Shown here piece by piece: positions 1 through 64,000 of a stretch of DNA of 64,000 nt. The stretch's first letter is position 1. Each line of letters opens with the position of its first letter. This DNA comes from Arcuatula senhousia (lineage: Eukaryota > Mollusca > Bivalvia > Mytilida > Mytilidae), in assembly GCA_963971305.1 (NCBI GenBank), contig CAXARO010000881.1, positions 1 through 64,000 on the forward strand, given 5' to 3'. Under the pieces are notes generated by a model, which was not told the origin of the DNA, ran no database searches, and saw only the letters and a list, made by a program, of their open reading frames with translations. A program made the translations under genes and the position numbers.

Positions 1-315
1 GCAACAAAATTAATCATTAGGTCTCAGAATACTGAATTCTGAAGGGCTGGCGGTTTGTCGGTGTCAAAAACACCACTGGTATATAACTGCTCAATATCGC
101 CCTCAGCAACGGCCTTTTTGTGGACGGTCACGTCTTTCCCTTCGCGTTTTAGGGTTTTGATCATGTCCATCAAGACATGGTTTGACGTCATAAAGACACG
201 ATCGCTCATTAAGTTAAGTTCACGATAGTACGGAGGACTGTTTAAATATTTAGCCTGGAAATGGCAGCACGAAATCCAACATTTTGCTTAATCGCATCAC
301 AAAGCTGATGTCTAA
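1..315 (-). pseudogene. Crypton-type (DUF3504-like) tyrosine recombinase fragment, broken
   Basis: The minus strand encodes LMSDRVFMTSNHVLMD, then an IKTLKREGKD stretch and YTSGVFDTDKPPALQNSVF. I recall this pattern from the DUF3504 proteins (QRICH1/ZMYM/Crypton lineage, the region before the tyrosine-recombinase core). Just upstream, near 255-312, NVGFRAAISR is in another frame and fits the same family, so a frameshift lies near 235-245. A TGA at 24-26 falls where the family usually has an aromatic residue, and the frame stays open beyond it (DLMINFV) to the window edge. With one frameshift and one nonsense codon this is probably a dead copy of a mobile-element gene. The family call is from memory of the motif pattern, not from a search. 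Confidence 0.55.
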
Positions 316-521
316 ATACTGTTTTGGTCTTCCCAGAATCCAACGACACTATAAGCATGATTGACCTGGGAAAGGTAAACGTCCTACCTTCAAGAAATCG
401 GAATAAAAAAAAAGAAAACAAAAACAAGGAATCGGAATCATTTATGTCCAAAGCTGTAAACAGTGGAACCAATTTTCAATTTTGGACGCGGCTATTGTTA
501 ATTTGTGAAATTTCTGCTTAC

Positions 522-573
522 CACATAAAACTGTAACAGTGGGCACAACCCAGTCTTCCAAGTATGGTACAAT
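522..573 (-). CDS. Short juxtamembrane-type exon, paralogue of the exon at 19780
   Basis: A 52-nt minus-strand segment lies between a good acceptor (TTTTCAG) and a good donor (GTAAGC). It encodes IVPYLEDWVVPTVTVLC plus one base. Nearly the same peptide, IAHYLEDWVVPTVTVLCG, occurs at 19780-19833 on the plus strand directly before a transmembrane segment. Conservation at the protein level together with splice signals argues for a real exon, or a recently live one, of a type I membrane protein. The remaining exons of this copy are not recognisable in the window, and reading through the donor gives only about 25 more residues. No known domain was recognised. Confidence 0.5.
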
Positions 574-608
574 CTGAAAATTAGGGAATACATTTTTTTC
601 CTTTTTAG

Positions 609-742
609 AGAAGAAATTGAAAAAGAAATACAGAAAAAACAACGGGAGGTTCTTCGTCAAACAGTACGTGGCAACACCACGATAGACGATAGAGAGGAAG
701 ATATCAGTACACAGACATCTTCCAACAAAAGATTAAGAAAAG
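609..742 (+). CDS. Charged, coiled-coil-like internal exon
   Basis: The exon is bounded by acceptor CTTTTTAG and donor AAAAG|GTGAAT. The open frame reads EEIEKEIQKKQREVLRQTV and continues with RGNTTIDDREEDISTQTSS and NKRLRKG. It is rich in Glu, Lys and Arg with a helical, coiled-coil-like start and a hydrophilic Ser/Thr end. It lies on the strand opposite the exon at 522-573, so it belongs to a different transcript. No partner exon was identified nearby. Function is unknown. Confidence 0.35.
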
Positions 743-1176
743 GTGAATGAAACCAACAGCAACTTTGGATATTTTTCAATTGATGTTTTAATGTATTTTA
801 AATGTAATTTTTGAAATGAAGGTAAATTCATAATTCGATTTATTTTCTATCTTGGTTTAACGTCTCAGTACTGGTCGGAATTAAGCAGTGAATGATGTAA
901 AGTTTTTTTTATTTACTTTGTAGCCTACAATTTCATTAAGTGTATGAACTAGTATTATAATGACATATAGCTCGAACGACAAATTTCAGAATATTTCATA
1001 TGAACACCACTATAAAATTCCAAAATTCCTCACAGACCTACAGGATTTTTCATAGACTTGGGCTATTTCACACACTGTTCATTTGCAAGAAATTTTCTTT
1101 ATATGATAAACTAAAATTGTTATAAAAATATCTAGCCACAGCATGAGAACCAAATGTACAAAATTGTAAGACTTAC
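743..1176. other. AT-rich spacer
   Basis: No open frame with splice support, no inverted repeat and no recognised repeat family. It is probably intronic or intergenic. Confidence 0.4.
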
Positions 1177-1791
1177 TGTCTTGACTGGATTTGTGTCAAC
1201 AGGTACAGTTATCTGCACTGGAGGTACAGTTTCAGTCCTCTCCATTGGGGGTACAATTTCAGTTTCAGTCGTCTGCACTGGAGGTACAGTTTCAGTCGTC
1301 TCCATTGGGGGTACAATTTCAGTTTCAGTCGTCTGCACTGGAGGTACAGTTTCAGTCGTCTGCACTGGAGGCACAGTTTCAGTCCTCTCCATTGGGGGTA
1401 CAATTTCAGCTTCAGTCGTCTGCACTGGAGGTACAGTTTCAGTCGTCTCCATTGGGGGTAAAATTTCAGTTTCAGTCGTCAGCACTGGAGGTACAGTTTC
1501 AGTCCTCTGCACTGGAGGCACAGTTTCAGTCCTCTCCACTGGAGGTACAGTTTCAATCGTCTGCACTGGAGGTACATTTTCAGTGCTCTCCATTGGGGGT
1601 ACAATTTCAGTCCTCTCCACTGGAGGTACAGTTTCAGTCGTCTGCACTGGAGGTACAGTTTCTGTCGTCTGCACTGGAGGAACAGTTTCAGTCGTCTGCA
1701 ATGGAGGTACAGTTTCAGTCGCCGGTCCTGGAGGTACAGTTTCAGTCCTCTCCACTTGGGGTGAAGTTTCTGTCGTCTGCACTGTTGTTGT
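1177..1791 (-). CDS. Mucin-like repeat exon (about 205 codons, phase 0-0)
   Basis: The exon runs on the minus strand from acceptor TTTATAG at 1792 to donor ACA|GTAAGT at 1176. Its 615 nt form a symmetrical phase 0-0 exon. It encodes about 20 imperfect copies of a 9-residue unit of the type TETVPPVQT, with an 11-residue variant containing TEIVPPMET, and ends VDTNPVKT. Thr, Pro, Val and Glu dominate and Cys is absent, as in O-glycosylated stalks of secreted or membrane proteins. Both strands are open because 27- and 33-nt units preserve frame, but only the minus strand has matching splice sites and there is no ATG at the exon start. Length is expected to vary between individuals, as in a VNTR. 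Confidence 0.6.
1200..1760. repeat. 27/33-bp minisatellite inside the mucin-like exon
   Basis: Direct repeats built on ACAGTTTCAGTCGTCTGCAC (plus strand) recur every 27 bp, with 33-bp variants from insertion of a GTTTCA-type hexamer. All length changes are multiples of 3, and units alternate between GTCTGCACTGGAGG and CTCCATTGGGGG types. Confidence 0.85.
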
Positions 1792-2859
1792 CTATAAATA
1801 TAATTGAAATATAATATTTACACAGTGTACCCAATAAAAATGCACGTTCACTATGACTGATACATTTATATGTAGAAAAAAATCAGGGTTGCTTGCCCTT
1901 GAGCTAATTTGATATGTGTTTTGAAATGCTAAATACATAAAAATCAAACAATACCATATGGTGATCACTGGCTCTGATATAAAAAAAATGACTTAAATAA
2001 GGTATTTCTAAATAAATTAGGACTATAGTACAGCATAGGTACTGACCAACTCCTGGCAGGATACACCAGCAACTCTCACATCACCTCCGAGATTATGAAC
2101 AACACCACATAGTATTAGTTAATGTTTAAATTAATTTTTGTATCTTTAAATGATCAGAATATAAGCTGCTACAAGAACAGTTTGGGCACATGTAGTTATC
2201 ACATTTATTTATGACAGAGGTTTAGGCTCCAAACAAACTACTTACGCTACAAGTTTATCCAGACACAATCGTCAAATGATTTGTCGACACCGCCCTAATA
2301 ACACCATATATAGTCATATCTCCATCGTCCACGTCACATGAACGTTAGGGAAGGGAATCTGAAGAGAAGCGTCAACTGATAACCTATCCAACGTTTAGAA
2401 GTTAACATCCTCCGTCAACACATAGTTACATATTATTATTGTTCTTATTGGGTATAAGAAAATTCATTTCATTAGATCTCTAACAATATTTATATTTAGC
2501 TTCCAAAATTTAGTTGAAAAGTATTACAAATAAAACCTAACCCCCCCAAAAAAAATAAATAAATACCAATCCTTTACTTATATATCTAGTATGGAGTGTG
2601 TTTTTTTTTAAATTTCAGTTTATGTTCACTTCTTTATCATAACATAGATGTTTGACAGTTACAACAGCACTCCGCGTGAATCGTTAGGTGAATTAATCGT
2701 TGTCACATATGTTAGAAGAATAAATAACAAATGTGCAATCAGAACAGGAGATTGATTGAATATAAAATGTTATAAAGCAAAAACCATGATGCCTAATATA
2801 TTCAAGAACTAAAGAGATAACAGAATGTGTGTATTTCATTAATAAACAAATAATACTAT
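1792..2859. other. Long AT-rich spacer with no supported gene
   Basis: Mostly AT-rich sequence. A short minus-strand frame near 2045-2110 (GDVRVAGVSCQELVST) looks protein-like but has no acceptor, so it is not called as an exon. There are no clear terminal inverted repeats. Confidence 0.35.
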
Positions 2860-3300
2860 GAATAAATATGTCACACCAATCATTTCACTAAGTTTTTTCA
2901 CTACATTTAATTTTTTAACTTAATGTAATCTGTCAGTTTATAATCAAATTAAACCTTTCCTTCATCATATCAAATGTAATCTCTGTCAGTTATAATCAAT
3001 TTATGTGAACAGTCTTTCTTTTCTAAGTTCATTTTTCCTGGTATTCAAAGTTCTCTTAATAAAATGAAAGTGAGTTTCCAGGGCATATACATGTAGTATG
3101 AATAAATGTCACATCAATCATGTCACTAAGTTTTTTTCACTGCATGTAATTTCTTTAGTTAATGTAATCTACCAGTCATAATCAATTTAAACCTTTCCTT
3201 CATCATTGATGTAAACAGTCTTTCTTTTCTTAGTTCATCTTTCCTGGTTTTCAAAGTTCTCTTAATAAAATGAATACGAGTCTCCAGGGTCTCTATTTTT
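2860..3300. repeat. Local tandem duplication of about 235 bp covering part of a terminal exon
   Basis: The segment starting near 2860 (ATGAATAAATATGTCACACC) is repeated from about 3098 with many substitutions. Both copies contain CACTAAGTTTTTTTCACT-like and TTAATGTAATCT blocks followed by a TTTCTTTTCT-AGTTCAT block. The second copy holds the coding end of the gene at 3159-5057. The first copy holds a degenerate version of the same coding part. Confidence 0.6.
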
Positions 3301-5057
3301 TTCAAAGATGTAAATGTTAGCACTTCTAGTGCTGCCTGTTCTTTTTCATGTGATGTCAAATTGTCTGTGTTGGTGCTAAAATAAAAAATAAGTGTACAAA
3401 TAATGGATATCATTGGAAAACCCTGCATTCATACAGTACCATTTGTGATGTACCATGTATCTTTGTTTGCAAAATGTAATACAAGAATTTTTTGCATTTG
3501 TTTTGTTGTAATAGTGGAAAGGAAAAGTCACACTGTCATAACAACAGCTTGCATCATTTTCTTTACCTACTGATCAGAGAGAATATTCATAATTATTAAA
3601 ACAGTTTTTCCTGTTTTGTCATCAGCAAAAAAAAGGTATTCATACTTTATTTGGTTAGAAATTACTAGTGTAAAAAGATGAAATACTCAATGTTTTAGCA
3701 AGATCATTGGTAATCACAATAAAATTTGATGCAGATCAACTTATTAGGGATATAAAATCACAATACCATATATATATATATATCTCCTCAAAATAATGAC
3801 ACATTTGTAAATGTGATGATTTACTTCAGTACAATTTCAACAAAGAAAAAATGTGAACATATAAATAAAAATATCATTAAACCTAGATGATATTACAATA
3901 ACCTACCCTTTTTCCTGATACTTGGGTTCCTCTTCAGTACTAGTGTCTGTTATATATATTAAGTTAGGATTTTTCTTACTGAAAAAAAAAAGTAGGTATA
4001 TAATAAATAGAAATAACATAAATGACTTTAATTGGGGGAGCTTCAATCTCAAATATAATTATAAATTATACTGTACTTATTCTCAAATATATTTTATACT
4101 ATAACTAAGGGACTTAAAAACAAAATATATTTGTTTTGACTAAACTGACACCATTTTATTAAATTATTAGCGTGGTAAAATTTATCTAATATTACGTTTG
4201 AGAACTTTGATGCGTATTGGTCACATGTTACAAATATAAAAAGAATGGATAACTTACTCTTTTGGTACGGTTGACCAGACTGTACCCTGTTTCTTTTCCA
4301 AATACCTTTTTATTTGAAGTTTCACATTATCGTTTCTAAAATTAGTTAAATTACAGTTTAATGTCAGAATAGTTTTATAATTTTGATTTGTTGAAGTGAT
4401 ACCATCAGTAATTTGATTACACTTACGCAAGTTACTTTTAAGTTATTTCCCTTTGAACACTATATAACTACATGAAAGGCTTTAAAATTCAATTCAATGT
4501 CAATTTCTTTATTACTTTAAGCACGATGCTCATCAGTACAACATACAACAAAATGCATCAATTTCATAATGGTTTATACTTTTAGGTTATTTAAAATTTC
4601 AGACTGTTAGATTTTCAAATGGGATTATGTGCATAATAATTTAGAATTTATATTAAAAAAAATAAAAAAAATAAAATAACAATTCCGACAAAATAGGTTT
4701 ATATATATATAAATTACATATACTTTAGTTAAGTTGAATTTTTAGTTTAAAATGAAGTAATTCTACTTACATTTTAATCATCTTTTCAACCATTTTATTC
4801 AGAGAAGTGAAATGAATTAAGTGTCGCTCTGTTTTATAGCTTGTTGGTAACCTTGAGGGTGTGGTAGTAGGATTTTTAGAAGTACTATTTTCTTTGTTTT
4901 TTTTTGTGAGAGGTAATGGCACGGAGTCAGTAATCTGACGTTTTTTTTTTGTTCGTAATGATGGAATGATTTCATGTACACAGTATGATTTCTTTTTACA
5001 GAAGTGTACTTACTTGTATCTAGGTAACCGTGTTTTTTACGGGTTTTGATTTTTTTG
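3159..5057 (-). CDS. 3' part of a four-exon gene with coiled-coil C-terminus, function unknown
   Basis: Minus-strand exons are about 5057-4771, 4335-4258, 3978-3907 and 3375-3159. The three introns join in consistent phases and the acceptors and donors match consensus. The first exon, after an A10 run near 4941-4950, reads RQITDSVPLPLTKKN and then a Ser/Thr/Pro stretch ending FTSLNKMVEKMIK. Next come NDNVKLQIKRYLEKKQG and YITDTSTEEEPKYQEKG. The last exon is a Lys/Glu-rich helix (LKKIETLETRIHFIKRTLKT) ending MTGRLH at a TAA. Upstream of the A10 run the coding frame is a different one, so either a one-base slip or an unseen small intron lies there. The 5' end is not found. No known family was recognised. 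Confidence 0.6.
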
Positions 5058-5701
5058 TCCTCAAAATTTAAACAAAAAGGAGAATTCAATTATTTTTCAA
5101 TTGAAAGCATTTTCTTCGTCTTTAAATGGTTAATTTTTTATATTGAATATTTAAGTGTACATAGAAAATAGAAAATTGTGATACCCTATTAGCACAATTT
5201 TTTTTCTTTTTTTTTTTTACGATTACTTTTTTTATGAATAATAGAATAAGATGTGAGGATTCATTTATCTGTGACAGTTGTAGGACATATGGAAACGTCA
5301 TAACATAAGTTTTTCATAAATTTTAATATAATATATTCATTTACACAGCAAGGTTTCTGCTCATTATGAATATTCATACTTTTTAAATAGGTTAGTATAT
5401 CATGTGCTTACATCATGATCTTGAAAGTCACTGACCTTGATAATATTTTGCTGACCATGCAATTTATGACATCATTCAGGGTATATTGCGAAATGTTTTC
5501 TAAGTGTCAATTTTAACAAATTGATATTAGTATTTTAATTCAAAAGTTTTTGTTAGAAATATAATATTAACGTATATATAAAACATTTTATAATTGAAAA
5601 AATAATATAAAATATTCTCGTATAACCTTTGGGTACCCCTTTAAAGGGAAAATTTTCCCGCGATACTGTCACCTGATGGCCATTTGTGGGCTTAGAGCAC
5701 A

Positions 5702-5984
5702 ATGGAGAAGAAGTGTTGTATTCTAATAATTTTCTTATGACTATATGCAGTGGTATTGGCTACTGAAGCTGAACATTGTGATCATGGGCCAACAACTAGT
5801 AGATGTTCCTGTGCAGGACATCACTTAGAATTGTTAACTGAACCTAACTTGATTGAACTTTTGGAAAGTTGCAATTGTAAAATTAAATATATAACAAAGC
5901 CGTCTGCGATGCATGGTGCTGACGGTAATAAGGATTGTGATTGGACATGCAAGGACGACGGAATTTGTTACGTTTATCCACCTA
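5702..5984 (+). CDS. First exon: signal peptide plus 8-Cys domain, with an in-frame TGA
   Basis: An ATG at 5702 opens a typical signal peptide (MEKKCCILIIFL, then LYAVVLATEA after a break). The following segment of about 70 residues has eight Cys, in EHCD, RCSC, ESCNC, DCDWTC and GIC, and ends at donor CCTA|GTAAGT in phase 1. A TGA at 5738-5740 interrupts the hydrophobic core of the signal peptide. Frame, hydrophobicity and Ala-rich cleavage region all continue across it, so this looks like a single nonsense change in a gene that was recently intact. The alternative is that the real exon begins at the AG ending at 5750, with the upstream resemblance due to chance. A secreted, disulfide-rich protein is inferred. 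Confidence 0.6.
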
Positions 5985-6772
5985 GTAAGTATATGTATAT
6001 ATAAATATATCTTGTTTGTTTGTTTTTTACGTCACAAACCGGAAGGAAATTGTAAAATAACAATGTCGGTAAAATATGATGTACAGTTCCAGGAATTTTT
6101 TATATGAATCAAACGTATCCGGAAATTCTCATTTTACCTACATTTGCTTTTTACAATCTCCTTCGTTAGGTGACGCTAAAAACAAACAAACAAGATGGAT
6201 GATTTTTTGAAGTGAATAAACATTTACATTTACAGGAATACTGTAAAGGGCCGTCAAACAGCATCAACTCACAGGAGTTTAATCGGATTTAAAACGGATT
6301 TAAGTTGTCACTACGCTTGTTCACGGTTAGTTTTCCTCAAATATTGTTGTTGGTAACAATATAATTGTATAAACTCTGTAAATCTTACTAATATTTATCA
6401 CTCTTAAGATTTTAATAGGTTTATTATTCCAAAATTAGTAGAAGAAATATTGTCATTTAAAGACCAAAGAGGGATGAAAAGATAATTTCCATCACTTTTG
6501 TTGTTTAGTTCAGTATAATTAATAAACATGGCATTAACAAAAATGCAAAATTTTTATTTACACAGATTATTTTTCTCTCATCTATGAACACACCAATATC
6601 ATACCCACATTATACAATTTATTTTTAAATTATCAACCAATCAAATATCACAATATACATGAAAGTAAGTTATGTTGTGTTATTAATGTATAAATAGATA
6701 TCACATTTGTTTAAGAACTAATTATTTTATTGATTGTGTATGTTATTATGAGTTTTTTCATATCTTTTTCAG

Positions 6773-6880
6773 ATACTTTGAGTGGAGCAGGAGGCACTCA
6801 ATTGGAGATTTCAACAAGAGACGCAAAGAATGGACTGGATACTACCAATACAGCAACAGTGAATAGTATCTCTATTGTTG
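6773..6880 (+). CDS. Duplicated phase 1-1 exon, copy 1 (36 codons)
   Basis: Flanked by TTTTTCAG and GTAAAT. The exon encodes DTLSGAGGTQLEISTRD, then AKNGLDTTNTATVNSISIVG. Its 108 nt start and end in phase 1, so it can be added or skipped without changing frame, and it follows the phase-1 donor at 5984. It is hydrophilic and rich in Thr, Ser, Asn and Gly. It is probably part of an extracellular stalk of the protein that begins at 5702. No known domain. Confidence 0.6.
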
Positions 6881-6984
6881 GTAAATATGATATTTTAAAA
6901 ATTTACATTTGTTTTTAAAACTTTATTATTAGTTTAGGTTTATTTTCTTGAGTTTGTATGTATTTTTTTTCATATCTTTTTCAG

Positions 6985-7080
6985 ATACTTTGAGTGTAAC
7001 AGAAGACACTCAACTGGACATTTCAACAAGAGGCATAAAGAATGGACTGGATACTACCAAGAATAGCATCTCTATTATTG
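6985..7080 (+). CDS. Duplicated phase 1-1 exon, copy 2 (32 codons)
   Basis: Encodes DTLSVTEDTQLDISTRG and IKNGLDTTKNSISIIG between TTTTTCAG and GTAAAT. It is 96 nt, phase 1-1. Relative to copy 1 it lacks four codons (the TATV region) and carries VTED in place of GAGG. Flanking intron sequence is also duplicated, so the unit is exon plus intron, about 205-210 bp. Confidence 0.65.
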
Positions 7081-7187
7081 GTAAATATGACATTTTAAAA
7101 ATTTACATTTGTTTTTAAAACTTTATTATTAGTTTAGGTTTATTTTCTTGAGTTTGTATGTATTTTTTTTTTTCATATCTTTTTCAG

Positions 7188-7283
7188 ATACTTTGAGTGT
7201 AACAGAAGACACTCAACTGGACATTTCAACAAGAGGCATAAAGAATGGACTGGATACTACCAAGAATAGCATCTCTATTATTG
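7188..7283 (+). CDS. Duplicated phase 1-1 exon, copy 3 (32 codons)
   Basis: The coding sequence appears identical to copy 2 (6985-7080) and the introns on both sides nearly so. This indicates a very recent unequal exchange. It is 96 nt, phase 1-1, with acceptor TTTTTCAG and donor GTAAAT. Confidence 0.65.
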
Positions 7284-7391
7284 GTAAATATGACATTTTA
7301 AAAATCTACATTTGTTTTTTTAAAACTTTATTATTAGTTTAGGTTTATTTTCTTGAGTTTGTATGTATTTTTTTTCATATCTTTTTTTCAG

Positions 7392-7499
7392 ATACTTTGA
7401 GTGGAGCAGGAGGCACTCAACATGAGATTTCAACAAGAGACGCAAAGAATGGACTGGATACTACCAATGCAGCAACAGTGAATAGCATCTCTATTGTTG
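7392..7499 (+). CDS. Duplicated phase 1-1 exon, copy 4 (36 codons)
   Basis: Resembles copy 1 (GAGG and TATV-type sequence) with the change TQHEISTRD. It is 108 nt, phase 1-1. The next acceptor, at 7613, has only ATACTTT of the exon before the sequence turns into a dispersed repeat, so the array is cut off by an insertion or recombination and the rest of the gene is missing. Confidence 0.6.
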
Positions 7500-7613
7500 G
7501 TAAATATGATATTTTAAAAATCTACATTTGTTTCTATAATTTTTTTTTTTTAAGTTAAGGTTGATTTTCTTTATTTTGTATGTTTTATTTTTTTTTGTCA
7601 TATCTTTTTTCAG

Positions 7614-7760
7614 ATACTTTACCACAGAGGGTTAAAGCTTGTAGATTAATGTTTATGGGCTCAGACTTGTTGGAAACTGTTTTGTTATAGACCGTCAATG
7701 TGTATCCAACTAAACCCTGACGAGTTCATTTAACAAGCATACATACACAACAACCAACAA
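7614..7760 (+). repeat. Dispersed repeat fragment joined to a truncated fifth exon
   Basis: After an intact acceptor and the first seven exon bases the sequence becomes GAGGGTTAAAGCTTGTAG and then a block with ATAGACCGTCAATGTGTATC. The same block occurs at about 8660-8790 and 46480-46620. If spliced in, it would add about 25 residues (DTLPQRVKACRLMFMGSD and onward) before a TAG. Confidence 0.6.
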
Positions 7761-7794
7761 CTTAAATTTATAAAAAAAACATGTGCTTTAGATT

Positions 7795-8085
7795 ATCCGA
7801 TCTGAGAAATATACAATAGAAAATAATCTTGACCGGTATTTAATTGTACTAAACAGCTGTGCAAAATATCATTCAAATCCCTTGACGTTTACCGTTATCG
7901 GCCGAAAACTCAAAATTTCGTGATATTTGATTTTTCAAAGTTGCCTATCTCAAATTTTTTTTTTTTGGATCATGCTGGAAATATAAGTTGACCTGTATTT
8001 TATTGTACTAAATAGCTGTGTAAAATATCATATGAATCTCAAGTTATTGATCGGAAACCTTCGGGGACGGCCGGACAGGCAAGGA
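7795..8085 (-). repeat. Partial ATACCCC-type hairpin element (reverse orientation)
   Basis: Contains CAGCTGTGCAAAATATCATT and a second diverged copy about 150 bp later, then GGGGACGGCCGGACAGG. In reverse complement this matches the internal units and TCCG tract of the element at 35245-35848. The terminal hairpin is missing. Confidence 0.6.
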
Positions 8086-9350
8086 TTCACCTCTCAGCAG
8101 CATTTTAATCAAAACAGAGGAAGTTACATCCAGCACTGAAGATATCCACCATGTACAGTGCGTGTTTAAGGGAGTACGAGCCTGAGATTTTTTGTAATTA
8201 AAAGTTATTTAAAATAGAAAATTTGGAAAGAATATCTCAAAATAGCTAGACTTTATGAAAAAAGTTTTCAAAACCATGGAGCCGTTTTTTAGATATAAGC
8301 ACCGAAAAATATGGCGGGAAAAAATCTTCTCTGGGTTTTTCATAGGAAATACATTGAAAATTCTTTTCCTGTTTTAACATAGAAATTATAATTAGAATTG
8401 GTAGAAAATTTCAAAAGGAGTTTATTAGGACCTTCTCTAATTAGTAATGAACAAATATTAGGAAACCATGTTGGAAAATTTTTAATGCATTTGAATGGAT
8501 AAAAGCCGAGAATCCCGAAAATCTTCAATTTCTGAGGCTTGTACTCCCTTAAACAAATCTGAATTAAACATGGTAAAAAAACCAAATAAAACTTATTGGT
8601 AAATTCTAGTCAGACAAGTCTGACGACCAGGCTCTGGGATATCGTTTGTGTGATTTCATAACTTTACAGCAGAGGGTATAAAGCTTGAAAATTAATGTTT
8701 ATGGGCTCAGAGTTGCTGTGAACCTGTTTTGTTATAGACCGTCAATGTGTATCCAACTAAACCCTAGCGAGTTCATTGCACACCTTATTGACCTTTAGCA
8801 AACACAATTTTAGCCGATTAGAGCAAAATACAATAAAACAGGTAATTTGACAGCCATTGAATCAAAATATTGGAAGGTGAATGGCCATCCACTAAAAGTA
8901 CTGAACATAAAAAAAGATCGACCCTGTGCAGTCCAAGGAAAGAAAGATGGTGTGTTTAGCAATTGTGAATCTAACGCTTGGAAATTGTAATTTGTGAGTT
9001 CTTAATGACTTATTCTATATCAACTGATTTTACAACATACATAAGTTGTCACGATTTCCATGTAATAAATGTCATTTTACTTGTCAGTCAAACTTGTACC
9101 TATCCATCATATAGAAAATCCTTAACTTTGTTGGAATATTCAGCTTTACTTTATTTTACAACGTATTTAGCAGACAATAAAAAGATTAATTGTTGTTGAG
9201 ATACCAGTAATAAGATGTCACCACAGATTGTGAATGGAAGAGACGAAATTTTAAATACGTATCTTCTTATGACCTAATGTATCTTTTGGGCTCTCCTTTG
9301 TTATCGTTGATAATAAAAAGAACCCGAGGGTAATCACTTGTCTGTTTCTA
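8085..9350 (+). repeat. Dispersed repeat, second copy at 46300-47210
   Basis: Blocks around GAAGATATCCACCATGTACA, CTGACGACCAGGCTCTGG, ATAGACCGTCAATGTGTATC and AGATACCAGTAATAAGATGT recur in the same order at 46340-47120. The copy here is split by the 379-bp MITE at 8170-8548. No ORF longer than 75 codons is convincing, so the autonomous source is not visible. Confidence 0.65.
8170..8548. mobile_element. 379-bp MITE with TTAA target duplication
   Basis: Ends are GGGAGTACGAGCCTGAGA and, inverted, GGGAGTACAAGCCTCAGA, about 20 bp with two mismatches. TTAA directly flanks both sides (8166-8169 and 8549-8552). The copy of the host repeat at 46.37 kb lacks the insert, confirming insertion. TTAA duplication is typical of the piggyBac superfamily, but the GGG start differs from the usual CCC start, so the superfamily is uncertain. 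There is no coding capacity. Confidence 0.65.
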
Positions 9351-10036
9351 AAATAATGTCTGACACGATTTCATAAATGAACTTTATAAATCATTTTGTC
9401 GTTGAAATTAGCGATTGTTATATACAAAATTGTTAAAAACACCAGCCTACCGTCCTTTTAAAGCAAATGCTGGACGCTTGATCTTGTGCCCTTGCTCGAA
9501 CGTTTTGGTTTTAGTACGTTTCGTTCAAGACCTTTCGTTTTAGACCTTCTAATGATTTGATTAAAATGGTGCTGATGATTGCATAGTACTCGAAATATGC
9601 CAAATGGTCTAATGGCAGACTATTTAGTTTCGTTCTGATTTATTTAGAATTTTTATTCTATCTACTATACAATTCCTTTTTATTGGGGGGGGGTATATAT
9701 TTTGAATAGATGATTTGCGATGTCATATATACATATTTTGTTTTAAGCAAAACAACGAAGAAATAAAGTGTTATGGAATGGCTTCATCTTTCAGAATGAA
9801 CTACTGTGACAGTCATTTAGCACAAAACACGTGATCATTAGTTTGGACATTTTAACGAGTCAAAAATAAACAGCTACAATCTAACTGATCTAATTATAAT
9901 TACAAATATATTGTAATCAAAGTATTTAAAAAAATAATGCTGAAAAACCCGAGGTAATTACATTGTAGCTAAACAGTAGAAAGTTGAGGACTTGTATGTC
10001 TGATGGATGGTTTACGTGACAGTTTACGTTCATTAT
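9351..10036. other. AT-rich spacer without a supported gene
   Basis: Short open frames only. No splice-bounded coding segment and no clear terminal repeats. Confidence 0.35.
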
Positions 10037-10601
10037 CTATAGAAACATGACAATTATTAACTTATATGTACATCCTGAGGCAATACTAAATATAACCGAT
10101 TTGTTGTTGAAAAATCTCTCCTCCGAAGGTGACAAATATGTTGTCAATGAGGAAATCAAGCATACTGCAAACTTGTTCCAGTGTGTAACAAATTTCATCT
10201 TTGAAAGATGTTTTGGAAAAGAATGTAGAATTATAACCCAAAACAACAAAATTTCTAGAGTTTGTAAAGGCTTTTTCGAGAAGTTTTTTTCAGGCGACAT
10301 TTTAGTTTTTCGTGTGGCAAGGTAGTGTATAAAGTTGAAAAATCGAACGTTTTCAAAGAGTGAACCTCAGAAAATACTCTAACAAATCATTTGAGTTCTT
10401 CAAAATCCACATATGGTTAATTCCACTACGATTATAAATAGTGTCGCAGTATGCTTGTTGACCTTCTTTGACAGCAGACAAGATTTTAGTTAAATGAACG
10501 GACAGCTCTGTAGTTGAACATGATGAAGATCCAGCTATATACATTTCTTTGTACGATTGATAGGAAGTGACAGATTGACAGGTAGTGACGTAGACACCCA
10601 T
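10037..10601 (-). pseudogene. Penelope-like retroelement reverse transcriptase fragment
   Basis: On the minus strand, MYIAGSSSCSTTELSVHL and GQQAYCDTIYNRSGINHMW run in one frame. A frameshifted segment then matches the fingers/palm region found at 28358-28801. This is the Penelope-type RT core that precedes a LYTTLP motif, but here the catalytic parts are missing. There are at least two frameshifts. It is a third, older copy relative to the pair at 25-34 kb, and it keeps a four-to-five-base segment (GAGC) deleted in the other two, so it did not derive from them. Confidence 0.6.
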
Positions 10602-11039
10602 GGACGGGAAGTGACCTAATTAAACCACACCCACATCAATGGGAAATTCCCTAATTGAACCACACCTCCTATTGATGGGGGAAACTCCCTAATTAATCCC
10701 CTATAGTTTTTTAATGTTAATGTTTCATCCCCAAATATGTGACAGATGTGAAGGGCCATCGATTATAAAAATCGTGAAATTCCTTAAAAGGTTTTTAATA
10801 ATGTGGGTTTCAACCCCAAACTTTTGTCAGGTGTGAAGGATCATCAATCATTAACCTGTCATACTCCTAAATTAGAATGGCTTTTTGGAACCAATAAAAT
10901 AGGAAAAAGAACGGGGTTCAAAGTAAAGAGGAAATCATGAAAATTCCTACACCTTTGCAAAAAAAAACATTTCTTTTTTTTTACATCTTATCATTTTTAA
11001 AAGAAATTGGCCAGTACTCAAAATAATAATTCTTAAAAT

Positions 11040-11339
11040 AAATCACCATTTGTAAGTTCTTTTGTTGCTTTAATAATTAATCTTTTGCTCGTTATTGTTA
11101 AGTTCTTTTTTTTGCTCTCGCTGTAAATGGTTTAATTTTTTAATGTGTTAATTTTAAATATTTATTTTATCTATGTATTTACTAGTCATTCTTTTTAATC
11201 TATCTACGGTCTTTTGACTTTTTGTTTTATATCTACGTGTTATTGACATAATTATCTCAACTTGTTTATGTCCCGATGATGGCTGCAATATCGCCGACGG
11301 GACATAAAACAACTAACAATCAATCAATCAATCAATCAA
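11040..11339 (+). repeat. Retroposon 3' end with (CAAT)n tail
   Basis: Ends with TCCCGATGATGGCTGCAATA, then a CGCCGACGGGACATAAAAC block and a (CAAT)n run at about 11315-11339. I recall this 3' end as a common mollusc retroposon. The 5' boundary is not defined. Confidence 0.5.
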
Positions 11340-11617
11340 AAAAAAACCCAACATTTCTTTTTTAGGGATGGGGGTATAGAAACCCTTGTTCTTGAACTCA
11401 TTATCAGCTTTCAAGAAAACAAGAAAGATGTAAGTAATATGTCGAGCTCTTTATCTCTGTGTTGTTTTTTTTTCGATAACTTATACAAAACTTTAAATTG
11501 TCTTTGTCTTATGTCAAGAATTGGGTCTTTCGTTGATGATTTAAGGATTGGTTTTGAAACTTTTGTATTGTATTATAAGTCTTGGGCCAATGCAAGATGG
11601 TAAGCAGTGATCTATGG

Positions 11618-11735
11618 TCATGTTGAAGACTGCTTGCTGTTTTCTGTTGTGATTTTTTGAATAACTGTTTGTTTATGTTTGTTGTGTCGCGTACACTTAT
11701 TCCACATCTCAATATCGTCTATATATATATTCTCT
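11618..11735 (-). pseudogene. Terminal exon of the EMWNKCTRHN family
   Basis: Minus strand: after an acceptor-like TATATAG at about 11726 the frame reads DIEMWNKCTRHNKHKQTVIQ and then KITTENSKQSST to a TGA. The core EMWNKCTRH recurs at 27.8, 32.4 and 55.1 kb, and at 55.1 kb it directly follows a transmembrane-type segment. It is therefore inferred to be the cytoplasmic tail of a membrane protein family. No upstream exon of this copy is recognised. Confidence 0.45.
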
Positions 11736-11807
11736 GTGTGAGATAACAGATACCCAGTCTCACAACAAACCTTTTTAAAACGAAATAATGATGCTGTTGA
11801 TGAGATA

Positions 11808-12296
11808 GTCCCGTGCGGGGCCCGGGTGGCGAATAGGCCCGCAGCAGAGCCTAGCGTGTCGTAAGAGGCGACTAAGGGTCTTGGGATTCTGACATCGGGT
11901 CAGTGCTCAGCCCACAGAGCGACCAAGTGTGTACTCTAGGTGGCTGAATAGGGTGGCCCTCGTCCGCGGGGGTTGTCAGGTCTATAATACGGAAACCCTG
12001 ACCGCTGACCATAATGGGCCAACGTGTGTGGAGAGTGCCACGCTTCATGCATGTAAAAGACCCCTTTGTGGACCGCAAAGTAGTGCACCACATAGGCTAA
12101 ATTTTTCGCCCCTACCCACCTCTCCCCTTTTCCTTTGGTTATTCAAAATTTACCGGTCCTTTGTGTCCCATCCCATCCCCATATTTCATTTATCATCATC
12201 ATTTCATGTTCATTGTATCACTCTTTTCATGTCCATCGCCTGTAGATAACCTATATAGCGTTGCACGGGCGGAAAACACCAACTCACTCACTCACT
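11808..12296 (+). mobile_element. SINE-like retroposon, full length, with 12-bp TSD
   Basis: A 489-bp unit starts GTCCCGTGCGGGG and ends ACACCAACTCACTCACTCAC. Flanks GTTGATGAGATA (11796-11807) and GTTGATGCGATA (12297-12308) are a target-site duplication with one mismatch. TGGCGAATAGG near the 5' end resembles a pol III A box, but no good B box is visible, so tRNA origin is unproven. Full-length sister copies lie at 21665 and 39345. Confidence 0.8.
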
Positions 12297-12750
12297 GTTG
12301 ATGCGATAAATATCTTCATATGTAAATACTTTGATACGTGCAGATGTATGTAAAGATTCATGATGATATTAAAAAAAGAAAAAGGATCTCAATACTGAGG
12401 TATTTGAATGGCGGTTACCACTATACTACCCTTTTTTAAAGTGGTTAATGGTATAGATCTTTAAACAAAAATATGGTTTTATTCAAAATACAAGGTTAAA
12501 TAAGTGGTGTTTTTCTCTTCACATACTAAACCACCTTTTTTCTCCTCAAAGAATGCTACTCAACTGCAAAAATAAAAAGAGATACTAACATTATGGCAGC
12601 TATTTTTCTAGGTTGTATCTTACTTGTTTTATAAAGAATGAATACATTGTATTTAAAAAAAAAAAACATTTATTTTTACTTAAAATAATGATATAATTGA
12701 AAGATGATGATGTATCAAGCACACACACACACGCACTATGAACGCGCTTT

Positions 12751-13787
12751 TTACAATTTAATTTTGCGCGGTTTCAGCCTCTTTAGAGAGGTGATTGTGT
12801 CTTTCAGCTTTTTAGCCACTATGAGGAGGTTCTCTTCGACCTCCTCCATTTTTCTAATCTGGATGGAGGTATCCCCCCATCCAGCCACAATCTGCCGCTC
12901 CATAACTGTATTCCTAAAAATCAAAAACAGAATGTATGTTTTGATCTGTATATGTGTGTTAACAAAGATGAAATCTTATTTAAAAAAAATACTTTAATTG
13001 AAATAGAACAATTGATGCATAAAAGATGTTTTACTTGCATCTTTTTCTGATCCTCCTCTGTTACCCCAGCAGCAGCTAGGTCCTCCTGATCTATAGCGGT
13101 GGGAAAATTTGCATTTTGACTAAAATAAAAAAAAGAGTATGTCAAACAATGTCATTGATTTTTATTTTCAAAAATGTATTGAATGTTGGTTGTAAACCTA
13201 TTTTTTTGGTTGATGATAGACGTATAAAATGTAGGTCTTTGATTTAAAGATTAAATAAAAAAATATTAGGTAAAATAAATACAGTGAACATAGAAAAATA
13301 ATTAGGAAAAAAAGAAGAAAACAAAAAAGTGACAAAAAATTAAAGTGCTATATATCTTTTTCTTTAAGATAATCAGTTTTGAAAAATATATTTGAACTTA
13401 CGAATCCTCACATGACCCAGCTACGGGTTCAATCTTTAACGTCCTTAAAGAATAGGAAAATGAATGTATACCTTGCTGGTGAATTAGAAACTTCAATGAA
13501 TAGGTTCAAATATGAATTGTTAAATAAAAACCAGAGTTCTAGAGCGAGCATGTAATCTCTTTACAAATAATTGTCATCATTGTTTATGTTGTAGAGAAAT
13601 TTGTACAATTGATAAGATTTCATTTTGATATATGAAACAACATTTTATTTTGTCCAAAACGAATGAAATACATTAAACTATTTAAAAATGCTAACTAAAA
13701 AAAAAAGAAGAAAGATCCAACCTCTTAATCTCAACCTCCTCCACCTCATCAGGGTCCTCTGACCACTCGCTGAACAGCTCTGCGGAA
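12751..13787 (-). CDS. 3' exons of a SAM-like, coiled-coil protein gene
   Basis: Minus-strand exons are 13787-13722 (SAELFSEWSEDPDEVEEVEI), 13443-13402 (TLKIEPVAGSCED), 13119-13035 (QNANFPTAIDQEDLAAAGVT then EEDQKKMQ) and 12913-12751 (MERQIVAGWGDTSIQIRKME, then a Lys/Leu helix ending LKRLKPRKIKL and TAA). The first three exons join in phase. DQEDLAAAGVTEEDQKKM has the pattern of the last helices of a SAM domain, a protein-interaction fold. The last exon is open only in phase 1 while the third exon ends in phase 0, so a splice-site change or a missing microexon breaks the model. Relatives are at 15130-17075 and 34318-34867. Confidence 0.55.
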
Positions 13788-15094
13788 CTGAAAAAAAAAT
13801 CTTGGCGTTTAAACCAAATTCCACATAGTTTAGCGTTTAGAAAAATATAAGTTAATTAATTAAAGCCCCCAGTAACGTGGGCATGGGAAATACCTTATTG
13901 ATACCGGGTGGGCGTTATATATTAAACCCCCAAACACCAGACATGTAGGAAATCCCTAACGACACCATCCATATTGACATTCAATGGGTGTTCATAATCA
14001 ATTAACATAAACCATTAAACAATTAGTCAGTTTAGGGTAACACAAATCATGAGAATGAAAGAAATATTTGAAATTCCAATACCGTCACTTAAAAAAAAAA
14101 CACCATCTCAAGACATATTTGAAATTCCGAAACCTACGCTTAAAACTTTGATTGGGAGAATAAAAACCTGTGATTTTTTAACACAAAATCAACCTTTCAG
14201 GTGAAGACCTTTGAATGTGAGTAATCTTTAGTAATTGTCAAAGATGTTTGTTCTTTGTCTTAGTAACTTTAACCTTGAACTTATCTGTGCAGTTTGTATA
14301 TAATGTTTGTTAATTATTAACTCTATAATACTGAACTAAGAACTGTAAAATCATCTTGAATGATGTCACCAACCAAATACTTTAGAAATAATTAAGAAAA
14401 GACGAGGGGTAATAGGTTCATACTTGAATAGTGTCAAACTATTCGAATCAACGTGTCAGAGGAAAAAAATGAAATAATTTCCACAATCAAGAAGTGATGG
14501 GCTGGTGTATCACACTTTTGTGTATAGATTCTTAATTTAATTGCAAATCCTTTTTGGAAAAGGATCTAAGTTTTGTAACGAATGGGAAAATAAAAAAAAA
14601 AAATTTAACTGGACAAAAAAAAGAAAAATTGTGCCTCTCTCTGTCTCAAGATTTAAAGTCTAGAAAACTTCAGACAAAAGATCTTGAATTGAAAAAAGGT
14701 TAAATCCAGGTTTTTGGTGTCACAATAAAACCCTGTTTCAGACAGACTTAGTAAACGATAAAAATACTACCATAGGTGCATAAATATTCATAAGATATAT
14801 AAGACAAGTATCTCAATACGGTGAGTAACCTTATAGAAACGCATGGATGACTGAAACAAACATGCCAAATGCTATCACTTTTTTAAGGTGGTAAAAAAAC
14901 AAGAAATATTTTATTTAGGTTAAATTATTTTTTCATCACAGAGGACGGCACTTTATTGTAAAAATAATGGTGTATACAAGTTTTATTTCTTTGTTGTATC
15001 GGTCCTGTTTTAATAGGAGAAAGCATGTGTCTTTTTAAAACAAGTTTTTTTTTAAATAATGATATTAACCAAACGAAAAAAGTGAAATCACACA
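13788..15094. other. AT-rich, gene-free stretch
   Basis: No supported exon. Short diverged repeats occur around 13870-14170 (GGGAAAT/CCCTAA-type blocks also seen at 10600-10800), plus A/T homopolymers. Confidence 0.35.
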
Positions 15095-15184
15095 CACACA
15101 AATCATGATCGCGCGCAGTTTAAGTTACAATTTAAGCTTGCGCGGTTTAAGTCTATTCAATTTTTAAGTTCTTTCTCACTCTCT

Positions 15185-15606
15185 GAAATACAAATGACAA
15201 CAAAGTTCCAGACAATAAATTTTGCTACGCCTGACCCGCGTTTCGTCTATTCAAGACTCATCAGAGGCGCTCTACCAAAAATATTGAAAATGTCAAACAC
15301 TATATGAAAAGGAAGAGCATAGAACAATAAAACCAAAAATACCAAACTGGGGAACCAAATTATTACTAAGATAATCAACCTATGTCTGGTGTAGGAAGAA
15401 CCTTAGGGTTTAGACAATTTTGAAATTTAAACAGATAATTTAAAGCTTTGATGTATTCTCCAACTCAAAAGTGTTGGTGCCGGAGCGGGCTAACCTCGGG
15501 GAATTTAAACTCCACCAGCAGTGCTAACCTTCACGTGTGTTCCAGACAATAAATTTTGCTACGCCTGACGCGCGTTTCGTCTATTCAAGACTCATCAGAG
15601 GCGCTC
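15185..15606. repeat. Dispersed repeat with a 65-bp internal direct repeat, inserted in an exon
   Basis: Starts GAAATACAAATGACAACAAA and contains GCGCGTTTCGTCTATTCAAG twice (about 15208-15272 and 15541-15606). A single-copy version is at 37693-37985. GACGCGCGTTTCGTCTA-type repeats are familiar from bivalve genomes. Confidence 0.6.
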
Positions 15607-15687
15607 CTTTTCGATCTCTTCCATCTCTTTGATCTAGATGGGGGTGTTCCCCCGTCCAGTTACAGATCTTGTCTGATCCATTACAGG

Positions 15688-16236
15688 TTAGTCCGAGATT
15701 GCTCTGACGTCCTCGCCATTTTTCCAGCAAGCTGGTGCCGTGGGACGTCAGAGCTCCTTCCATATTAAAAACACGGGATTTAGCACAACAGTTTTGTTGT
15801 GCACTTCTGAGATAAATTAAGCAACTTTATCATCATTGTTGCATATAAATTTTGATATCTAATGAAACATTTGGTTATTAAGAATAAAAATACAACATAT
15901 TTTGAAGAAAAATATCTTTAATAAGTAAAATAATCTAAAATTTGTACATTATTTGGCTGATCTTGAACTTCATGAAATTTATAAAGTTCAAGATCAGCTT
16001 TTAAATTTTTCTTACTTTACTGGATTACAGACAGTTTCTAGTAGCGATATACTTTAAAATATTAATTTAGTCATGTTTTACATCTCCCATTTTACAAATG
16101 ACTGATGTAAGAGTTATTTTAACATTTAGAAAGCAGTCGTTAAAATCCCGTGTTTTTGATATGGAAGGAGCTCTGACGTCCCACGGCACCAGCTTGCTGG
16201 AAAAATGGCGAGGACGTCAGAGCAATCTCGGACTAA
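15688..16236. mobile_element. 549-bp foldback element with ~94-bp TIRs and 7-bp TSD
   Basis: The left arm from TTAGTCCGAGATTGCTCTGA to about 15781 is the near-perfect inverse of 16143-16236. TTACAGG flanks both sides (15681-15687 and 16237-16243). Each arm holds an inner GGACGTCAGAGC inversion, and the loop has a hairpin at about 15957-16000 (GCTGATCTTGAACTT and its inverse). No ORF. The superfamily is unknown; a 7- or 8-bp duplication would be compatible with hAT-like elements. Confidence 0.75.
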
Positions 16237-16329
16237 TTACAGGTGTCCTGAAAATCAAACGGAAATATTTTAGATATATATGTTGGCTTTTGCAATTACA
16301 ATGTTGTAAGATAGATAACTCTTGAATTA

Positions 16330-17030
16330 TTTTGTAAACAAGACAAACATCGGTAGAAATTTTTTCACAGATTTTTTTTATGCATTCCATAAACATATCA
16401 TGTGGATTGACAATCCATGTTCTGAATTTTTGATAATAACAAACGAATCATATATGTGTAAATTAAATGTATTCTAAAGATTGATTGTTCTTTTGCTAAA
16501 TGTTCCCGTCGGCACTATTTCAGCCATAATTGGGACAAAAACCCTTTGGGAAAAATACTAAAAGGATCGGCTTAGAAGTCAAAAGAATGTGATAAAAAAA
16601 TCCAAGAAACATGACTAGATAAAAAGCTAATGTCATACATTTAAATAGAAACACTAAAATATAAAACTAATCAGAACGTTAACCATCTATATAGATAATA
16701 AAAACAACTAGGAATTAAGTAAATGACCAATTAAAAAAAAGAACTACAGCTTTGCATATAAACCAATTTGTTTAAAGAATAAAAAAACATCGATTGGGAT
16801 GCCGCTTAGCAGATTATACATAGATGCACAATTGAAATACTTCGTACTTTCTTAAGCAACATCGACACATGTTATGATACAGATAACAGATAACAGTGAA
16901 GAACATAATTAAAAAAAAATAGAGAAAAAAAGAACCCAAATTGATAAAAGTATAAAAAAATGCAAGAAAAAAAAGTTCAACCATTATAAAGTTATTGATA
17001 GATATATAAAAAATATATATGTATATAAAC
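16330..17030. other. AT-rich intron-like stretch
   Basis: No convincing exon. A SAM-like exon corresponding to 13119-13035 was looked for here and not found. Confidence 0.35.
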
Positions 17031-17519
17031 TTACGAGTCCCCACTCGTCCCGGGTACAGGGATATCACATAACGTCTTCAAAAAAGTGATTATATGAACG
17101 TACTCATTAAACGGATAAATGGATTTGCACATGATTAGTAAAAACATGTGTTTTTGTGTGTGATTTCTTTATAAAGGTCGATAATTACGTTCCATACATC
17201 GTTGATATCTGTTTTGCACATGGACAAATTTTCACTTTAATTTATAAAACTATATTTTTCACGTAAAAGAATATTAGAGAATTGCATTATTAGTAATAAA
17301 TCAAAATCCTTACATTTGGGAGTTGGCAAATATAATACACAGGAAGATATTGCCAAACCAAATATGGTTACATTTACCGGGATATCAGTCTCATTTTCAA
17401 CTTGTAAAACATCACCAGTGCAATGTCATACATACAAAGAGAATGGAATTAAAGAACAAAAAAAAAAGCAACAAAATTCAAAGAATGCAGATTTTGTGAC
17501 CCTTAATGGTCCTATGCAT

Positions 17520-17880
17520 AAGCCCCCATGAACGGCCCATGTTAAGTGTAGTGTACAAGCCTCTAAAAAATTCCAGGCTCGACTTTTTCCGAAAATAAAA
17601 AGGCAGAACGGAAATGAACATGAAAGTGGTGATACAATGACTAAGTGGAGGAAAAGGGGACACAAGGACAATCGGGTAGGAAGGTTTTGACTGCCACTGG
17701 AAAAAGGAGTGATGGGTAGGGGCGGAAAATTTAGCCTTCTGCCTGGGGATCCTACGGGTCCTACTCTTACCGAGACCTGCAGCAGGCTTCTTTTACGTGC
17801 GAGAAACGTGACATTTTTTCCCAACACGGTGCACCACTTTGGTTTGCGGTCAGGTTTTCCGGATTATCGCCTGACGACCC
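17520..17880 (-). repeat. Diverged, reversed relative of the SINE-like retroposon
   Basis: In reverse complement it carries GGCTAAATTTTCCGCCCCTA and TTTCATGTTCATTTC blocks in the same order as the 489-bp family, with extra sequence between. The (TCAC)n tail is missing. Confidence 0.5.
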
Positions 17881-18012
17881 CGCACGGGTCGTCTGAGCAC
17901 AGAACTAGTCCAACTACGTCTGAGCAGAGTCCTAGTCCAACTACGTTTTAATAGAGAACCAAGCCAACTACATCTGAGCAGAGAACTTGTACCAAGCCTA
18001 TGACAAACCAGG
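17880..18012 (+). pseudogene. Ser/Thr/Pro/Glu repeat exon fragment
   Basis: Three to four units of about 30 bp encode TSPTTSEQSPSPTT-like sequence. After TTF there is TAATAG, then RTKPTTSEQRTCTKP continues in the same frame to CCAG|GTAGAT, a weak donor. It resembles a mucin-like stalk exon in style (compare 1177-1791) but the unit is different. Two adjacent stops suggest decay. Confidence 0.35.
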
Positions 18013-18477
18013 TAGATTTTTAAATATTCAATGAAATCATGTTTTTGTCAATAAAATTGTACTAGTTTTTCATCAGTTGAGGCATATTATTGCACTTGTG
18101 TATTTTACGGTACATTTTACTCCATTTCATGACTGCAATAATTTTTTAAAGATAAACAGGTTTGGCTGCAACCCCTTGAATAAAGGTAATAACAAAACTA
18201 CCGAACTTGAATGATCAATCTCATTTTAACAGAATAATTGATGTAAAGAATAAGTAAATACCTCCATGGGGAAAATTGACAGTCTACATTTTGAGCTGAG
18301 CTTGCAGATTTTTAAAAACAATTTTTGTTTACAATGTAATCTCTCACAAAGAAAGTCTGAACATCTCAAGTTTCTCCCCTGTATTTACATTATATTTTCA
18401 ATATAGATGCACATAAATTCTGTTTCAGTGTTTGAAATAAGGTTGGACCAAATGAAAATACAATTGTATATAGTAAC

Positions 18478-19560
18478 TAGAGGCTCCCAGGAGCCTGAAT
18501 CGCTCACGTGGTTTTGATGTGACCCTATAAAGACTTTTCTAGAGCTAAATGAGCTGAACATTTAAGCAAGTAACAGCTTTTCTCTATCTACTATAGTTTT
18601 CATTCTGTAGCCGTAGGCCCAAACCATGAAAAAAACGTTAATTTAAGGGGCCATAGTCCCTAGAAGGGGTCATCTGACAACTTTGACCCTATGAAAACTT
18701 TTGTAAAGCTAAATGAACTGATCATTTTAGCTAGCAACAGCTTCTCTCTATATCCTATAGTTTTCATTCTATAGGCCATAAACATGAAAGAACGTTATTC
18801 TAGGGGCCGTAACCCCTATAATGGGTCATCTGACAACTTTGACTCATGAAAACTTTTGTAGAGCTAAATAAGCTGAACATTTAAGCAAGCAACAGCTTCT
18901 CTCTATCTGCTAAAGTTTTCATTCTATAGGCCAAAAACATGAAAGAACGTTATTTTAGGGGCCGTAACCCCTATAAGGGGACATCTGACAACTTCGACCC
19001 TAGGGAGACTTTTGTAGAACTAAATAAGCTGAACATTTAAGCGAGCAACAGCTTCTCTCTATCTGCTATAGTTTCCATTCTATAGGCCAAAAACATGAAA
19101 AAACGTTATTTTAGGGGCCGTAACCCCTATAAGGGGTCATCTGACAACTTCGACCCTACGGAGACTTTTGTACAGCTAAATGAGCTGAACATTTAAGCAA
19201 GCAACAACTTTTCTCTATCTGTTATAGTTTTCATTCTATAATCCAAAAACATGAAAAAATGCTATTTTTCACCTTTAAGGGGTCATCTTACAACTTCGAC
19301 TCAATGAAGACTTTTTGATTTACAAGCCAAAAACAGTAGTCTGACCCCCCCGGTCTATTTTTAGTAACGGTGGCCATGTTGTTTAGACAGCGGTCACCAT
19401 TTGTGCAATCTTGGTAGAGGACATCCCATGGATGAAGTGTGCAAAATTTCAAAGCAATCCCTTCTGTCGTTTCGGAGGAGAAGATTTTCAAAGAATTAAC
19501 GACGACGGACGACGACAGACGCAAAATGATGGCAATAGCTCACCTGGACAGGTGAGCTAA
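18478..19560. mobile_element. Hairpin-ended element A, solo copy (1.08 kb)
   Basis: The left end contains the palindrome AGGCTCCCAGGAGCCT followed by GAATCGCTCAC. The right end is the palindrome AGCTCACCTGGACAGGTGAGCT. Between them are about five diverged units of roughly 150-180 bp (GAGCTAAATGAGCTGAACAT, then TTTTCATTCTATAGGCC). A GACGACGGACGACGACAG tract lies just before the right hairpin. Non-coding. A copy interrupts the Penelope element at 25655-28357. Confidence 0.7.
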
Positions 19561-19779
19561 AAATTAGTTCTCTTCATTAAAATCATGCACTCACGGTCAC
19601 TTTCATGAAAATAGACTTTGTACTCAAATTCTTGATTTCTTTGATGTTGAGCAAGTGTCTGAATCTTCTTTTTCTGAGTCTTCTGTTCTAACACATTGTT
19701 GTAATAAATCTCTTTGCCTTTTTTTAATCCTTTTGAATTTCTTTCCTAAATTAAAATAAAGTGCATTTCTTTATTTCAG
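19561..19779. other. Spacer before the transmembrane exon
   Basis: T-rich toward 19779, as expected for a polypyrimidine tract. No separate feature is supported. Confidence 0.4.
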
Positions 19780-20082
19780 ATTGCTCATTACCTAGAGGAT
19801 TGGGTTGTACCCACCGTCACTGTTTTATGTGGTTAGCAAAAACTATTAATAGCTTCATTTACATTGACTTTACTGACTCTATTTATTCTAATGGCAGTAT
19901 CAATTTATTTCATAAGCAATTATAAAAACATAAAATTCCGTCTTAAAAAGCTTAAACGTAATCAAAGGGAGCTTCAGTTCATGAAACATAATGGACGTAG
20001 TCGTGAAAGCATACATGATGATTTTTCGAGCGATTCAGACGTTACACATTTATACAGTGAAGTAACTCATGTTAATGTTTAA
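19780..20082 (+). pseudogene. Terminal exon: stalk, TM helix and tyrosine-motif tail, with in-frame TAG
   Basis: After acceptor TTTATTTCAG the frame reads IAHYLEDWVVPTVTVLCG, a TAG at 19834-19836, then the hydrophobic LLIASFTLTLLTLFILM and AVSIYFISNY. A basic stretch KFRLKKLKRNQRE and an acidic, Ser-rich tail with LYSEVTHVNV precede the TAA. This is the layout of a type I receptor's last exon: stalk, one membrane helix, positive-inside anchor and a short tail with YSEV, a YxxV motif that could bind SH2 domains or adaptors. It is not a strict ITIM, since His precedes at -2. The paralogous stalk exon at 522-573 has GKQK where this copy has stop-QK, so the TAG looks like a mutation. Confidence 0.6.
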
Positions 20083-20675
20083 ACTGTTTTCTACCATATA
20101 TAGAATTATAGGATAATTATTTGGGTCGAGTGAATAATCAAAATATGATCACGAGTGCGAAGAACGCATCTGATTTAATTAGTGCGCGGAACTTGTAAAA
20201 TTATAAAATTGGTTTGCCATTTGTACACACATTCTAAATATAGAATCTGGAAGATATTGTGACTTTGAACAAAATATCGAATTTTGAAAGACATTTGATA
20301 GGGGAATTTGAACAAAGGGTACCAAGATAGATCAATGGAAAATAGCAAAAAATTGAAAATTTTCCGATATGCAATTTTTATTTTACCCTTTATTAAATGT
20401 TTTAACTCGGTCCATTTCATGAACTAAGGGGTGGGGATTTAGTCACAAAATTTTGTTGTTGTAAGACCAAAAAAAAAAATTCAGAGAACAGCACACTAAA
20501 TTGAGTATCTCGAAATCATCAAGTTGATGATACCACTATAATCCTGGGGAAAAAATATCATGTCTATTGTTACACCCCCCTAACAAATAAAGAATTTAAA
20601 TCTGATATAAATAACAATTTATATCAGATTTATATCAGATTTAAACTCTTGCGGATATCAGGGGTGGACATGCTT
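20083..20675. other. Spacer between convergent genes
   Basis: AT-rich, with a short duplicated TTTATATCAGATTTA at about 20620-20645. No supported coding sequence. Confidence 0.4.
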
Positions 20676-23006
20676 CTACTTAGCGATGCCCCACCCCTGG
20701 GTGTAAAAATATCCATCCTCATGTTCATTACTCTCTTCTCCCTCATCCTCTTCTTGTGCCTCCTTTGCACACATCTGTACGTAAGAACACTCAGGTGTGA
20801 CAGCCAAATCATAACAAGTCCGGACAACAGCTTTTCTGTTGAAAAAAAAAGAAGGAAAAAATTATAATTATTTTTTTTATTTTTAATCATTCTAGTTTCA
20901 GATAAATATATAAAATAATATTGAAGAGATGTATCTTAACCCTCAGCATTCGAGAGTCAAATGTCCGAATGGGCAATGACAGCATCAGTAAACATGAGCC
21001 AGAAAAGCACAAACAAACACAAAATCTACCGAAATCAACAATGTGAACACAAGTCGTAACAAAACTTATCATAAAACAGATCTAGACCTGTATTTGATTC
21101 CAGAGGAAGGCAATAATCAAAGTGACCTTCATATAATTGCATAAATTGCATGAAAGTTAAAACAGGAACCTTTTGAAAATGGTAGAATATGCAAGCAAAT
21201 GAAAATTTGAAGGTTCTTCAAATATACCTACCAAAGACACTCCACAGTGTCACCTTTCCTGTGTCCTCTTGATTCTCCTCCTCCTCATCGTTCTTTCTTT
21301 AAATATGGACTTTCTCATCAGTGACTGAGGGTTTACCATTCCCAATAATTATATGTTGTTTAGCATCATATTCCACTTCTAAAAAAATACAGATATTACT
21401 CTGTGCATTTTATGTGAATAACACTTTTTTTTTAAAGTGTTTTATCATGATCATTAAATACATGTGCAGTAGTGACCAAATATACATTTTATTTATAAAA
21501 GTTTATTTGACCATCACCACCCCAAACCAGACTGTTCAGTACAGAATCCTTACCACCCTGAAAAAAACCCTAATCCTCTTCATAATGCTATAGTATCATT
21601 AAAATCGTTTGTCTTAATTATTTATAAAGAGTTGAAGAGAGTTGAAGACTTGTCCCCCTTATTGGTCCCGTGCGGGGACCGGGTGGCGAATAGGCCCACA
21701 GCAGAGCCTAGCTTGTCGTAAGAGGCGACTAAGGGTCTTGGGATTCTGACGTCGGGTCAGTGCTCAGCCCACAGAGCGACCAAGTGTGTACCCTAGGTGG
21801 CTGAATAGGGTGGCCCTCGTCCGCGGGGGTTGTCAGGTCTATAATACGGAAACCCTGACCGCCGACCATAGTGGGCCAACGTGTGGAGAGTGCCACGCTT
21901 CATGCACGTAAAAAACCCCTTTGTGGACCGCCAAGTAGTGCACCACATAGGCTAAATTTTCCGCCCCTACCCACCTATCCCCTTTTCCTGTGGTTCTTCA
22001 AAATTTACCGCTTTTTTGTTTCCCATCCCACCCCCATATTTCATTCATCATCATCATTTCATGTTCATTTTATCATCCTTTCATGTTCATCGCCTGTAAA
22101 TAACCTATATAGCGTTGCAAGGGCGTAAAACACCAACTCACCCCCAACTCAGTCCCCCTTATTGACCCCCTTACTTTCTGTTTGCTATCTATCGCCAGGT
22201 TGTCAACATATATGTTTACAGTAAGGTCGTCTCTTCATTGCATTAAAAATGCAAAAGTAAACCACAGGAGCCCACCCACAGACTTACATTTTGCGATGGA
22301 AAAATCAAATATTTTTTTTTTACCTGTTTACACATGTAATTCGATGTAGCCTTCAATTTTTACCCTCATTATTGATTTGTTTGTTGACGTCATACAATCA
22401 ATACAAAAAGAGTAAATGGCGCCTATATTTGAAGACTTGACATGAGCTAGGGTGGAATTATATTTCATTTTAAATTTATAAGAAGAATAATATGTATTTG
22501 CATATATACCGTATAGCGGGAAATTTTCGCGAGGTTCTAATTTTCGCTATATTTGCGACCATTATTCTATCGCGAAATATTGAACCCGAGTAATATAGAA
22601 TCAATATTAATTTGTATTGAGAATATAATGAAATCGTGAAAATAGATGTCCGCGTAAATAAAAACTAGGTCATTTGGTATGAAATCGCGAAATGTGCAGG
22701 CCGCGAAAAGTACCCGCTATACGGTATATATAATAAATAAAAAAGAGTTGAAAAAAACTTACCAGCCACTTTACATCCACTTGTTATGGTCTTTGGTGAA
22801 ATAACCACAGAGGTGGCGGGGGTGGGGCAATGTACGGATTCAACCCATCGAGGGCTCACAATGCACCCTCCCCCTCTACAGGTCCACCAGGCGTTATCAT
22901 GCCTCTCACACACCACCTGGCACCTCTCACACCTGTTTCCAGCTGCGTCCTGGACATTTACGAAGAAACATAGGCCTAATGTCAAACTCAAACTGATCAT
23001 CCTCAT
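20676..23006 (-). CDS. Three-exon secreted/membrane-type protein with Cys-rich N-terminus and acidic tail; in-frame TAA
   Basis: Minus-strand exons are 23006-22763, 21378-21228 and 20835-20676, with phases 1 and 2 agreeing at both junctions. Exon 1 has a signal peptide (MRMISLSLTLGLCFFV) and NRCERCQVVCERHDNAWWTC, then RGGGC, ESVHC and SGC. Exon 2 reads EVEYDAKQHIIIGNGKPSVT and DEKVHI, a TAA at 21299-21301, then NDEEEENQEDTGKVTLWSVF in the same frame. Exon 3 has TCYDLAVTPECSYVQMC, then a Glu/Asp-rich region ending YFYTQGWGIAK and TAG. Total is about 186 codons. An alternative exon 3 frame is hydrophobic but breaks the splice phase. The TAA would remove about the last 70 residues. No known family was recognised. 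Clean exon structure argues that it was functional recently. Confidence 0.65.
21665..22151 (+). mobile_element. SINE-like retroposon, full length, with 13-bp TSD
   Basis: Same family as 11808-12296. GTCCCCCTTATTG occurs at 21652-21664 and 22152-22164. Its 3' tail is altered (ACCAACTCACCCCCAACTCA). It lies within intron 1 of the 20676-23006 gene, in the opposite orientation. Confidence 0.8.
22506..22727. mobile_element. 222-bp MITE with perfect 15-bp TIRs
   Basis: ATACCGTATAGCGGG at the left and CCCGCTATACGGTAT at the right, with TA-rich flanks. The interior is rich in TTTCGC/GCGAAA words. Non-coding and located in the intron between exons 1 and 2 of the minus-strand gene. Confidence 0.75.
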
Positions 23007-23396
23007 CTCGGTATCGTGTGTGGCGGTAATCACGTGCTATTGTTACACTATTTTTACCAAAGCGATACTATGTATTCATTTTTTTTAGCGAAACGAAAGA
23101 GAAAAAACACACACACTGTCATGCCGTGTAACACTTTTACAGTGAGCTGCCCCTTCCAAAATATCTAAAACTTTTTTTTTAATTTTTGCTTTGTTTGGTT
23201 ATTTTTATTTTGGGAGGGGATGATTAGCAAATGATGTTTCATTTATATGTATTTTTTAATGCCTGACTGAGAAACGAACCAGTTGAGTTGTAAAGTTGGG
23301 GTGTACTTTTAATGAATGTGATACTTTCTCTTTGCCTCAGAAAAATTAATATCATTTTTTATTTTGTATGCCAGGTCAAAATTAACAACTGGGAAA

Positions 23397-23520
23397 ATCT
23401 GAGTGAGTGAGTGAGTGAGTGAGTTGGTGTTTTACGCCCGTGCAACGCTATATAGGTTATTTACAGGCGATGAACATGAAAAGGATGATAAAATGAACAT
23501 GAAATGATGATGATACAAGA
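23397..23520 (-). repeat. 5'-truncated SINE-like retroposon copy
   Basis: Starts with (GAGT)n then TTGGTGTTTTACGCCCGTGC, the reverse complement of the 3' end of the 489-bp family. Only about 110 bp of the 3' end is present, as after aborted reverse transcription. Confidence 0.7.
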
Positions 23521-23859
23521 GTTACGTGGCTCATCAATAAAAAAAAAGACTAGCTTCCTAATGGAGAAATTTCAAGTTCAACGTTTTCTAGGCTTGTACT
23601 GTATTAAAAAGGCAAAATTTCCCTAAAAAACTGTACCATTCGCAAAAACATGGCAAGGTAAGTGTTTCAGAATGAACATTTATACATATAATATTTTTTT
23701 CTTGATATTTTAATTATTCGCTACCGATCCAGTTAAAAAATGAATTCAATTAAAACCTGTGGGATTCAGTTTATATTTATAGTTTTTGTTGTTGTTGTTA
23801 ATAGGTATACAATGTATTTTTTTTTATCCCATATCTTTTTTTATCTCATATCTTTTGTC

Positions 23860-24418
23860 ATCAGACCGAGCAATCGTATATTTGAAAAATAGAATTAACA
23901 GTTATTTAACAAAAAAAACTTGTATCATATTTTCTTCAGCCAAAAGACATCAATATTTGGAGAACTAGACTTTGCCGCCGAAGACTCATTATCGTAAGCA
24001 TGGTTTTTATTTTATCTATTGTTTGTTTCCCTCTTTTAGTTTTCCATTTGAAATATATGAATCACAGAGAACAAAAAAAAAATAAGTACAACGTTAAAAT
24101 TATATTTCATTTTTATGTTATATATATATATATATTCTATATATTTTTTCTAGTGTCTACGGGATCATGAACTGTATCCCTCCATAATTCCGTTGTTAAT
24201 CTTTTATTACTAGTTTCATCACACTAACAGAAGTATTTTTTTCTCGTTGAAGTTGGATGTTTGACAACCAACTTGGTAATGAGGAGTTCAAAGCCCAAGC
24301 AAGTAGTTCAAGCTTGAGCTTCCAATTGGAAATGTATGTATATTTGGTTTTTAATAACTTAACACTCATCTTAAATGCACCAGAAAAAAATGAAGGCTGT
24401 ATAAAGAATGTCTCCTGA
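23860..24418 (+). pseudogene. Two-exon tail-type paralogue of the gene end at 42371-42612
   Basis: The first exon, at about 23930-23993, includes RLCRRRLII before GTAAGC, but its upstream part is in a different frame and hits a TAG. The second exon from ATG at 24257 reads MFDNQLGNEEFKAQASSSSL, SFQLEM and NNLTLILNAPEKNEG to a TGA at 24416-24418. The 42.4-kb copy has the same exon order and a very similar peptide (MFDNELGYEDNTVNIPAQAS). Relative to that copy this one lacks a block after NEE and ends later. It is probably a decayed duplicate. Confidence 0.5.
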
Positions 24419-24429
24419 CACGAACTCAA

Positions 24430-25060
24430 AGAAATATCAAGAAGCTAGGTCGGTAAAATGGATAAAGGTAATAATAAAACTACCGAACTTGAATGATCAA
24501 TCTCACAGTCCAGAGAAAATGACAAAAACGAATCAGTCATACCGGAGAATTGTTGGATCGCAATGATCCTGACTTGGTACAGGCATTTCAAACGAAATGG
24601 TGGGTTAAACCAGGTTTTATGGTGCCAAACCTCCCTCTTTCATTGCGATCTTCATGTCCATAGTTTATATAGTAACATAGAATTGTGTAACACTGTAAAA
24701 TTTCCTTTACCCATAATAAATAGTTACGTAAAATAGTGTGACACTGTAAAATTTTCTTGGAATAGGTTTTATTAGTCGAAAATAATAGGACTTGTAGGAT
24801 ATGAATACTATCATGAACAAAATACAGAAGCTTTTGCCTGGAATTTTGTTGTAATTTTTTAAAATTTTTTTTAGAGAAACACAAAACCAGAAGAACGGAA
24901 GATCGCAATGGTCCTGACTTGGTACAGGCACTTGCAAAGAAGTGGTGGGTTTAACCAGGTTTTGTGGCGCCAAACCTCGCTCTTCCATTGCGATCTTAGG
25001 ATCCGGTAATGACCATAGAACACAACATAGTTGTGAGACACAATAGGGATATTGAGGTGA
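24430..25060. repeat. Repeat with ~100-bp flanking direct repeats
   Basis: Two copies of a segment from GATCGCAATG(A/G)TCCTGACTTG to TTCCATTGCGATC (about 24556-24648 and 24901-24994) flank 250 bp of unrelated sequence, like a small LTR pair. No primer-binding site or ORF was recognised. Confidence 0.45.
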
Positions 25061-25065
25061 TCATC

Positions 25066-25654
25066 TCAGTACAAAAGACCAGTCAAACACTTATTAAAAA
25101 AATTAACTACCATATCTTTTAACTCAATTTTGAACTTTTCTACTAGTGGCTGATAACGAAGAAAGAATTTTTTTAGTGATCGTATCAGACGTATTTTCTT
25201 ATAGCCCTGCTCCAAAAGTCGGTCACGATGAAATCGGTGTCTGATCAAAAAATCTGTGAAATGTGTGCAAGCTCTGGCATATCGAATAAGTTGTGAAATA
25301 TAAACACACACCGTATGCAGGAGAAGTAGGTATATTGCTCTGTAGATTAGGAAAATTAATAGTTTGAAAATTAAAATCGTCTCGTTTATCGTAATTTTTT
25401 GTACTGAGATGACCACCTGGGTCAAATTCGAGGTGCAAATCCAAGAAAGACGTGAAGCAATTTGATTCGGTGGTCTCTTTAATCTCCAATTCCGGAGGAT
25501 ATATTGAAGGAATCCATCTACCAAATGAAGTGTTATTGACAGAAAGGATATCATCAATATAACTGAATGTAAGATTAAATGACCTTGCCTCTTTCATCTT
25601 CTTGTTCTTTACGAGTCCCTGAAGAAATTCAGTCTCGTAAGAGTCTAAAAACAA
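25066..25654 (-). pseudogene. Penelope-like element, RT catalytic and thumb part (copy 1, complete 3' side)
   Basis: The minus strand begins FLDSYETEFLQGL and has FSYIDDILSVNN, the YxDD catalytic motif of the RT palm, then SFLDLHLEFDPGGHL and YDKRDDFNF. Near 25310 the frame shifts and continues as VYISQLIRYARACTHFTDFL and an RRS-like Leu/Lys helix to about 25066. The upstream half of the same ORF lies at 28358-29576, separated by a 2.7-kb insertion. The order and motifs match Penelope-like retroelement RT. There is no endonuclease domain visible in the window, so whether the parent was endonuclease-plus is open. Confidence 0.7.
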
Positions 25655-26146
25655 GAGGCTCCCAGGAGCCTGAATCGCTCACTTGGTCTTGATGTCAACC
25701 CCATTTGTATAGCTAAATGAGCTGAATGTTTAAACAGGAAAAAGCTTTTCTCTATCTGCAATAGTTTTCATTCTATAGGCCAAAAACACTATTTTTTACC
25801 TTTAAAGGGCAATAACCCCTTAAAGTGGTAATCTGACAACTTCAACCCTATGAAGACTTTTGTAGAACTCAATGAGTTGAACATTTAAGCAATCAACAGC
25901 TTTTCTCTATCTGCAATAGTTTTCATTCTATAGGCCAAAACACCATTTTTTGCCTTTAGGGGACTGTAATCCCTATAAGGGGTCACAACTTCAACCCTAT
26001 GAAGATTTTTGTAGAGCTAAATGAGTTGAACATTTAAGCAATCAACAACTTTTCTCTATCTGCATTAGTTTTCATTCTACAAGCCAAAAACACTATTTTA
26101 CGCCTTTAAGGGGCTGTAACCTCTATAAGGGGTCATCTGACAACTT

Positions 26147-27848
26147 CGACTGTCTTTTTGATGTTTTCTGTTTCTTGTTTAAGAAGGGGGTCTTTCTGTG
26201 ACTATTTCAGGGCTTGATTTGAATTATATGCATCTTATCTAGACCATGGGCCAATTGCAGAACCGCAAGCAGTGCCAATTGTCCTCGTTGAAGGCTGCTG
26301 GCGGTTGTCCATTGTGGTTTCTAGCTCACCTGACCCGAAGGGTCATGTGAGCTATTGTCATCGTTAAGCGTCCGTCGTCCGTCCGTCGTCCGTTAACTTT
26401 TCTTCAAAGATCTTCTTCTCTGAAACCACTGAAGGGATTGCATTGATACTTGGTATACAAGATCTTTAGGATTTACTCTACCAAGTTTGTGAATTATATA
26501 CATGTGGACCAACCAAGATGGCCGCCGTTGCTAAAAATAGAACAGGGGGGTCAGACCATTGTTTTTGGCTTATAACTCAAAAAGTATAAGAGATAGAGAA
26601 AATCCGAAGCAACCTTCCTTGTTCAGCATCAAAAGCTCTACGAATCTCTCCATTGGGTCGAAGTTGTGAAACAACTCCTTATAGGAGTTATTGCCCTTTA
26701 ATCATCAAATTTGACCATTTTTGCAGTTTTTGGACAATATCTTGAAAACTGTTAGAGCTAGAGGAAAAGTTAGCATTGCAGAATTGTTTAGCTCATTGAG
26801 ATCTACAAAAATGATTTCAGGGTCTAAATTGTCAGATCAGCCGTTTAAGAGTTATTCCCCTTTAACTGTTTTTTCCATGAATTTACACTGATTTTCAAAA
26901 ATCTTCTTCTCTAAAACTACTGAAGGGATTGCATTGATACTTGGTATACATGATCTTTAGGATGTCCTCTACCAAGTTTGTGAATTATATACATGTCGAC
27001 CAACCAACATGGCGGCCATTGCTAAAAATAGAATAGGGGGGTCAGACCATTGTTTTTGGCTTATAACTCAAAAAGTATAAAAGATAGAGAAAATCCGAAG
27101 CAACCTTCCTTGTTCAGCATCAAAAGCTCTACGAATCTCTCCATTGAGTCGAAGTTGTGAAACAACTCCTTATAGGAGTTATTGCCCTTTAATCATCAAA
27201 TTTGACCATTTTTGCAGTTTTTGGACAATATCTTGAAAACCGTTAGAGCTAGAGGAAAAGTTAGCATTGCAGAATTGTTTAGCTCATTGAGATCTACAAA
27301 AATGATTTCAGGGTCTAAATTGTCAGATCAGCCGTTTAAGAGTTATTCCCCTTTAACTGTTTTTTCCATGAATTTACACTGTTTTTCAAAAATCTTCTCT
27401 AAAACTACTGAAGGGATTGCATTGATACTTGGTATACATGATCTTTAGGATGTCCTCTACCAAGTTTGTGAATTATATACATGTCAACCAACCAACATGG
27501 CCGCCGTTGCTAAAAATAGAACAGGGGGGTCAAACCATTGTTTTTGGCTTATAACTCAAAAAGTATAAGAGATAAAAAAAATCGGAAGCAAATTTTTTGT
27601 TCAGCATCAAAAGGTCCTTACAGTAGTTATTGCCCTTTAACTGTTTTTTTCTATTAATTTAAACTGATTTCCAAAAATCTTCTCTGATACCACTGAAAGG
27701 ATTGTTTTGCAACTTTGTATACTTGAAAGTTTGTGAAATTTATTCAAACTTTGGCATAAGAGATCAGGTGAGCGATTCAGGCTCCTGGGAGCCTCTAGTT
27801 CTAAATTACCGTTTAATTGTGGGCTGTGTCGCGTACACTTATTCCACA
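26147..27848 (-). pseudogene. EMWNKCTRH terminal-exon fragment inside element A, split by element B
   Basis: At 27848-27798 the minus strand reads ENEEMWNKCTRH. On the other side of element B (26325-26150) the sequence aligns with the part downstream of the same exon at 11.5-11.65 kb (AGCAGCCTTCAACGAGGACA versus AGCAGTCTTCAACATGACC; GGGCCAATTG versus GGGCCAATGC). Element A sequence flanks both sides directly. It is about 230 bp in total without element B. Confidence 0.55.
26326..27797. mobile_element. Hairpin-ended element B (inverted, 1.47 kb)
   Basis: One end is TAGCTCACCTGACCCGAAGG followed by CGTCCGTCGTCCGTCCGTCG. The other is CAGGTGAGCGATTCAGGCTC and the CTGGGAGCCTCTAG hairpin. Inside are three units of about 480-495 bp starting near CACTGAAGGGATTGCATTGA. 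The ends match element A in inverse orientation while the internal units are different, so it is a sister family sharing termini. Non-coding. Confidence 0.7.
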
Positions 27849-28357
27849 TCTCTTCATTTTCTATGGACACTTTTGTAGAGCTAAATGAGCTGAACATTTA
27901 AGCAAGCAACAACTTTTCTCTATCTGTAATAATTTTCATTTTAGAAGCCAAAAACATGAAAAAATGCTATTTTTCACCTTCAAAGGGCAGTAACTCCTAA
28001 AAGGGGTTATCTGACAACTTCGACCAAATGGAGACTTTTGTAGAGCTTTTGATGCTGAATCAGTAGCGTGGCATCAGATTTCATCTATCTCTTATACTTT
28101 ATGATTTACAAGCCAAAAACAGTAGTCTGACCCCCCTGGTCTATTTTTAGTAACAGCAGCCATGATTTTTGACGGGTCAAAAATCCAAACACAAGTTTGG
28201 TGTAGGACACCCTAAGGATCATTCATACCAAGTTTCAGTAAATTCTGTTCAGTAGTTTAAGAGGAGAAGATTTTTGAAAAATTGTTAACGGACGACGACG
28301 ACGACGGACGCCAAGTTATGGCAAAAGCTCACATGGACTTTTGGTTCAGGTGAGCTA

Positions 28358-29576
28358 ACGAATCGGCGAGGAAAGGAGCACAGTTTGTGCCCATTGGAAT
28401 GCCGATTGGTTGTTGAAAATCTCTCCTCCGAAGGTGTCCAATATGTTGTCAATGAGGAAATCAAGCATACTGCAAACTTGTTCAAGTGTGTAACAAATTT
28501 TATCTTTGAAAGATGTTTTTGAAAAGAAGGTAGAATTATTACCCAAAACAACAAAATTCCTAGAGTTTGAAAAGGCTTTTTCGAGAAGTTTTTTCAGGCG
28601 ACATTTTAGTTTTTTGTGTGGCAAGGTAGTGTATAAAGTTGAAAAATCGAACGTTTTCAAAGAGTGAACCTCGGAAAATGATTTAGATTTAAAATGATCT
28701 AACAAATCTTTTGAGTTCTTCAAAATCCACATATGGTTAATTCCACTACGATTATAAATAGTGTCGCAGTATGCTTGTTGACCTTCTTTGACAGCAGACA
28801 AGATTTTAGTAAACTGAACGGACTGTAGTTGAACATGATGAAGATCCAGCTATATACCTTTCTTTGTACGGATTTTTGTGAGGTTTAGGTATCCAGTACA
28901 AATATGGTAACTCTTTATGTTCATTGGAATATTGAAAGAGGACATAAAAGAGCTATGGTTGGCTATGATTTCATCTTTGTTAAATGTAGTCCGTGTGTAT
29001 GTAGCTCTAGCGGAAGTATTACCATCAATGCCTAGTTCTTTTATTAGACAATTATAATAGTGTGCTTTACATACAAAAACTATATTATTGGAAGCCTTGT
29101 CTCCTGGCGTGACAACATACCTGTCATGTAAGGAAGAGAGACAATTGAGAGCTTCACGATCTCTAAATACAGAAGAAGGCCGGGGGTTCACACATTTGCG
29201 AAGTTTGTCTATTCGACTTCGTACAAGAGATCGGATAGTCCTTACCCAGTCGGACAGTGATTCAAGCTCTGGTTCTTGGTCCTTTTCCCTCTTTATCCAG
29301 GCTCTAGCATAGTCCTCCACAGCATCCATGATGATCTTAAAGTTGTGATTCCAATTGATACGTTTTGTCCCTGAATTTAGGTCCATGGGAAACCACATTA
29401 CGTAATAAATCATTTTCAATTATCTTAAGATCAAAGGGAGAAGCATAGCAATCACATGTCAGAAGGGACTTTAGATATTCTTCAATGTTTAGGTCCTGCT
29501 GAGGCTGATCGAATAAACTGTCAAACACATTAATACAAATCTGTATGAACTGGCTATTTTTATCCTTTTCCCTCAT
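28358..29576 (-). pseudogene. Penelope-like element, N-terminal and RT fingers part (copy 1)
   Basis: In minus-strand order: LKIIENDLLRNVVSHGPKF (from about 29430), a frameshift near 29345, NWNHNFKIIMDAVEDYARAW, RYVVTPGDKASNNIVFVC with a KAHYYNCLIKELG block, a second frameshift near 28820, then IYNRSGINHMWILKNS, FDFSTLYTTLPHKKL and FVVLGNNSTFF. It ends NQPIGIPMGTNCAPFLADS at the element A insertion point. These are the motifs of Penelope-like RT. Frameshifts plus the insertion make it inactive. Confidence 0.7.
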
Positions 29577-29707
29577 TAATGATCATTATTTAACATAATT
29601 ATATACATTTTGTTTTGAATTTATTTCATTTTCAATATCAATTTAACATCTGTTTTCTCATGTTTGTATCATTTCAACTGTACTTCTCTTCTTTTCCTCA
29701 AAACAGA

Positions 29708-29752
29708 ACTGGAAATAAGGAGAAAAAGAAAGAGGAGGAGGTGGCGAATAGG
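29708..29752 (+). pseudogene. Copy of the 45-nt TGNKEKKKEEEVAN exon without its terminal exon
   Basis: Identical to the exon at 34318-34362, with the same AAAACAG acceptor and GTAGTA donor. The tandem duplication copied this exon but not the terminal exon at 34681, so a transcript here would need to splice across copy 2. Confidence 0.6.
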
Positions 29753-29931
29753 TAGTATATGAATTCATTTTTTTAAACAAAATCGAGTGAATTATCCTTT
29801 TTAAATAATTAAACCCCCACCGATTACAATTTAAAAAAATATATATACGGAAATCAAATTAAAAAAAATCAACAATGTCAACTATATTATATAAAAATAC
29901 GGAGATTGGAATAGGTGTACGCAAGCATGAC

Positions 29932-30258
29932 AGGTATATTGCTCTGTAGATTAGGAAAATTAATAGTTTGAAAATTAAAATCGTCTCGTTTATCGTAATT
30001 TTTTGTACTGAGATGACCACCTGGGTCAAATTCGAGGTGCAAATCCAAGAAAGACGTGAAGCAATTTGATTCGGTGGTCTCTTTAATCTCCAATTCCGGA
30101 GGATATATTGAAGGAATCCATCTACCAAATGAAGTGTTATTGACAGAAAGGATATCATCAATATAACTGAATGTAAGATTAAATGACCTTGCCTCTTTCA
30201 TCTTCTTGTTCTTTACGAGTCCCTGAAGAAATTCAGTCTCGTAAGAGTCTAAAAACAA
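29932..30258 (-). pseudogene. Penelope RT catalytic fragment, copy 2 (truncated by the junction)
   Basis: Same YIDD-containing segment as 25328-25654, but the thumb part is lost at the duplication junction after FPNLQSNIP. Its frame runs into unrelated sequence. Confidence 0.7.
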
Positions 30259-32968
30259 GAGGCTCCCAGGAGCCTGAATCGCTCACTTGGTCTTGATGTC
30301 AACCCCATTTGTATAGCTAAATGAGCTGAATGTTTAAACAGGAAAAAGCTTTTCTCTATCTGCAATAGTTTTCATTCTATAGGCCAAAAACACTATTTTT
30401 TACCTTTAAAGGGCAATAACCCCTTAAAGTGGTAATCTGACAACTTCAACCCTATGAAGACTTTTGTAGAACTCAATGAGTTGAACATTTAAGCAATCAA
30501 CAGCTTTTCTCTATCTGCAATAGTTTTCATTCTATAGGCCAAAACACCATTTTTTGCCTTTAGGGGACTGTAATCCCTATAAGGGGTCACAACTTCAACC
30601 CTATGAAGATTTTTGTAGAGCTAAATGAGTTGAACATTTAAGCAATCAACAACTTTTCTCTATCTGCATTAGTTTTCATTCTACAAGCCAAAAACACTAT
30701 TTTACGCCTTTAAGGGGCTGTAACCTCTATAAGGGGTCATCTGACAACTTCGACTGTCTTTTTGATGTTTTCTGTTTCTTGTTTAAGAAGGGGGTCTTTC
30801 TGTGACTATTTCAGGGCTTGATTTGAATTATATGCATCTTATCTAGACCATGGGCCAATTGCAGAACCGCAAGCAGTGCCAATTGTCCTCGTTGAAGGCT
30901 GCTGGCGGTTGTCCATTGTGGTTTCTAGCTCACCTGACCCGAAGGGTCATGTGAGCTATTGTCATCGTTAAGCGTCCGTCGTCCGTCCGTCGTCCGTCGT
31001 CCGTTAACTTTTCTTCAAAGTTCTTCTTCTCTGAAACCACTGAAGGGATTGCATTGATACTTGGTATACAAGATCTTTAGGATTTACTCTACCAAGTTTG
31101 TGAATTATATACATGTGGACCAACCAAGATGGCCGCCGTTGCTAAAAATAGAACAGGGGGGTCAGACCATTGTTTTTGGCTTATAACTCAAAAAGTATAA
31201 GAGATAGAGAAAATCCGAAGCAACCTTCCTTGTTCAGCATCAAAAGCTCTACGAATCTCTCCATTGGGTCGAAGTTGTGAAACAACTCCTTATAGGAGTT
31301 ATTGCCCTTTAATCATCAAATTTGACCATTTTTGCAATTTTTGGACAATATCTTGAAAACTGTTAGAGCTAGAGGAAAAGTTAGCATTGCAGAATTGTTT
31401 AGCTCATTGAGATCTACAAAAATGATTTCAGGGTCTAAATTGTCAGATCAGCCGTTTAAGAGTTATTCCCCTTTAACTGTTTTTTCCATGAATTTACACT
31501 GATTTTCAAAAATCTTCTTCTCTAAAACTACTGAAGGGATTGCATTGATACTTGGTATACATGATCTTTAGGATGTCCTCTACCAAGTTTGTGAATTATA
31601 TACATGTCGACCAACCAACATGGCGGCCATTGCTAAAAATAGAATAGGGGGGTCAGACCATTGTTTTTGGCTTATAACTCAAAAAGTATAAAAGATAGAG
31701 AAAATCCGAAGCAACCTTCCTTGTTCAGCATCAAAAGCTCTACGAATCTCTCCATTGAGTCGAAGTTGTGAAACAACTCCTTATAGGAGTTATTGCCCTT
31801 TAATCATCAAATTTGACCATTTTTGCAGTTTTTGGACAATATCTTGAAAACCGTTAGAGCTAGAGGAAAAGTTAGCATTGCAGAATTGTTTAGCTCATTG
31901 AGATCTACAAAAATGATTTCAGGGTCTAAATTGTCAGATCAGCCGTTTAAGAGTTATTCCCCTTTAACTGTTTTTTCCATGAATTTACACTGTTTTTCAA
32001 AAATCTTCTCTAAAACTACTGAAGGGATTGCATTGATACTTGGTATACATGATCTTTAGGATGTCCTCTACCAAGTTTGTGAATTATATACATGTCAACC
32101 AACCAACATGGCCGCCGTTGCTAAAAATAGAACAGGGGGGTCAAACCATTGTTTTTGGCTTATAACTCAAAAAGTATAAGAGATAAAAAAAATCGGAAGC
32201 AAATTTTTTGTTCAGCATCAAAAGGTCCTTACAGTAGTTATTGCCCTTTAACTGTTTTTTTCTATTAATTTAAACTGATTTCCAAAAATCTTCTCTGATA
32301 CCACTGAAAGGATTGTTTTGCAACTTTGTATACTTGAAAGTTTGTGAAATTTATTCAAACTTTGGCATAAGAGATCAGGTGAGCGATTCAGGCTCCTGGG
32401 AGCCTCTAGTTCTAAATTACCGTTTAATTGTGGGCTGTGTCGCGTACACTTATTCCACATCTCTTCATTTTCTATGGACACTTTTGTAGAGCTAAATGAG
32501 CTGAACATTTAAGCAAGCAACAACTTTTCTCTATCTGTAATAATTTTCATTTTAGAAGCCAAAAACATGAAAAAATGCTATTTTTCACCTTCAAAGGGCA
32601 GTAACTCCTAAAAGGGGTTATCTGACAACTTCGACCAAATGGAGACTTTTGTAGAGCTTTTGATGCTGAATCAGTAGCGTGGCATCAGATTTCATCTATC
32701 TCTTATACTTTATGATTTACAAGCCAAAAACAGTAGTCTGACCCCCCTGGTCTATTTTTAGTAACAGCAGCCATGATTTTTGACGGGTCAAAAATCCAAA
32801 CACAAGTTTGGTGTAGGACACCCTAAGGATCATTCATACCAAGTTTCAGTAAATTCTGTTCAGTAGTTTAAGAGGAGAAGATTTTTGAAAAATTGTTAAC
32901 GGACGACGACGACGACGGACGCCAAGTTATGGCAAAAGCTCACATGGACTTTTGGTTCAGGTGAGCTA
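30259..32968. mobile_element. Copy 2 of nested elements A and B with the exon fragment
   Basis: Same arrangement as 25655-28357. Element B corresponds to about 30930-32408 and the EMWNKCTRH fragment to about 30751-32459. Confidence 0.75.
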
Positions 32969-34187
32969 ACGAATCGGCGAGGAAAGGAGCACAGTTTGTG
33001 CCCATTGGAATGCCGATTGGTTGTTGAAAATCTCTCCTCCGAAGGTGTCCAATATGTTGTCAATGAGGAAATCAAGCATACTGCAAACTTGTTCAAGTGT
33101 GTAACAAATTTTATCTTTGAAAGATGTTTTTGAAAAGAAGGTAGAATTATTACCCAAAACAACAAAATTCCTAGAGTTTGAAAAGGCTTTTTCGAGAAGT
33201 TTTTTCAGGCGACATTTTAGTTTTTTGTGTGGCAAGGTAGTGTATAAAGTTGAAAAATCGAACGTTTTCAAAGAGTGAACCTCGGAAAATGATTTAGATT
33301 TAAAATGATCTAACAAATCTTTTGAGTTCTTCAAAATCCACATATGGTTAATTCCACTACGATTATAAATAGTGTCGCAGTATGCTTGTTGACCTTCTTT
33401 GACAGCAGACAAGATTTTAGTAAACTGAACGGACTGTAGTTGAACATGATGAAGATCCAGCTATATACCTTTCTTTGTACGGATTTTTGTGAGGTTTAGG
33501 TATCCAGTACAAATATGGTAACTCTTTATGTTCATTGGAATATTGAAAGAGGACATAAAAGAGCTATGGTTGGCTATGATTTCATCTTTGTTAAATGTAG
33601 TCCGTGTGTATGTAGCTCTAGCGGAAGTATTACCATCAATGCCTAGTTCTTTTATTAGACAATTATAATAGTGTGCTTTACATACAAAAACTATATTATT
33701 GGAAGCCTTGTCTCCTGGCGTGACAACATACCTGTCATGTAAGGAAGAGAGACAATTGAGAGCTTCACGATCTCTAAATACAGAAGAAGGCCGGGGGTTC
33801 ACACATTTGCGAAGTTTGTCTATTCGACTTCGTACAAGAGATCGGATAGTCCTTACCCAGTCGGACAGTGATTCAAGCTCTGGTTCTTGGTCCTTTTCCC
33901 TCTTTATCCAGGCTCTAGCATAGTCCTCCACAGCATCCATGATGATCTTAAAGTTGTGATTCCAATTGATACGTTTTGTCCCTGAATTTAGGTCCATGGG
34001 AAACCACATTACGTAATAAATCATTTTCAATTATCTTAAGATCAAAGGGAGAAGCATAGCAATCACATGTCAGAAGGGACTTTAGATATTCTTCAATGTT
34101 TAGGTCCTGCTGAGGCTGATCGAATAAACTGTCAAACACATTAATACAAATCTGTATGAACTGGCTATTTTTATCCTTTTCCCTCAT
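32969..34187 (-). pseudogene. Penelope-like element N-terminal part, copy 2
   Basis: Matches 28358-29576 with the same frameshifts, so the damage predates the duplication. Confidence 0.7.
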
Positions 34188-34317
34188 TAATGATCATTAT
34201 TTAACATAATTATATACATTTTGTTTTGAATTTATTTCATTTTCAATATCAATTTAACATCTGTTTTCTCATGTTTGTATCATTTCAACTGTACTTCTCT
34301 TCTTTTCCTCAAAACAG

Positions 34318-34867
34318 AACTGGAAATAAGGAGAAAAAGAAAGAGGAGGAGGTGGCGAATAGGTAGTATATGAATTCATTTTTTTTAAACAAAATCGAGT
34401 GAATTATCCTTTTTAAATAATTAAACCCCCACCGATTACAATTTAAAAAAATATATATACGGAAATCAAATTAAAAAAAATCAACAATGTCAACTATATT
34501 ATATAAAAATACGGAGATTGGAATAGGTGTACGCAAGCATGACAGATCACAGCGGTACAATGGACAACGCTCAGCAGTGTCACGCGTTATACAAGCCACA
34601 GTGTAGTTTTAGAGTTATCTTTCTTTTGCCAAAGAACATTATACATGTTATACTAATGTATGCTATTCACTTCTTTTTAGATTAAAACTGGACCAACACC
34701 TTGAGAGAATGGCCCCCATGTCGGGGGTGGATATTCAAAATCAAATTGAAGTTTTACAAACCATTAAAAAGAAGGTCAGTCAGGTGACTGACGAGCTCGA
34801 TGAAGCCATCATTCACCTGAAGAAGTACAAGCCTAGAAAGGTGAAAACCAGTACTTTTAAAAAATAA
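34318..34867 (+). CDS. Last two exons of a coiled-coil protein related to the 12.75-kb gene
   Basis: Exons 34318-34362 (TGNKEKKKEEEVAN plus AG) and 34681-34867 join in phase. The terminal exon reads LKLDQHLERMAPMSGVDIQN, QIEVLQTIKKKVSQVTDELD and IIHLKKYKPRKVK to a TAA. The closing LKKYKPRKVK matches LKRLKPRKIK at 12.75 kb, and both precede it with a heptad-like helix, so they are probably members of one family. Upstream exons are not identifiable because Penelope/duplication sequence lies immediately upstream. Confidence 0.6.
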
Positions 34868-35244
34868 ATAAATAAAAAGAAAAAAAAACGTTTATTCTTC
34901 TTACCCAAGACGAAAGCCTTATGCTTGCAAATTTGAGTGGTATCTAAAATTTAAATTGTATGAATTCGTCTAGTTGTGTTGCACTGTCGGAGGATACCCC
35001 CAAAGTTTCATCGGAAAAAGGAGAGTCTGTGTACAACGTAGCTAAGTATTATTACTTAATTGTGTACATTTGAGTTGTTGGTACACTTACCGTGTCATCT
35101 GACCATTCTTTCGATGTTTATGAAAACAGTTTTTGAATCCCCCTTTTATAAGACCTTGGACAGGCGCTAATAATTATAAGTTCTGTCATAAGTGATAAAT
35201 GACTTCCTTCTATAGACAAGCCTTCAGGATATAAAATACTTTTT
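34868..35244. other. Spacer
   Basis: No supported feature. Short A/T-rich and low-complexity sequence downstream of the TAA, and no clear poly(A) signal beyond AATAAA-like words near 34866. Confidence 0.35.
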
Positions 35245-35848
35245 ATACCCCGCCACACGAAGTGGCAGGGTATTATGTTATACCCTCAGTTTTTTTCGGT
35301 GTCTGTCCGTCCGTCCGTCTGTCTGTCCGTCTGTCCGTCCCCTGAAGGTTTCCGACCAATAACTTGAAAACGCGTCAAAGGATTTGAATGATATTTTGCA
35401 CAGCTGTTAAGTACAATAAAATACAGGTCAAGTTCGATTTCCAGCATGATCCAAAAATAGTTTTTGAGATAGGCCACTTTGAAAAATCAAATTTCATGAA
35501 ATTTTGAGTTTCCGACCAATAACTTGAAAACGCGTCAAAGGATTTGAATGATATTTTGCATAGCTGTTTAGTACAATAAAATACAGGTCAAGTTTGATTT
35601 CCAGCATGATCCAAAAAATAGTTTTTAAGATAGGCCACTTTGAAAAATCAAATTTCATGAAATTTTGAATTTCCAACCAATAACTTGAAAACGCTTCATG
35701 GGATTCAAATGATATTTTGTACAGCTATTGAGTACAATAAACTACAGGTAAAGTTCAATTTCCAGCTTGATATGAAAAATAGTTTCCGAGAAAGGCCACT
35801 TTGAAATCAAATTTTATGAACTTTTGATATTATAACGTGGCGGGGTAT
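35245..35848. mobile_element. ATACCCC hairpin element with TCCG tract and ~165-bp units
   Basis: ATACCCCGCCAC at 35245 and the inverse GTGGCGGGGTAT at 35837-35848 form the ends. The left end continues into a hairpin (CGCCACACGAAGTGGC) and then a (GTCC)n/(GTCT)n tract at 35303-35342. Three to four units of about 160-165 bp (AACTTGAAAACGCGTCAAAG, then CCAGCATGATCCAAAAA) follow. The same layout in reverse is seen at 42940-46271. Non-coding. Confidence 0.7.
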
Positions 35849-35959
35849 CATTTAATGTCCCATTACATGCCCTATTTTTACATGTTAATTTCCTTGGGGG
35901 CTTTGGTTCAGCGCATACCCAATCGAACTTCGCTTTTTTATCCAAGGTTTAAAGATTAC

Positions 35960-36290
35960 CTACCCTTTTCATCTTTGAAAGTACATTCGACATGTTATGT
36001 AAAACCTTCAGGATAAATAAGGCTGTGTGTACTTTTATGATTAACACAGTGACACACTTTCCATTTTTTGCTAGCTTTAAGGCTATATAGTATTGTACGA
36101 AAAAATACGCATGAAACTGTCACGAACTCATCTTTGAAAGTACATTCGACAAGTTGTGTAAATCATTCGGGATAAAAAATGCTGTGTGTACTTTTATGAT
36201 AAACACAGTGACACACTTTCTTTTTTTTTCTGAAGGCTATATAGTATAGTACGAAAAAATACCACATAAGCACGTGTCACGAACTCTGGA
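35960..36290. repeat. Two-copy tandem repeat of about 160 bp
   Basis: CATCTTTGAAAGTACATTCG starts each copy (about 35970 and 36130), followed by GCTGTGTGTACTTTTATGAT and TATATAGTAT-GTACGAAAAA. Confidence 0.7.
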
Positions 36291-36379
36291 AAAAAAACAT
36301 GGAAAAACTTTGTTCTCATACAATAGTTAAAACTTTAACCCCATCCATAATGGAGAAACATTTAAACCAGGATAATGGT

Positions 36380-36660
36380 ACATAATGGAAAAACCTTTGA
36401 CCCCTATTAGAGGTTAATGTTTCCTATGGGTCTTTGACCCCTATTTCCGGAAGGGCTATCTGACCCCTTGTAGGGCTAGGTCTTTGGCCCCTTATGAATT
36501 GACGTCATTGGTGTTAAAGACCTCATGGGTCTTTGACCCCTTTTTGCGGAAGCGGTCTTTAACCCTTGTAGGGGTAGGTCTTTAGCACGTTTTGAATTTC
36601 CGGAAGGGGTCTTTAACCCTTGTAGGGGGTAGGTCTTTAGCACCTTTTGAAGTGAAGTCA
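36380..36660. repeat. Low-order GGGTCTTTGACCCC-type repeats
   Basis: Several diverged units of GGGGTAGGTCTTTAGCACC/CTTTGACCCCTATT spaced irregularly. No coding support. Confidence 0.5.
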
Positions 36661-36707
36661 GGGGTTCTATAGTCCTCCCTAACTACTTTTATGGCTATTT
36701 TTTTCAG

Positions 36708-36847
36708 TTGGAAAGATTAAAAACGAAAACCCTCAAACACTTATTCATCAGTTGTTTCCACAAAACCAACCGGAACCACACATGTATCCTCGTCAATCCT
36801 CTCCACAGCTTAGAGAACAACCACAGCCCCTTCAGCCTATTCCATAA
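36708..36847 (+). CDS. Terminal exon rich in Pro/Gln, with nonsense codons in its repeats
   Basis: After acceptor TTTTTTCAG the frame reads GKIKNENPQTLIHQLFPQNQ, PEPHMYPRQSSPQLREQPQP and LQPIP, then TAA at 36845-36847. Beyond the stop the same frame continues with SREQPQPFQIIP and a TAG, so CAA/CAG to TAA/TAG changes have probably shortened a Pro/Gln repeat. If the TAA is the normal end, the downstream repeats are former coding sequence. No domain was recognised. The strand matches the 34.3-34.9 kb gene but the two are separate terminal exons. Confidence 0.45.
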
Positions 36848-37025
36848 TCTAGAGAACAACCCCAGCCCTTTCAAATCATTCCATAGCCCATAACACAACT
36901 ACTGTCCCTTACATTCAATTAACGACCACAGACCTTTCAACTCAATGAACATGGATATTGAACTCGAACTAAGTCTGTATTTTAAAATGCAAAAAGTCAA
37001 AAAGATTGATGTCAGCGGTACTTAC

Positions 37026-37347
37026 AGTGTTTTCCATCCACAATCATAATTGTGGATATATCAGCTGTCAAGTGGCAAATGTATACGAAATCTTCATTCT
37101 TCACTTGCAGTTGATGTGATATAACCTTGAAGATAAATTTTGAAGGTTTAAAAAAACGATCCAGAGTCACGAATCTCTCACTTGTCTCCTCTGTAAATAT
37201 ATAGGTGCCAGCACCTGCATATGCACAATCCAGTTTTCTTCCGATCTCTTTACATGCTTCTTTTGTGTCTAGGGACACTGTCTGCAAATGCATACTTAAT
37301 GCTAGACCTAGAACACTCAACAATACGATAATTATGACGTCCACCAT
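37026..37347 (-). CDS. First exon of a secreted or membrane protein (signal peptide, Cys pairs)
   Basis: ATG at 37345-37347 opens MVDVIIIVLLSVLGLALSMH, a clear signal peptide. Then come DTKEACKEIGRKLDCAYAGA, RFVTLDRFFKPSKFIFKVI and DFVYICHLTADISTIMIVDG, before KHC split by donor T|GTAAGT (phase 1). About 107 codons with four Cys, two close together and two about 32 apart. The hydrophobic-alternating pattern suggests a beta-rich extracellular domain, possibly Ig-like, but no diagnostic Trp is present, so I do not assign a fold. No continuation exon was found on the minus strand below 37 kb; repeats occupy that space. Confidence 0.6.
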
Positions 37348-37692
37348 CTTTGTTTTTGTTTTAGTTTTTGCTTCAGTGATTTTGGCGGGAATTTGTGATG
37401 ACGTATAATGTATAATATAGAAATGCAATTCCGACAAATCCGGAATAGTGCTAGTTTATATATTTTTATATTATTTTTTATATTATATTTCTATCTTAAT
37501 ACCAATAGTATAAAATAGTGAAAATACGATCAGATATGTTTTTGCCACAATCATAATCTGTTTTTATTAATTCTAAATAGATAATAAAAAAAAACTACCG
37601 AACCATACTACGTGGGCTTTTGGCTTGAGACTAGGGGCGGAGAGTCTCAAAACTTGCGCCAAAATTATACTTCAGTCCTATTGCTCAGGTTG

Positions 37693-37985
37693 GAAATACA
37701 AATGACAACAAAGTTCCAGACAATAAATTTTGCTACGCCTGACGCGCGTTTCGTCTATTCAAGACTCATCAGAGGCGCTCTACCAAAAATATTGAAAATG
37801 CCAAACACTCTATGAATATGAAGAGCATAATACAGTATAACCAAAAATACCAAACTGGGGAATCAAATTATTACTAAGATATTCAACTTATGTCTGGGGT
37901 AGGAAAAACCTTAGGGTTTAGACAATTTTGAAATTTAGAAAGATAATTTAAAGCTTTGATGTATTCTCCAACTCAAAATGAAGCT
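37693..37985. repeat. Dispersed repeat, single-copy version of 15185-15606
   Basis: GGAAATACAAATGACAACAA, GCGCGTTTCGTCTATTCAAG and TATTCTCCAACTCAAAA occur in the same order, but without the second internal direct repeat. Confidence 0.65.
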
Positions 37986-38067
37986 TTATGATGTTATCAC
38001 AAATGATATTGTACATATAATTTTTTTTTTTTTATGTTTTTACCTTGCACTTTAAAACTATTTTAAG

Positions 38068-38988
38068 TACAGTCAAACCTGTCTTAACGACCACCTGTAT
38101 TCAACGACCTCCTGTCTTGAGCGACCCTATTCATTCCCCCCGAACAGTTTTTACTATGTTTTGCACCTGTATTCAGCGACAACCTGTCTTACGCGACTAG
38201 CGACCATATTTCTAGTTCATAAACGACCATAAATCCTCCGTTATGCGACTTTTTATTAACCGGAACCGAAGTTGTCAGAAAATCGGAAATATTATACGAA
38301 AATCGACGCGTTTCGTTCCCATTCAAAAATATTCCCCCCAAATGGAAGCAGAAATTTTGAAAGTAAACAGATTGTACTAGGTGAAGTTTAACAGCAGGAA
38401 GGACTGAATTTCCACATGTAGATTTGTTTATGTATTAAGTTGGCAAATGAAGATTTAAACTGAACAACTCTGGGGATGGAATTCAGTCTCATCGTCATAA
38501 TAAACAATCTGTTCCACAAACTTTCAAATGTCAATGCCAATGGTGGATGAATTTTAAAATCAAAGTCATTCAGCCATCAAAAATTACTTAAGCCCTTGCA
38601 ACTCTTGGAACTGGTAAACAGGTTTATCAGTATAATAATTTATCTGTCCCTTAAACTTTTAGTTTTTACTGGTGAATGAACTATATTTACATAAGCATGA
38701 TAAACTCAAAGGTTAGTCCTACCAGTAGCTGCATGCCTTTAAATTTTTATTGGTAAATAAATGATATATGTATTTACATCAATTCAAAGGTTATTATTCC
38801 TACATGAATCTGTCATCGTAAATTATTTTGGCCCTTAGGCCTTACAGTACCTTGCAGGCATAAAAAAAGTTAAAGATTTTGGCATGGATAATATGACCGA
38901 TGCCAAACCTGTATTCAGTGACCACCTGTCTTATGTGACTTTTTTTACCTTGTCCCTTCAAGGGTCACTTAAGACAGGTTTGACTGTA
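38068..38988. mobile_element. 921-bp DNA transposon/MITE with TACAGTCAAACC ends
   Basis: TACAGTCAAACCTGTCTTAA at the left and its exact inverse at the right (38969-38988), with TA at both ends as in Tc1/mariner-type insertions. Subterminal GACCACCTG(T)ATTC blocks repeat on both sides. No transposase ORF. Confidence 0.7.
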
Positions 38989-39344
38989 CGTTCGTCCGTT
39001 TTAGTTATAAGTACCATGGATACCAAGTACGTTTTTTTCGCATAAAGTTAAGCAGGGCCGAGGCCAGTTTTTCCTTGGATTTTGAGATCACAAAAACGCA
39101 GTTTTATCACAAGATAGAAAGAGGTCGTTAAAAGTAACCCTTTATGATAATAAGCCATTTTTTTCTTCGCGCGAAAACCATGCAGCCTCTGTTTATTTGG
39201 ATCTGAATGAAGCTTTAGAGCAGTCGGATAGCAAACCAGATGGTTTTCATCACTGGAAACTTTCATGCAAGTCAATTTTAAAGATTTTTGTTTTTGTTTT
39301 TTTTTTTTTTTTTTAAGGTTTAGGCCAAAATATATATTTTTTAG

Positions 39345-39833
39345 GTCCCGTGTGGGGCCCGGGTGGCGAATAGGCCCGCAGCATAGCCTAGCTTGTCGTA
39401 AGAGGCGACTAAGGGTCTTGGTATTCTGACGTCGGGTCAGTGCTCAGCCCAGAGAGCGACCAAGTGTGTACCCTAGGTGGCTGAATAGGGTGGCCCTCGT
39501 TCGCGGGGGTTGTCAGGTCTATAATACGGAAACCCTGACCGCCGACCATAGTGGGCCAACGTGTGTGGAGAGTGCCACGCTTCATGCACGTAAAAGACCC
39601 CTTTGTGGACCGCCAAGTAGTGCTCCACATAGGCTTAATTTTCCGCCCCTACCCACCTCTCCCCTTTTCCTGTGGTTCTTCAAAACTTACCGGTCCTTTG
39701 TTTCCCACCCCATCCCCATATTTCATTTATCATCATCATTTCATGTTCATTTTATCACCCTTTTCATGTTCATCGCCTGTAAATAACCTATATAGCGTTG
39801 CACGGGCGTAAAACACCAACTCACTCACTCACT
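39345..39833 (+). mobile_element. SINE-like retroposon, full length, with 11-bp TSD
   Basis: Third full copy of the 489-bp family. Its target duplication ATATTTTTTAG lies at 39334-39344 and 39834-39844. The 3' tail is intact (TCAC)n. Confidence 0.85.
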
Positions 39834-39844
39834 ATATTTTTTAG

Positions 39845-40603
39845 GGTAAGACCGATATATATATTTTTTAAAGTAAAAAAGTCTTTTTTACTTATTTTTC
39901 AAATTAAATAAATAACCACTCAAAACATTTTTTAGCTCAATGTATTTCAAAAATAAATTTTTACAGCAACACACAAATCAATCACTGAATAAATAAACAG
40001 ACCACTGAATCAGTTTTTTTTTTCAATTATCAATAGTGCCTTTAACCTTCTTTCTAAGGGTGGGGTGGATTTTAACATTTTTGTTAATCAATGGATACAA
40101 TTGCATGATTTTCTTGTAAGGGGGGAGGGGGTGGATTTCAAAGAAGCATACTTTTTCTTGAAAACTAACACAAAGGAATTCAAGATCAAATCATCTTTGT
40201 ATCTCCGTTTTTTTTTATTTTTGTCAATGTTTTTTTTAATTTTGTCTCTATTTTTTTTCTATTTGAGCCTGGTGACATTTAACTTTGTTTCCTTGTCTTT
40301 GTTTTTTTTTCTAATTGTGTCTGGTTATTTTTCACTTTTTTTTCTTTGTCTACTTTTTCATTTTGTTTATGTTATTTTTTAAACTGATACCTTTTATCCT
40401 TTTTTTTTGTTTTATTTGCTTTTGTGTCAATTCTATGATTCTTTCGTCGCGAGATAAAAATAGTGATGTTTCATTTTTAAATTATCGTTTAAACTGAGTT
40501 TAATACATTTTAAAAAAATATTTAAAAAAAATGTAAAAGATAAAAAAAAATTAAAAATGTAAAAAATCATAAAAAATAAATAAATAAAATCAATATATTA
40601 TAG
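39845..40603. other. T-rich low-complexity stretch
   Basis: Long T runs create Phe/Leu-rich open frames at 40065-40497 with no splice or compositional support for coding. Confidence 0.5.
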
Positions 40604-40758
40604 AACATGCCACAGTCGAGGTAGCAAGCCGTGGCCCATCGCCACCTTACCGCAGCAAAAGACCAGCTACCGCTAGCTGTACAGTACCACCCTCTAAACA
40701 GGGGAAGTTTGAAGAGCTTACAGAGCAAAAACTGGATGAAAATTTTAAAAAAATTTAA
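40604..40758 (+). CDS. Terminal exon, Pro/Lys-rich tail
   Basis: After acceptor ATATTATAG the frame reads HATVEVASRGPSPPYRSKRP, ATASCTVPPSKQGKFEELTE and QKLDENFKKI to TAA at 40756-40758. It is clearly non-random protein sequence (PPYR motif, amphipathic end), 51 codons. It is likely a cytoplasmic tail or C-terminal segment. The upstream exons are not visible within the T-rich stretch. Confidence 0.5.
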
Positions 40759-40989
40759 TTGTTTTGCTTTAGTTTTTTTATTTTAAATATATATAATTTC
40801 TAGGGATTTTGTAAATGAGACTTTTTTTTTCTTCTTGCATCGAGGTTAGTTGTTAGTTTGACTTTAAAAATGGTTGGTCGAAGCAAACCCAGTATTCGAG
40901 ACCCCTTTGTTTGCAGGAATAGGAAAAGGGAAATTTTATGCTAAAAATAATACATAAAGCATCTACCTTAATGTTGTATTTTTTTTTAG

Positions 40990-41109
40990 TTCGGCAATTG
41001 GTTTCTTCATCCTGTTGGCATCATCGTACACATCGATACCAATCACCATAGAGTGACACAACAATGGTTTCCTCTGTTTGAAAATAACTTGTTATCTTAC
41101 AATATATGA
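40990..41109 (+). CDS. Short terminal exon (39 codons)
   Basis: After acceptor TTTTTTTAG the frame reads FGNWFLHPVGIIVHIDTNHH and RVTQQWFPLFENNLLSYNI to TGA. The WFPLFE part is reminiscent of the last strands of C2-type domains, but the segment is too short for a call. It may be a fragment of a larger gene. Confidence 0.35.
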   Translation, partial: FGNWFLHPVGIIVHIDTNHHRVTQQWFPLFENNLLSYNI

Positions 41110-41431
41110 CATTCTTCATCTTGTTACATTTTTTTTATTGGTTGTATGAAGAATATTTTATTATAAAATGATTTTTTATACTGTATTATAACATCATATT
41201 AATAACTTTTTTCCATAGATTGTCTTTGGTTTAGTAGGATTTGTGTGTAGATTTTTTATTGTTATTTTTAGACGCCCTCTCTCTTTTCCTAGAAGGATTT
41301 TGACGAGAGATTAGGGGCAGGAAGTCTCTATCTTCCATATTTTTTTTCGAAACGCTTTACGGTTTCTAAATTTGTTCGGAACAATGATAAAGAACGAGCG
41401 GCGTTCATGCGCATGTTTCTCTTTTTTTTAG

Positions 41432-41534
41432 TATTTTAGTGGAAACACCAAAACCAACTTCGATTGTTGAAAGACAGGAAACCATTGTGCAGTCGTCTCG
41501 TCAGAAATACTGTGATATTGAAGTTTCAGAATAA
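41432..41534 (+). CDS. Terminal exon with YCDI tail motif
   Basis: After acceptor TTTTTTTTAG the phase-1 frame reads ILVETPKPTSIVERQETIVQ and SSRQKYCDIEVSE to TAA. YCDI is a YxxI motif near the C-terminus. The adjacent AT-rich sequence has no other long frame. No upstream exon was assigned. Confidence 0.4.
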
Positions 41535-41862
41535 ACTTTGGACGACAAAAAGTTGCTCTAATGCAGCAAACAGACAAGGAACATCTTATGTCAATTAATA
41601 TGACAACAGGCCCAAGTTAAAGGGGTGTCTTCTTTTTGGCTCGATGATGCCGAAGAGTAAATTCGGATTATTGAAAAAAATGGGAACCATGAAACTTACA
41701 TTTGAGGTATAGTTTTTATTTGTATTCAAACTGTAATTAAGGGATTAAAAAAACATTGATTGGATAAATTTTGCAATAATTGATAATAAAACCGAGCGAG
41801 GACATGTTCACTATATTTACGGGGATAAGTAAATCTATTATATTTTGAAGAGTTCATCAGAG

Positions 41863-42000
41863 ATGGCCAAAAGGAAAGCTGACGAAAGGAAACCATATCA
41901 TGTAGGAGATGCAAATGGACCTCCACCCTCTAACTTTACTGCACAGCCGTTATATAATAACATAACAAACTCAACGGGGGTTTTGGGGAAAGACAGCTAA
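41863..42000 (+). CDS. Short ORF/terminal exon with YNNI motif
   Basis: ATG at 41863, preceded by ATCAG|AG, opens MAKRKADERKPYHVGDANGP, PPSNFTAQPLYNNITNSTG and VLGKDS to TAA. It is hydrophilic, with a YxN-type (Grb2-like) motif. It could be a tail exon beginning at about 41861 or a small ORF. Confidence 0.35.
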   Translation: MAKRKADERKPYHVGDANGPPPSNFTAQPLYNNITNSTGVLGKDS

Positions 42001-42370
42001 AGGAATGTACCTTTAAAGAAACGAAAATTTGAAACCGTTGCTCTGGGAGAAGAAAATGTGTCTCGATAAGAATGTCTTGACTTTTTCAGTCAACCATTTT
42101 AATTATTAAGCTGCGTACTTTAGAAGTACAAAGCGCTGTGATGTTTTGTCAAAGTTTGGTCTGGTCAGAGCAAACCTAACATGCCGCCTGGTTTGGTTTG
42201 TAAACCAAGCTTGAAAAGGCTAACTACGGTTTGTTTTGAGTATACTGTGGTTTGCTATTTTGTTTGGTCAAGGAAACCAAACAAGAAAGTAAACTAAATG
42301 TTTGCTCCCGGTTCACTTTTGTACATGTTAGGTTTGGACCTTAAACGCTATTTAAGAACAAACTTGTAAT

Positions 42371-42612
42371 ATGTTTTCTTCATCCAAAGCAGCCAATATA
42401 CAGGTGAATAGACTTTGCAAAAGACTCATTATCGTATGCATTTTATCCTTATTTTCTATTTTTATTTCCAGATGTTTGACAACGAACTTGGTTATGAGGA
42501 TAACACCGTTAATATCCCTGCCCAAGCAAGTAGTTCAAGCTTGGGCTTCCAATTGGAAAAGAATGTATATGATTTTAATAACTTAACTGCCATCTTAAAT
42601 GCACCCGAATAA
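42371..42612 (+). CDS. Last two exons of a short tail-type protein, paralogue of 23.9-24.4 kb
   Basis: The first exon ends RLCKRLII at ATC|GTATGC (42433). The second starts after TTATTTCCAG with MFDNELGYEDNTVNIPAQAS, SSSLGFQLEKNVYDFN and NLTAILNAPE to TAA at 42610-42612. Both junctions are phase 0. The paralogue at 23.9-24.4 kb shares the exon pair, which supports both as real or once real. The basic RLCKR stretch followed by an acidic, Ser-rich tail is typical just inside a membrane, but the TM helix itself is not found here. Confidence 0.55.
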
Positions 42613-42939
42613 AATGAGAGCTGTATAAAAAAAATGTTAAAGAAATGACATTTGAAATATTTAGTAGCTAGATTGTTAAAATGGAAAGATAGAATTAACG
42701 GTTAGACACATACATACAAATCTGTAAAAAAACTGGCTATTTTCATTTTTTTCCTTTATTAATTTACTTAATTGTATACATTGTTTATTTATTTCTTTTT
42801 AATAAAACACATCTGTTAACTTATGTGTGTATATGCTTACTGTACAGCAGAACTGGATACAAGTTCACAATTGGTACGTTATACAAATACTAAAACAGGT
42901 ATAAAACTAGAAAAACTGTGAGCCGCAGCTCACAAATAA
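42613..42939. other. Spacer with a possible 22-nt microexon
   Basis: CAGCAG|AACTGGATACAAGTTCAC at 42851-42872 before GTACGT resembles the start of the TGNKEK exon at 34318 (AACTGGAAATAAGG). Too short to assert. Confidence 0.2.
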
Positions 42940-45900
42940 ATACCCCCCACCCCCCAAAAAATTAATCGGATAAAATTTTAAAATAGGAGATCCACATCTA
43001 CATTATGTCACAAAGATTGTGTGTAAGTTTCATGAAAATCCATCACAGGGTTTAGGAGGAGTTGCAGATAAGAGAAACCCCAAAATCATTCTGATCAAAC
43101 TTTCAAATAGTAGGTGCACATCTATATTATGTTACAAAGATTATGTAAAAGTTTCATGACAATCTACAAGGGGTTTAGGAGGAGTTGTGGATAAGAGAAG
43201 GGTACTCCCATGTAGTGGAATGGCTAAGTCCATGTTTTGCTATGGGAAACCCATAAAATCATTCTGATCAAATTTTAAAATAGTAGGTGCACATCAACAT
43301 TTTTTCACAACAATTGTGTGTACGTTTCATGAAAATCCATCAAGGGGTTTAGGAGGAGTTTTGGATAAGAGATGGGCACCCCCATGGAGCTGAATGGCTA
43401 AGTCCATGTTTTGCTATGGGAAACCCCAAAAATCGTTCTGATCAAATTTTAAAATAGTAGGTGCACATCTACATTATGTCACAAAGATTGTGTGTACGTT
43501 TCATGAAAATCCAACAATGGGTTTAGGAGGAGTTGCGGATAAGAGATGGGTAACCCCATGTAGTCGAATGGCTAAGTCCCTGTTTTGCTATGGGAAACCC
43601 CAAAAATCGATCTGATCAAATTTTAAAATAGTAGGTGCACATCTACATTATGTCACAAAGATTGTGTGTAAGTTTCATGAAAATCCATCAAGGGGTTTAG
43701 GAGGACTTGCGGATAAGAGATGGGTACCCCCATGTAGTCGACTGGCTAAGTCCATGTTTTGCTACGGGAAACCCCAAAAATCGTTCTGATCAAATTTTAA
43801 AATAGTAGGTGCACATCTACATTATGTCACAAAGATTGTGTGTAAGTTTCATGAAAATCCATCAAGGGGTTTAGGAGGAGTTGCTGATAAGAGATTGGTA
43901 CCCCATGTAGTCGAATGGCTAAGTCCATGTTTTGCTATGGGAAACCCCAAAAATCATTCTGATCAAATTTTAAAATAGTAGGTGCACATCTACATTATGT
44001 CACAAAGATTGTGTGTAAGTTTCATGAAAATCCATCAAGGGGTTTAGGAGGAGTTGCGGATAAGAGATTGGTACCCCCATGTAGTCGAATGGCTAAGTCC
44101 CTGTTTTGCTATGGGAAACCCCAAAAATCGATCTGATCAAATTTTAAAATAGTAGGTGCACATCTACATTATGTCACAAAGATTGTGTGTAAGTTTCATG
44201 AAAATCCATCAAGGGGTTTAGGAGGACTTGCGGATAAGAGATGGGTACCCCCATGTAGTCGACTGGCTAAGTCCATGTTTTGCTACGGGAAACCCCAAAA
44301 ATCGTTCTGATCAAATTTTAAAATAGTAGGTGCACATCTACATTATGTCACAAAGATTGTGTGTATGTTTCATGAAAATCCATCACGGGGTTTAGGAGGA
44401 GTTGCTGATAAGAGATTGGTACCCCCATGTAGTCGAATGGCTAAGTCCATGTTTTGCTATGGGAAACCCCAAAAATCATTCTGATCAAATTTTAAAATAG
44501 TAGGTGCACATCTACATTATGTCAAAAAAATTGTGTGTAAGTTTCATGAAAATCCATCAAGGGGTTTAGGAGGAGTTGCGGATAAGAGATTGGTACCCCC
44601 ATGTAGTCGAATGGCTAAGTCCCTGTTTTGCTATGGGAAACCCCAAAAATCGATCTGATCAAATTTTAAAATAGTAGGTGCACATCTACATTATGTCACA
44701 AAGATTGTGTGTAAGTTTCATGAAAATCCATCAAGGGGTTTAGGAGGACTTGCGGATAAGAGATGGGTACCCCCATGTAGTCGACTGGCTAAGTCCATGT
44801 TTTGCTACGGGAAACCCCAAAAATCGTTCTGATCAAATTTTAAAATAGTAGGTGCACATCTACATTATGTCACAAAGATTGTGTGTATGTTTCATGAAAA
44901 TCCATCACGGGGTTTAGGAGGAGTTGCTGATAAGAGATGGGTACCCCCATGTAGTCGACTGGCTAAGTCCATGTTTTGCTACGGGAAACCCCAAAAATCG
45001 TTCTGATCAAATTTTAAAATAGTAGGTGCACATCTACATTATGTCACAAAGATTGTGTGTATGTTTCATGAAAATCCATCACGGGGTTTAGGAGGAGTTG
45101 CTGATAAGAGATTGGTACCCCCATGTAGTCGAATGGCTAAGTCCATGTTTTGCTATGGGAAACCCCAAAAATCATTCTGATCAAATTTTAAAATAGTAGG
45201 TGCACATCTACATTATGTCAAAAAAATTGTGTGTAAGTTTCATGAAAATCCATCAAGGGGTTTAGGAGGAGTTGCGGATAAGAGATTGGTACCCCCATGT
45301 AGTCGAATGGCTAAGTCCATGTTTTGCTATGGGAAACCCCAAAAATCATTCTGATCAAATTTTAAAATAGTAGGTGCACATCTACATTATGTCACAAAGA
45401 TTGTGTGTAAGTTTCATGAAAATCCATCAAGGGGTTTAGGAGGAGTTGCGGATAAGAGATTGGTACCCCCATGTAGTCGAATGGCTAAGTCCCTGTTTTG
45501 CTATGGGAAACCCCAAAAATCGATCTGATCAAATTTTAAAATAGTAGGTGCATATCTACATTATGTCACAAAGATTGTGTGTAAGTTTCATGAAAATCCA
45601 TCAAGGGGTTTAGGAGGACTTGCGGATAAGAGATGGGTACCCCCATGTAGTCGACTGGCTAAGTCCATGTTTTGCTACGGGAAACCCCAAAAATCGTTCT
45701 GATCAAATTTTAAAATAGTAGGTGCACATCTACATTATGTCACAAAGATTGTGTGTATGTTTCATGAAAATCCATCACGGGGTTTAGGAGGAGTTGCTGA
45801 TAAGAGATTGGTACCCCCATGTAGTCGAATGGCTAAGTCCATGTTTTGCTATGGGAAACCCCAAAAATCATTCTGATCAAATTTTAAAATAGTAGGTGCA

Positions 45901-46271
45901 CATCTACATTATGTCACAAAGATTGTGTGTAAGTTTCATGAAAATCCATCAAGGGGTTTAGGAGGAGTTGCGGATAAGAGATTGGTACCCCCATGTAGTC
46001 GAATGGCTAAGTCCATGTTTTGCTATGGGAAACCCCAAAAATCATTATGATCAAATTTTTTAAATAGTAGGTGCACATCTACATTATGTCACAAAGATTG
46101 TGTGTAAGTTTCATGAAAATCCATCAAGGGGTTTAGGAGGAGTTGCGGATAAGAGATGGGTACCCTGAAGTGTAACGGAAGGACGGACGGAAGGACGGAA
46201 GGACGGACGGAAGGACGGAAGGACGGACACCCCTATCACTATATACCCCCCACTTTTGAAGTGGGGGGTAT
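42940..46271. mobile_element. 3.3-kb hairpin/TCCG element built from a satellite array
   Basis: ATACCCCCCAC at 42940 and the inverse GTGGGGGGTAT at 46261-46271 form the ends. The right end is a hairpin (ACCCCCCACTTTTGAAGTGG) preceded by a (GGAAGGACGGAC)n tract at 46179-46228. This is the same architecture as 35245-35848, reversed, with a much larger internal array. Non-coding. Confidence 0.65.
42960..46160 (+). repeat. 174-bp satellite array, about 18 copies, with trimeric higher-order units
   Basis: Starts of AAAATAGTAGGTGCACATCT at 43451, 43625, 43799, 43972, 44146, 44320, 44494, 44668 and onward give a 174-bp period. Three monomer types are told apart by CGATCTGATC (A), CGTTCTGATC (B) and CATTCTGATC (C) and linked changes (ACTTGCGG, ATGTTTCATG with CACGGGG, GTTGCGG). 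From 43625 the order is A B C A B C A B C-like with later B B C C A B C, so 522 bp is the repeat of repeats. Edge monomers are more diverged. Confidence 0.85.
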
Positions 46272-46299
46272 AAAAACGGTTAATTTTGATACACCTCTC

Positions 46300-47215
46300 A
46301 AAAACCAAAAGTAATCAAAGCCAAAAGTTCAAAAAGGGAAGTTATATCCAGGACCAAAGATATCCATCATGTACTGTGCGTGGAATCAAACATGTCAAAA
46401 AAAGACTTATTGGTAAATTCTAGTCAAACAAGGTTGACGACCAGGCTTTGTAATATCGTTCGTGTGATTTACTAGCTTCACAGAAGAGGGTTAAAGCTTG
46501 TAGATTAATGTTTATGGGTTCAGAATTGCTGAGAACTTCTTTAAGTTGCAGTAGGATTTGTTATAGACCGTCAATGTGTGTCCAACTAAACCCAAATAAA
46601 ACGAGTTTATTGGTCACCTTAATGACCTTTAGCATATATACAGCACAACCAACAATTTAGGTTATATAACAGACATGCCCTTTAAATTAGCCGATCTGAG
46701 CAAAATACGATAAAACAGTTAATTTGACAGCCATTGAATCAAAACTTTGGAAGGTGGAAGGCAATCAACCAAAAGTACTGAACATAAAACAAAATAATAA
46801 GATCCGTCCAGCATGGGGGATATCGACGTTGTAGAATACACGGAGAGAAAGATGGTGTGTTTAACAATTTTGAATTTAACGCTCGGAAATTGAAATAAGT
46901 GAGTTCTTAATGACTTTCTCTATATCCGTACTGATTTTACAACGTACATTAACTGTCACGATTTCCATGTAAATGTCATTTTACTTGTCATTCATACCTT
47001 GTACCATTATATAGGAGATCCTTAACTTTGTTGGAATATTCAGCTTTAATTTTTTTACACCGTATTTAGCAGGCATTATAAAGAGTAATTGTTGTTGAGA
47101 TACCAGTAATAAGATGTCACCACAGATTGTGAATGGAAAAGACGAAATTTTAATTACATATCTTTTAATGACATTATTTATCTTTTGTGCTCTCCTTTAT
47201 TATCTCCGCAGGTGC
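46300..47215 (+). repeat. Dispersed repeat, uninterrupted copy of 8085-9350
   Basis: Same block order as 8085-9350 without the MITE, and with an extra TTAAGTTGCAGTAGGATTTG segment near 46545. Confidence 0.65.
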
Positions 47216-47785
47216 ATTAAGTAGAATTTAAACAAAATCGTATGAAATATATCGCAAAATCGTCATCATGGCAGACAGCAAAGAAATATATCTGAAAATA
47301 ATAAATCGAATTTCTGTTGGTTTATATTTATTATCAAGTTATTTTTCTGTCATATTATGTTTGTTTTTGTACTTCAAATGCAATGTTATCAGCATTAATT
47401 AGGCGTATCAATAGCGTAAATGCATGGAAGGGAAAAAATGCAAAAGTGCAGTGGCTTCCACGAATTATACCGAGAAATGATTGATAAATCCGTCATCAGC
47501 ATCGTTCATATTACTGTAAAAATGCTGGGGGAAGATCTGTCATTGTCATTATGTGACCAAAACAAAGAAAAATATACGCCAAATTTGAAATTTTTAGCTG
47601 ATCGGCAAGATGTTTCAATGAAATAAATGGGTAAAGCGACCGAAATTATTCACCACCTAGCATTTTTTTATTTTTGTTAGTGTCCAACTATCACACATCC
47701 CAAGGATTTGTGAAAACACTTTGTGCTTGCCACTGAACTTTTGAATTTTGTATGTCCAACGTCATATTTTGTTTATTTTTTGTAG

Positions 47786-47901
47786 GCTTCCTCACATCAA
47801 CAAAGCGCAAAGACGACGTTAATTTAATTATAAATACTGACCGAAGCCGGAATAATGGCGTCGCATTTCCGTACGAAGTGGGCGATGGACCTTGGCGGTA
47901 A
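47786..47901 (+). CDS. Terminal exon (38 codons)
   Basis: After acceptor TTTTTTGTAG the frame reads GFLTSTKRKDDVNLIINTDR and SRNNGVAFPYEVGDGPWR to TAA at 47899-47901. It is hydrophilic with several in-frame CpG-containing codons, unlike the AT-rich surroundings. It is probably the C-terminus of a protein whose other exons are not recognised. Confidence 0.4.
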
Positions 47902-49368
47902 AAGTGGACGGAGGCGGCAAAACTGAATGCGATATTTCACGGGACTTTATCTTTTTCTTTTAATAAAATTATTTCCTTTTTATTTTATTTGTTTTTATAA
48001 TCTTTCTGTTATTTTTTTTCAATCCAGAAGTCGTTTTTTATTACTTTTAACAACGGTAAGGTTATACCAATTTCTTTTAAAAGGGATGCAATGAAGTTAT
48101 TAGGCAAGAAATCCTGATGTCAAACAAATTGTTTCATTTAAATGAAGACATTACTACAATGGCAGCTTTTAGAAGAAATTGTTCACTCCCATATTTAACC
48201 AATAGTGGTTGAATATAAAAAATTGTGTTGCTTTACAAGAACCTGCTACCCATTTTCATGGTGAGACCTACCTTTTAACTAAGCTTTCCCGCTTAGCACT
48301 TGGCTCATTCTGAAGACTGAAGAGGAACAGGCATGTCAGAGTTGGATGACATTTTTTTCATCCATGCACTACACCATTATTATCAAATACCAACATTTTA
48401 AAAAATGCACATTATTGTTCTGGGACTATCTATATATTTTTCTTACAAAAAAAAAATCATTTTTTTTGGTGATTTTCATGCATACTTTAAAATAAAGTCC
48501 TGAAAAGTGAGGACACCCTTTGAAATTAAATATATCGGATGTATTTTTAAAACTATTTTGCATCTGGATACCAATAAGTTTTGGCCTTTGTTTTTTTTCT
48601 TTTGTTGAAAAAGGGAAAGGGGGGGTACAGGCAGTTTGTTAAAAAACATGTACATCCTGTGCTTGAAAAATTAATTTAAAAAATGTCACTTCCCCTCCAA
48701 AATTAAATAAAAACCTGTTCACTATATTATTTTGCATTCAAGCAGCAAAACATTTTTTCTGCCCTAAAAAATCTTAAATGTTTACCTTCACTGCCAGTAC
48801 ACCCTCACCTTTCAGGGCTTTTCCATAAAATACTGTGTCTTGCACCCCCCTTTTATTTTTTATATCATGATGGGGGTATTTGGATAAAGTAATAAACTTA
48901 AAACATGAAAAGCTGTTTTTAAAAAAAATTCTATTATAGATAGTGGGGGTAAAACATGTGCCCGGGAGGGGACATAGTATTTTCTGGAATAGCCCTCAGA
49001 TAGCCTTTAGGTATATAACTTACTGTACACAATTCAAACAACGTAAATAAATATTCTGACCTGTCCATCTGTAGCCTTAAATGTGTTGGTGATTACAATT
49101 ACAAGTGTTTTGTTAATAGCAAAATGCACATATATCCGACTTGTTTTTGAGAAATCAGCTTATAAAATGTAAACGCCAAGTTAAAACCATAAGTGTAATA
49201 GATCAATTGCACCTTTATCTAACCCTGGAAGACTCCAGATATCAAAAATGCACTGTCAAAGGTCAACTTGAGTAAAATCTGACATCACTACATGGAAAGC
49301 AATGAATGTTTATGTTGTTTCATGAAAAAAATTACAAGTAATTTAATTAAAAATCTGTCAGTCAAAAA
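47902..49368. other. AT-rich stretch, no supported gene
   Basis: Only short frames and diverged repeat remnants (GGGGTACAGGC, CACCCCCCTTTT). Confidence 0.35.
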
Positions 49369-49559
49369 TGGCCGGATTTCATTAAACAGGAAGTAGGTGA
49401 GCGACAGATCTGAAATCGAATCCCACGTCATGGGACCCCACCCAAATGCTGTATACCAAATATCAAGTGGCTGTGATAAGTATTTGCTGAGAAAAAAATT
49501 TACGCAAAATTTCTCCCCCGCCCGCAACCCGACATTTTTCACTCCGTGAAATCCGGCCA
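49369..49559. mobile_element. 191-bp MITE with 13-bp TIRs
   Basis: TGGCCGGATTTCA at the left and TGAAATCCGGCCA at the right are exact inverses. The interior contains ACCAAATATCAAGTGGCTGT, a diverged form of which recurs near 52830. The minus-strand ORF across it is incidental. Confidence 0.65.
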
Positions 49560-50976
49560 AACTTCTGTGTTTATCAATACATTTACCTGAAGAGCAGAGA
49601 AAACAATATTTATTTTATAACATGCCATGACAAGTTGTTTTTCGTATGAATCAAAATCAAGATTCAAATTTTTTTTTTAATGAAATTGAGAGAAGTCCCC
49701 CTCCCGCATTTTTCAAATTCAATGCTTAGTCTCTTAAAAAATATTTCTTTAGGATCGAAGACACAGGAACAGCTCAGTCACCGCCTTCCTTTTAATTTGA
49801 CAGAATTTACTTTTACCAACAACTGTTTTGAAATAAACAAGGTGTTACTTGAATGTAGAATTACTTGTCATATTATTTTAAATCAATGAAAACCTTAAAT
49901 TGAGCAGTTAATCACTAAGTAAAAGCATAATTTGATTCATATAAATGAAAATATCTATATTCAGTTAATACCTTGTTTATCAATATTGAATGAATGATAA
50001 AGCCTCATCTAAAGTTTGGCAGTAGAAGTTCAGCTATTTTGAAAGTTAGAATGGAAAAAATATTCTATGTTTTCATTTGCAAGAGTTATCTCCTTTTTTC
50101 AATACATTCTTCGAAATAAATCAGATAAAAAATTGTACAAACCATGATGCTCCCCTTTACATTAAAAAAATAGCTGTACTTCAACTTTTTTTGTTTGTCT
50201 TTATTTATTAAAGAAAAAAATCATTTTAACTGTCAGACTCATACACTGAAACATAGAACAAGTTTATAAATCTTTAATTATTTCATGTCCTTGTAATTCC
50301 ATTTGATATCTTTTCTGTCTGACACTCAAGGGTCCTCAATGTTCCGAATCTTCAGATCCAACAATATTGTTTATCTGTAAAACAATCATACAATGTATAT
50401 ATTCCAAAATTAAATCTGAAGGAATGGGATGAAATTCTAGTGAATTTATTGTTCACAGAGCCATTACTCGCGTAAAAATCTGTCGGTCAGAACCAAAGAT
50501 ATACATGATCTGTAACTCATTAGGTTAGACTCTTGTACATGTACCGAAAAATCAATTCTTCCGTAAATAGCTGATTTTAGTGTGAGATGACCAGGATGAG
50601 ATGCGAGCACGTGCAGTGATCTCACACTGTTTACAATTACCCAATGAAAACCATCGGTACTGATATTGACTGATGACGTCGACCAATGAAATGCAATGTT
50701 ATATAAAACTGCCGGGCTCGTCTGATACTCACCTAAGTAAAAGTCTGAAAGGTGTGAAAGTCACTTTATAGTACATGACGTTTGTCATGATGATACTGAA
50801 TCCCACAATTTTTTTTCAGGTACGAAACATAAAACACATTTTTAGGGGGGGGCTATTTCAGCTTGCTTTTTGGGGGGAAAAACTCCTATTTCAGCTATTT
50901 TCTTAAACATGTAAAATCATTAGGTTTAAGCATCTTAAAAAACAGTTCTAGAGAATATTGAAAACTATTTTACAGA
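49560..50976. other. AT-rich upstream region of the 51-kb ORF
   Basis: No long conserved frame. A TTTTACAG acceptor-like site at 50968-50975 directly precedes the 50977 ATG region. Confidence 0.35.
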
Positions 50977-52215
50977 ATGAATTTCTGCAATTTTGGGAAA
51001 GTTTTAATTGCACGAGCAACCAAAAATTTGGAAGCCATTAAGTGGTGGAATAATGGTAAAGAAAAGAGTGACGAAAAGAGTGACCAATCCGGCTCAGACT
51101 CAGAAAATGAGGTGAATGCAAGACCAAAGCAGCTTTTAACTGAGAATCTTACATTAAAAGATCGGCATCAAAATTACGAGATTTATGTCGAAGGTTAACC
51201 TAAAATGGCATTGGATTTCAAAACGTTTCAAAAGAAATGTCCTCAAATCCAGACATACCTGACTGAAAAGAAATATTGGAAAAACAACAACAAAACCCAA
51301 GAGCAACACATATTTCTTGACCATTTTTCATTACAAAACTGGATACTAACCATTCCAGAGAGAGAGAGAAAATTACATTCTATTCAGAACTGTATACCAT
51401 GCAATACCACTCACTTGAATACTTCATTATTACACAGCTCTGTCTCCACAACATCAAAAGAGGACTTTGATAACTGCAAACAGCTAGTTGAATCAATGGT
51501 AGGGTTAGTATCTCCTACAAGTATTGGAACAAAGCAGAAGGGAATGAAAGTAATAAAATCTGTGGTGGAAGTCCTACAACCAATTGTTGAGAATCAGCTG
51601 AACATTAAATTTGAAGCCCCATTATCTTCAAGCATATCAACAACAAACATTACTCCAAAAGACCACAAGAAAATAGTCCACCAATCTGTTGTATCAAGTA
51701 AAGAGGAATTCCAGTCTTCACTTCAAAACAACGGGAAAGACATCAACAACTTCTTGAAATCTGGAAAATCCTACAACCAATACAATAGGGATCGTTTTGA
51801 CAGTGCCTTTGAAAGCATCGAAGATGCTAGTCAGAGACAGGAAAAGGAAAATGCGAAAGGGAAACACCATGCAAATTTCTCTAAATACCAGTTTGATAGA
51901 GAACCCTTTATAGAAGAGATTAAGACTAAATCACCTGGAACCACAGTCAACTGGACAGGCATGGCAAGGCAGTTTAACCTTACTTGCAATGGAAAGTTTC
52001 CTCTCAACGGAGGGCAGGTCTTGTATGAATATGCCAAATCTAAAGGCGTGGATGTGCACCAATTCAAAACAACAAAAAGGATTGCTGGGAGAGATTTTAA
52101 ATTAAGAGTTCGACGTGGAAAGAAGCAAGTGACTGTTAATAATAAAAGGATAAGTATGCCTACAGCTAGACCTGTGAAGGAGTTAAAATCTGAAATAAAG
52201 AAACAGTTGAAATGA
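50977..52215 (+). pseudogene. Multi-copy-type protein with NWT-MARxF motif, one in-frame stop
   Basis: One reading frame runs from 50977 to 52215, broken only by TAA at 51196-51198 (IYVEG, stop, PKMALDFK). The N-terminal part is charged (KEKSDEKSDQSGSDSENE). The body has a Ser-rich linker. The C-terminal 110 residues contain FIEEIKTKSPGTTVNWTGMA, RQFNLTCNGKFPLNGGQVLY and ISMPTARPVKELKSEIKKQL. I recall this VNWTxxAR...NGGQ...RISIPTPR pattern from abundant uncharacterised proteins of cnidarians, fish and molluscs that are probably transposon-borne. NWTGMARQFNL could be a helix-turn-helix. A 336-codon ORF starting at 51205 could still be translated alone. Composition is richer in GC than its flanks. 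Confidence 0.55.
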
Positions 52216-54348
52216 CAAACCACTGGATATGACATTGAAAACAAAATTGCATTTGCATTTTTACTGGATTTGTAAAATGAACTACAATTTTTGTATATGA
52301 AATGACAAATCATGAATATGACATTAAAGGCAATAAACTACATGTACTACCAGATATGACACGTAATCAGGTTAATATGTCTACAATCAATTAATAACAT
52401 TGCATAGCATACAATGTACCAAGTTTTGTAGCAAAACTGAGCTTTATAAAGCAAAAGTTGATCAATGTCAATTTGTTATTACAAAATGTACATGCATGTC
52501 AATAAATTTTTAATCACAAATAGTTCTAGAATCCCCATCTCCATACAATCATCATGACCATTAGCACGACACCCTCTGCGCATGAACCATTTTAATAGGG
52601 ATTTTTATGTAATTTAAAAAATTCTAGAACAATAATTTTGTGAAAATGACATACTCGTAACTAATGACAACCAACTACAAAATGAAGCAAAACAGTACTT
52701 TTATAAGGAAACATTCTCAACGATCAATTTGACCTGTTATAGTTCTTGGTTATATATATGATGAGGGAACCATACACTTTGAACCAAAGATTTACATGTA
52801 TAAATATAGTACTGTACTATAGCCTATGAGGAAGCCAAATATCAAGAGGCTGTGTCATGTAGTTACCAGGAAAACTGTGACGGCAATTTTGTGACGCCGC
52901 AGGACGACGGATAGTGTCAAAGTGACTCAATGCACAAGCATGTAATGCAGACATTGAAAAAAATTCCTGGCAACATTGACATTGATCTCAATTGTTACTA
53001 CATGCATGTACATGTATTTAACATGTTATTCTACATGTAAACTTGCTCATCGAGAGGGAAATGGAGGTGGGGAATGCAGCCAAGATACTACAAGAAAGAT
53101 TTTCAAAATTGTTAATACATTAAATATAATATATTTCAGCCATATTTGAGAAACAATATTAAATTTTAGCCCCAGTTACTAAAACTCTTAAAAAGTTTCA
53201 CTAGCATTAAGGATTACATTGTACAACGTACAGTGTACATGTATCATTATCATTAAATCAATTTCTGTAGTATCTTGCCAGTCACAAGCCTGGAAAAAGA
53301 AAGTCATAAAAATCAAATGACTTTTAAAATGCAGAGTGACCACTTGAAACATGTGTAACATACATGTATGTATTAATGGAATAACTGAAATATTTCTGGA
53401 CATTTCAACTTGGACCAGAGTTTCGTGTTAACATTTGCTTTACCATGTTTACGGGACAGGACAGATTTTTACAACATGGAGAAGAAGGAATAAAATTCTT
53501 TATTCCTTAAGAATTTTATTGGCATGTGCAATAAATAATAATATAGTCCTTTTTAGAAAGTATTTTCTGTACGTGTGAACATGAGAAATCTTTTACTTAT
53601 GCACTACAGGTTTACAACTTCCGGGTCGGCCTCACCATTTTAAATCTGTTGAAATTAACTAAATTCGCCACCTTGTTAAAACATTTTAAATCTGTCTGCC
53701 AAAGTCTAAGACTTCACTCCAAACCAGTTTATTTGAATCGGGAAGAAGAAATTACGCCAAAAACAGATAGGGATAAATTGACGTTTTCCTTAGCTCAACG
53801 TTGATTATATTATGTGGCCGACCCAAAAAGGGAAACTACAATGTACTCTTGCAAAAATGAAAAAAAAAAAGAATCGGAATCAGAATTCTGAGTGACCTTT
53901 TAAAAAGGGCTATACTCCGTCTTGAACCCTTCGAAATTTAATAGCACAGGTCCAACAGGTCATGGCCTGTAAAACTCTGTTCAGTACTGTGAATTTTTGC
54001 AAATTGTGTAACATAATCTATAAATTTTGATAATGGATTCTGACCTGTTAATCTTAAACTCTAATTTCTTTGACTGAATATACTCCTCTCGATTCTAATG
54101 TCTGTTGTTGTTTATGGACATGGACAATCCATTTTCTTTGTCAGCTGCTAAATAATTCATTTTTTTTCAATTTACTAATTTTGTCAATACCAATCCACGA
54201 ACATATAAATGTCATAAAATAGCATGATTGATGCTTTGATCATTCAAGGGAGACAAATGTTTATACATTTTGTACTTCCGGTTGGGTAAAAATGTAAGAA
54301 TAAGTTGTGAGACAAATTGTTGTACGTTGGAACTTTATATTTATTTTA
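52216..54348. other. AT-rich stretch without a supported gene
   Basis: Contains a diverged MITE remnant near 52830-52920 with a GACGCCGCAGGACGACGG end, and a possible tiny minus-strand terminal exon at 53289-53253 (LVTGKILQKLI then stop, after TTTTTCCAG), which is too short to call. Confidence 0.3.
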
Positions 54349-54600
54349 GGCCGTTATTTTTTATTTTTAGTTTTACGAACCCTCCTACCTTAAAAATTTG
54401 ACCCGTAATTGAAATAATTTTTTTCCTACGTTACAAATATTTGACTTATTGAATAAATTTATTATTATTTTGACACAAATTACTATTTTTTTCTGCTCGA
54501 CCTTAATTTTTCAGGAATTTTATTTTTAATTTTTTTCCTTTCTCCTACCCACCAACATTTAGGAAAAGTTCGTAAAACTAAATTTTAAAAAACACTGGCC
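54349..54600. mobile_element. 252-bp MITE with ~35-bp imperfect TIRs
   Basis: The left end GGCCGTTATTTTTTATTTTT followed by AGTTTTACGAAC is matched inverted at the right (GTTCGTAAAACT, ending AACACTGGCC). Flanks have TTA on both sides. Non-coding. Confidence 0.6.
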
Positions 54601-54884
54601 TTAATATAACCTATAATAATTTTTGCAGTTAAATAATATTTCTAAATATTATTTCCATGAACTGAACATGTTGGAGACGTAACATTAAACTTGAAGGGGG
54701 GCAGGGGGGGGCTTGTTTTTTTTTTACAGTAATTTTTTTTAGGTGATGCCTTTTTATTTGTTTTCTACATAGTCTACATTTGTTTTCTACATTCAACATT
54801 GATGGACTACATTTGTCTGTATCTGTTTTGAACAAAATTTATCATTTTATAGCTAACACTTTAGTTCATGCTAATTAAGTCTGC

Positions 54885-55118
54885 TTGGAATGCTTTTGAT
54901 TCCTATTTGTAGAATGTACATGTACCATGTATATATAACCAGGCATATAGAGGTAGCTATCTCTGAATCCTTAATAACATTCTTTTGTTGGATGGAGACT
55001 TCTGCTGATCTATATTTTATTTGTATTGTTGTACTTTCATTGTTATTTCTAAGCATATGTACAATACTTAGACGATAAAGAGATGTGGAATAAGTGTACC
55101 CGACACAACATGCACAAC
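54885..55118 (+). pseudogene. Terminal exon: TM helix plus EMWNKCTRHN tail
   Basis: The frame SADLYFICIVVLSLLFLSIC (TM-like, about 55000-55070) ends TILRR then TAA at 55076-55078. One frame over, DDKEMWNKCTRHNMHNQHKE follows immediately to TAA at about 55135. A one-base change at 55065-55080 would join them as TM plus tail. EMWNKCTRH matches the exons at 11.62-11.73 and 27.80-27.85 kb. A second, diverged copy of the upstream part (GGATGGAGACTTCTGCTGAT) lies at 55270-55360. Confidence 0.5.
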
Positions 55119-55417
55119 CAACATAAAGAAACGGGAATTTAAAAATCGCAATGGAAAACAGCCAGCAGTACATGTATATATGAAAAAGAAGAAGAAAAGT
55201 ATTTATTGTCCATAAGAATGGGCATATTACAGTACATATAATAACAAAGAATTACAATTTTAAGATTTGCAGATCTAGAGGTACATGAGGTAGTTATCTC
55301 TGAAATTCCTTATAAAACATCTTGTTGTTGGATGGAGACTTCTGCTGATCTACATGTAATATACTATTTGTAATGGTCTGTTAATAAAGAGGGTTTATGC
55401 TGTAGACTCTATAAATA

Positions 55418-55480
55418 GTCCTTGTAGTTTATAGGAAAACACCTAAGATAGGAGATCGGGGTTCGATTCCCCGCAAGGAG
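55418..55480 (+). pseudogene. tRNA-like pseudogene with deleted anticodon arm
   Basis: The T arm is canonical: CGGGG-TTCGATT-CCCCG. Acceptor arms TCCTTG (55419-55424) and CAAGGA pair over six bases. The D arm is GTTT-ATAGGA-AAAC. Only about 16 nt lie between the D and T arms (ACCTAAGATAGGAGAT) instead of 22-23, so the anticodon arm is reduced to CCTA-AGA-TAGG. It is either a dead tRNA or the head of a SINE. Confidence 0.5.
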
Positions 55481-55539
55481 TTAATTAGAGGACAGCTTAT
55501 TCTGACTCTTTTTACCTTCGGCAACGCAGGTCTAGTAGT

Positions 55540-56260
55540 CGGGTCACTCCGTCCGTCGCGCTATGGGGTGCCTGTCTTGTGTAATCTGAATCTCAAAAAC
55601 CAAATGCTAGATCTTTCTGAAATTTTACACAGTGATTACAGATATATTGAAGATGTGCACCTCCCCTTTTGGGGTTATTTTATAATTTCGTTTAGAAATT
55701 AAGGCCCAAAAGCGACTTTTTTATTTGTTTCCACAATAACTTTTGTTCTGGTTGATCAAATGCTATGAAACTTTACAGTAATGTTACTTGCCATAAAAGG
55801 AAGGGCATGGCTGATTTTGGGTGTTTCCGCTTTTTTCGTTTAAAAAATTAGGGGCCCAAATGGGGCCAAAAAAGCGACTTTGTTATTTGTTTCCACAAGA
55901 ACTTTTGTTCTGGATGACCAAATGCTATGAAACTTTACAGTAATGTTACTTACCATAAAAGGAAGGGTGGGGCTGACTTTGGTTGTCCCCTCTTTTTTTG
56001 TTTAGGAATGAGGGGCCCAAAAAGAACTTTTTTTATTTACGGTGCAATTTAGAATTTTTTTTTTACAAGTTAAGGGGGAAAATAGAAACTTTATTTTTTT
56101 TTTTAAATATTTTTAATATTGGGTTGCATGTGACAAATGTGCTTTGTAAGTCCACCATAGGATGCAAGTGTCAAAAATTATTGACTGTCCATATTGGGCC
56201 TAGAATATGTACATGGTTCAACGTTTTGCCGTGCGACGCAGGGCCAGACATCGATTGGTC
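55540..56260. repeat. Repeat element with CCGTCCGTCGCG end and ~155-170-bp units
   Basis: Starts with ACTCCGTCCGTCGCGCTATG. Units with TTTGTTCTGG(T/A)TGA(T/C)CAAATG and ATGAAACTTTACAGTAATGT repeat at about 55745 and 55910. The end at about 56230 carries GCCGTGCGACGCAGG. Same general style as the other TCCG elements. Confidence 0.5.
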
Positions 56261-56399
56261 TTGTTTATGGTGGACCTTCGGTATAGGGCTTGAATGAAAT
56301 ATTTATATTTCACTTGTATAATATTTTTTTAAAGTTTTTTTCTGTTAACTTGAATTTATTTATAATAGTAAATGATTATTCGCCCGTACGAAAAAATTA

Positions 56400-56552
56400 T
56401 ATGGAATCCATATGGAATGCTTATGGAATCCATATGGACAGGTTATGGACAAGGATATCCATATGGATTTAATTGTTGTCCATATGGATTAAAATATTGT
56501 CCATATGGACAAATAAAAAATCCAGAAGGACGAAGCTAGATCCATATGGACA
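56400..56552. repeat. Cluster of six TCCATATGGA palindromes
   Basis: Perfect 10-bp palindromes at 56407, 56429, 56458, 56479, 56500 and 56541, spaced 22, 29, 21, 21 and 41 bp. Confidence 0.85.
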
Positions 56553-57684
56553 ATATTTTCTTTAAATCTTGCAGACATAAGTGCACTTGATGATGTCATT
56601 TCTGACATCATCAGTTTTTGAGTCCATTGAATTGCAAACAGGAACACTGATAACTGTGTGATTATTGCTAGAGTTAAAGATGATCATATTGAAATGTGTT
56701 TGTTTTTTATGTATGTATATATGTAAGTACATTAATTAATGATTTTTTTTAGTTTTTCAATTGATTTCAATACCTTTTTATTGACTCAAAAGTTTAAAAG
56801 TTGACAAAACTGTAGACCCTACAGCCGAACAGCATACTGGCAATTTAATTACTTTTTAGGCCCGCTGAATATTTAAAAATTCAAGGGAGATAATTGAAAT
56901 ATTTTCCACGAGGTGGCGCTGCTCAATCCCAAACTAATTTGTTTGGGTTGAAAAACAACGTGTTTTTGGCTTTTAAATAAAAGAAAACATGTAAATGAAA
57001 TTAAAAATTGATTCAAAATATATTTTTTGCCATGACTGTCGATTATGAACAGAATTTGGTTCCTCAAAAATTAAGAAAAGCGAACTTTAACATCGGTAAC
57101 GAAACTTTGCGTTTCTTTTTCGTCGCGTATGTTTACACTTTTCTCAATTGACAGAATCGAGTTCTAGCGGATGAATATACATAGAAACTGGTTTTCTATG
57201 TTAAATTATATGTTATCCGTTAGTGGTTAACTGGAATTCACGTCACTCTTAACAGTTTAAGAAAATAGTCCTTTTTTCCGACACCACCAAAACAAAGAAA
57301 GGTGCCGATCAATCCCCCCCATTCTTTGACATGTTTCGTCAATATTTAACTCTGTAAACGATGAAACGAATTGTCAGAAGGCTCCTATATGATGTTACTC
57401 TCATTTAGAGTAAAATACAGACATTTGAAAAGTATTTCGCGATGTAGTTTGACTTTTTTCTGTGAAAATTTCTGATGGACGAGATGGCGTCATCAATGGG
57501 TCAATCCATCTTTCCCTAAATTTTACTAATGTTTTAAAATCTTTAGCAGTCGATCCTTTCTAAAATTTGAGCTCAAGATTTGGTGTAAAGATGTGAACTT
57601 TTACAAAATGGTTTGTCATTGTTTACAAGTTAAATATTGACCCATTCTCCATGTACTTTACATGCTGTCTTTGATTTTTTTACA
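56553..57684. other. Upstream region of the CXC/nuclease gene
   Basis: No ORF. CpG-containing words such as CGTCGCGTATG (about 57121-57131) stand out from AT-rich flanks and may mark a promoter. No terminal inverted repeat matching the window's right edge was found. Confidence 0.3.
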
Positions 57685-58125
57685 ATGCCTCGATTAAAAA
57701 ATTGTGAAAAGGTTCACCCTGGAAGCACTGCCACTGGCTCTTGTATAAGTTGTAAACAGGTTGATGTGTCTGGACGCTACACCCACCTTGCACAGAAATT
57801 AGATGACCCATTGTTCTATACCTTTGTTAAAAGCAAATATTTGTACAGAGATGAAGATTGTATTTGTCGTAAATGTGAGCAGCGTTTTTTAAAATTGTCA
57901 CATGAAACACCGTCTAATACAGAAGCATCGAGTAGCAAAAGGAAGTCTTTTGATCCTCAATCATCACAAGATGATAGCCATTTAACTGCAAATTTTGATA
58001 GTTATGGAAATTTATCTTTTGACACACATGATGCTGACTCGACCATTGACATCAGTACTATTGAAGTAGCTGACTCCTCGGAAACTTCTGAAAAAAAATG
58101 TTTTCTGAAACAGATAAATCTGTGA
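57685..58125 (+). CDS. N-terminal block of the CXC/nuclease gene: zinc-binding motif
   Basis: ATG at 57685 opens MPRLKNCEKVHPGSTATGSC and ISCKQVDVSGRYTHLAQKL, with CISC and, about 50 residues later, CICRKC, a likely four-Cys zinc site. A Ser/Thr/Asp-rich linker follows. The frame shifts at an A8 run (58091-58098). In the shifted frame it continues about 10 codons (MFSETDKS), then a GTGAAA...TTTCAG segment of about 52 bp could be a tiny intron before SCFEIEID. A second possible ATG lies at 57637. It is the start of a gene continued at 58174 and 60515. Confidence 0.6.
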   Translation: MPRLKNCEKVHPGSTATGSCISCKQVDVSGRYTHLAQKLDDPLFYTFVKSKYLYRDEDCICRKCEQRFLKLSHETPSNTEASSSKRKSFDPQSSQDDSHLTANFDSYGNLSFDTHDADSTIDISTIEVADSSETSEKKCFLKQINL

Positions 58126-58173
58126 AATAGCCCAGGCGAACATTCAACCGAAGTAAACTTTGCTTCATTTCAG

Positions 58174-60531
58174 TCGTGCTTTGAAATTGAGATAGATGAA
58201 GGTATAGAACAAGTCAGTGGTAACATCTTTCTCTGTGCTTCTCATTACAAAAAATACAAAAACTTCAAGCCACAGTCCAAGTGTTGTATTTGTGACAAAA
58301 GTGTTTACTCTCAAAAGTTCATTGGTGTTTCTGAAGACAAGATTGATATGCTTAATTTGTACATGAAACATATTTTGAAATTAGACAAACAAGTCAAGCC
58401 AATTGCATCATTTAAAACATCTGTATGTCATTCCTGTTACAAGAAATTTAACAATTTTTTGAGATCAGAGGATGCTCAAAATGCATATGCTAGAACAGAT
58501 GAATTTTTGGAAGAATGTCTAGCAAAACATGAACTGATTGATGTAAAAGATTTAGATCTGTCAAACCTGGAGAAATTCTGTTTTCAAGAGTTTTTAGAAT
58601 ATGTAGTTGAGAATTTCAAAGCTTACAATACCCTGCTTGTGTCAAGACTACACTTTAAATACAAAAACTTCATTGATTGTGCAATTCAAAAATTTAACTT
58701 AAATATTGATGATGAGAGTAAATGCCGGTTACAAAAAACAACAAACTGGATTGTTGAAATGTTAAGAACATCCTTAGGTCCAGCTCTTCTTGTTTACAGT
58801 CCTTCCAAAAAAAGTACAAGTAGAATGATTTATCGTATTGGCACAGACTTGACTAAAGCCTTGCACTCTTCCATGATGCATAACAAATCAAAAATTGAAA
58901 AGCTTGAAGAGACAAACAAGGTGCTAAAGGAAAAGATTGAAGGTTTACAATCAATTCAAGAGTCTTCAATTCAAAAGTATATCAACCTAGAAGCCTGCTT
59001 GAAAATTTTAAAAGGGCATGTAAAATCATATGTAATTCAGAGTATCAAATCCACAAATACTCAGCCCCCTGATATTCATGACATAAATTTAGAAAGAGAA
59101 ATTAACAAAATTCATCCTGAATTATGGAACTTTCTATACAGGTTAACATCTAGTGATGATGAGGAAAAATTGATTCGAAAAAATGATTTTGATTGGGAAA
59201 GCCATTATATAAAATCTTCGCCCTCCCCAAAAAACATGCAAAATATCAGGTTTTTTCCAAGACTTTATATTGCTAGTTGCATTTTCCATACATTTCATTC
59301 GCATTGTACTCAGCCTTTGCATTTAGTAATGACTGACATTGTAGATAAGTACAGTGGATCCTCTTCAGATCTGATGCTTATTAACTCAAGAATAGGGGCT
59401 GGTGTTTCAAAGGATACACTGAAAAGATACATCAACAACAAATGTATTTATTTAAATGAAACTGAAAGCATTAGCACAGAGACTTTTGGTATTGCATCAT
59501 TTGACAACTTAGACAAAAATCAAAGTTATGCAATGGTAGGTGCAGGAAAAGACAAGTCTGGCTTTCACGGTACAACCATTCAGGCCGTGTACCCTAAAAA
59601 CTCTGAAAAAAATTTACAAAATGAATTACTTTCAGACCCTCAAGACGAACAGTCACAGTTTTTACCTGCTTCAGTTTCAAAATTTGTAAAATCCTCTGAT
59701 AGATCAGTGTCATTAAAACTTGTCAGCAAACTTGTAGAGCCAGAAGATATGATAGGTGATCCATCACAATTTAAAGTCAATAAGTTTCAAAACTTAGAAT
59801 TAGAGGATTTTAATGAAACAACAGATGAAATTGTAGAATGGGAAAGCTTTTCAAATGTATTGACTGCCTATGGCTTTGTAAAATTTTTTTCCAAAGAAAA
59901 AAAGTTAGTCTTGCCAAATCTAAAAATGTATCTCTCTTCTTCAGACAAAGAAACAGAAAGTTCAAACTTTGTTTCCATTGCTGTTTTGGATGACCCTGCT
60001 GACAGTAAAGAAACTGTTCTCAAGACTTTAAATATCCTTGGGGATAAATTCAAAATTGGGAAAAATTTGCAATACTTGGTAGTAGTTGGTGATGGCAAAT
60101 CATATGATCACCTGATCAAGTTAAAAACTGAATATGGAGAAAGTTTAAATTGGGTTTTGCCTTACCCAGGCGATTGGCATATTTTGAAAAATGTTATTCC
60201 CATTTTTATTAAAATCTACTTTGATGCTGGCTTAAAAGAACTAGCACACAAGTTTCACCGTGGAGCTACTCTTAAAGTTTTAACTGAATGTACAAAGTTT
60301 CAGATAACTAACAGATTTTTCATTCATGTTTGGGAGGCTTTGTTCAGATATCAAATCCAAACATTTATTAAAACTGACAAGTCACAAAATGTACCTGATT
60401 TTCAGAGAGATTTTACAGAAATCCTTGAAACTGTTATTTGCACTGAGAATTTTGAATGTGATGAAAACAATGAAGACATTCTTGACCCAAAGATATGGGA
60501 AAACATTTTAAGCAAAAAAAAACTCGTTTGA
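58174..60531 (+). CDS. Middle block of the CXC/nuclease gene
   Basis: Open from SCFEIEIDEGIEQVSGN to a TGA at 60529-60531. Near the start, CCICDKSVY and SVCHSCYKKFN, about 50 residues apart, are a second zinc site. A helical segment (KIEKLEETNKVLKEKIEGL) follows. Then come FFPRLYIASCIFHTFHS, a VDKYSGSSSDLMLIN segment, MVGAGKDKSGFHGTTIQAVY, and near the end VVVGDGKSYDHLI and WVLPYPGDWHILKNVIPIF. I recall GDWHxLKN and the AVGxDKxGFHGT-like blocks from a large family of uncharacterised, multi-copy proteins in cnidarians and molluscs that end in a CXC domain. An A9 run at 60514-60522 is where the frame changes; the downstream block opens there. Confidence 0.6.
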   Translation, partial: SCFEIEIDEGIEQVSGNIFLCASHYKKYKNFKPQSKCCICDKSVYSQKFIGVSEDKIDMLNLYMKHILKLDKQVKPIASFKTSVCHSCYKKFNNFLRSEDAQNAYARTDEFLEECLAKHELIDVKDLDLSNLEKFCFQEFLEYVVENFKAYNTLLVSRLHFKYKNFIDCAIQKFNLNIDDESKCRLQKTTNWIVEMLRTSLGPALLVYSPSKKSTSRMIYRIGTDLTKALHSSMMHNKSKIEKLEETNKVLKEKIEGLQSIQESSIQKYINLEACLKILKGHVKSYVIQSIKSTNTQPPDIHDINLEREINKIHPELWNFLYRLTSSDDEEKLIRKNDFDWESHYIKSSPSPKNMQNIRFFPRLYIASCIFHTFHSHCTQPLHLVMTDIVDKYSGSSSDLMLINSRIGAGVSKDTLKRYINNKCIYLNETESISTETFGIASFDNLDKNQSYAMVGAGKDKSGFHGTTIQAVYPKNSEKNLQNELLSDPQDEQSQFLPASVSKFVKSSDRSVSLKLVSKLVEPEDMIGDPSQFKVNKFQNLELEDFNETTDEIVEWESFSNVLTAYGFVKFFSKEKKLVLPNLKMYLSSSDKETESSNFVSIAVLDDPADSKETVLKTLNILGDKFKIGKNLQYLVVVGDGKSYDHLIKLKTEYGESLNWVLPYPGDWHILKNVIPIFIKIYFDAGLKELAHKFHRGATLKVLTECTKFQITNRFFIHVWEALFRYQIQTFIKTDKSQNVPDFQRDFTEILETVICTENFECDENNEDILDPKIWENILSKKKLV

Positions 60532-63205
60532 AAATCTCTTACGAGACATTCATGATGATTTCTTGAAATGGCGCCAAGAAAATTGTGAGAATAGTGAGAC
60601 ATTCAAATTTTGGGATACTTTTATTCATATAGATTTCATGTCATATTTAGGCCTTTATCTTGGTATACGCAGTCGAAATTGGCATTTGAGAAATGTGTCT
60701 CTGAAAAAATTAAGCTGTCTCTTTTATGCTTTTGACAGACACAATTATCTGCGCATGATTCCGTATCACATTGCAGATTTGAAAACTTTTCCAAAGCCTG
60801 TTTTAGATCATTTGAAAGCAGGTTGCTTTGCTGTGTCCATATCTGGTCAAAATTACTATTCAGTGGCAATTGATGAATCTCATGAAATGGTTATCAATGC
60901 AAGAACTAAACAGGCACTTAACTCCATTGCACCAACTGCTTTGACAACCTTAGCTCTATATTTGCCATACAGAGCTGAAGTCATTCACAACCTTAAAAAA
61001 CTTCTTCATTTAGAAAAGGATCCATATCATAGAGAAAGCTCTGCAAATCACATGACTATAGAAGAAAATACAATTTGCCTGTACATGAATGAATTAGTCA
61101 ATTCAACCATATTCAATGCAGAAGCTAATACATGTTTACATCATATTTTCACTCAAGTTCTGACATCAAATGAACAAACTGACAGCCTGTTAAATTATCG
61201 CCAATATGGGAATGAGGACATGAGAAATTATTTAGAGTGTTACTTAATTAGGGCTAAAGATATGACAGCAAAGCAACCTGCTAGAAAGAGACGCAATTTG
61301 AAAACTTTCGCTACACCTAAAGTGACTGTATTTAAACAGAAGAAAGAAATAAAAGATAACCAAACTGTCATTTCATGTCTTCGAAAACAAATTGCCTTCT
61401 CAAAGATCACTCAAAAACCAGTAACTGATTTAGATCAGTTTAACTCTCTTCCTAGGGCAATCTCTGATGCAAATGGCATTCCTGAAAAGGGACAAAAATC
61501 TGCTGCTACACAGGTTTTCAAGTCCATGTACAAAGATGCCTTTATATCAATGTTACCTGAACTGGAAGTTGGGCATGCATGTACAGTTATAATTGAGGGA
61601 ATGTTCATAATAAATTCTAGCCCTATTAACACCCATAAAACATTTAGGGATTATGCAGAATTTTTATTTCAAAGATGGGTGTCAAAATCTCAGGTTCAAT
61701 TCAAAGCTTCAGAGATCCATGTTGTCTTTGATGATCCTAACAGACATGGAATTAGTCCAAAAGATATTGAAAGAGCAAGGCGAGACAAAAATGTCAACAA
61801 AATATCTATATATAAATGCATTTCTGGTGAAACTGATCTACCTAAGTCAAACTGGAGAAATTTTTTGGTTGATAGAGAACAGAAAAGAAAATTAGTAAAT
61901 TTTCTATCAGAAGAATTTCTGGATTTGGCTTTGAGAAAACTACCTCCAAAGACTTGTACTGTTGTTGTATCAGGGGGGTTTGATGGCATGAAAAAAGACA
62001 AAGCATTTGAAAGTTTCTCAGAAAAGGGAATAAATGAAATTCCAAATCTGTCCGCCAATCATGAAAAAGGTGACACAAGAATTTGGTTTCATGCTTCAAA
62101 AACTGATTCTGTTAGAATAGTTATTTACAGTCCTGACACAGATTCTGTTTTCATAGGTTTACCTTTGGTTAAAAAACTAGTTGGAAAGTCAGTATTTGTT
62201 CAAATGAAAATTTTTTCTTTCGACAACCAGTTCATTGACATGAATGCCTTAACAGACTCAATTGCTCATGATCTTCTCATGCAAGGTGTTTCAAATGTTG
62301 AGACATGTTTACAAAGAATATTTATAATAAGTGGCTGTGACTTTGTTTCCTTCTTTAGAGGTTATGGGAAGAAAAGCTTTTTTGATGCTTTCAGGAAGAA
62401 TTCAAACTTTATTTCTGGTAAACTAGCTTGTGATGATGACAATGGTTTGTGTTCATTTTACAAACTAGTCCTATGTACTTATTTTTTGAAGCATAGGACA
62501 GCCTTTCAACCTGCTGTTTGTGTAAATGACATACTTGCACAATTTTTAGAAATAGAAAACTCTGAACTTACAGCTGTTGTTGCTTTAATTAAACACTTTC
62601 GCGAGAAGATGTGGGAACGTGTTTCATCTGAAACTGAGATGCTTCCAAATGCTGATGCTTTAAGATTGCATTGGAAAAGATGTTGCTGGGTGTTTAGTTA
62701 TTGGCAACAGTCCCTGAATAGTGTCATGTCTCTTCTACCATTAACAGACCATGGGTGGGTCATAGACAACAACAACTTGTCAGTCATTTGGGATATACAT
62801 GAAAATGTAAAGAAGGTGCACGATGCCATACAGTGGTATACAAAAGGCTGTTCATGTAAAAAGGGGTGTTTGACGAACAAATGCAGTTGCCGAAAAAATA
62901 AAGGGGAGGGTCAATCTGGTTTCTGTGGGCCAGGATGCAAATGTTTAGATTGTAAAAATGTTGAAAATACTACATGTAATGTTGCACCAGAAGAAAACAG
63001 TGAACTTGAAGATGATGGTATTGATGATGATGATGATGATGATAAAGGGGTTGACAGTGATTATCAGGGTTCTGATATAGATGAACATGAAGGGGGAGTT
63101 TTAGAATCTGACATTCTTACTTCTAGGGACAATATACTTGTAGAATACTGGGATGTTTTTGAGGAGAGACATGAAACTGATATGTTAGATGAAGTACAGT
63201 TTTAA
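60515..63205 (+). CDS. C-terminal block: XPG/FEN1-like PIN nuclease motifs and CXC (tesmin/TSO1) domain
   Basis: The frame is open from the A9 run (NSFENLLRDIHDDFLKWRQE) to TAA at 63203-63205. YYSVAIDESHEMVIN lies in the first third. Then IHVVFDDPNRHGISPKDIER with RARRDK, NHEKGDTRIWFHA, IYSPDTDSVFIGLPL and IISGCDFVSFFRGYGKKSFF resemble, in order, the acidic and helix-two-turn-helix motifs of FEN1/XPG-type PIN nucleases (FDG..K..RR, E-A-D, DxD, GCDY..GxGxK). At 62846-62965, CSCKKGCLTNKCSCRKN plus CGPGCKCLDC is a CXC motif as in tesmin/LIN54/MSL2, which binds DNA. The tail is acidic with seven consecutive Asp. Intronless over 2.7 kb and compositionally uniform. A mobile-element origin or recent domestication is inferred. 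Confidence 0.65.
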   Translation, partial: KKNSFENLLRDIHDDFLKWRQENCENSETFKFWDTFIHIDFMSYLGLYLGIRSRNWHLRNVSLKKLSCLFYAFDRHNYLRMIPYHIADLKTFPKPVLDHLKAGCFAVSISGQNYYSVAIDESHEMVINARTKQALNSIAPTALTTLALYLPYRAEVIHNLKKLLHLEKDPYHRESSANHMTIEENTICLYMNELVNSTIFNAEANTCLHHIFTQVLTSNEQTDSLLNYRQYGNEDMRNYLECYLIRAKDMTAKQPARKRRNLKTFATPKVTVFKQKKEIKDNQTVISCLRKQIAFSKITQKPVTDLDQFNSLPRAISDANGIPEKGQKSAATQVFKSMYKDAFISMLPELEVGHACTVIIEGMFIINSSPINTHKTFRDYAEFLFQRWVSKSQVQFKASEIHVVFDDPNRHGISPKDIERARRDKNVNKISIYKCISGETDLPKSNWRNFLVDREQKRKLVNFLSEEFLDLALRKLPPKTCTVVVSGGFDGMKKDKAFESFSEKGINEIPNLSANHEKGDTRIWFHASKTDSVRIVIYSPDTDSVFIGLPLVKKLVGKSVFVQMKIFSFDNQFIDMNALTDSIAHDLLMQGVSNVETCLQRIFIISGCDFVSFFRGYGKKSFFDAFRKNSNFISGKLACDDDNGLCSFYKLVLCTYFLKHRTAFQPAVCVNDILAQFLEIENSELTAVVALIKHFREKMWERVSSETEMLPNADALRLHWKRCCWVFSYWQQSLNSVMSLLPLTDHGWVIDNNNLSVIWDIHENVKKVHDAIQWYTKGCSCKKGCLTNKCSCRKNKGEGQSGFCGPGCKCLDCKNVENTTCNVAPEENSELEDDGIDDDDDDDKGVDSDYQGSDIDEHEGGVLESDILTSRDNILVEYWDVFEERHETDMLDEVQF

Positions 63206-63394
63206 GATCATGTAATGATTAACATACAATCTTTGAGAAGGCAATTAAACATCAAAGTTACTCAGTGCAAAGATTATCTTCATTCATATTTAAAATGTGC
63301 ATGAATACTGTATTTTAGGAATAAAAATGTTCTATTATGTGCCCTTTTTTAATTTTCAGGTCATACAGCATCATTTTACTAAAGGACAAAAATA

Positions 63395-63985
63395 ATGTCA
63401 TCAAATGTACTTGTAATAGGCCACAGCTTTGTAAGAAGACTTGGAAATGATGTCTTAAATCAAGTCCATCGTGATCTTTGTCCTAATTTAGGCTTAAGTG
63501 ATATGGATGTGGCTGTCCGTTATCTTGGAATAAGTGGCGGCAACATATACAGCTTGTTGGATGACACCAATCACATGTTGGCCTCAACATTAGCTTCTTT
63601 TCCAGCAGACATTGTAATGCTTCAAATCGGTGGCAATGATATTGACAAGACAGATTTTAATGAAACTTTATACAAAAACAGTGTTCGCCATCTGATTTTT
63701 TGTTTGCAAGAACTTTACCATGTTAGGAAGGTGGTTATTTGTTCCATATTTCCAAGATTTAAACTCAGAAATATTGATTGTCACAAATACCATGAATTAA
63801 AAGACAAGATTAATATGGACTTTTACTTGGAATTTTATCATTATCCTGATGTTCACTTCTGGCGTCATGATTATGGTTTAATGAGCAACAGGAGTCTCTT
63901 TCGAACAGATGGTGTCCATCTTAACTTGAAAGGAACACGTAAATTTTTTCGCAGTTTAAGAGGAGCTGTTATGTCATTATTATGA
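63395..63985 (+). CDS. SGNH/GDSL-type hydrolase, 196 aa
   Basis: ATG at 63395 gives MSSNVLVIGHSFVRRLGNDV. GHS is the block I nucleophile Ser, DIVMLQIGGNDID holds the block III GxND, and RTDGVHLNLKGTRKFF holds the block V DxxH. Together with ISGGN (block II-like) the catalytic set of an SGNH esterase is complete in 196 residues, close to the family's usual size. A TTTAATTTTCAG acceptor lies at 63348-63359, so a 5' exon may exist, though the ATG is a good start. It lies 190 bp downstream of the CXC/nuclease gene on the same strand. In bivalve and cnidarian genomes such stand-alone SGNH proteins are often transposon-borne. The substrate is unknown. Confidence 0.75.
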   Translation: MSSNVLVIGHSFVRRLGNDVLNQVHRDLCPNLGLSDMDVAVRYLGISGGNIYSLLDDTNHMLASTLASFPADIVMLQIGGNDIDKTDFNETLYKNSVRHLIFCLQELYHVRKVVICSIFPRFKLRNIDCHKYHELKDKINMDFYLEFYHYPDVHFWRHDYGLMSNRSLFRTDGVHLNLKGTRKFFRSLRGAVMSLL

Positions 63986-64000
63986 TTGATTTTCATGAAA

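Follow-up and report, generated by a model that had tools for sequence, protein, structure and literature searches.

Academ transposons of the AcademX type carry an XPG-like nuclease, and an N-terminal Cys8 zinc module is typical of them. Target duplications are given as 3 or 4 bp for AcademX and 9 or 10 bp for AcademH, lengths that have been tied to the nuclease encoded by the former and the helicase encoded by the latter (PMC10045372). Academ is described as one of the commonest DDE superfamilies of bivalves and, within the molluscs, as nearly restricted to them, with curated bivalve elements having a mean length of 5565 bp (PMC10294476). Enzymes beyond the core transposition machinery are on record for several other mobile elements. 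CR1-type retrotransposons carry an SGNH esterase, for which esterase activity and lipid binding were shown in ZfL2-1 and a role in the membrane handling of ribonucleoprotein (RNP) particles was proposed (PMC3905857). Helitrons of fish mobilise an SGNH gene, texim, and most Helitrons live without one; the texim genes are expressed in testis, and a role in the host has been put forward as an alternative (PMC4021074). Lineages of the Kolobok superfamily carry various accessory enzymes (PMC9587614), and TET/JBP is carried by fungal DNA transposons (PMC12730594).

Here we describe an element from the bivalve Arcuatula senhousia, found in a stretch of 64,000 nucleotides at the start of contig CAXARO010000881.1 (the window), that shares with AcademX the nuclease-bearing DDE type and target duplications of 3-4 bp and adds to these an SGNH gene. 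We consider it highly probable that this is a two-gene cut-and-paste DDE transposon of the AcademX kind, whose SGNH gene is probably inherited under purifying selection and likely encodes a helper esterase. A first-pass annotation of the same DNA could name no transposon class for such a combination; AcademX, as the nuclease-bearing form of Academ with duplications of 3 or 4 bp (PMC10045372), fits it. What appears to be new is a conserved SGNH gene as the second gene of a known class, and no report of SGNH in Academ was found among the literature matches listed.

Ends, copies and genes of the element

The transposon occupies positions 56822..64000 (+) of the window and runs on beyond it, the full element measuring 9907 bp with its 3' end at contig position 66728. 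These boundaries were set by the limits of identity with four other copies, by inverted repeats and by target duplications. When the other four are compared with the window copy, identity sets in no more than 3 bases from 56822 and breaks off no more than 3 bases from 66728. All five full copies carry perfect 15-bp terminal inverted repeats at their ends, that of the window copy lying at 56822..56836 (+) with its perfect partner at contig positions 66714-66728. Each full copy is flanked by a target duplication of its own: CTA for the window copy (56819..56821, with the second CTA directly after 66728), and TAT, TAAA, ATTT and ATA for the others. The alignment of copies that the first-pass annotation had proposed thus yielded both boundaries and duplications. 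Substitution identity is 99.55-99.60% across all ten pairs of the five copies, a star-like pattern that is the mark of a recent spread of the family; in one copy, C4, a 561-bp insertion close to the 3' end interrupts the alignment. Ends, duplications and copies together show the element to be a recently mobile transposon. The 1.036-Gb assembly (1803 contigs) holds at least 55 matches to an 880-aa transposase ORF, five of them full-length at 99-100% and including the window copy; 52 of 308 candidates were scored, so that such counts are lower bounds. A search of the window with 70 proteins revealed no further copies outside the locus.

The transposase gene (57685..63205, +) is intronless, with a single frame from the ATG at 57685, and encodes a protein of 1844 aa that is intact in three of the five full copies. 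The window element is a young insertion with a decayed transposase gene of its own: it has an in-frame stop at 58123..58125 (+), an A-run with a shift of reading frame at 60514..60522 (+) and, as a third sign of decay, a lysine in a nuclease motif, at residue 502 of the last ORF, where all 29 relatives with a letter in that column are acidic. The single intronless locus of more than 5 kb reported initially is intronless as stated, although the large gene is not intact in the window.

Zinc motifs, an XPG-type nuclease and a CXC module had been recognised in this gene beforehand and are all present, whereas the DDE core had been missed. Four N-terminal CxxC pairs (57685..58443, +), identified from the sequence and presumed to bind zinc and DNA, recur in a similar pattern in relatives P0042, P0049 and P0055. 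The DDE/RNase H-like core (59503..60877, +) is assigned from candidate acidic residues at 59503-59505 (FDN), 60091-60093 (GDGK) and 60875-60877 (DESHE), all on the forward strand, and from a match to Pfam DUF6589 (60013-60432, +), which was obtained with the middle part of the transposase (E 1.5e-9) and in one scan not with the full-length 1844-aa protein. A Foldseek search with a model of this core gave no significant match (best E 0.59), and a significant match came only from a second aligner. Comparison of structures placed the nuclease domain (61496..62743, +) in the XPG/Exo1/FEN1 type, in agreement with the PIN fold suspected earlier, and its acidic positions are conserved in relatives. 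A cysteine-rich CXC (TCR, LIN-54-like) domain follows at 62849..62953 (+).

Target duplications of 3-4 bp, a nuclease within the transposase, a DDE/RNase H-like core, terminal inverted repeats and four CxxC pairs are all features of AcademX, and the element fits that kind when placed by architecture and duplication length against published descriptions only. AcademH belongs to the same superfamily but has a helicase in place of the nuclease and is described with duplications of 9 or 10 bp (PMC10045372). At E<=0.001 the 880-aa ORF has 58 protein relatives, many under Mytilus names with about 40-70% identity over their parts and others from Owenia, Antedon, Apostichopus and Amphiura; fusions of transposase and SGNH were absent among these 58. 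An OTU protease match was seen in two of seven scanned relatives, in one of them below the Pfam cut-off.

The SGNH hydrolase gene (63395..63985, +; 196 aa) starts 189 bp past the transposase stop on the same strand, against the 190 bp of the first-pass annotation. Its product matches PF13472 (E 6.1e-9) with all catalytic blocks (Ser, Gly, Asn and Asp-x-x-His) present, the residues being Ser11, Gly48, Asn81, Asp172 and His175. The frame is intact in all five full copies and, because it lies inside the shared ends, inverted repeats and target duplications of every one of them, SGNH is a gene of the transposon; the idea that nuclease and SGNH belong to one mobile unit, raised with caution in the first-pass annotation, is thereby established. 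In the stretch from 56822 to the transposase ORF, no ORF of at least 80 aa is wholly contained, and none above 81 aa is listed from SGNH to the 3' end of the element. Protein relatives of SGNH numbered 12 in a first search and 121 in a profile search. Among the 120 that were aligned, the catalytic Ser is present in 118 and the Asn in 117, and 75 have Ser, Asn, Asp and His jointly; 24-27 of the 120 are gapped at the Asp or the His. IMG/VR yielded no relative of the transposase, and IMG/VR and GTDB (the latter searched with SGNH only) gave two SGNH matches, both weak (28% over 76 residues), a scarcity to be expected of an animal element.

Linkage and history of the SGNH gene

The 55 transposase matches merge into 48 loci, many of them partial or decayed. 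An SGNH match lies within 5 kb downstream on the same strand at 14 of the 48, where 0.02 would be expected by chance; this count uses all 150 SGNH matches scored from 594 candidates, and a count with 29 of the 150 gave the same result. At the other 34 loci there is no scored SGNH match within 5 kb downstream, and SGNH is therefore not required for transposition in all relatives. The expectation that other copies would have the same neighbour holds for the five full copies and often fails in the looser relatives. The association follows similarity: 15 of the 19 SGNH matches with at least 41% identity adjoin a transposase, against one of 131 below that value. None of the four close matches that lack a scored transposase is complete (two on C6, one each on C13 and C2), and the pair on C6 jointly covers the query with a gap in between. 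More distant SGNH matches number at least 131 in the genome, some within other repeated units.

A second family, on C11 and C530, is about 54% identical to the window family in the 880-aa part. Its ends were obtained by comparing the two copies, which match at 98-99% over 13.4 kb (96% in one tandem stretch) before diverging; they have terminal inverted repeats of their own, TAGT[C/A]GGACGGCAGAT, and what look like target duplications, TTAC and TTA, as judged from two copies with TTA at both sites. Here too SGNH lies inside the ends, 2.3 and 1.8 kb downstream of the transposase. Three other families were searched from single copies, and no candidate inverted repeats were found in them.

A transposase tree was built from 14 database proteins and 15 loci, of which 10 come from the 14 with SGNH and 5 from the 34 without. 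Of the ten SGNH-bearing loci, nine fall on the same side of one branch (SH-aLRT 89), in a group that also contains a Mytilus coruscus protein. They represent three lineages, namely the window family with five copies, the C11 family with three, and C10. In a tree of 42 SGNH sequences, the AcademX-linked SGNHs of these three lineages and eight database SGNHs likewise share one side of a branch (99). Both trees place the window and C11 families closer to each other than to C10. The tenth locus, C8, a fourth lineage whose SGNH is 35% identical, groups with SGNH-less transposase loci, and its SGNH falls outside the AcademX-linked group; a single clade for all ten was rejected (p 1.3e-5), and C8, set apart on these grounds, is likely a chance neighbour or nested insertion. 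For the nine, a single acquisition of SGNH by the ancestor of the clade, followed by long co-inheritance with the transposase, is probably the simplest account.

Between the window and C11 families 104 of 196 SGNH residues are identical, with a dN of 0.49 and a dS that is undefined (saturated); between the window and C10, dN is 0.63 and dS too high to compute. NG86 dS is undefined for all SGNH pairs except one. Neither comparison contains a stop, and the catalytic residues are kept in all three lineages. Taken with the two trees, the retention of residues despite saturated synonymous sites indicates purifying selection on SGNH.

Possible role of the esterase and rival explanations

In the working model that we propose, recognition of the 15-bp ends would probably fall to the cysteine modules together with the CXC domain, cutting and joining of DNA to the RNase H-like DDE core, and trimming or cleavage of branched or flap intermediates to the fused XPG/FEN1-type nuclease; insertion leaves the duplications of 3-4 bp. 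The SGNH protein is most likely an accessory esterase under selection, which would take acyl groups off a lipid or an acylated protein and in this way aid transmission or expression of the element, a helper role modelled on that proposed for the esterase of CR1-type retrotransposons. A DDE DNA transposon is not known to form an RNP particle of that kind. ZfL2-1, of the CR1/L2 type, has in common with our element an SGNH-type esterase, there active and phospholipid-binding, but carries it within the ORF1p of a retrotransposon (PMC3905857), whereas the gene described here is separate and belongs to a DDE element with terminal inverted repeats. Identity with a CR1 ORF1 esterase was considered and discarded, SGNH being a separate 196-aa ORF between the repeats of a DDE element. 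Fish Helitrons are likewise DNA transposons that move an SGNH gene (PMC4021074), but are rolling-circle elements whose texim has several introns, in contrast to a one-ORF coding sequence between terminal inverted repeats. Kolobok offers the parallel of DDE transposons gaining accessory nucleases and helicases lineage by lineage, in a different superfamily and with no SGNH in the main text of the account (PMC9587614).

That the two genes are unrelated mobile genes brought together by chance or by nested insertion is scarcely credible. The distant SGNH matches elsewhere in the genome, some in other repeated units, would supply the material for it, but the offset is constant in all five full copies, SGNH lies inside the ends of two families and 14 linked loci far exceed the chance expectation; for the window family, shared ends, inverted repeats and offset refute it. 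We also think it very unlikely that the element belongs to an undescribed DDE superfamily that happens to share an XPG nuclease with Academ. The assignment does compare architecture and duplication length with references by description only, and the window and C11 elements, at 9.9 and 13.4 kb, stand against a curated bivalve mean of 5565 bp; DDE core, nuclease and 3-4 bp duplications nonetheless match the description of AcademX (PMC10045372), and Academ is numerous in bivalves and among molluscs almost confined to them (PMC10294476).

The function of SGNH admits further alternatives. It could be a passive passenger, captured by one AcademX ancestor and useless to the transposon, as might be argued from the Helitrons that mobilise an SGNH gene in fish and mostly do without it (PMC4021074) and from the 34 of 48 AcademX-like loci with no scored SGNH nearby; that SGNH is intact in five of five copies and the transposase in three says little here, the copies being young and SGNH about nine times shorter. 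Catalytic residues kept in three lineages, and the 104 residues shared by two families across saturated synonymous sites, make such a passenger improbable. Somewhat less probable again is a gene that serves the host, for example in the germ line, whether a host gene or a former transposon gene spread by the element; the equivalent proposal for the testis-expressed texim genes of fish (PMC4021074) lends it some plausibility, but SGNH sits within the inverted repeats of five near-identical, recent copies, and no separate host locus stands out among its close matches. We favour the transposon's own helper esterase, and suggest more tentatively, as a possibility we would not yet bet on, that this selected helper marks a third unrelated class of mobile element with an SGNH esterase, after CR1-type retrotransposons and fish Helitrons. 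Mobile elements of differing mechanism have acquired SGNH esterases, and on this reading they would point to a common lipid- or acyl-dependent step in the life of animal transposons, such as entry into the nucleus, passage through the germ line or horizontal transfer. Young intact copies and related SGNH-less families in one genome make the purpose of the esterase directly testable. Large Academ elements of the bivalve type can be multi-gene, and annotation of the transposase alone misses part of them.

Candidate expression signals

Between the two genes lies an AATAAA (63320..63325, +), a possible polyadenylation signal of the transposase mRNA with a chance of about 20-30% of occurring in such a gap. 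A 3' splice-site-like sequence follows (63340..63359, +), ending 35 nt before the SGNH start. A pyrimidine-rich YAG stops 35, 40 and 26 nt short of the SGNH start in the window, C11 and C10 lineages and is absent upstream of the C8 SGNH; of 10824 ATGs in the window and the fetched loci, 1122 (10%) have a comparable site in the 45 nt before them. On the strength of this splice-site-like sequence, SGNH could form the final exon of a spliced transcript and be translated from the resulting mRNA. In the database, the predicted SGNHs P0059, P0062 and P0067 have an extended N-terminus that reads SFNFQ, which would be consistent with an untranslated intron end; these three are mutually close and amount to a single case.

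SGNH genes outside the AcademX-type transposon

A more distant SGNH gene is found on another contig of the same assembly (L032, G000:C1186:18200-24340), within a unit that recurs about every 6 kb and that also encodes, on the strand of the SGNH gene, a gag-like ORF of 371 aa with a C-terminal cysteine/histidine cluster. This unit, which may be a DIRS/Ngaro-like element, is another repeated carrier of SGNH. The SGNH family in the genome is large, with at least 131 matches below 41% identity when 150 of the 594 candidates were scored. These matches include sets of copies with equal scores, in frames of 202-213 aa, that are spread over many contigs, which suggests that there are mobile SGNH carriers beyond AcademX.

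The transposase relatives and the C4 copy

Three database relatives of the transposase have a match to an OTU-like protease, seen by Pfam scan in P0027 (below the Pfam cut-off) and P0047, and as a precomputed domain in P0050; the source names given for two of the three are Owenia and Amphiura. The OTU-like protease is possibly another accessory domain among these relatives. Near its 3' end the C4 transposon copy (L014, G000:C4 from about 60199324) carries a 561-bp insertion. This is made up of a MITE-like element of approximately 552 bp, whose inverted repeats are long, together with a duplication of 9 bp, CGTCATGTA.

Other features of the window

Positions 25223-34030 form a direct duplication with an offset of 4611 bp. 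Two ORFs are repeated with identical translation (28355-28801 at 32966-33412, and 28850-29419 at 33461-34030), and a further pair (25223-25654 and 29887-30258) has a translation mostly common to both. Pfam scans of three ORFs of this region, and of a plus-strand ORF of 336 aa at 51205-52215, gave nothing significant. A satellite-like array occupies 43074-46165 (174-bp unit, about 17.8 copies, 95% matches). Two type I hammerhead ribozymes, with equal scores above the Rfam gathering score, lie 22 kb apart on the minus strand (15561-15604 and 37735-37778).
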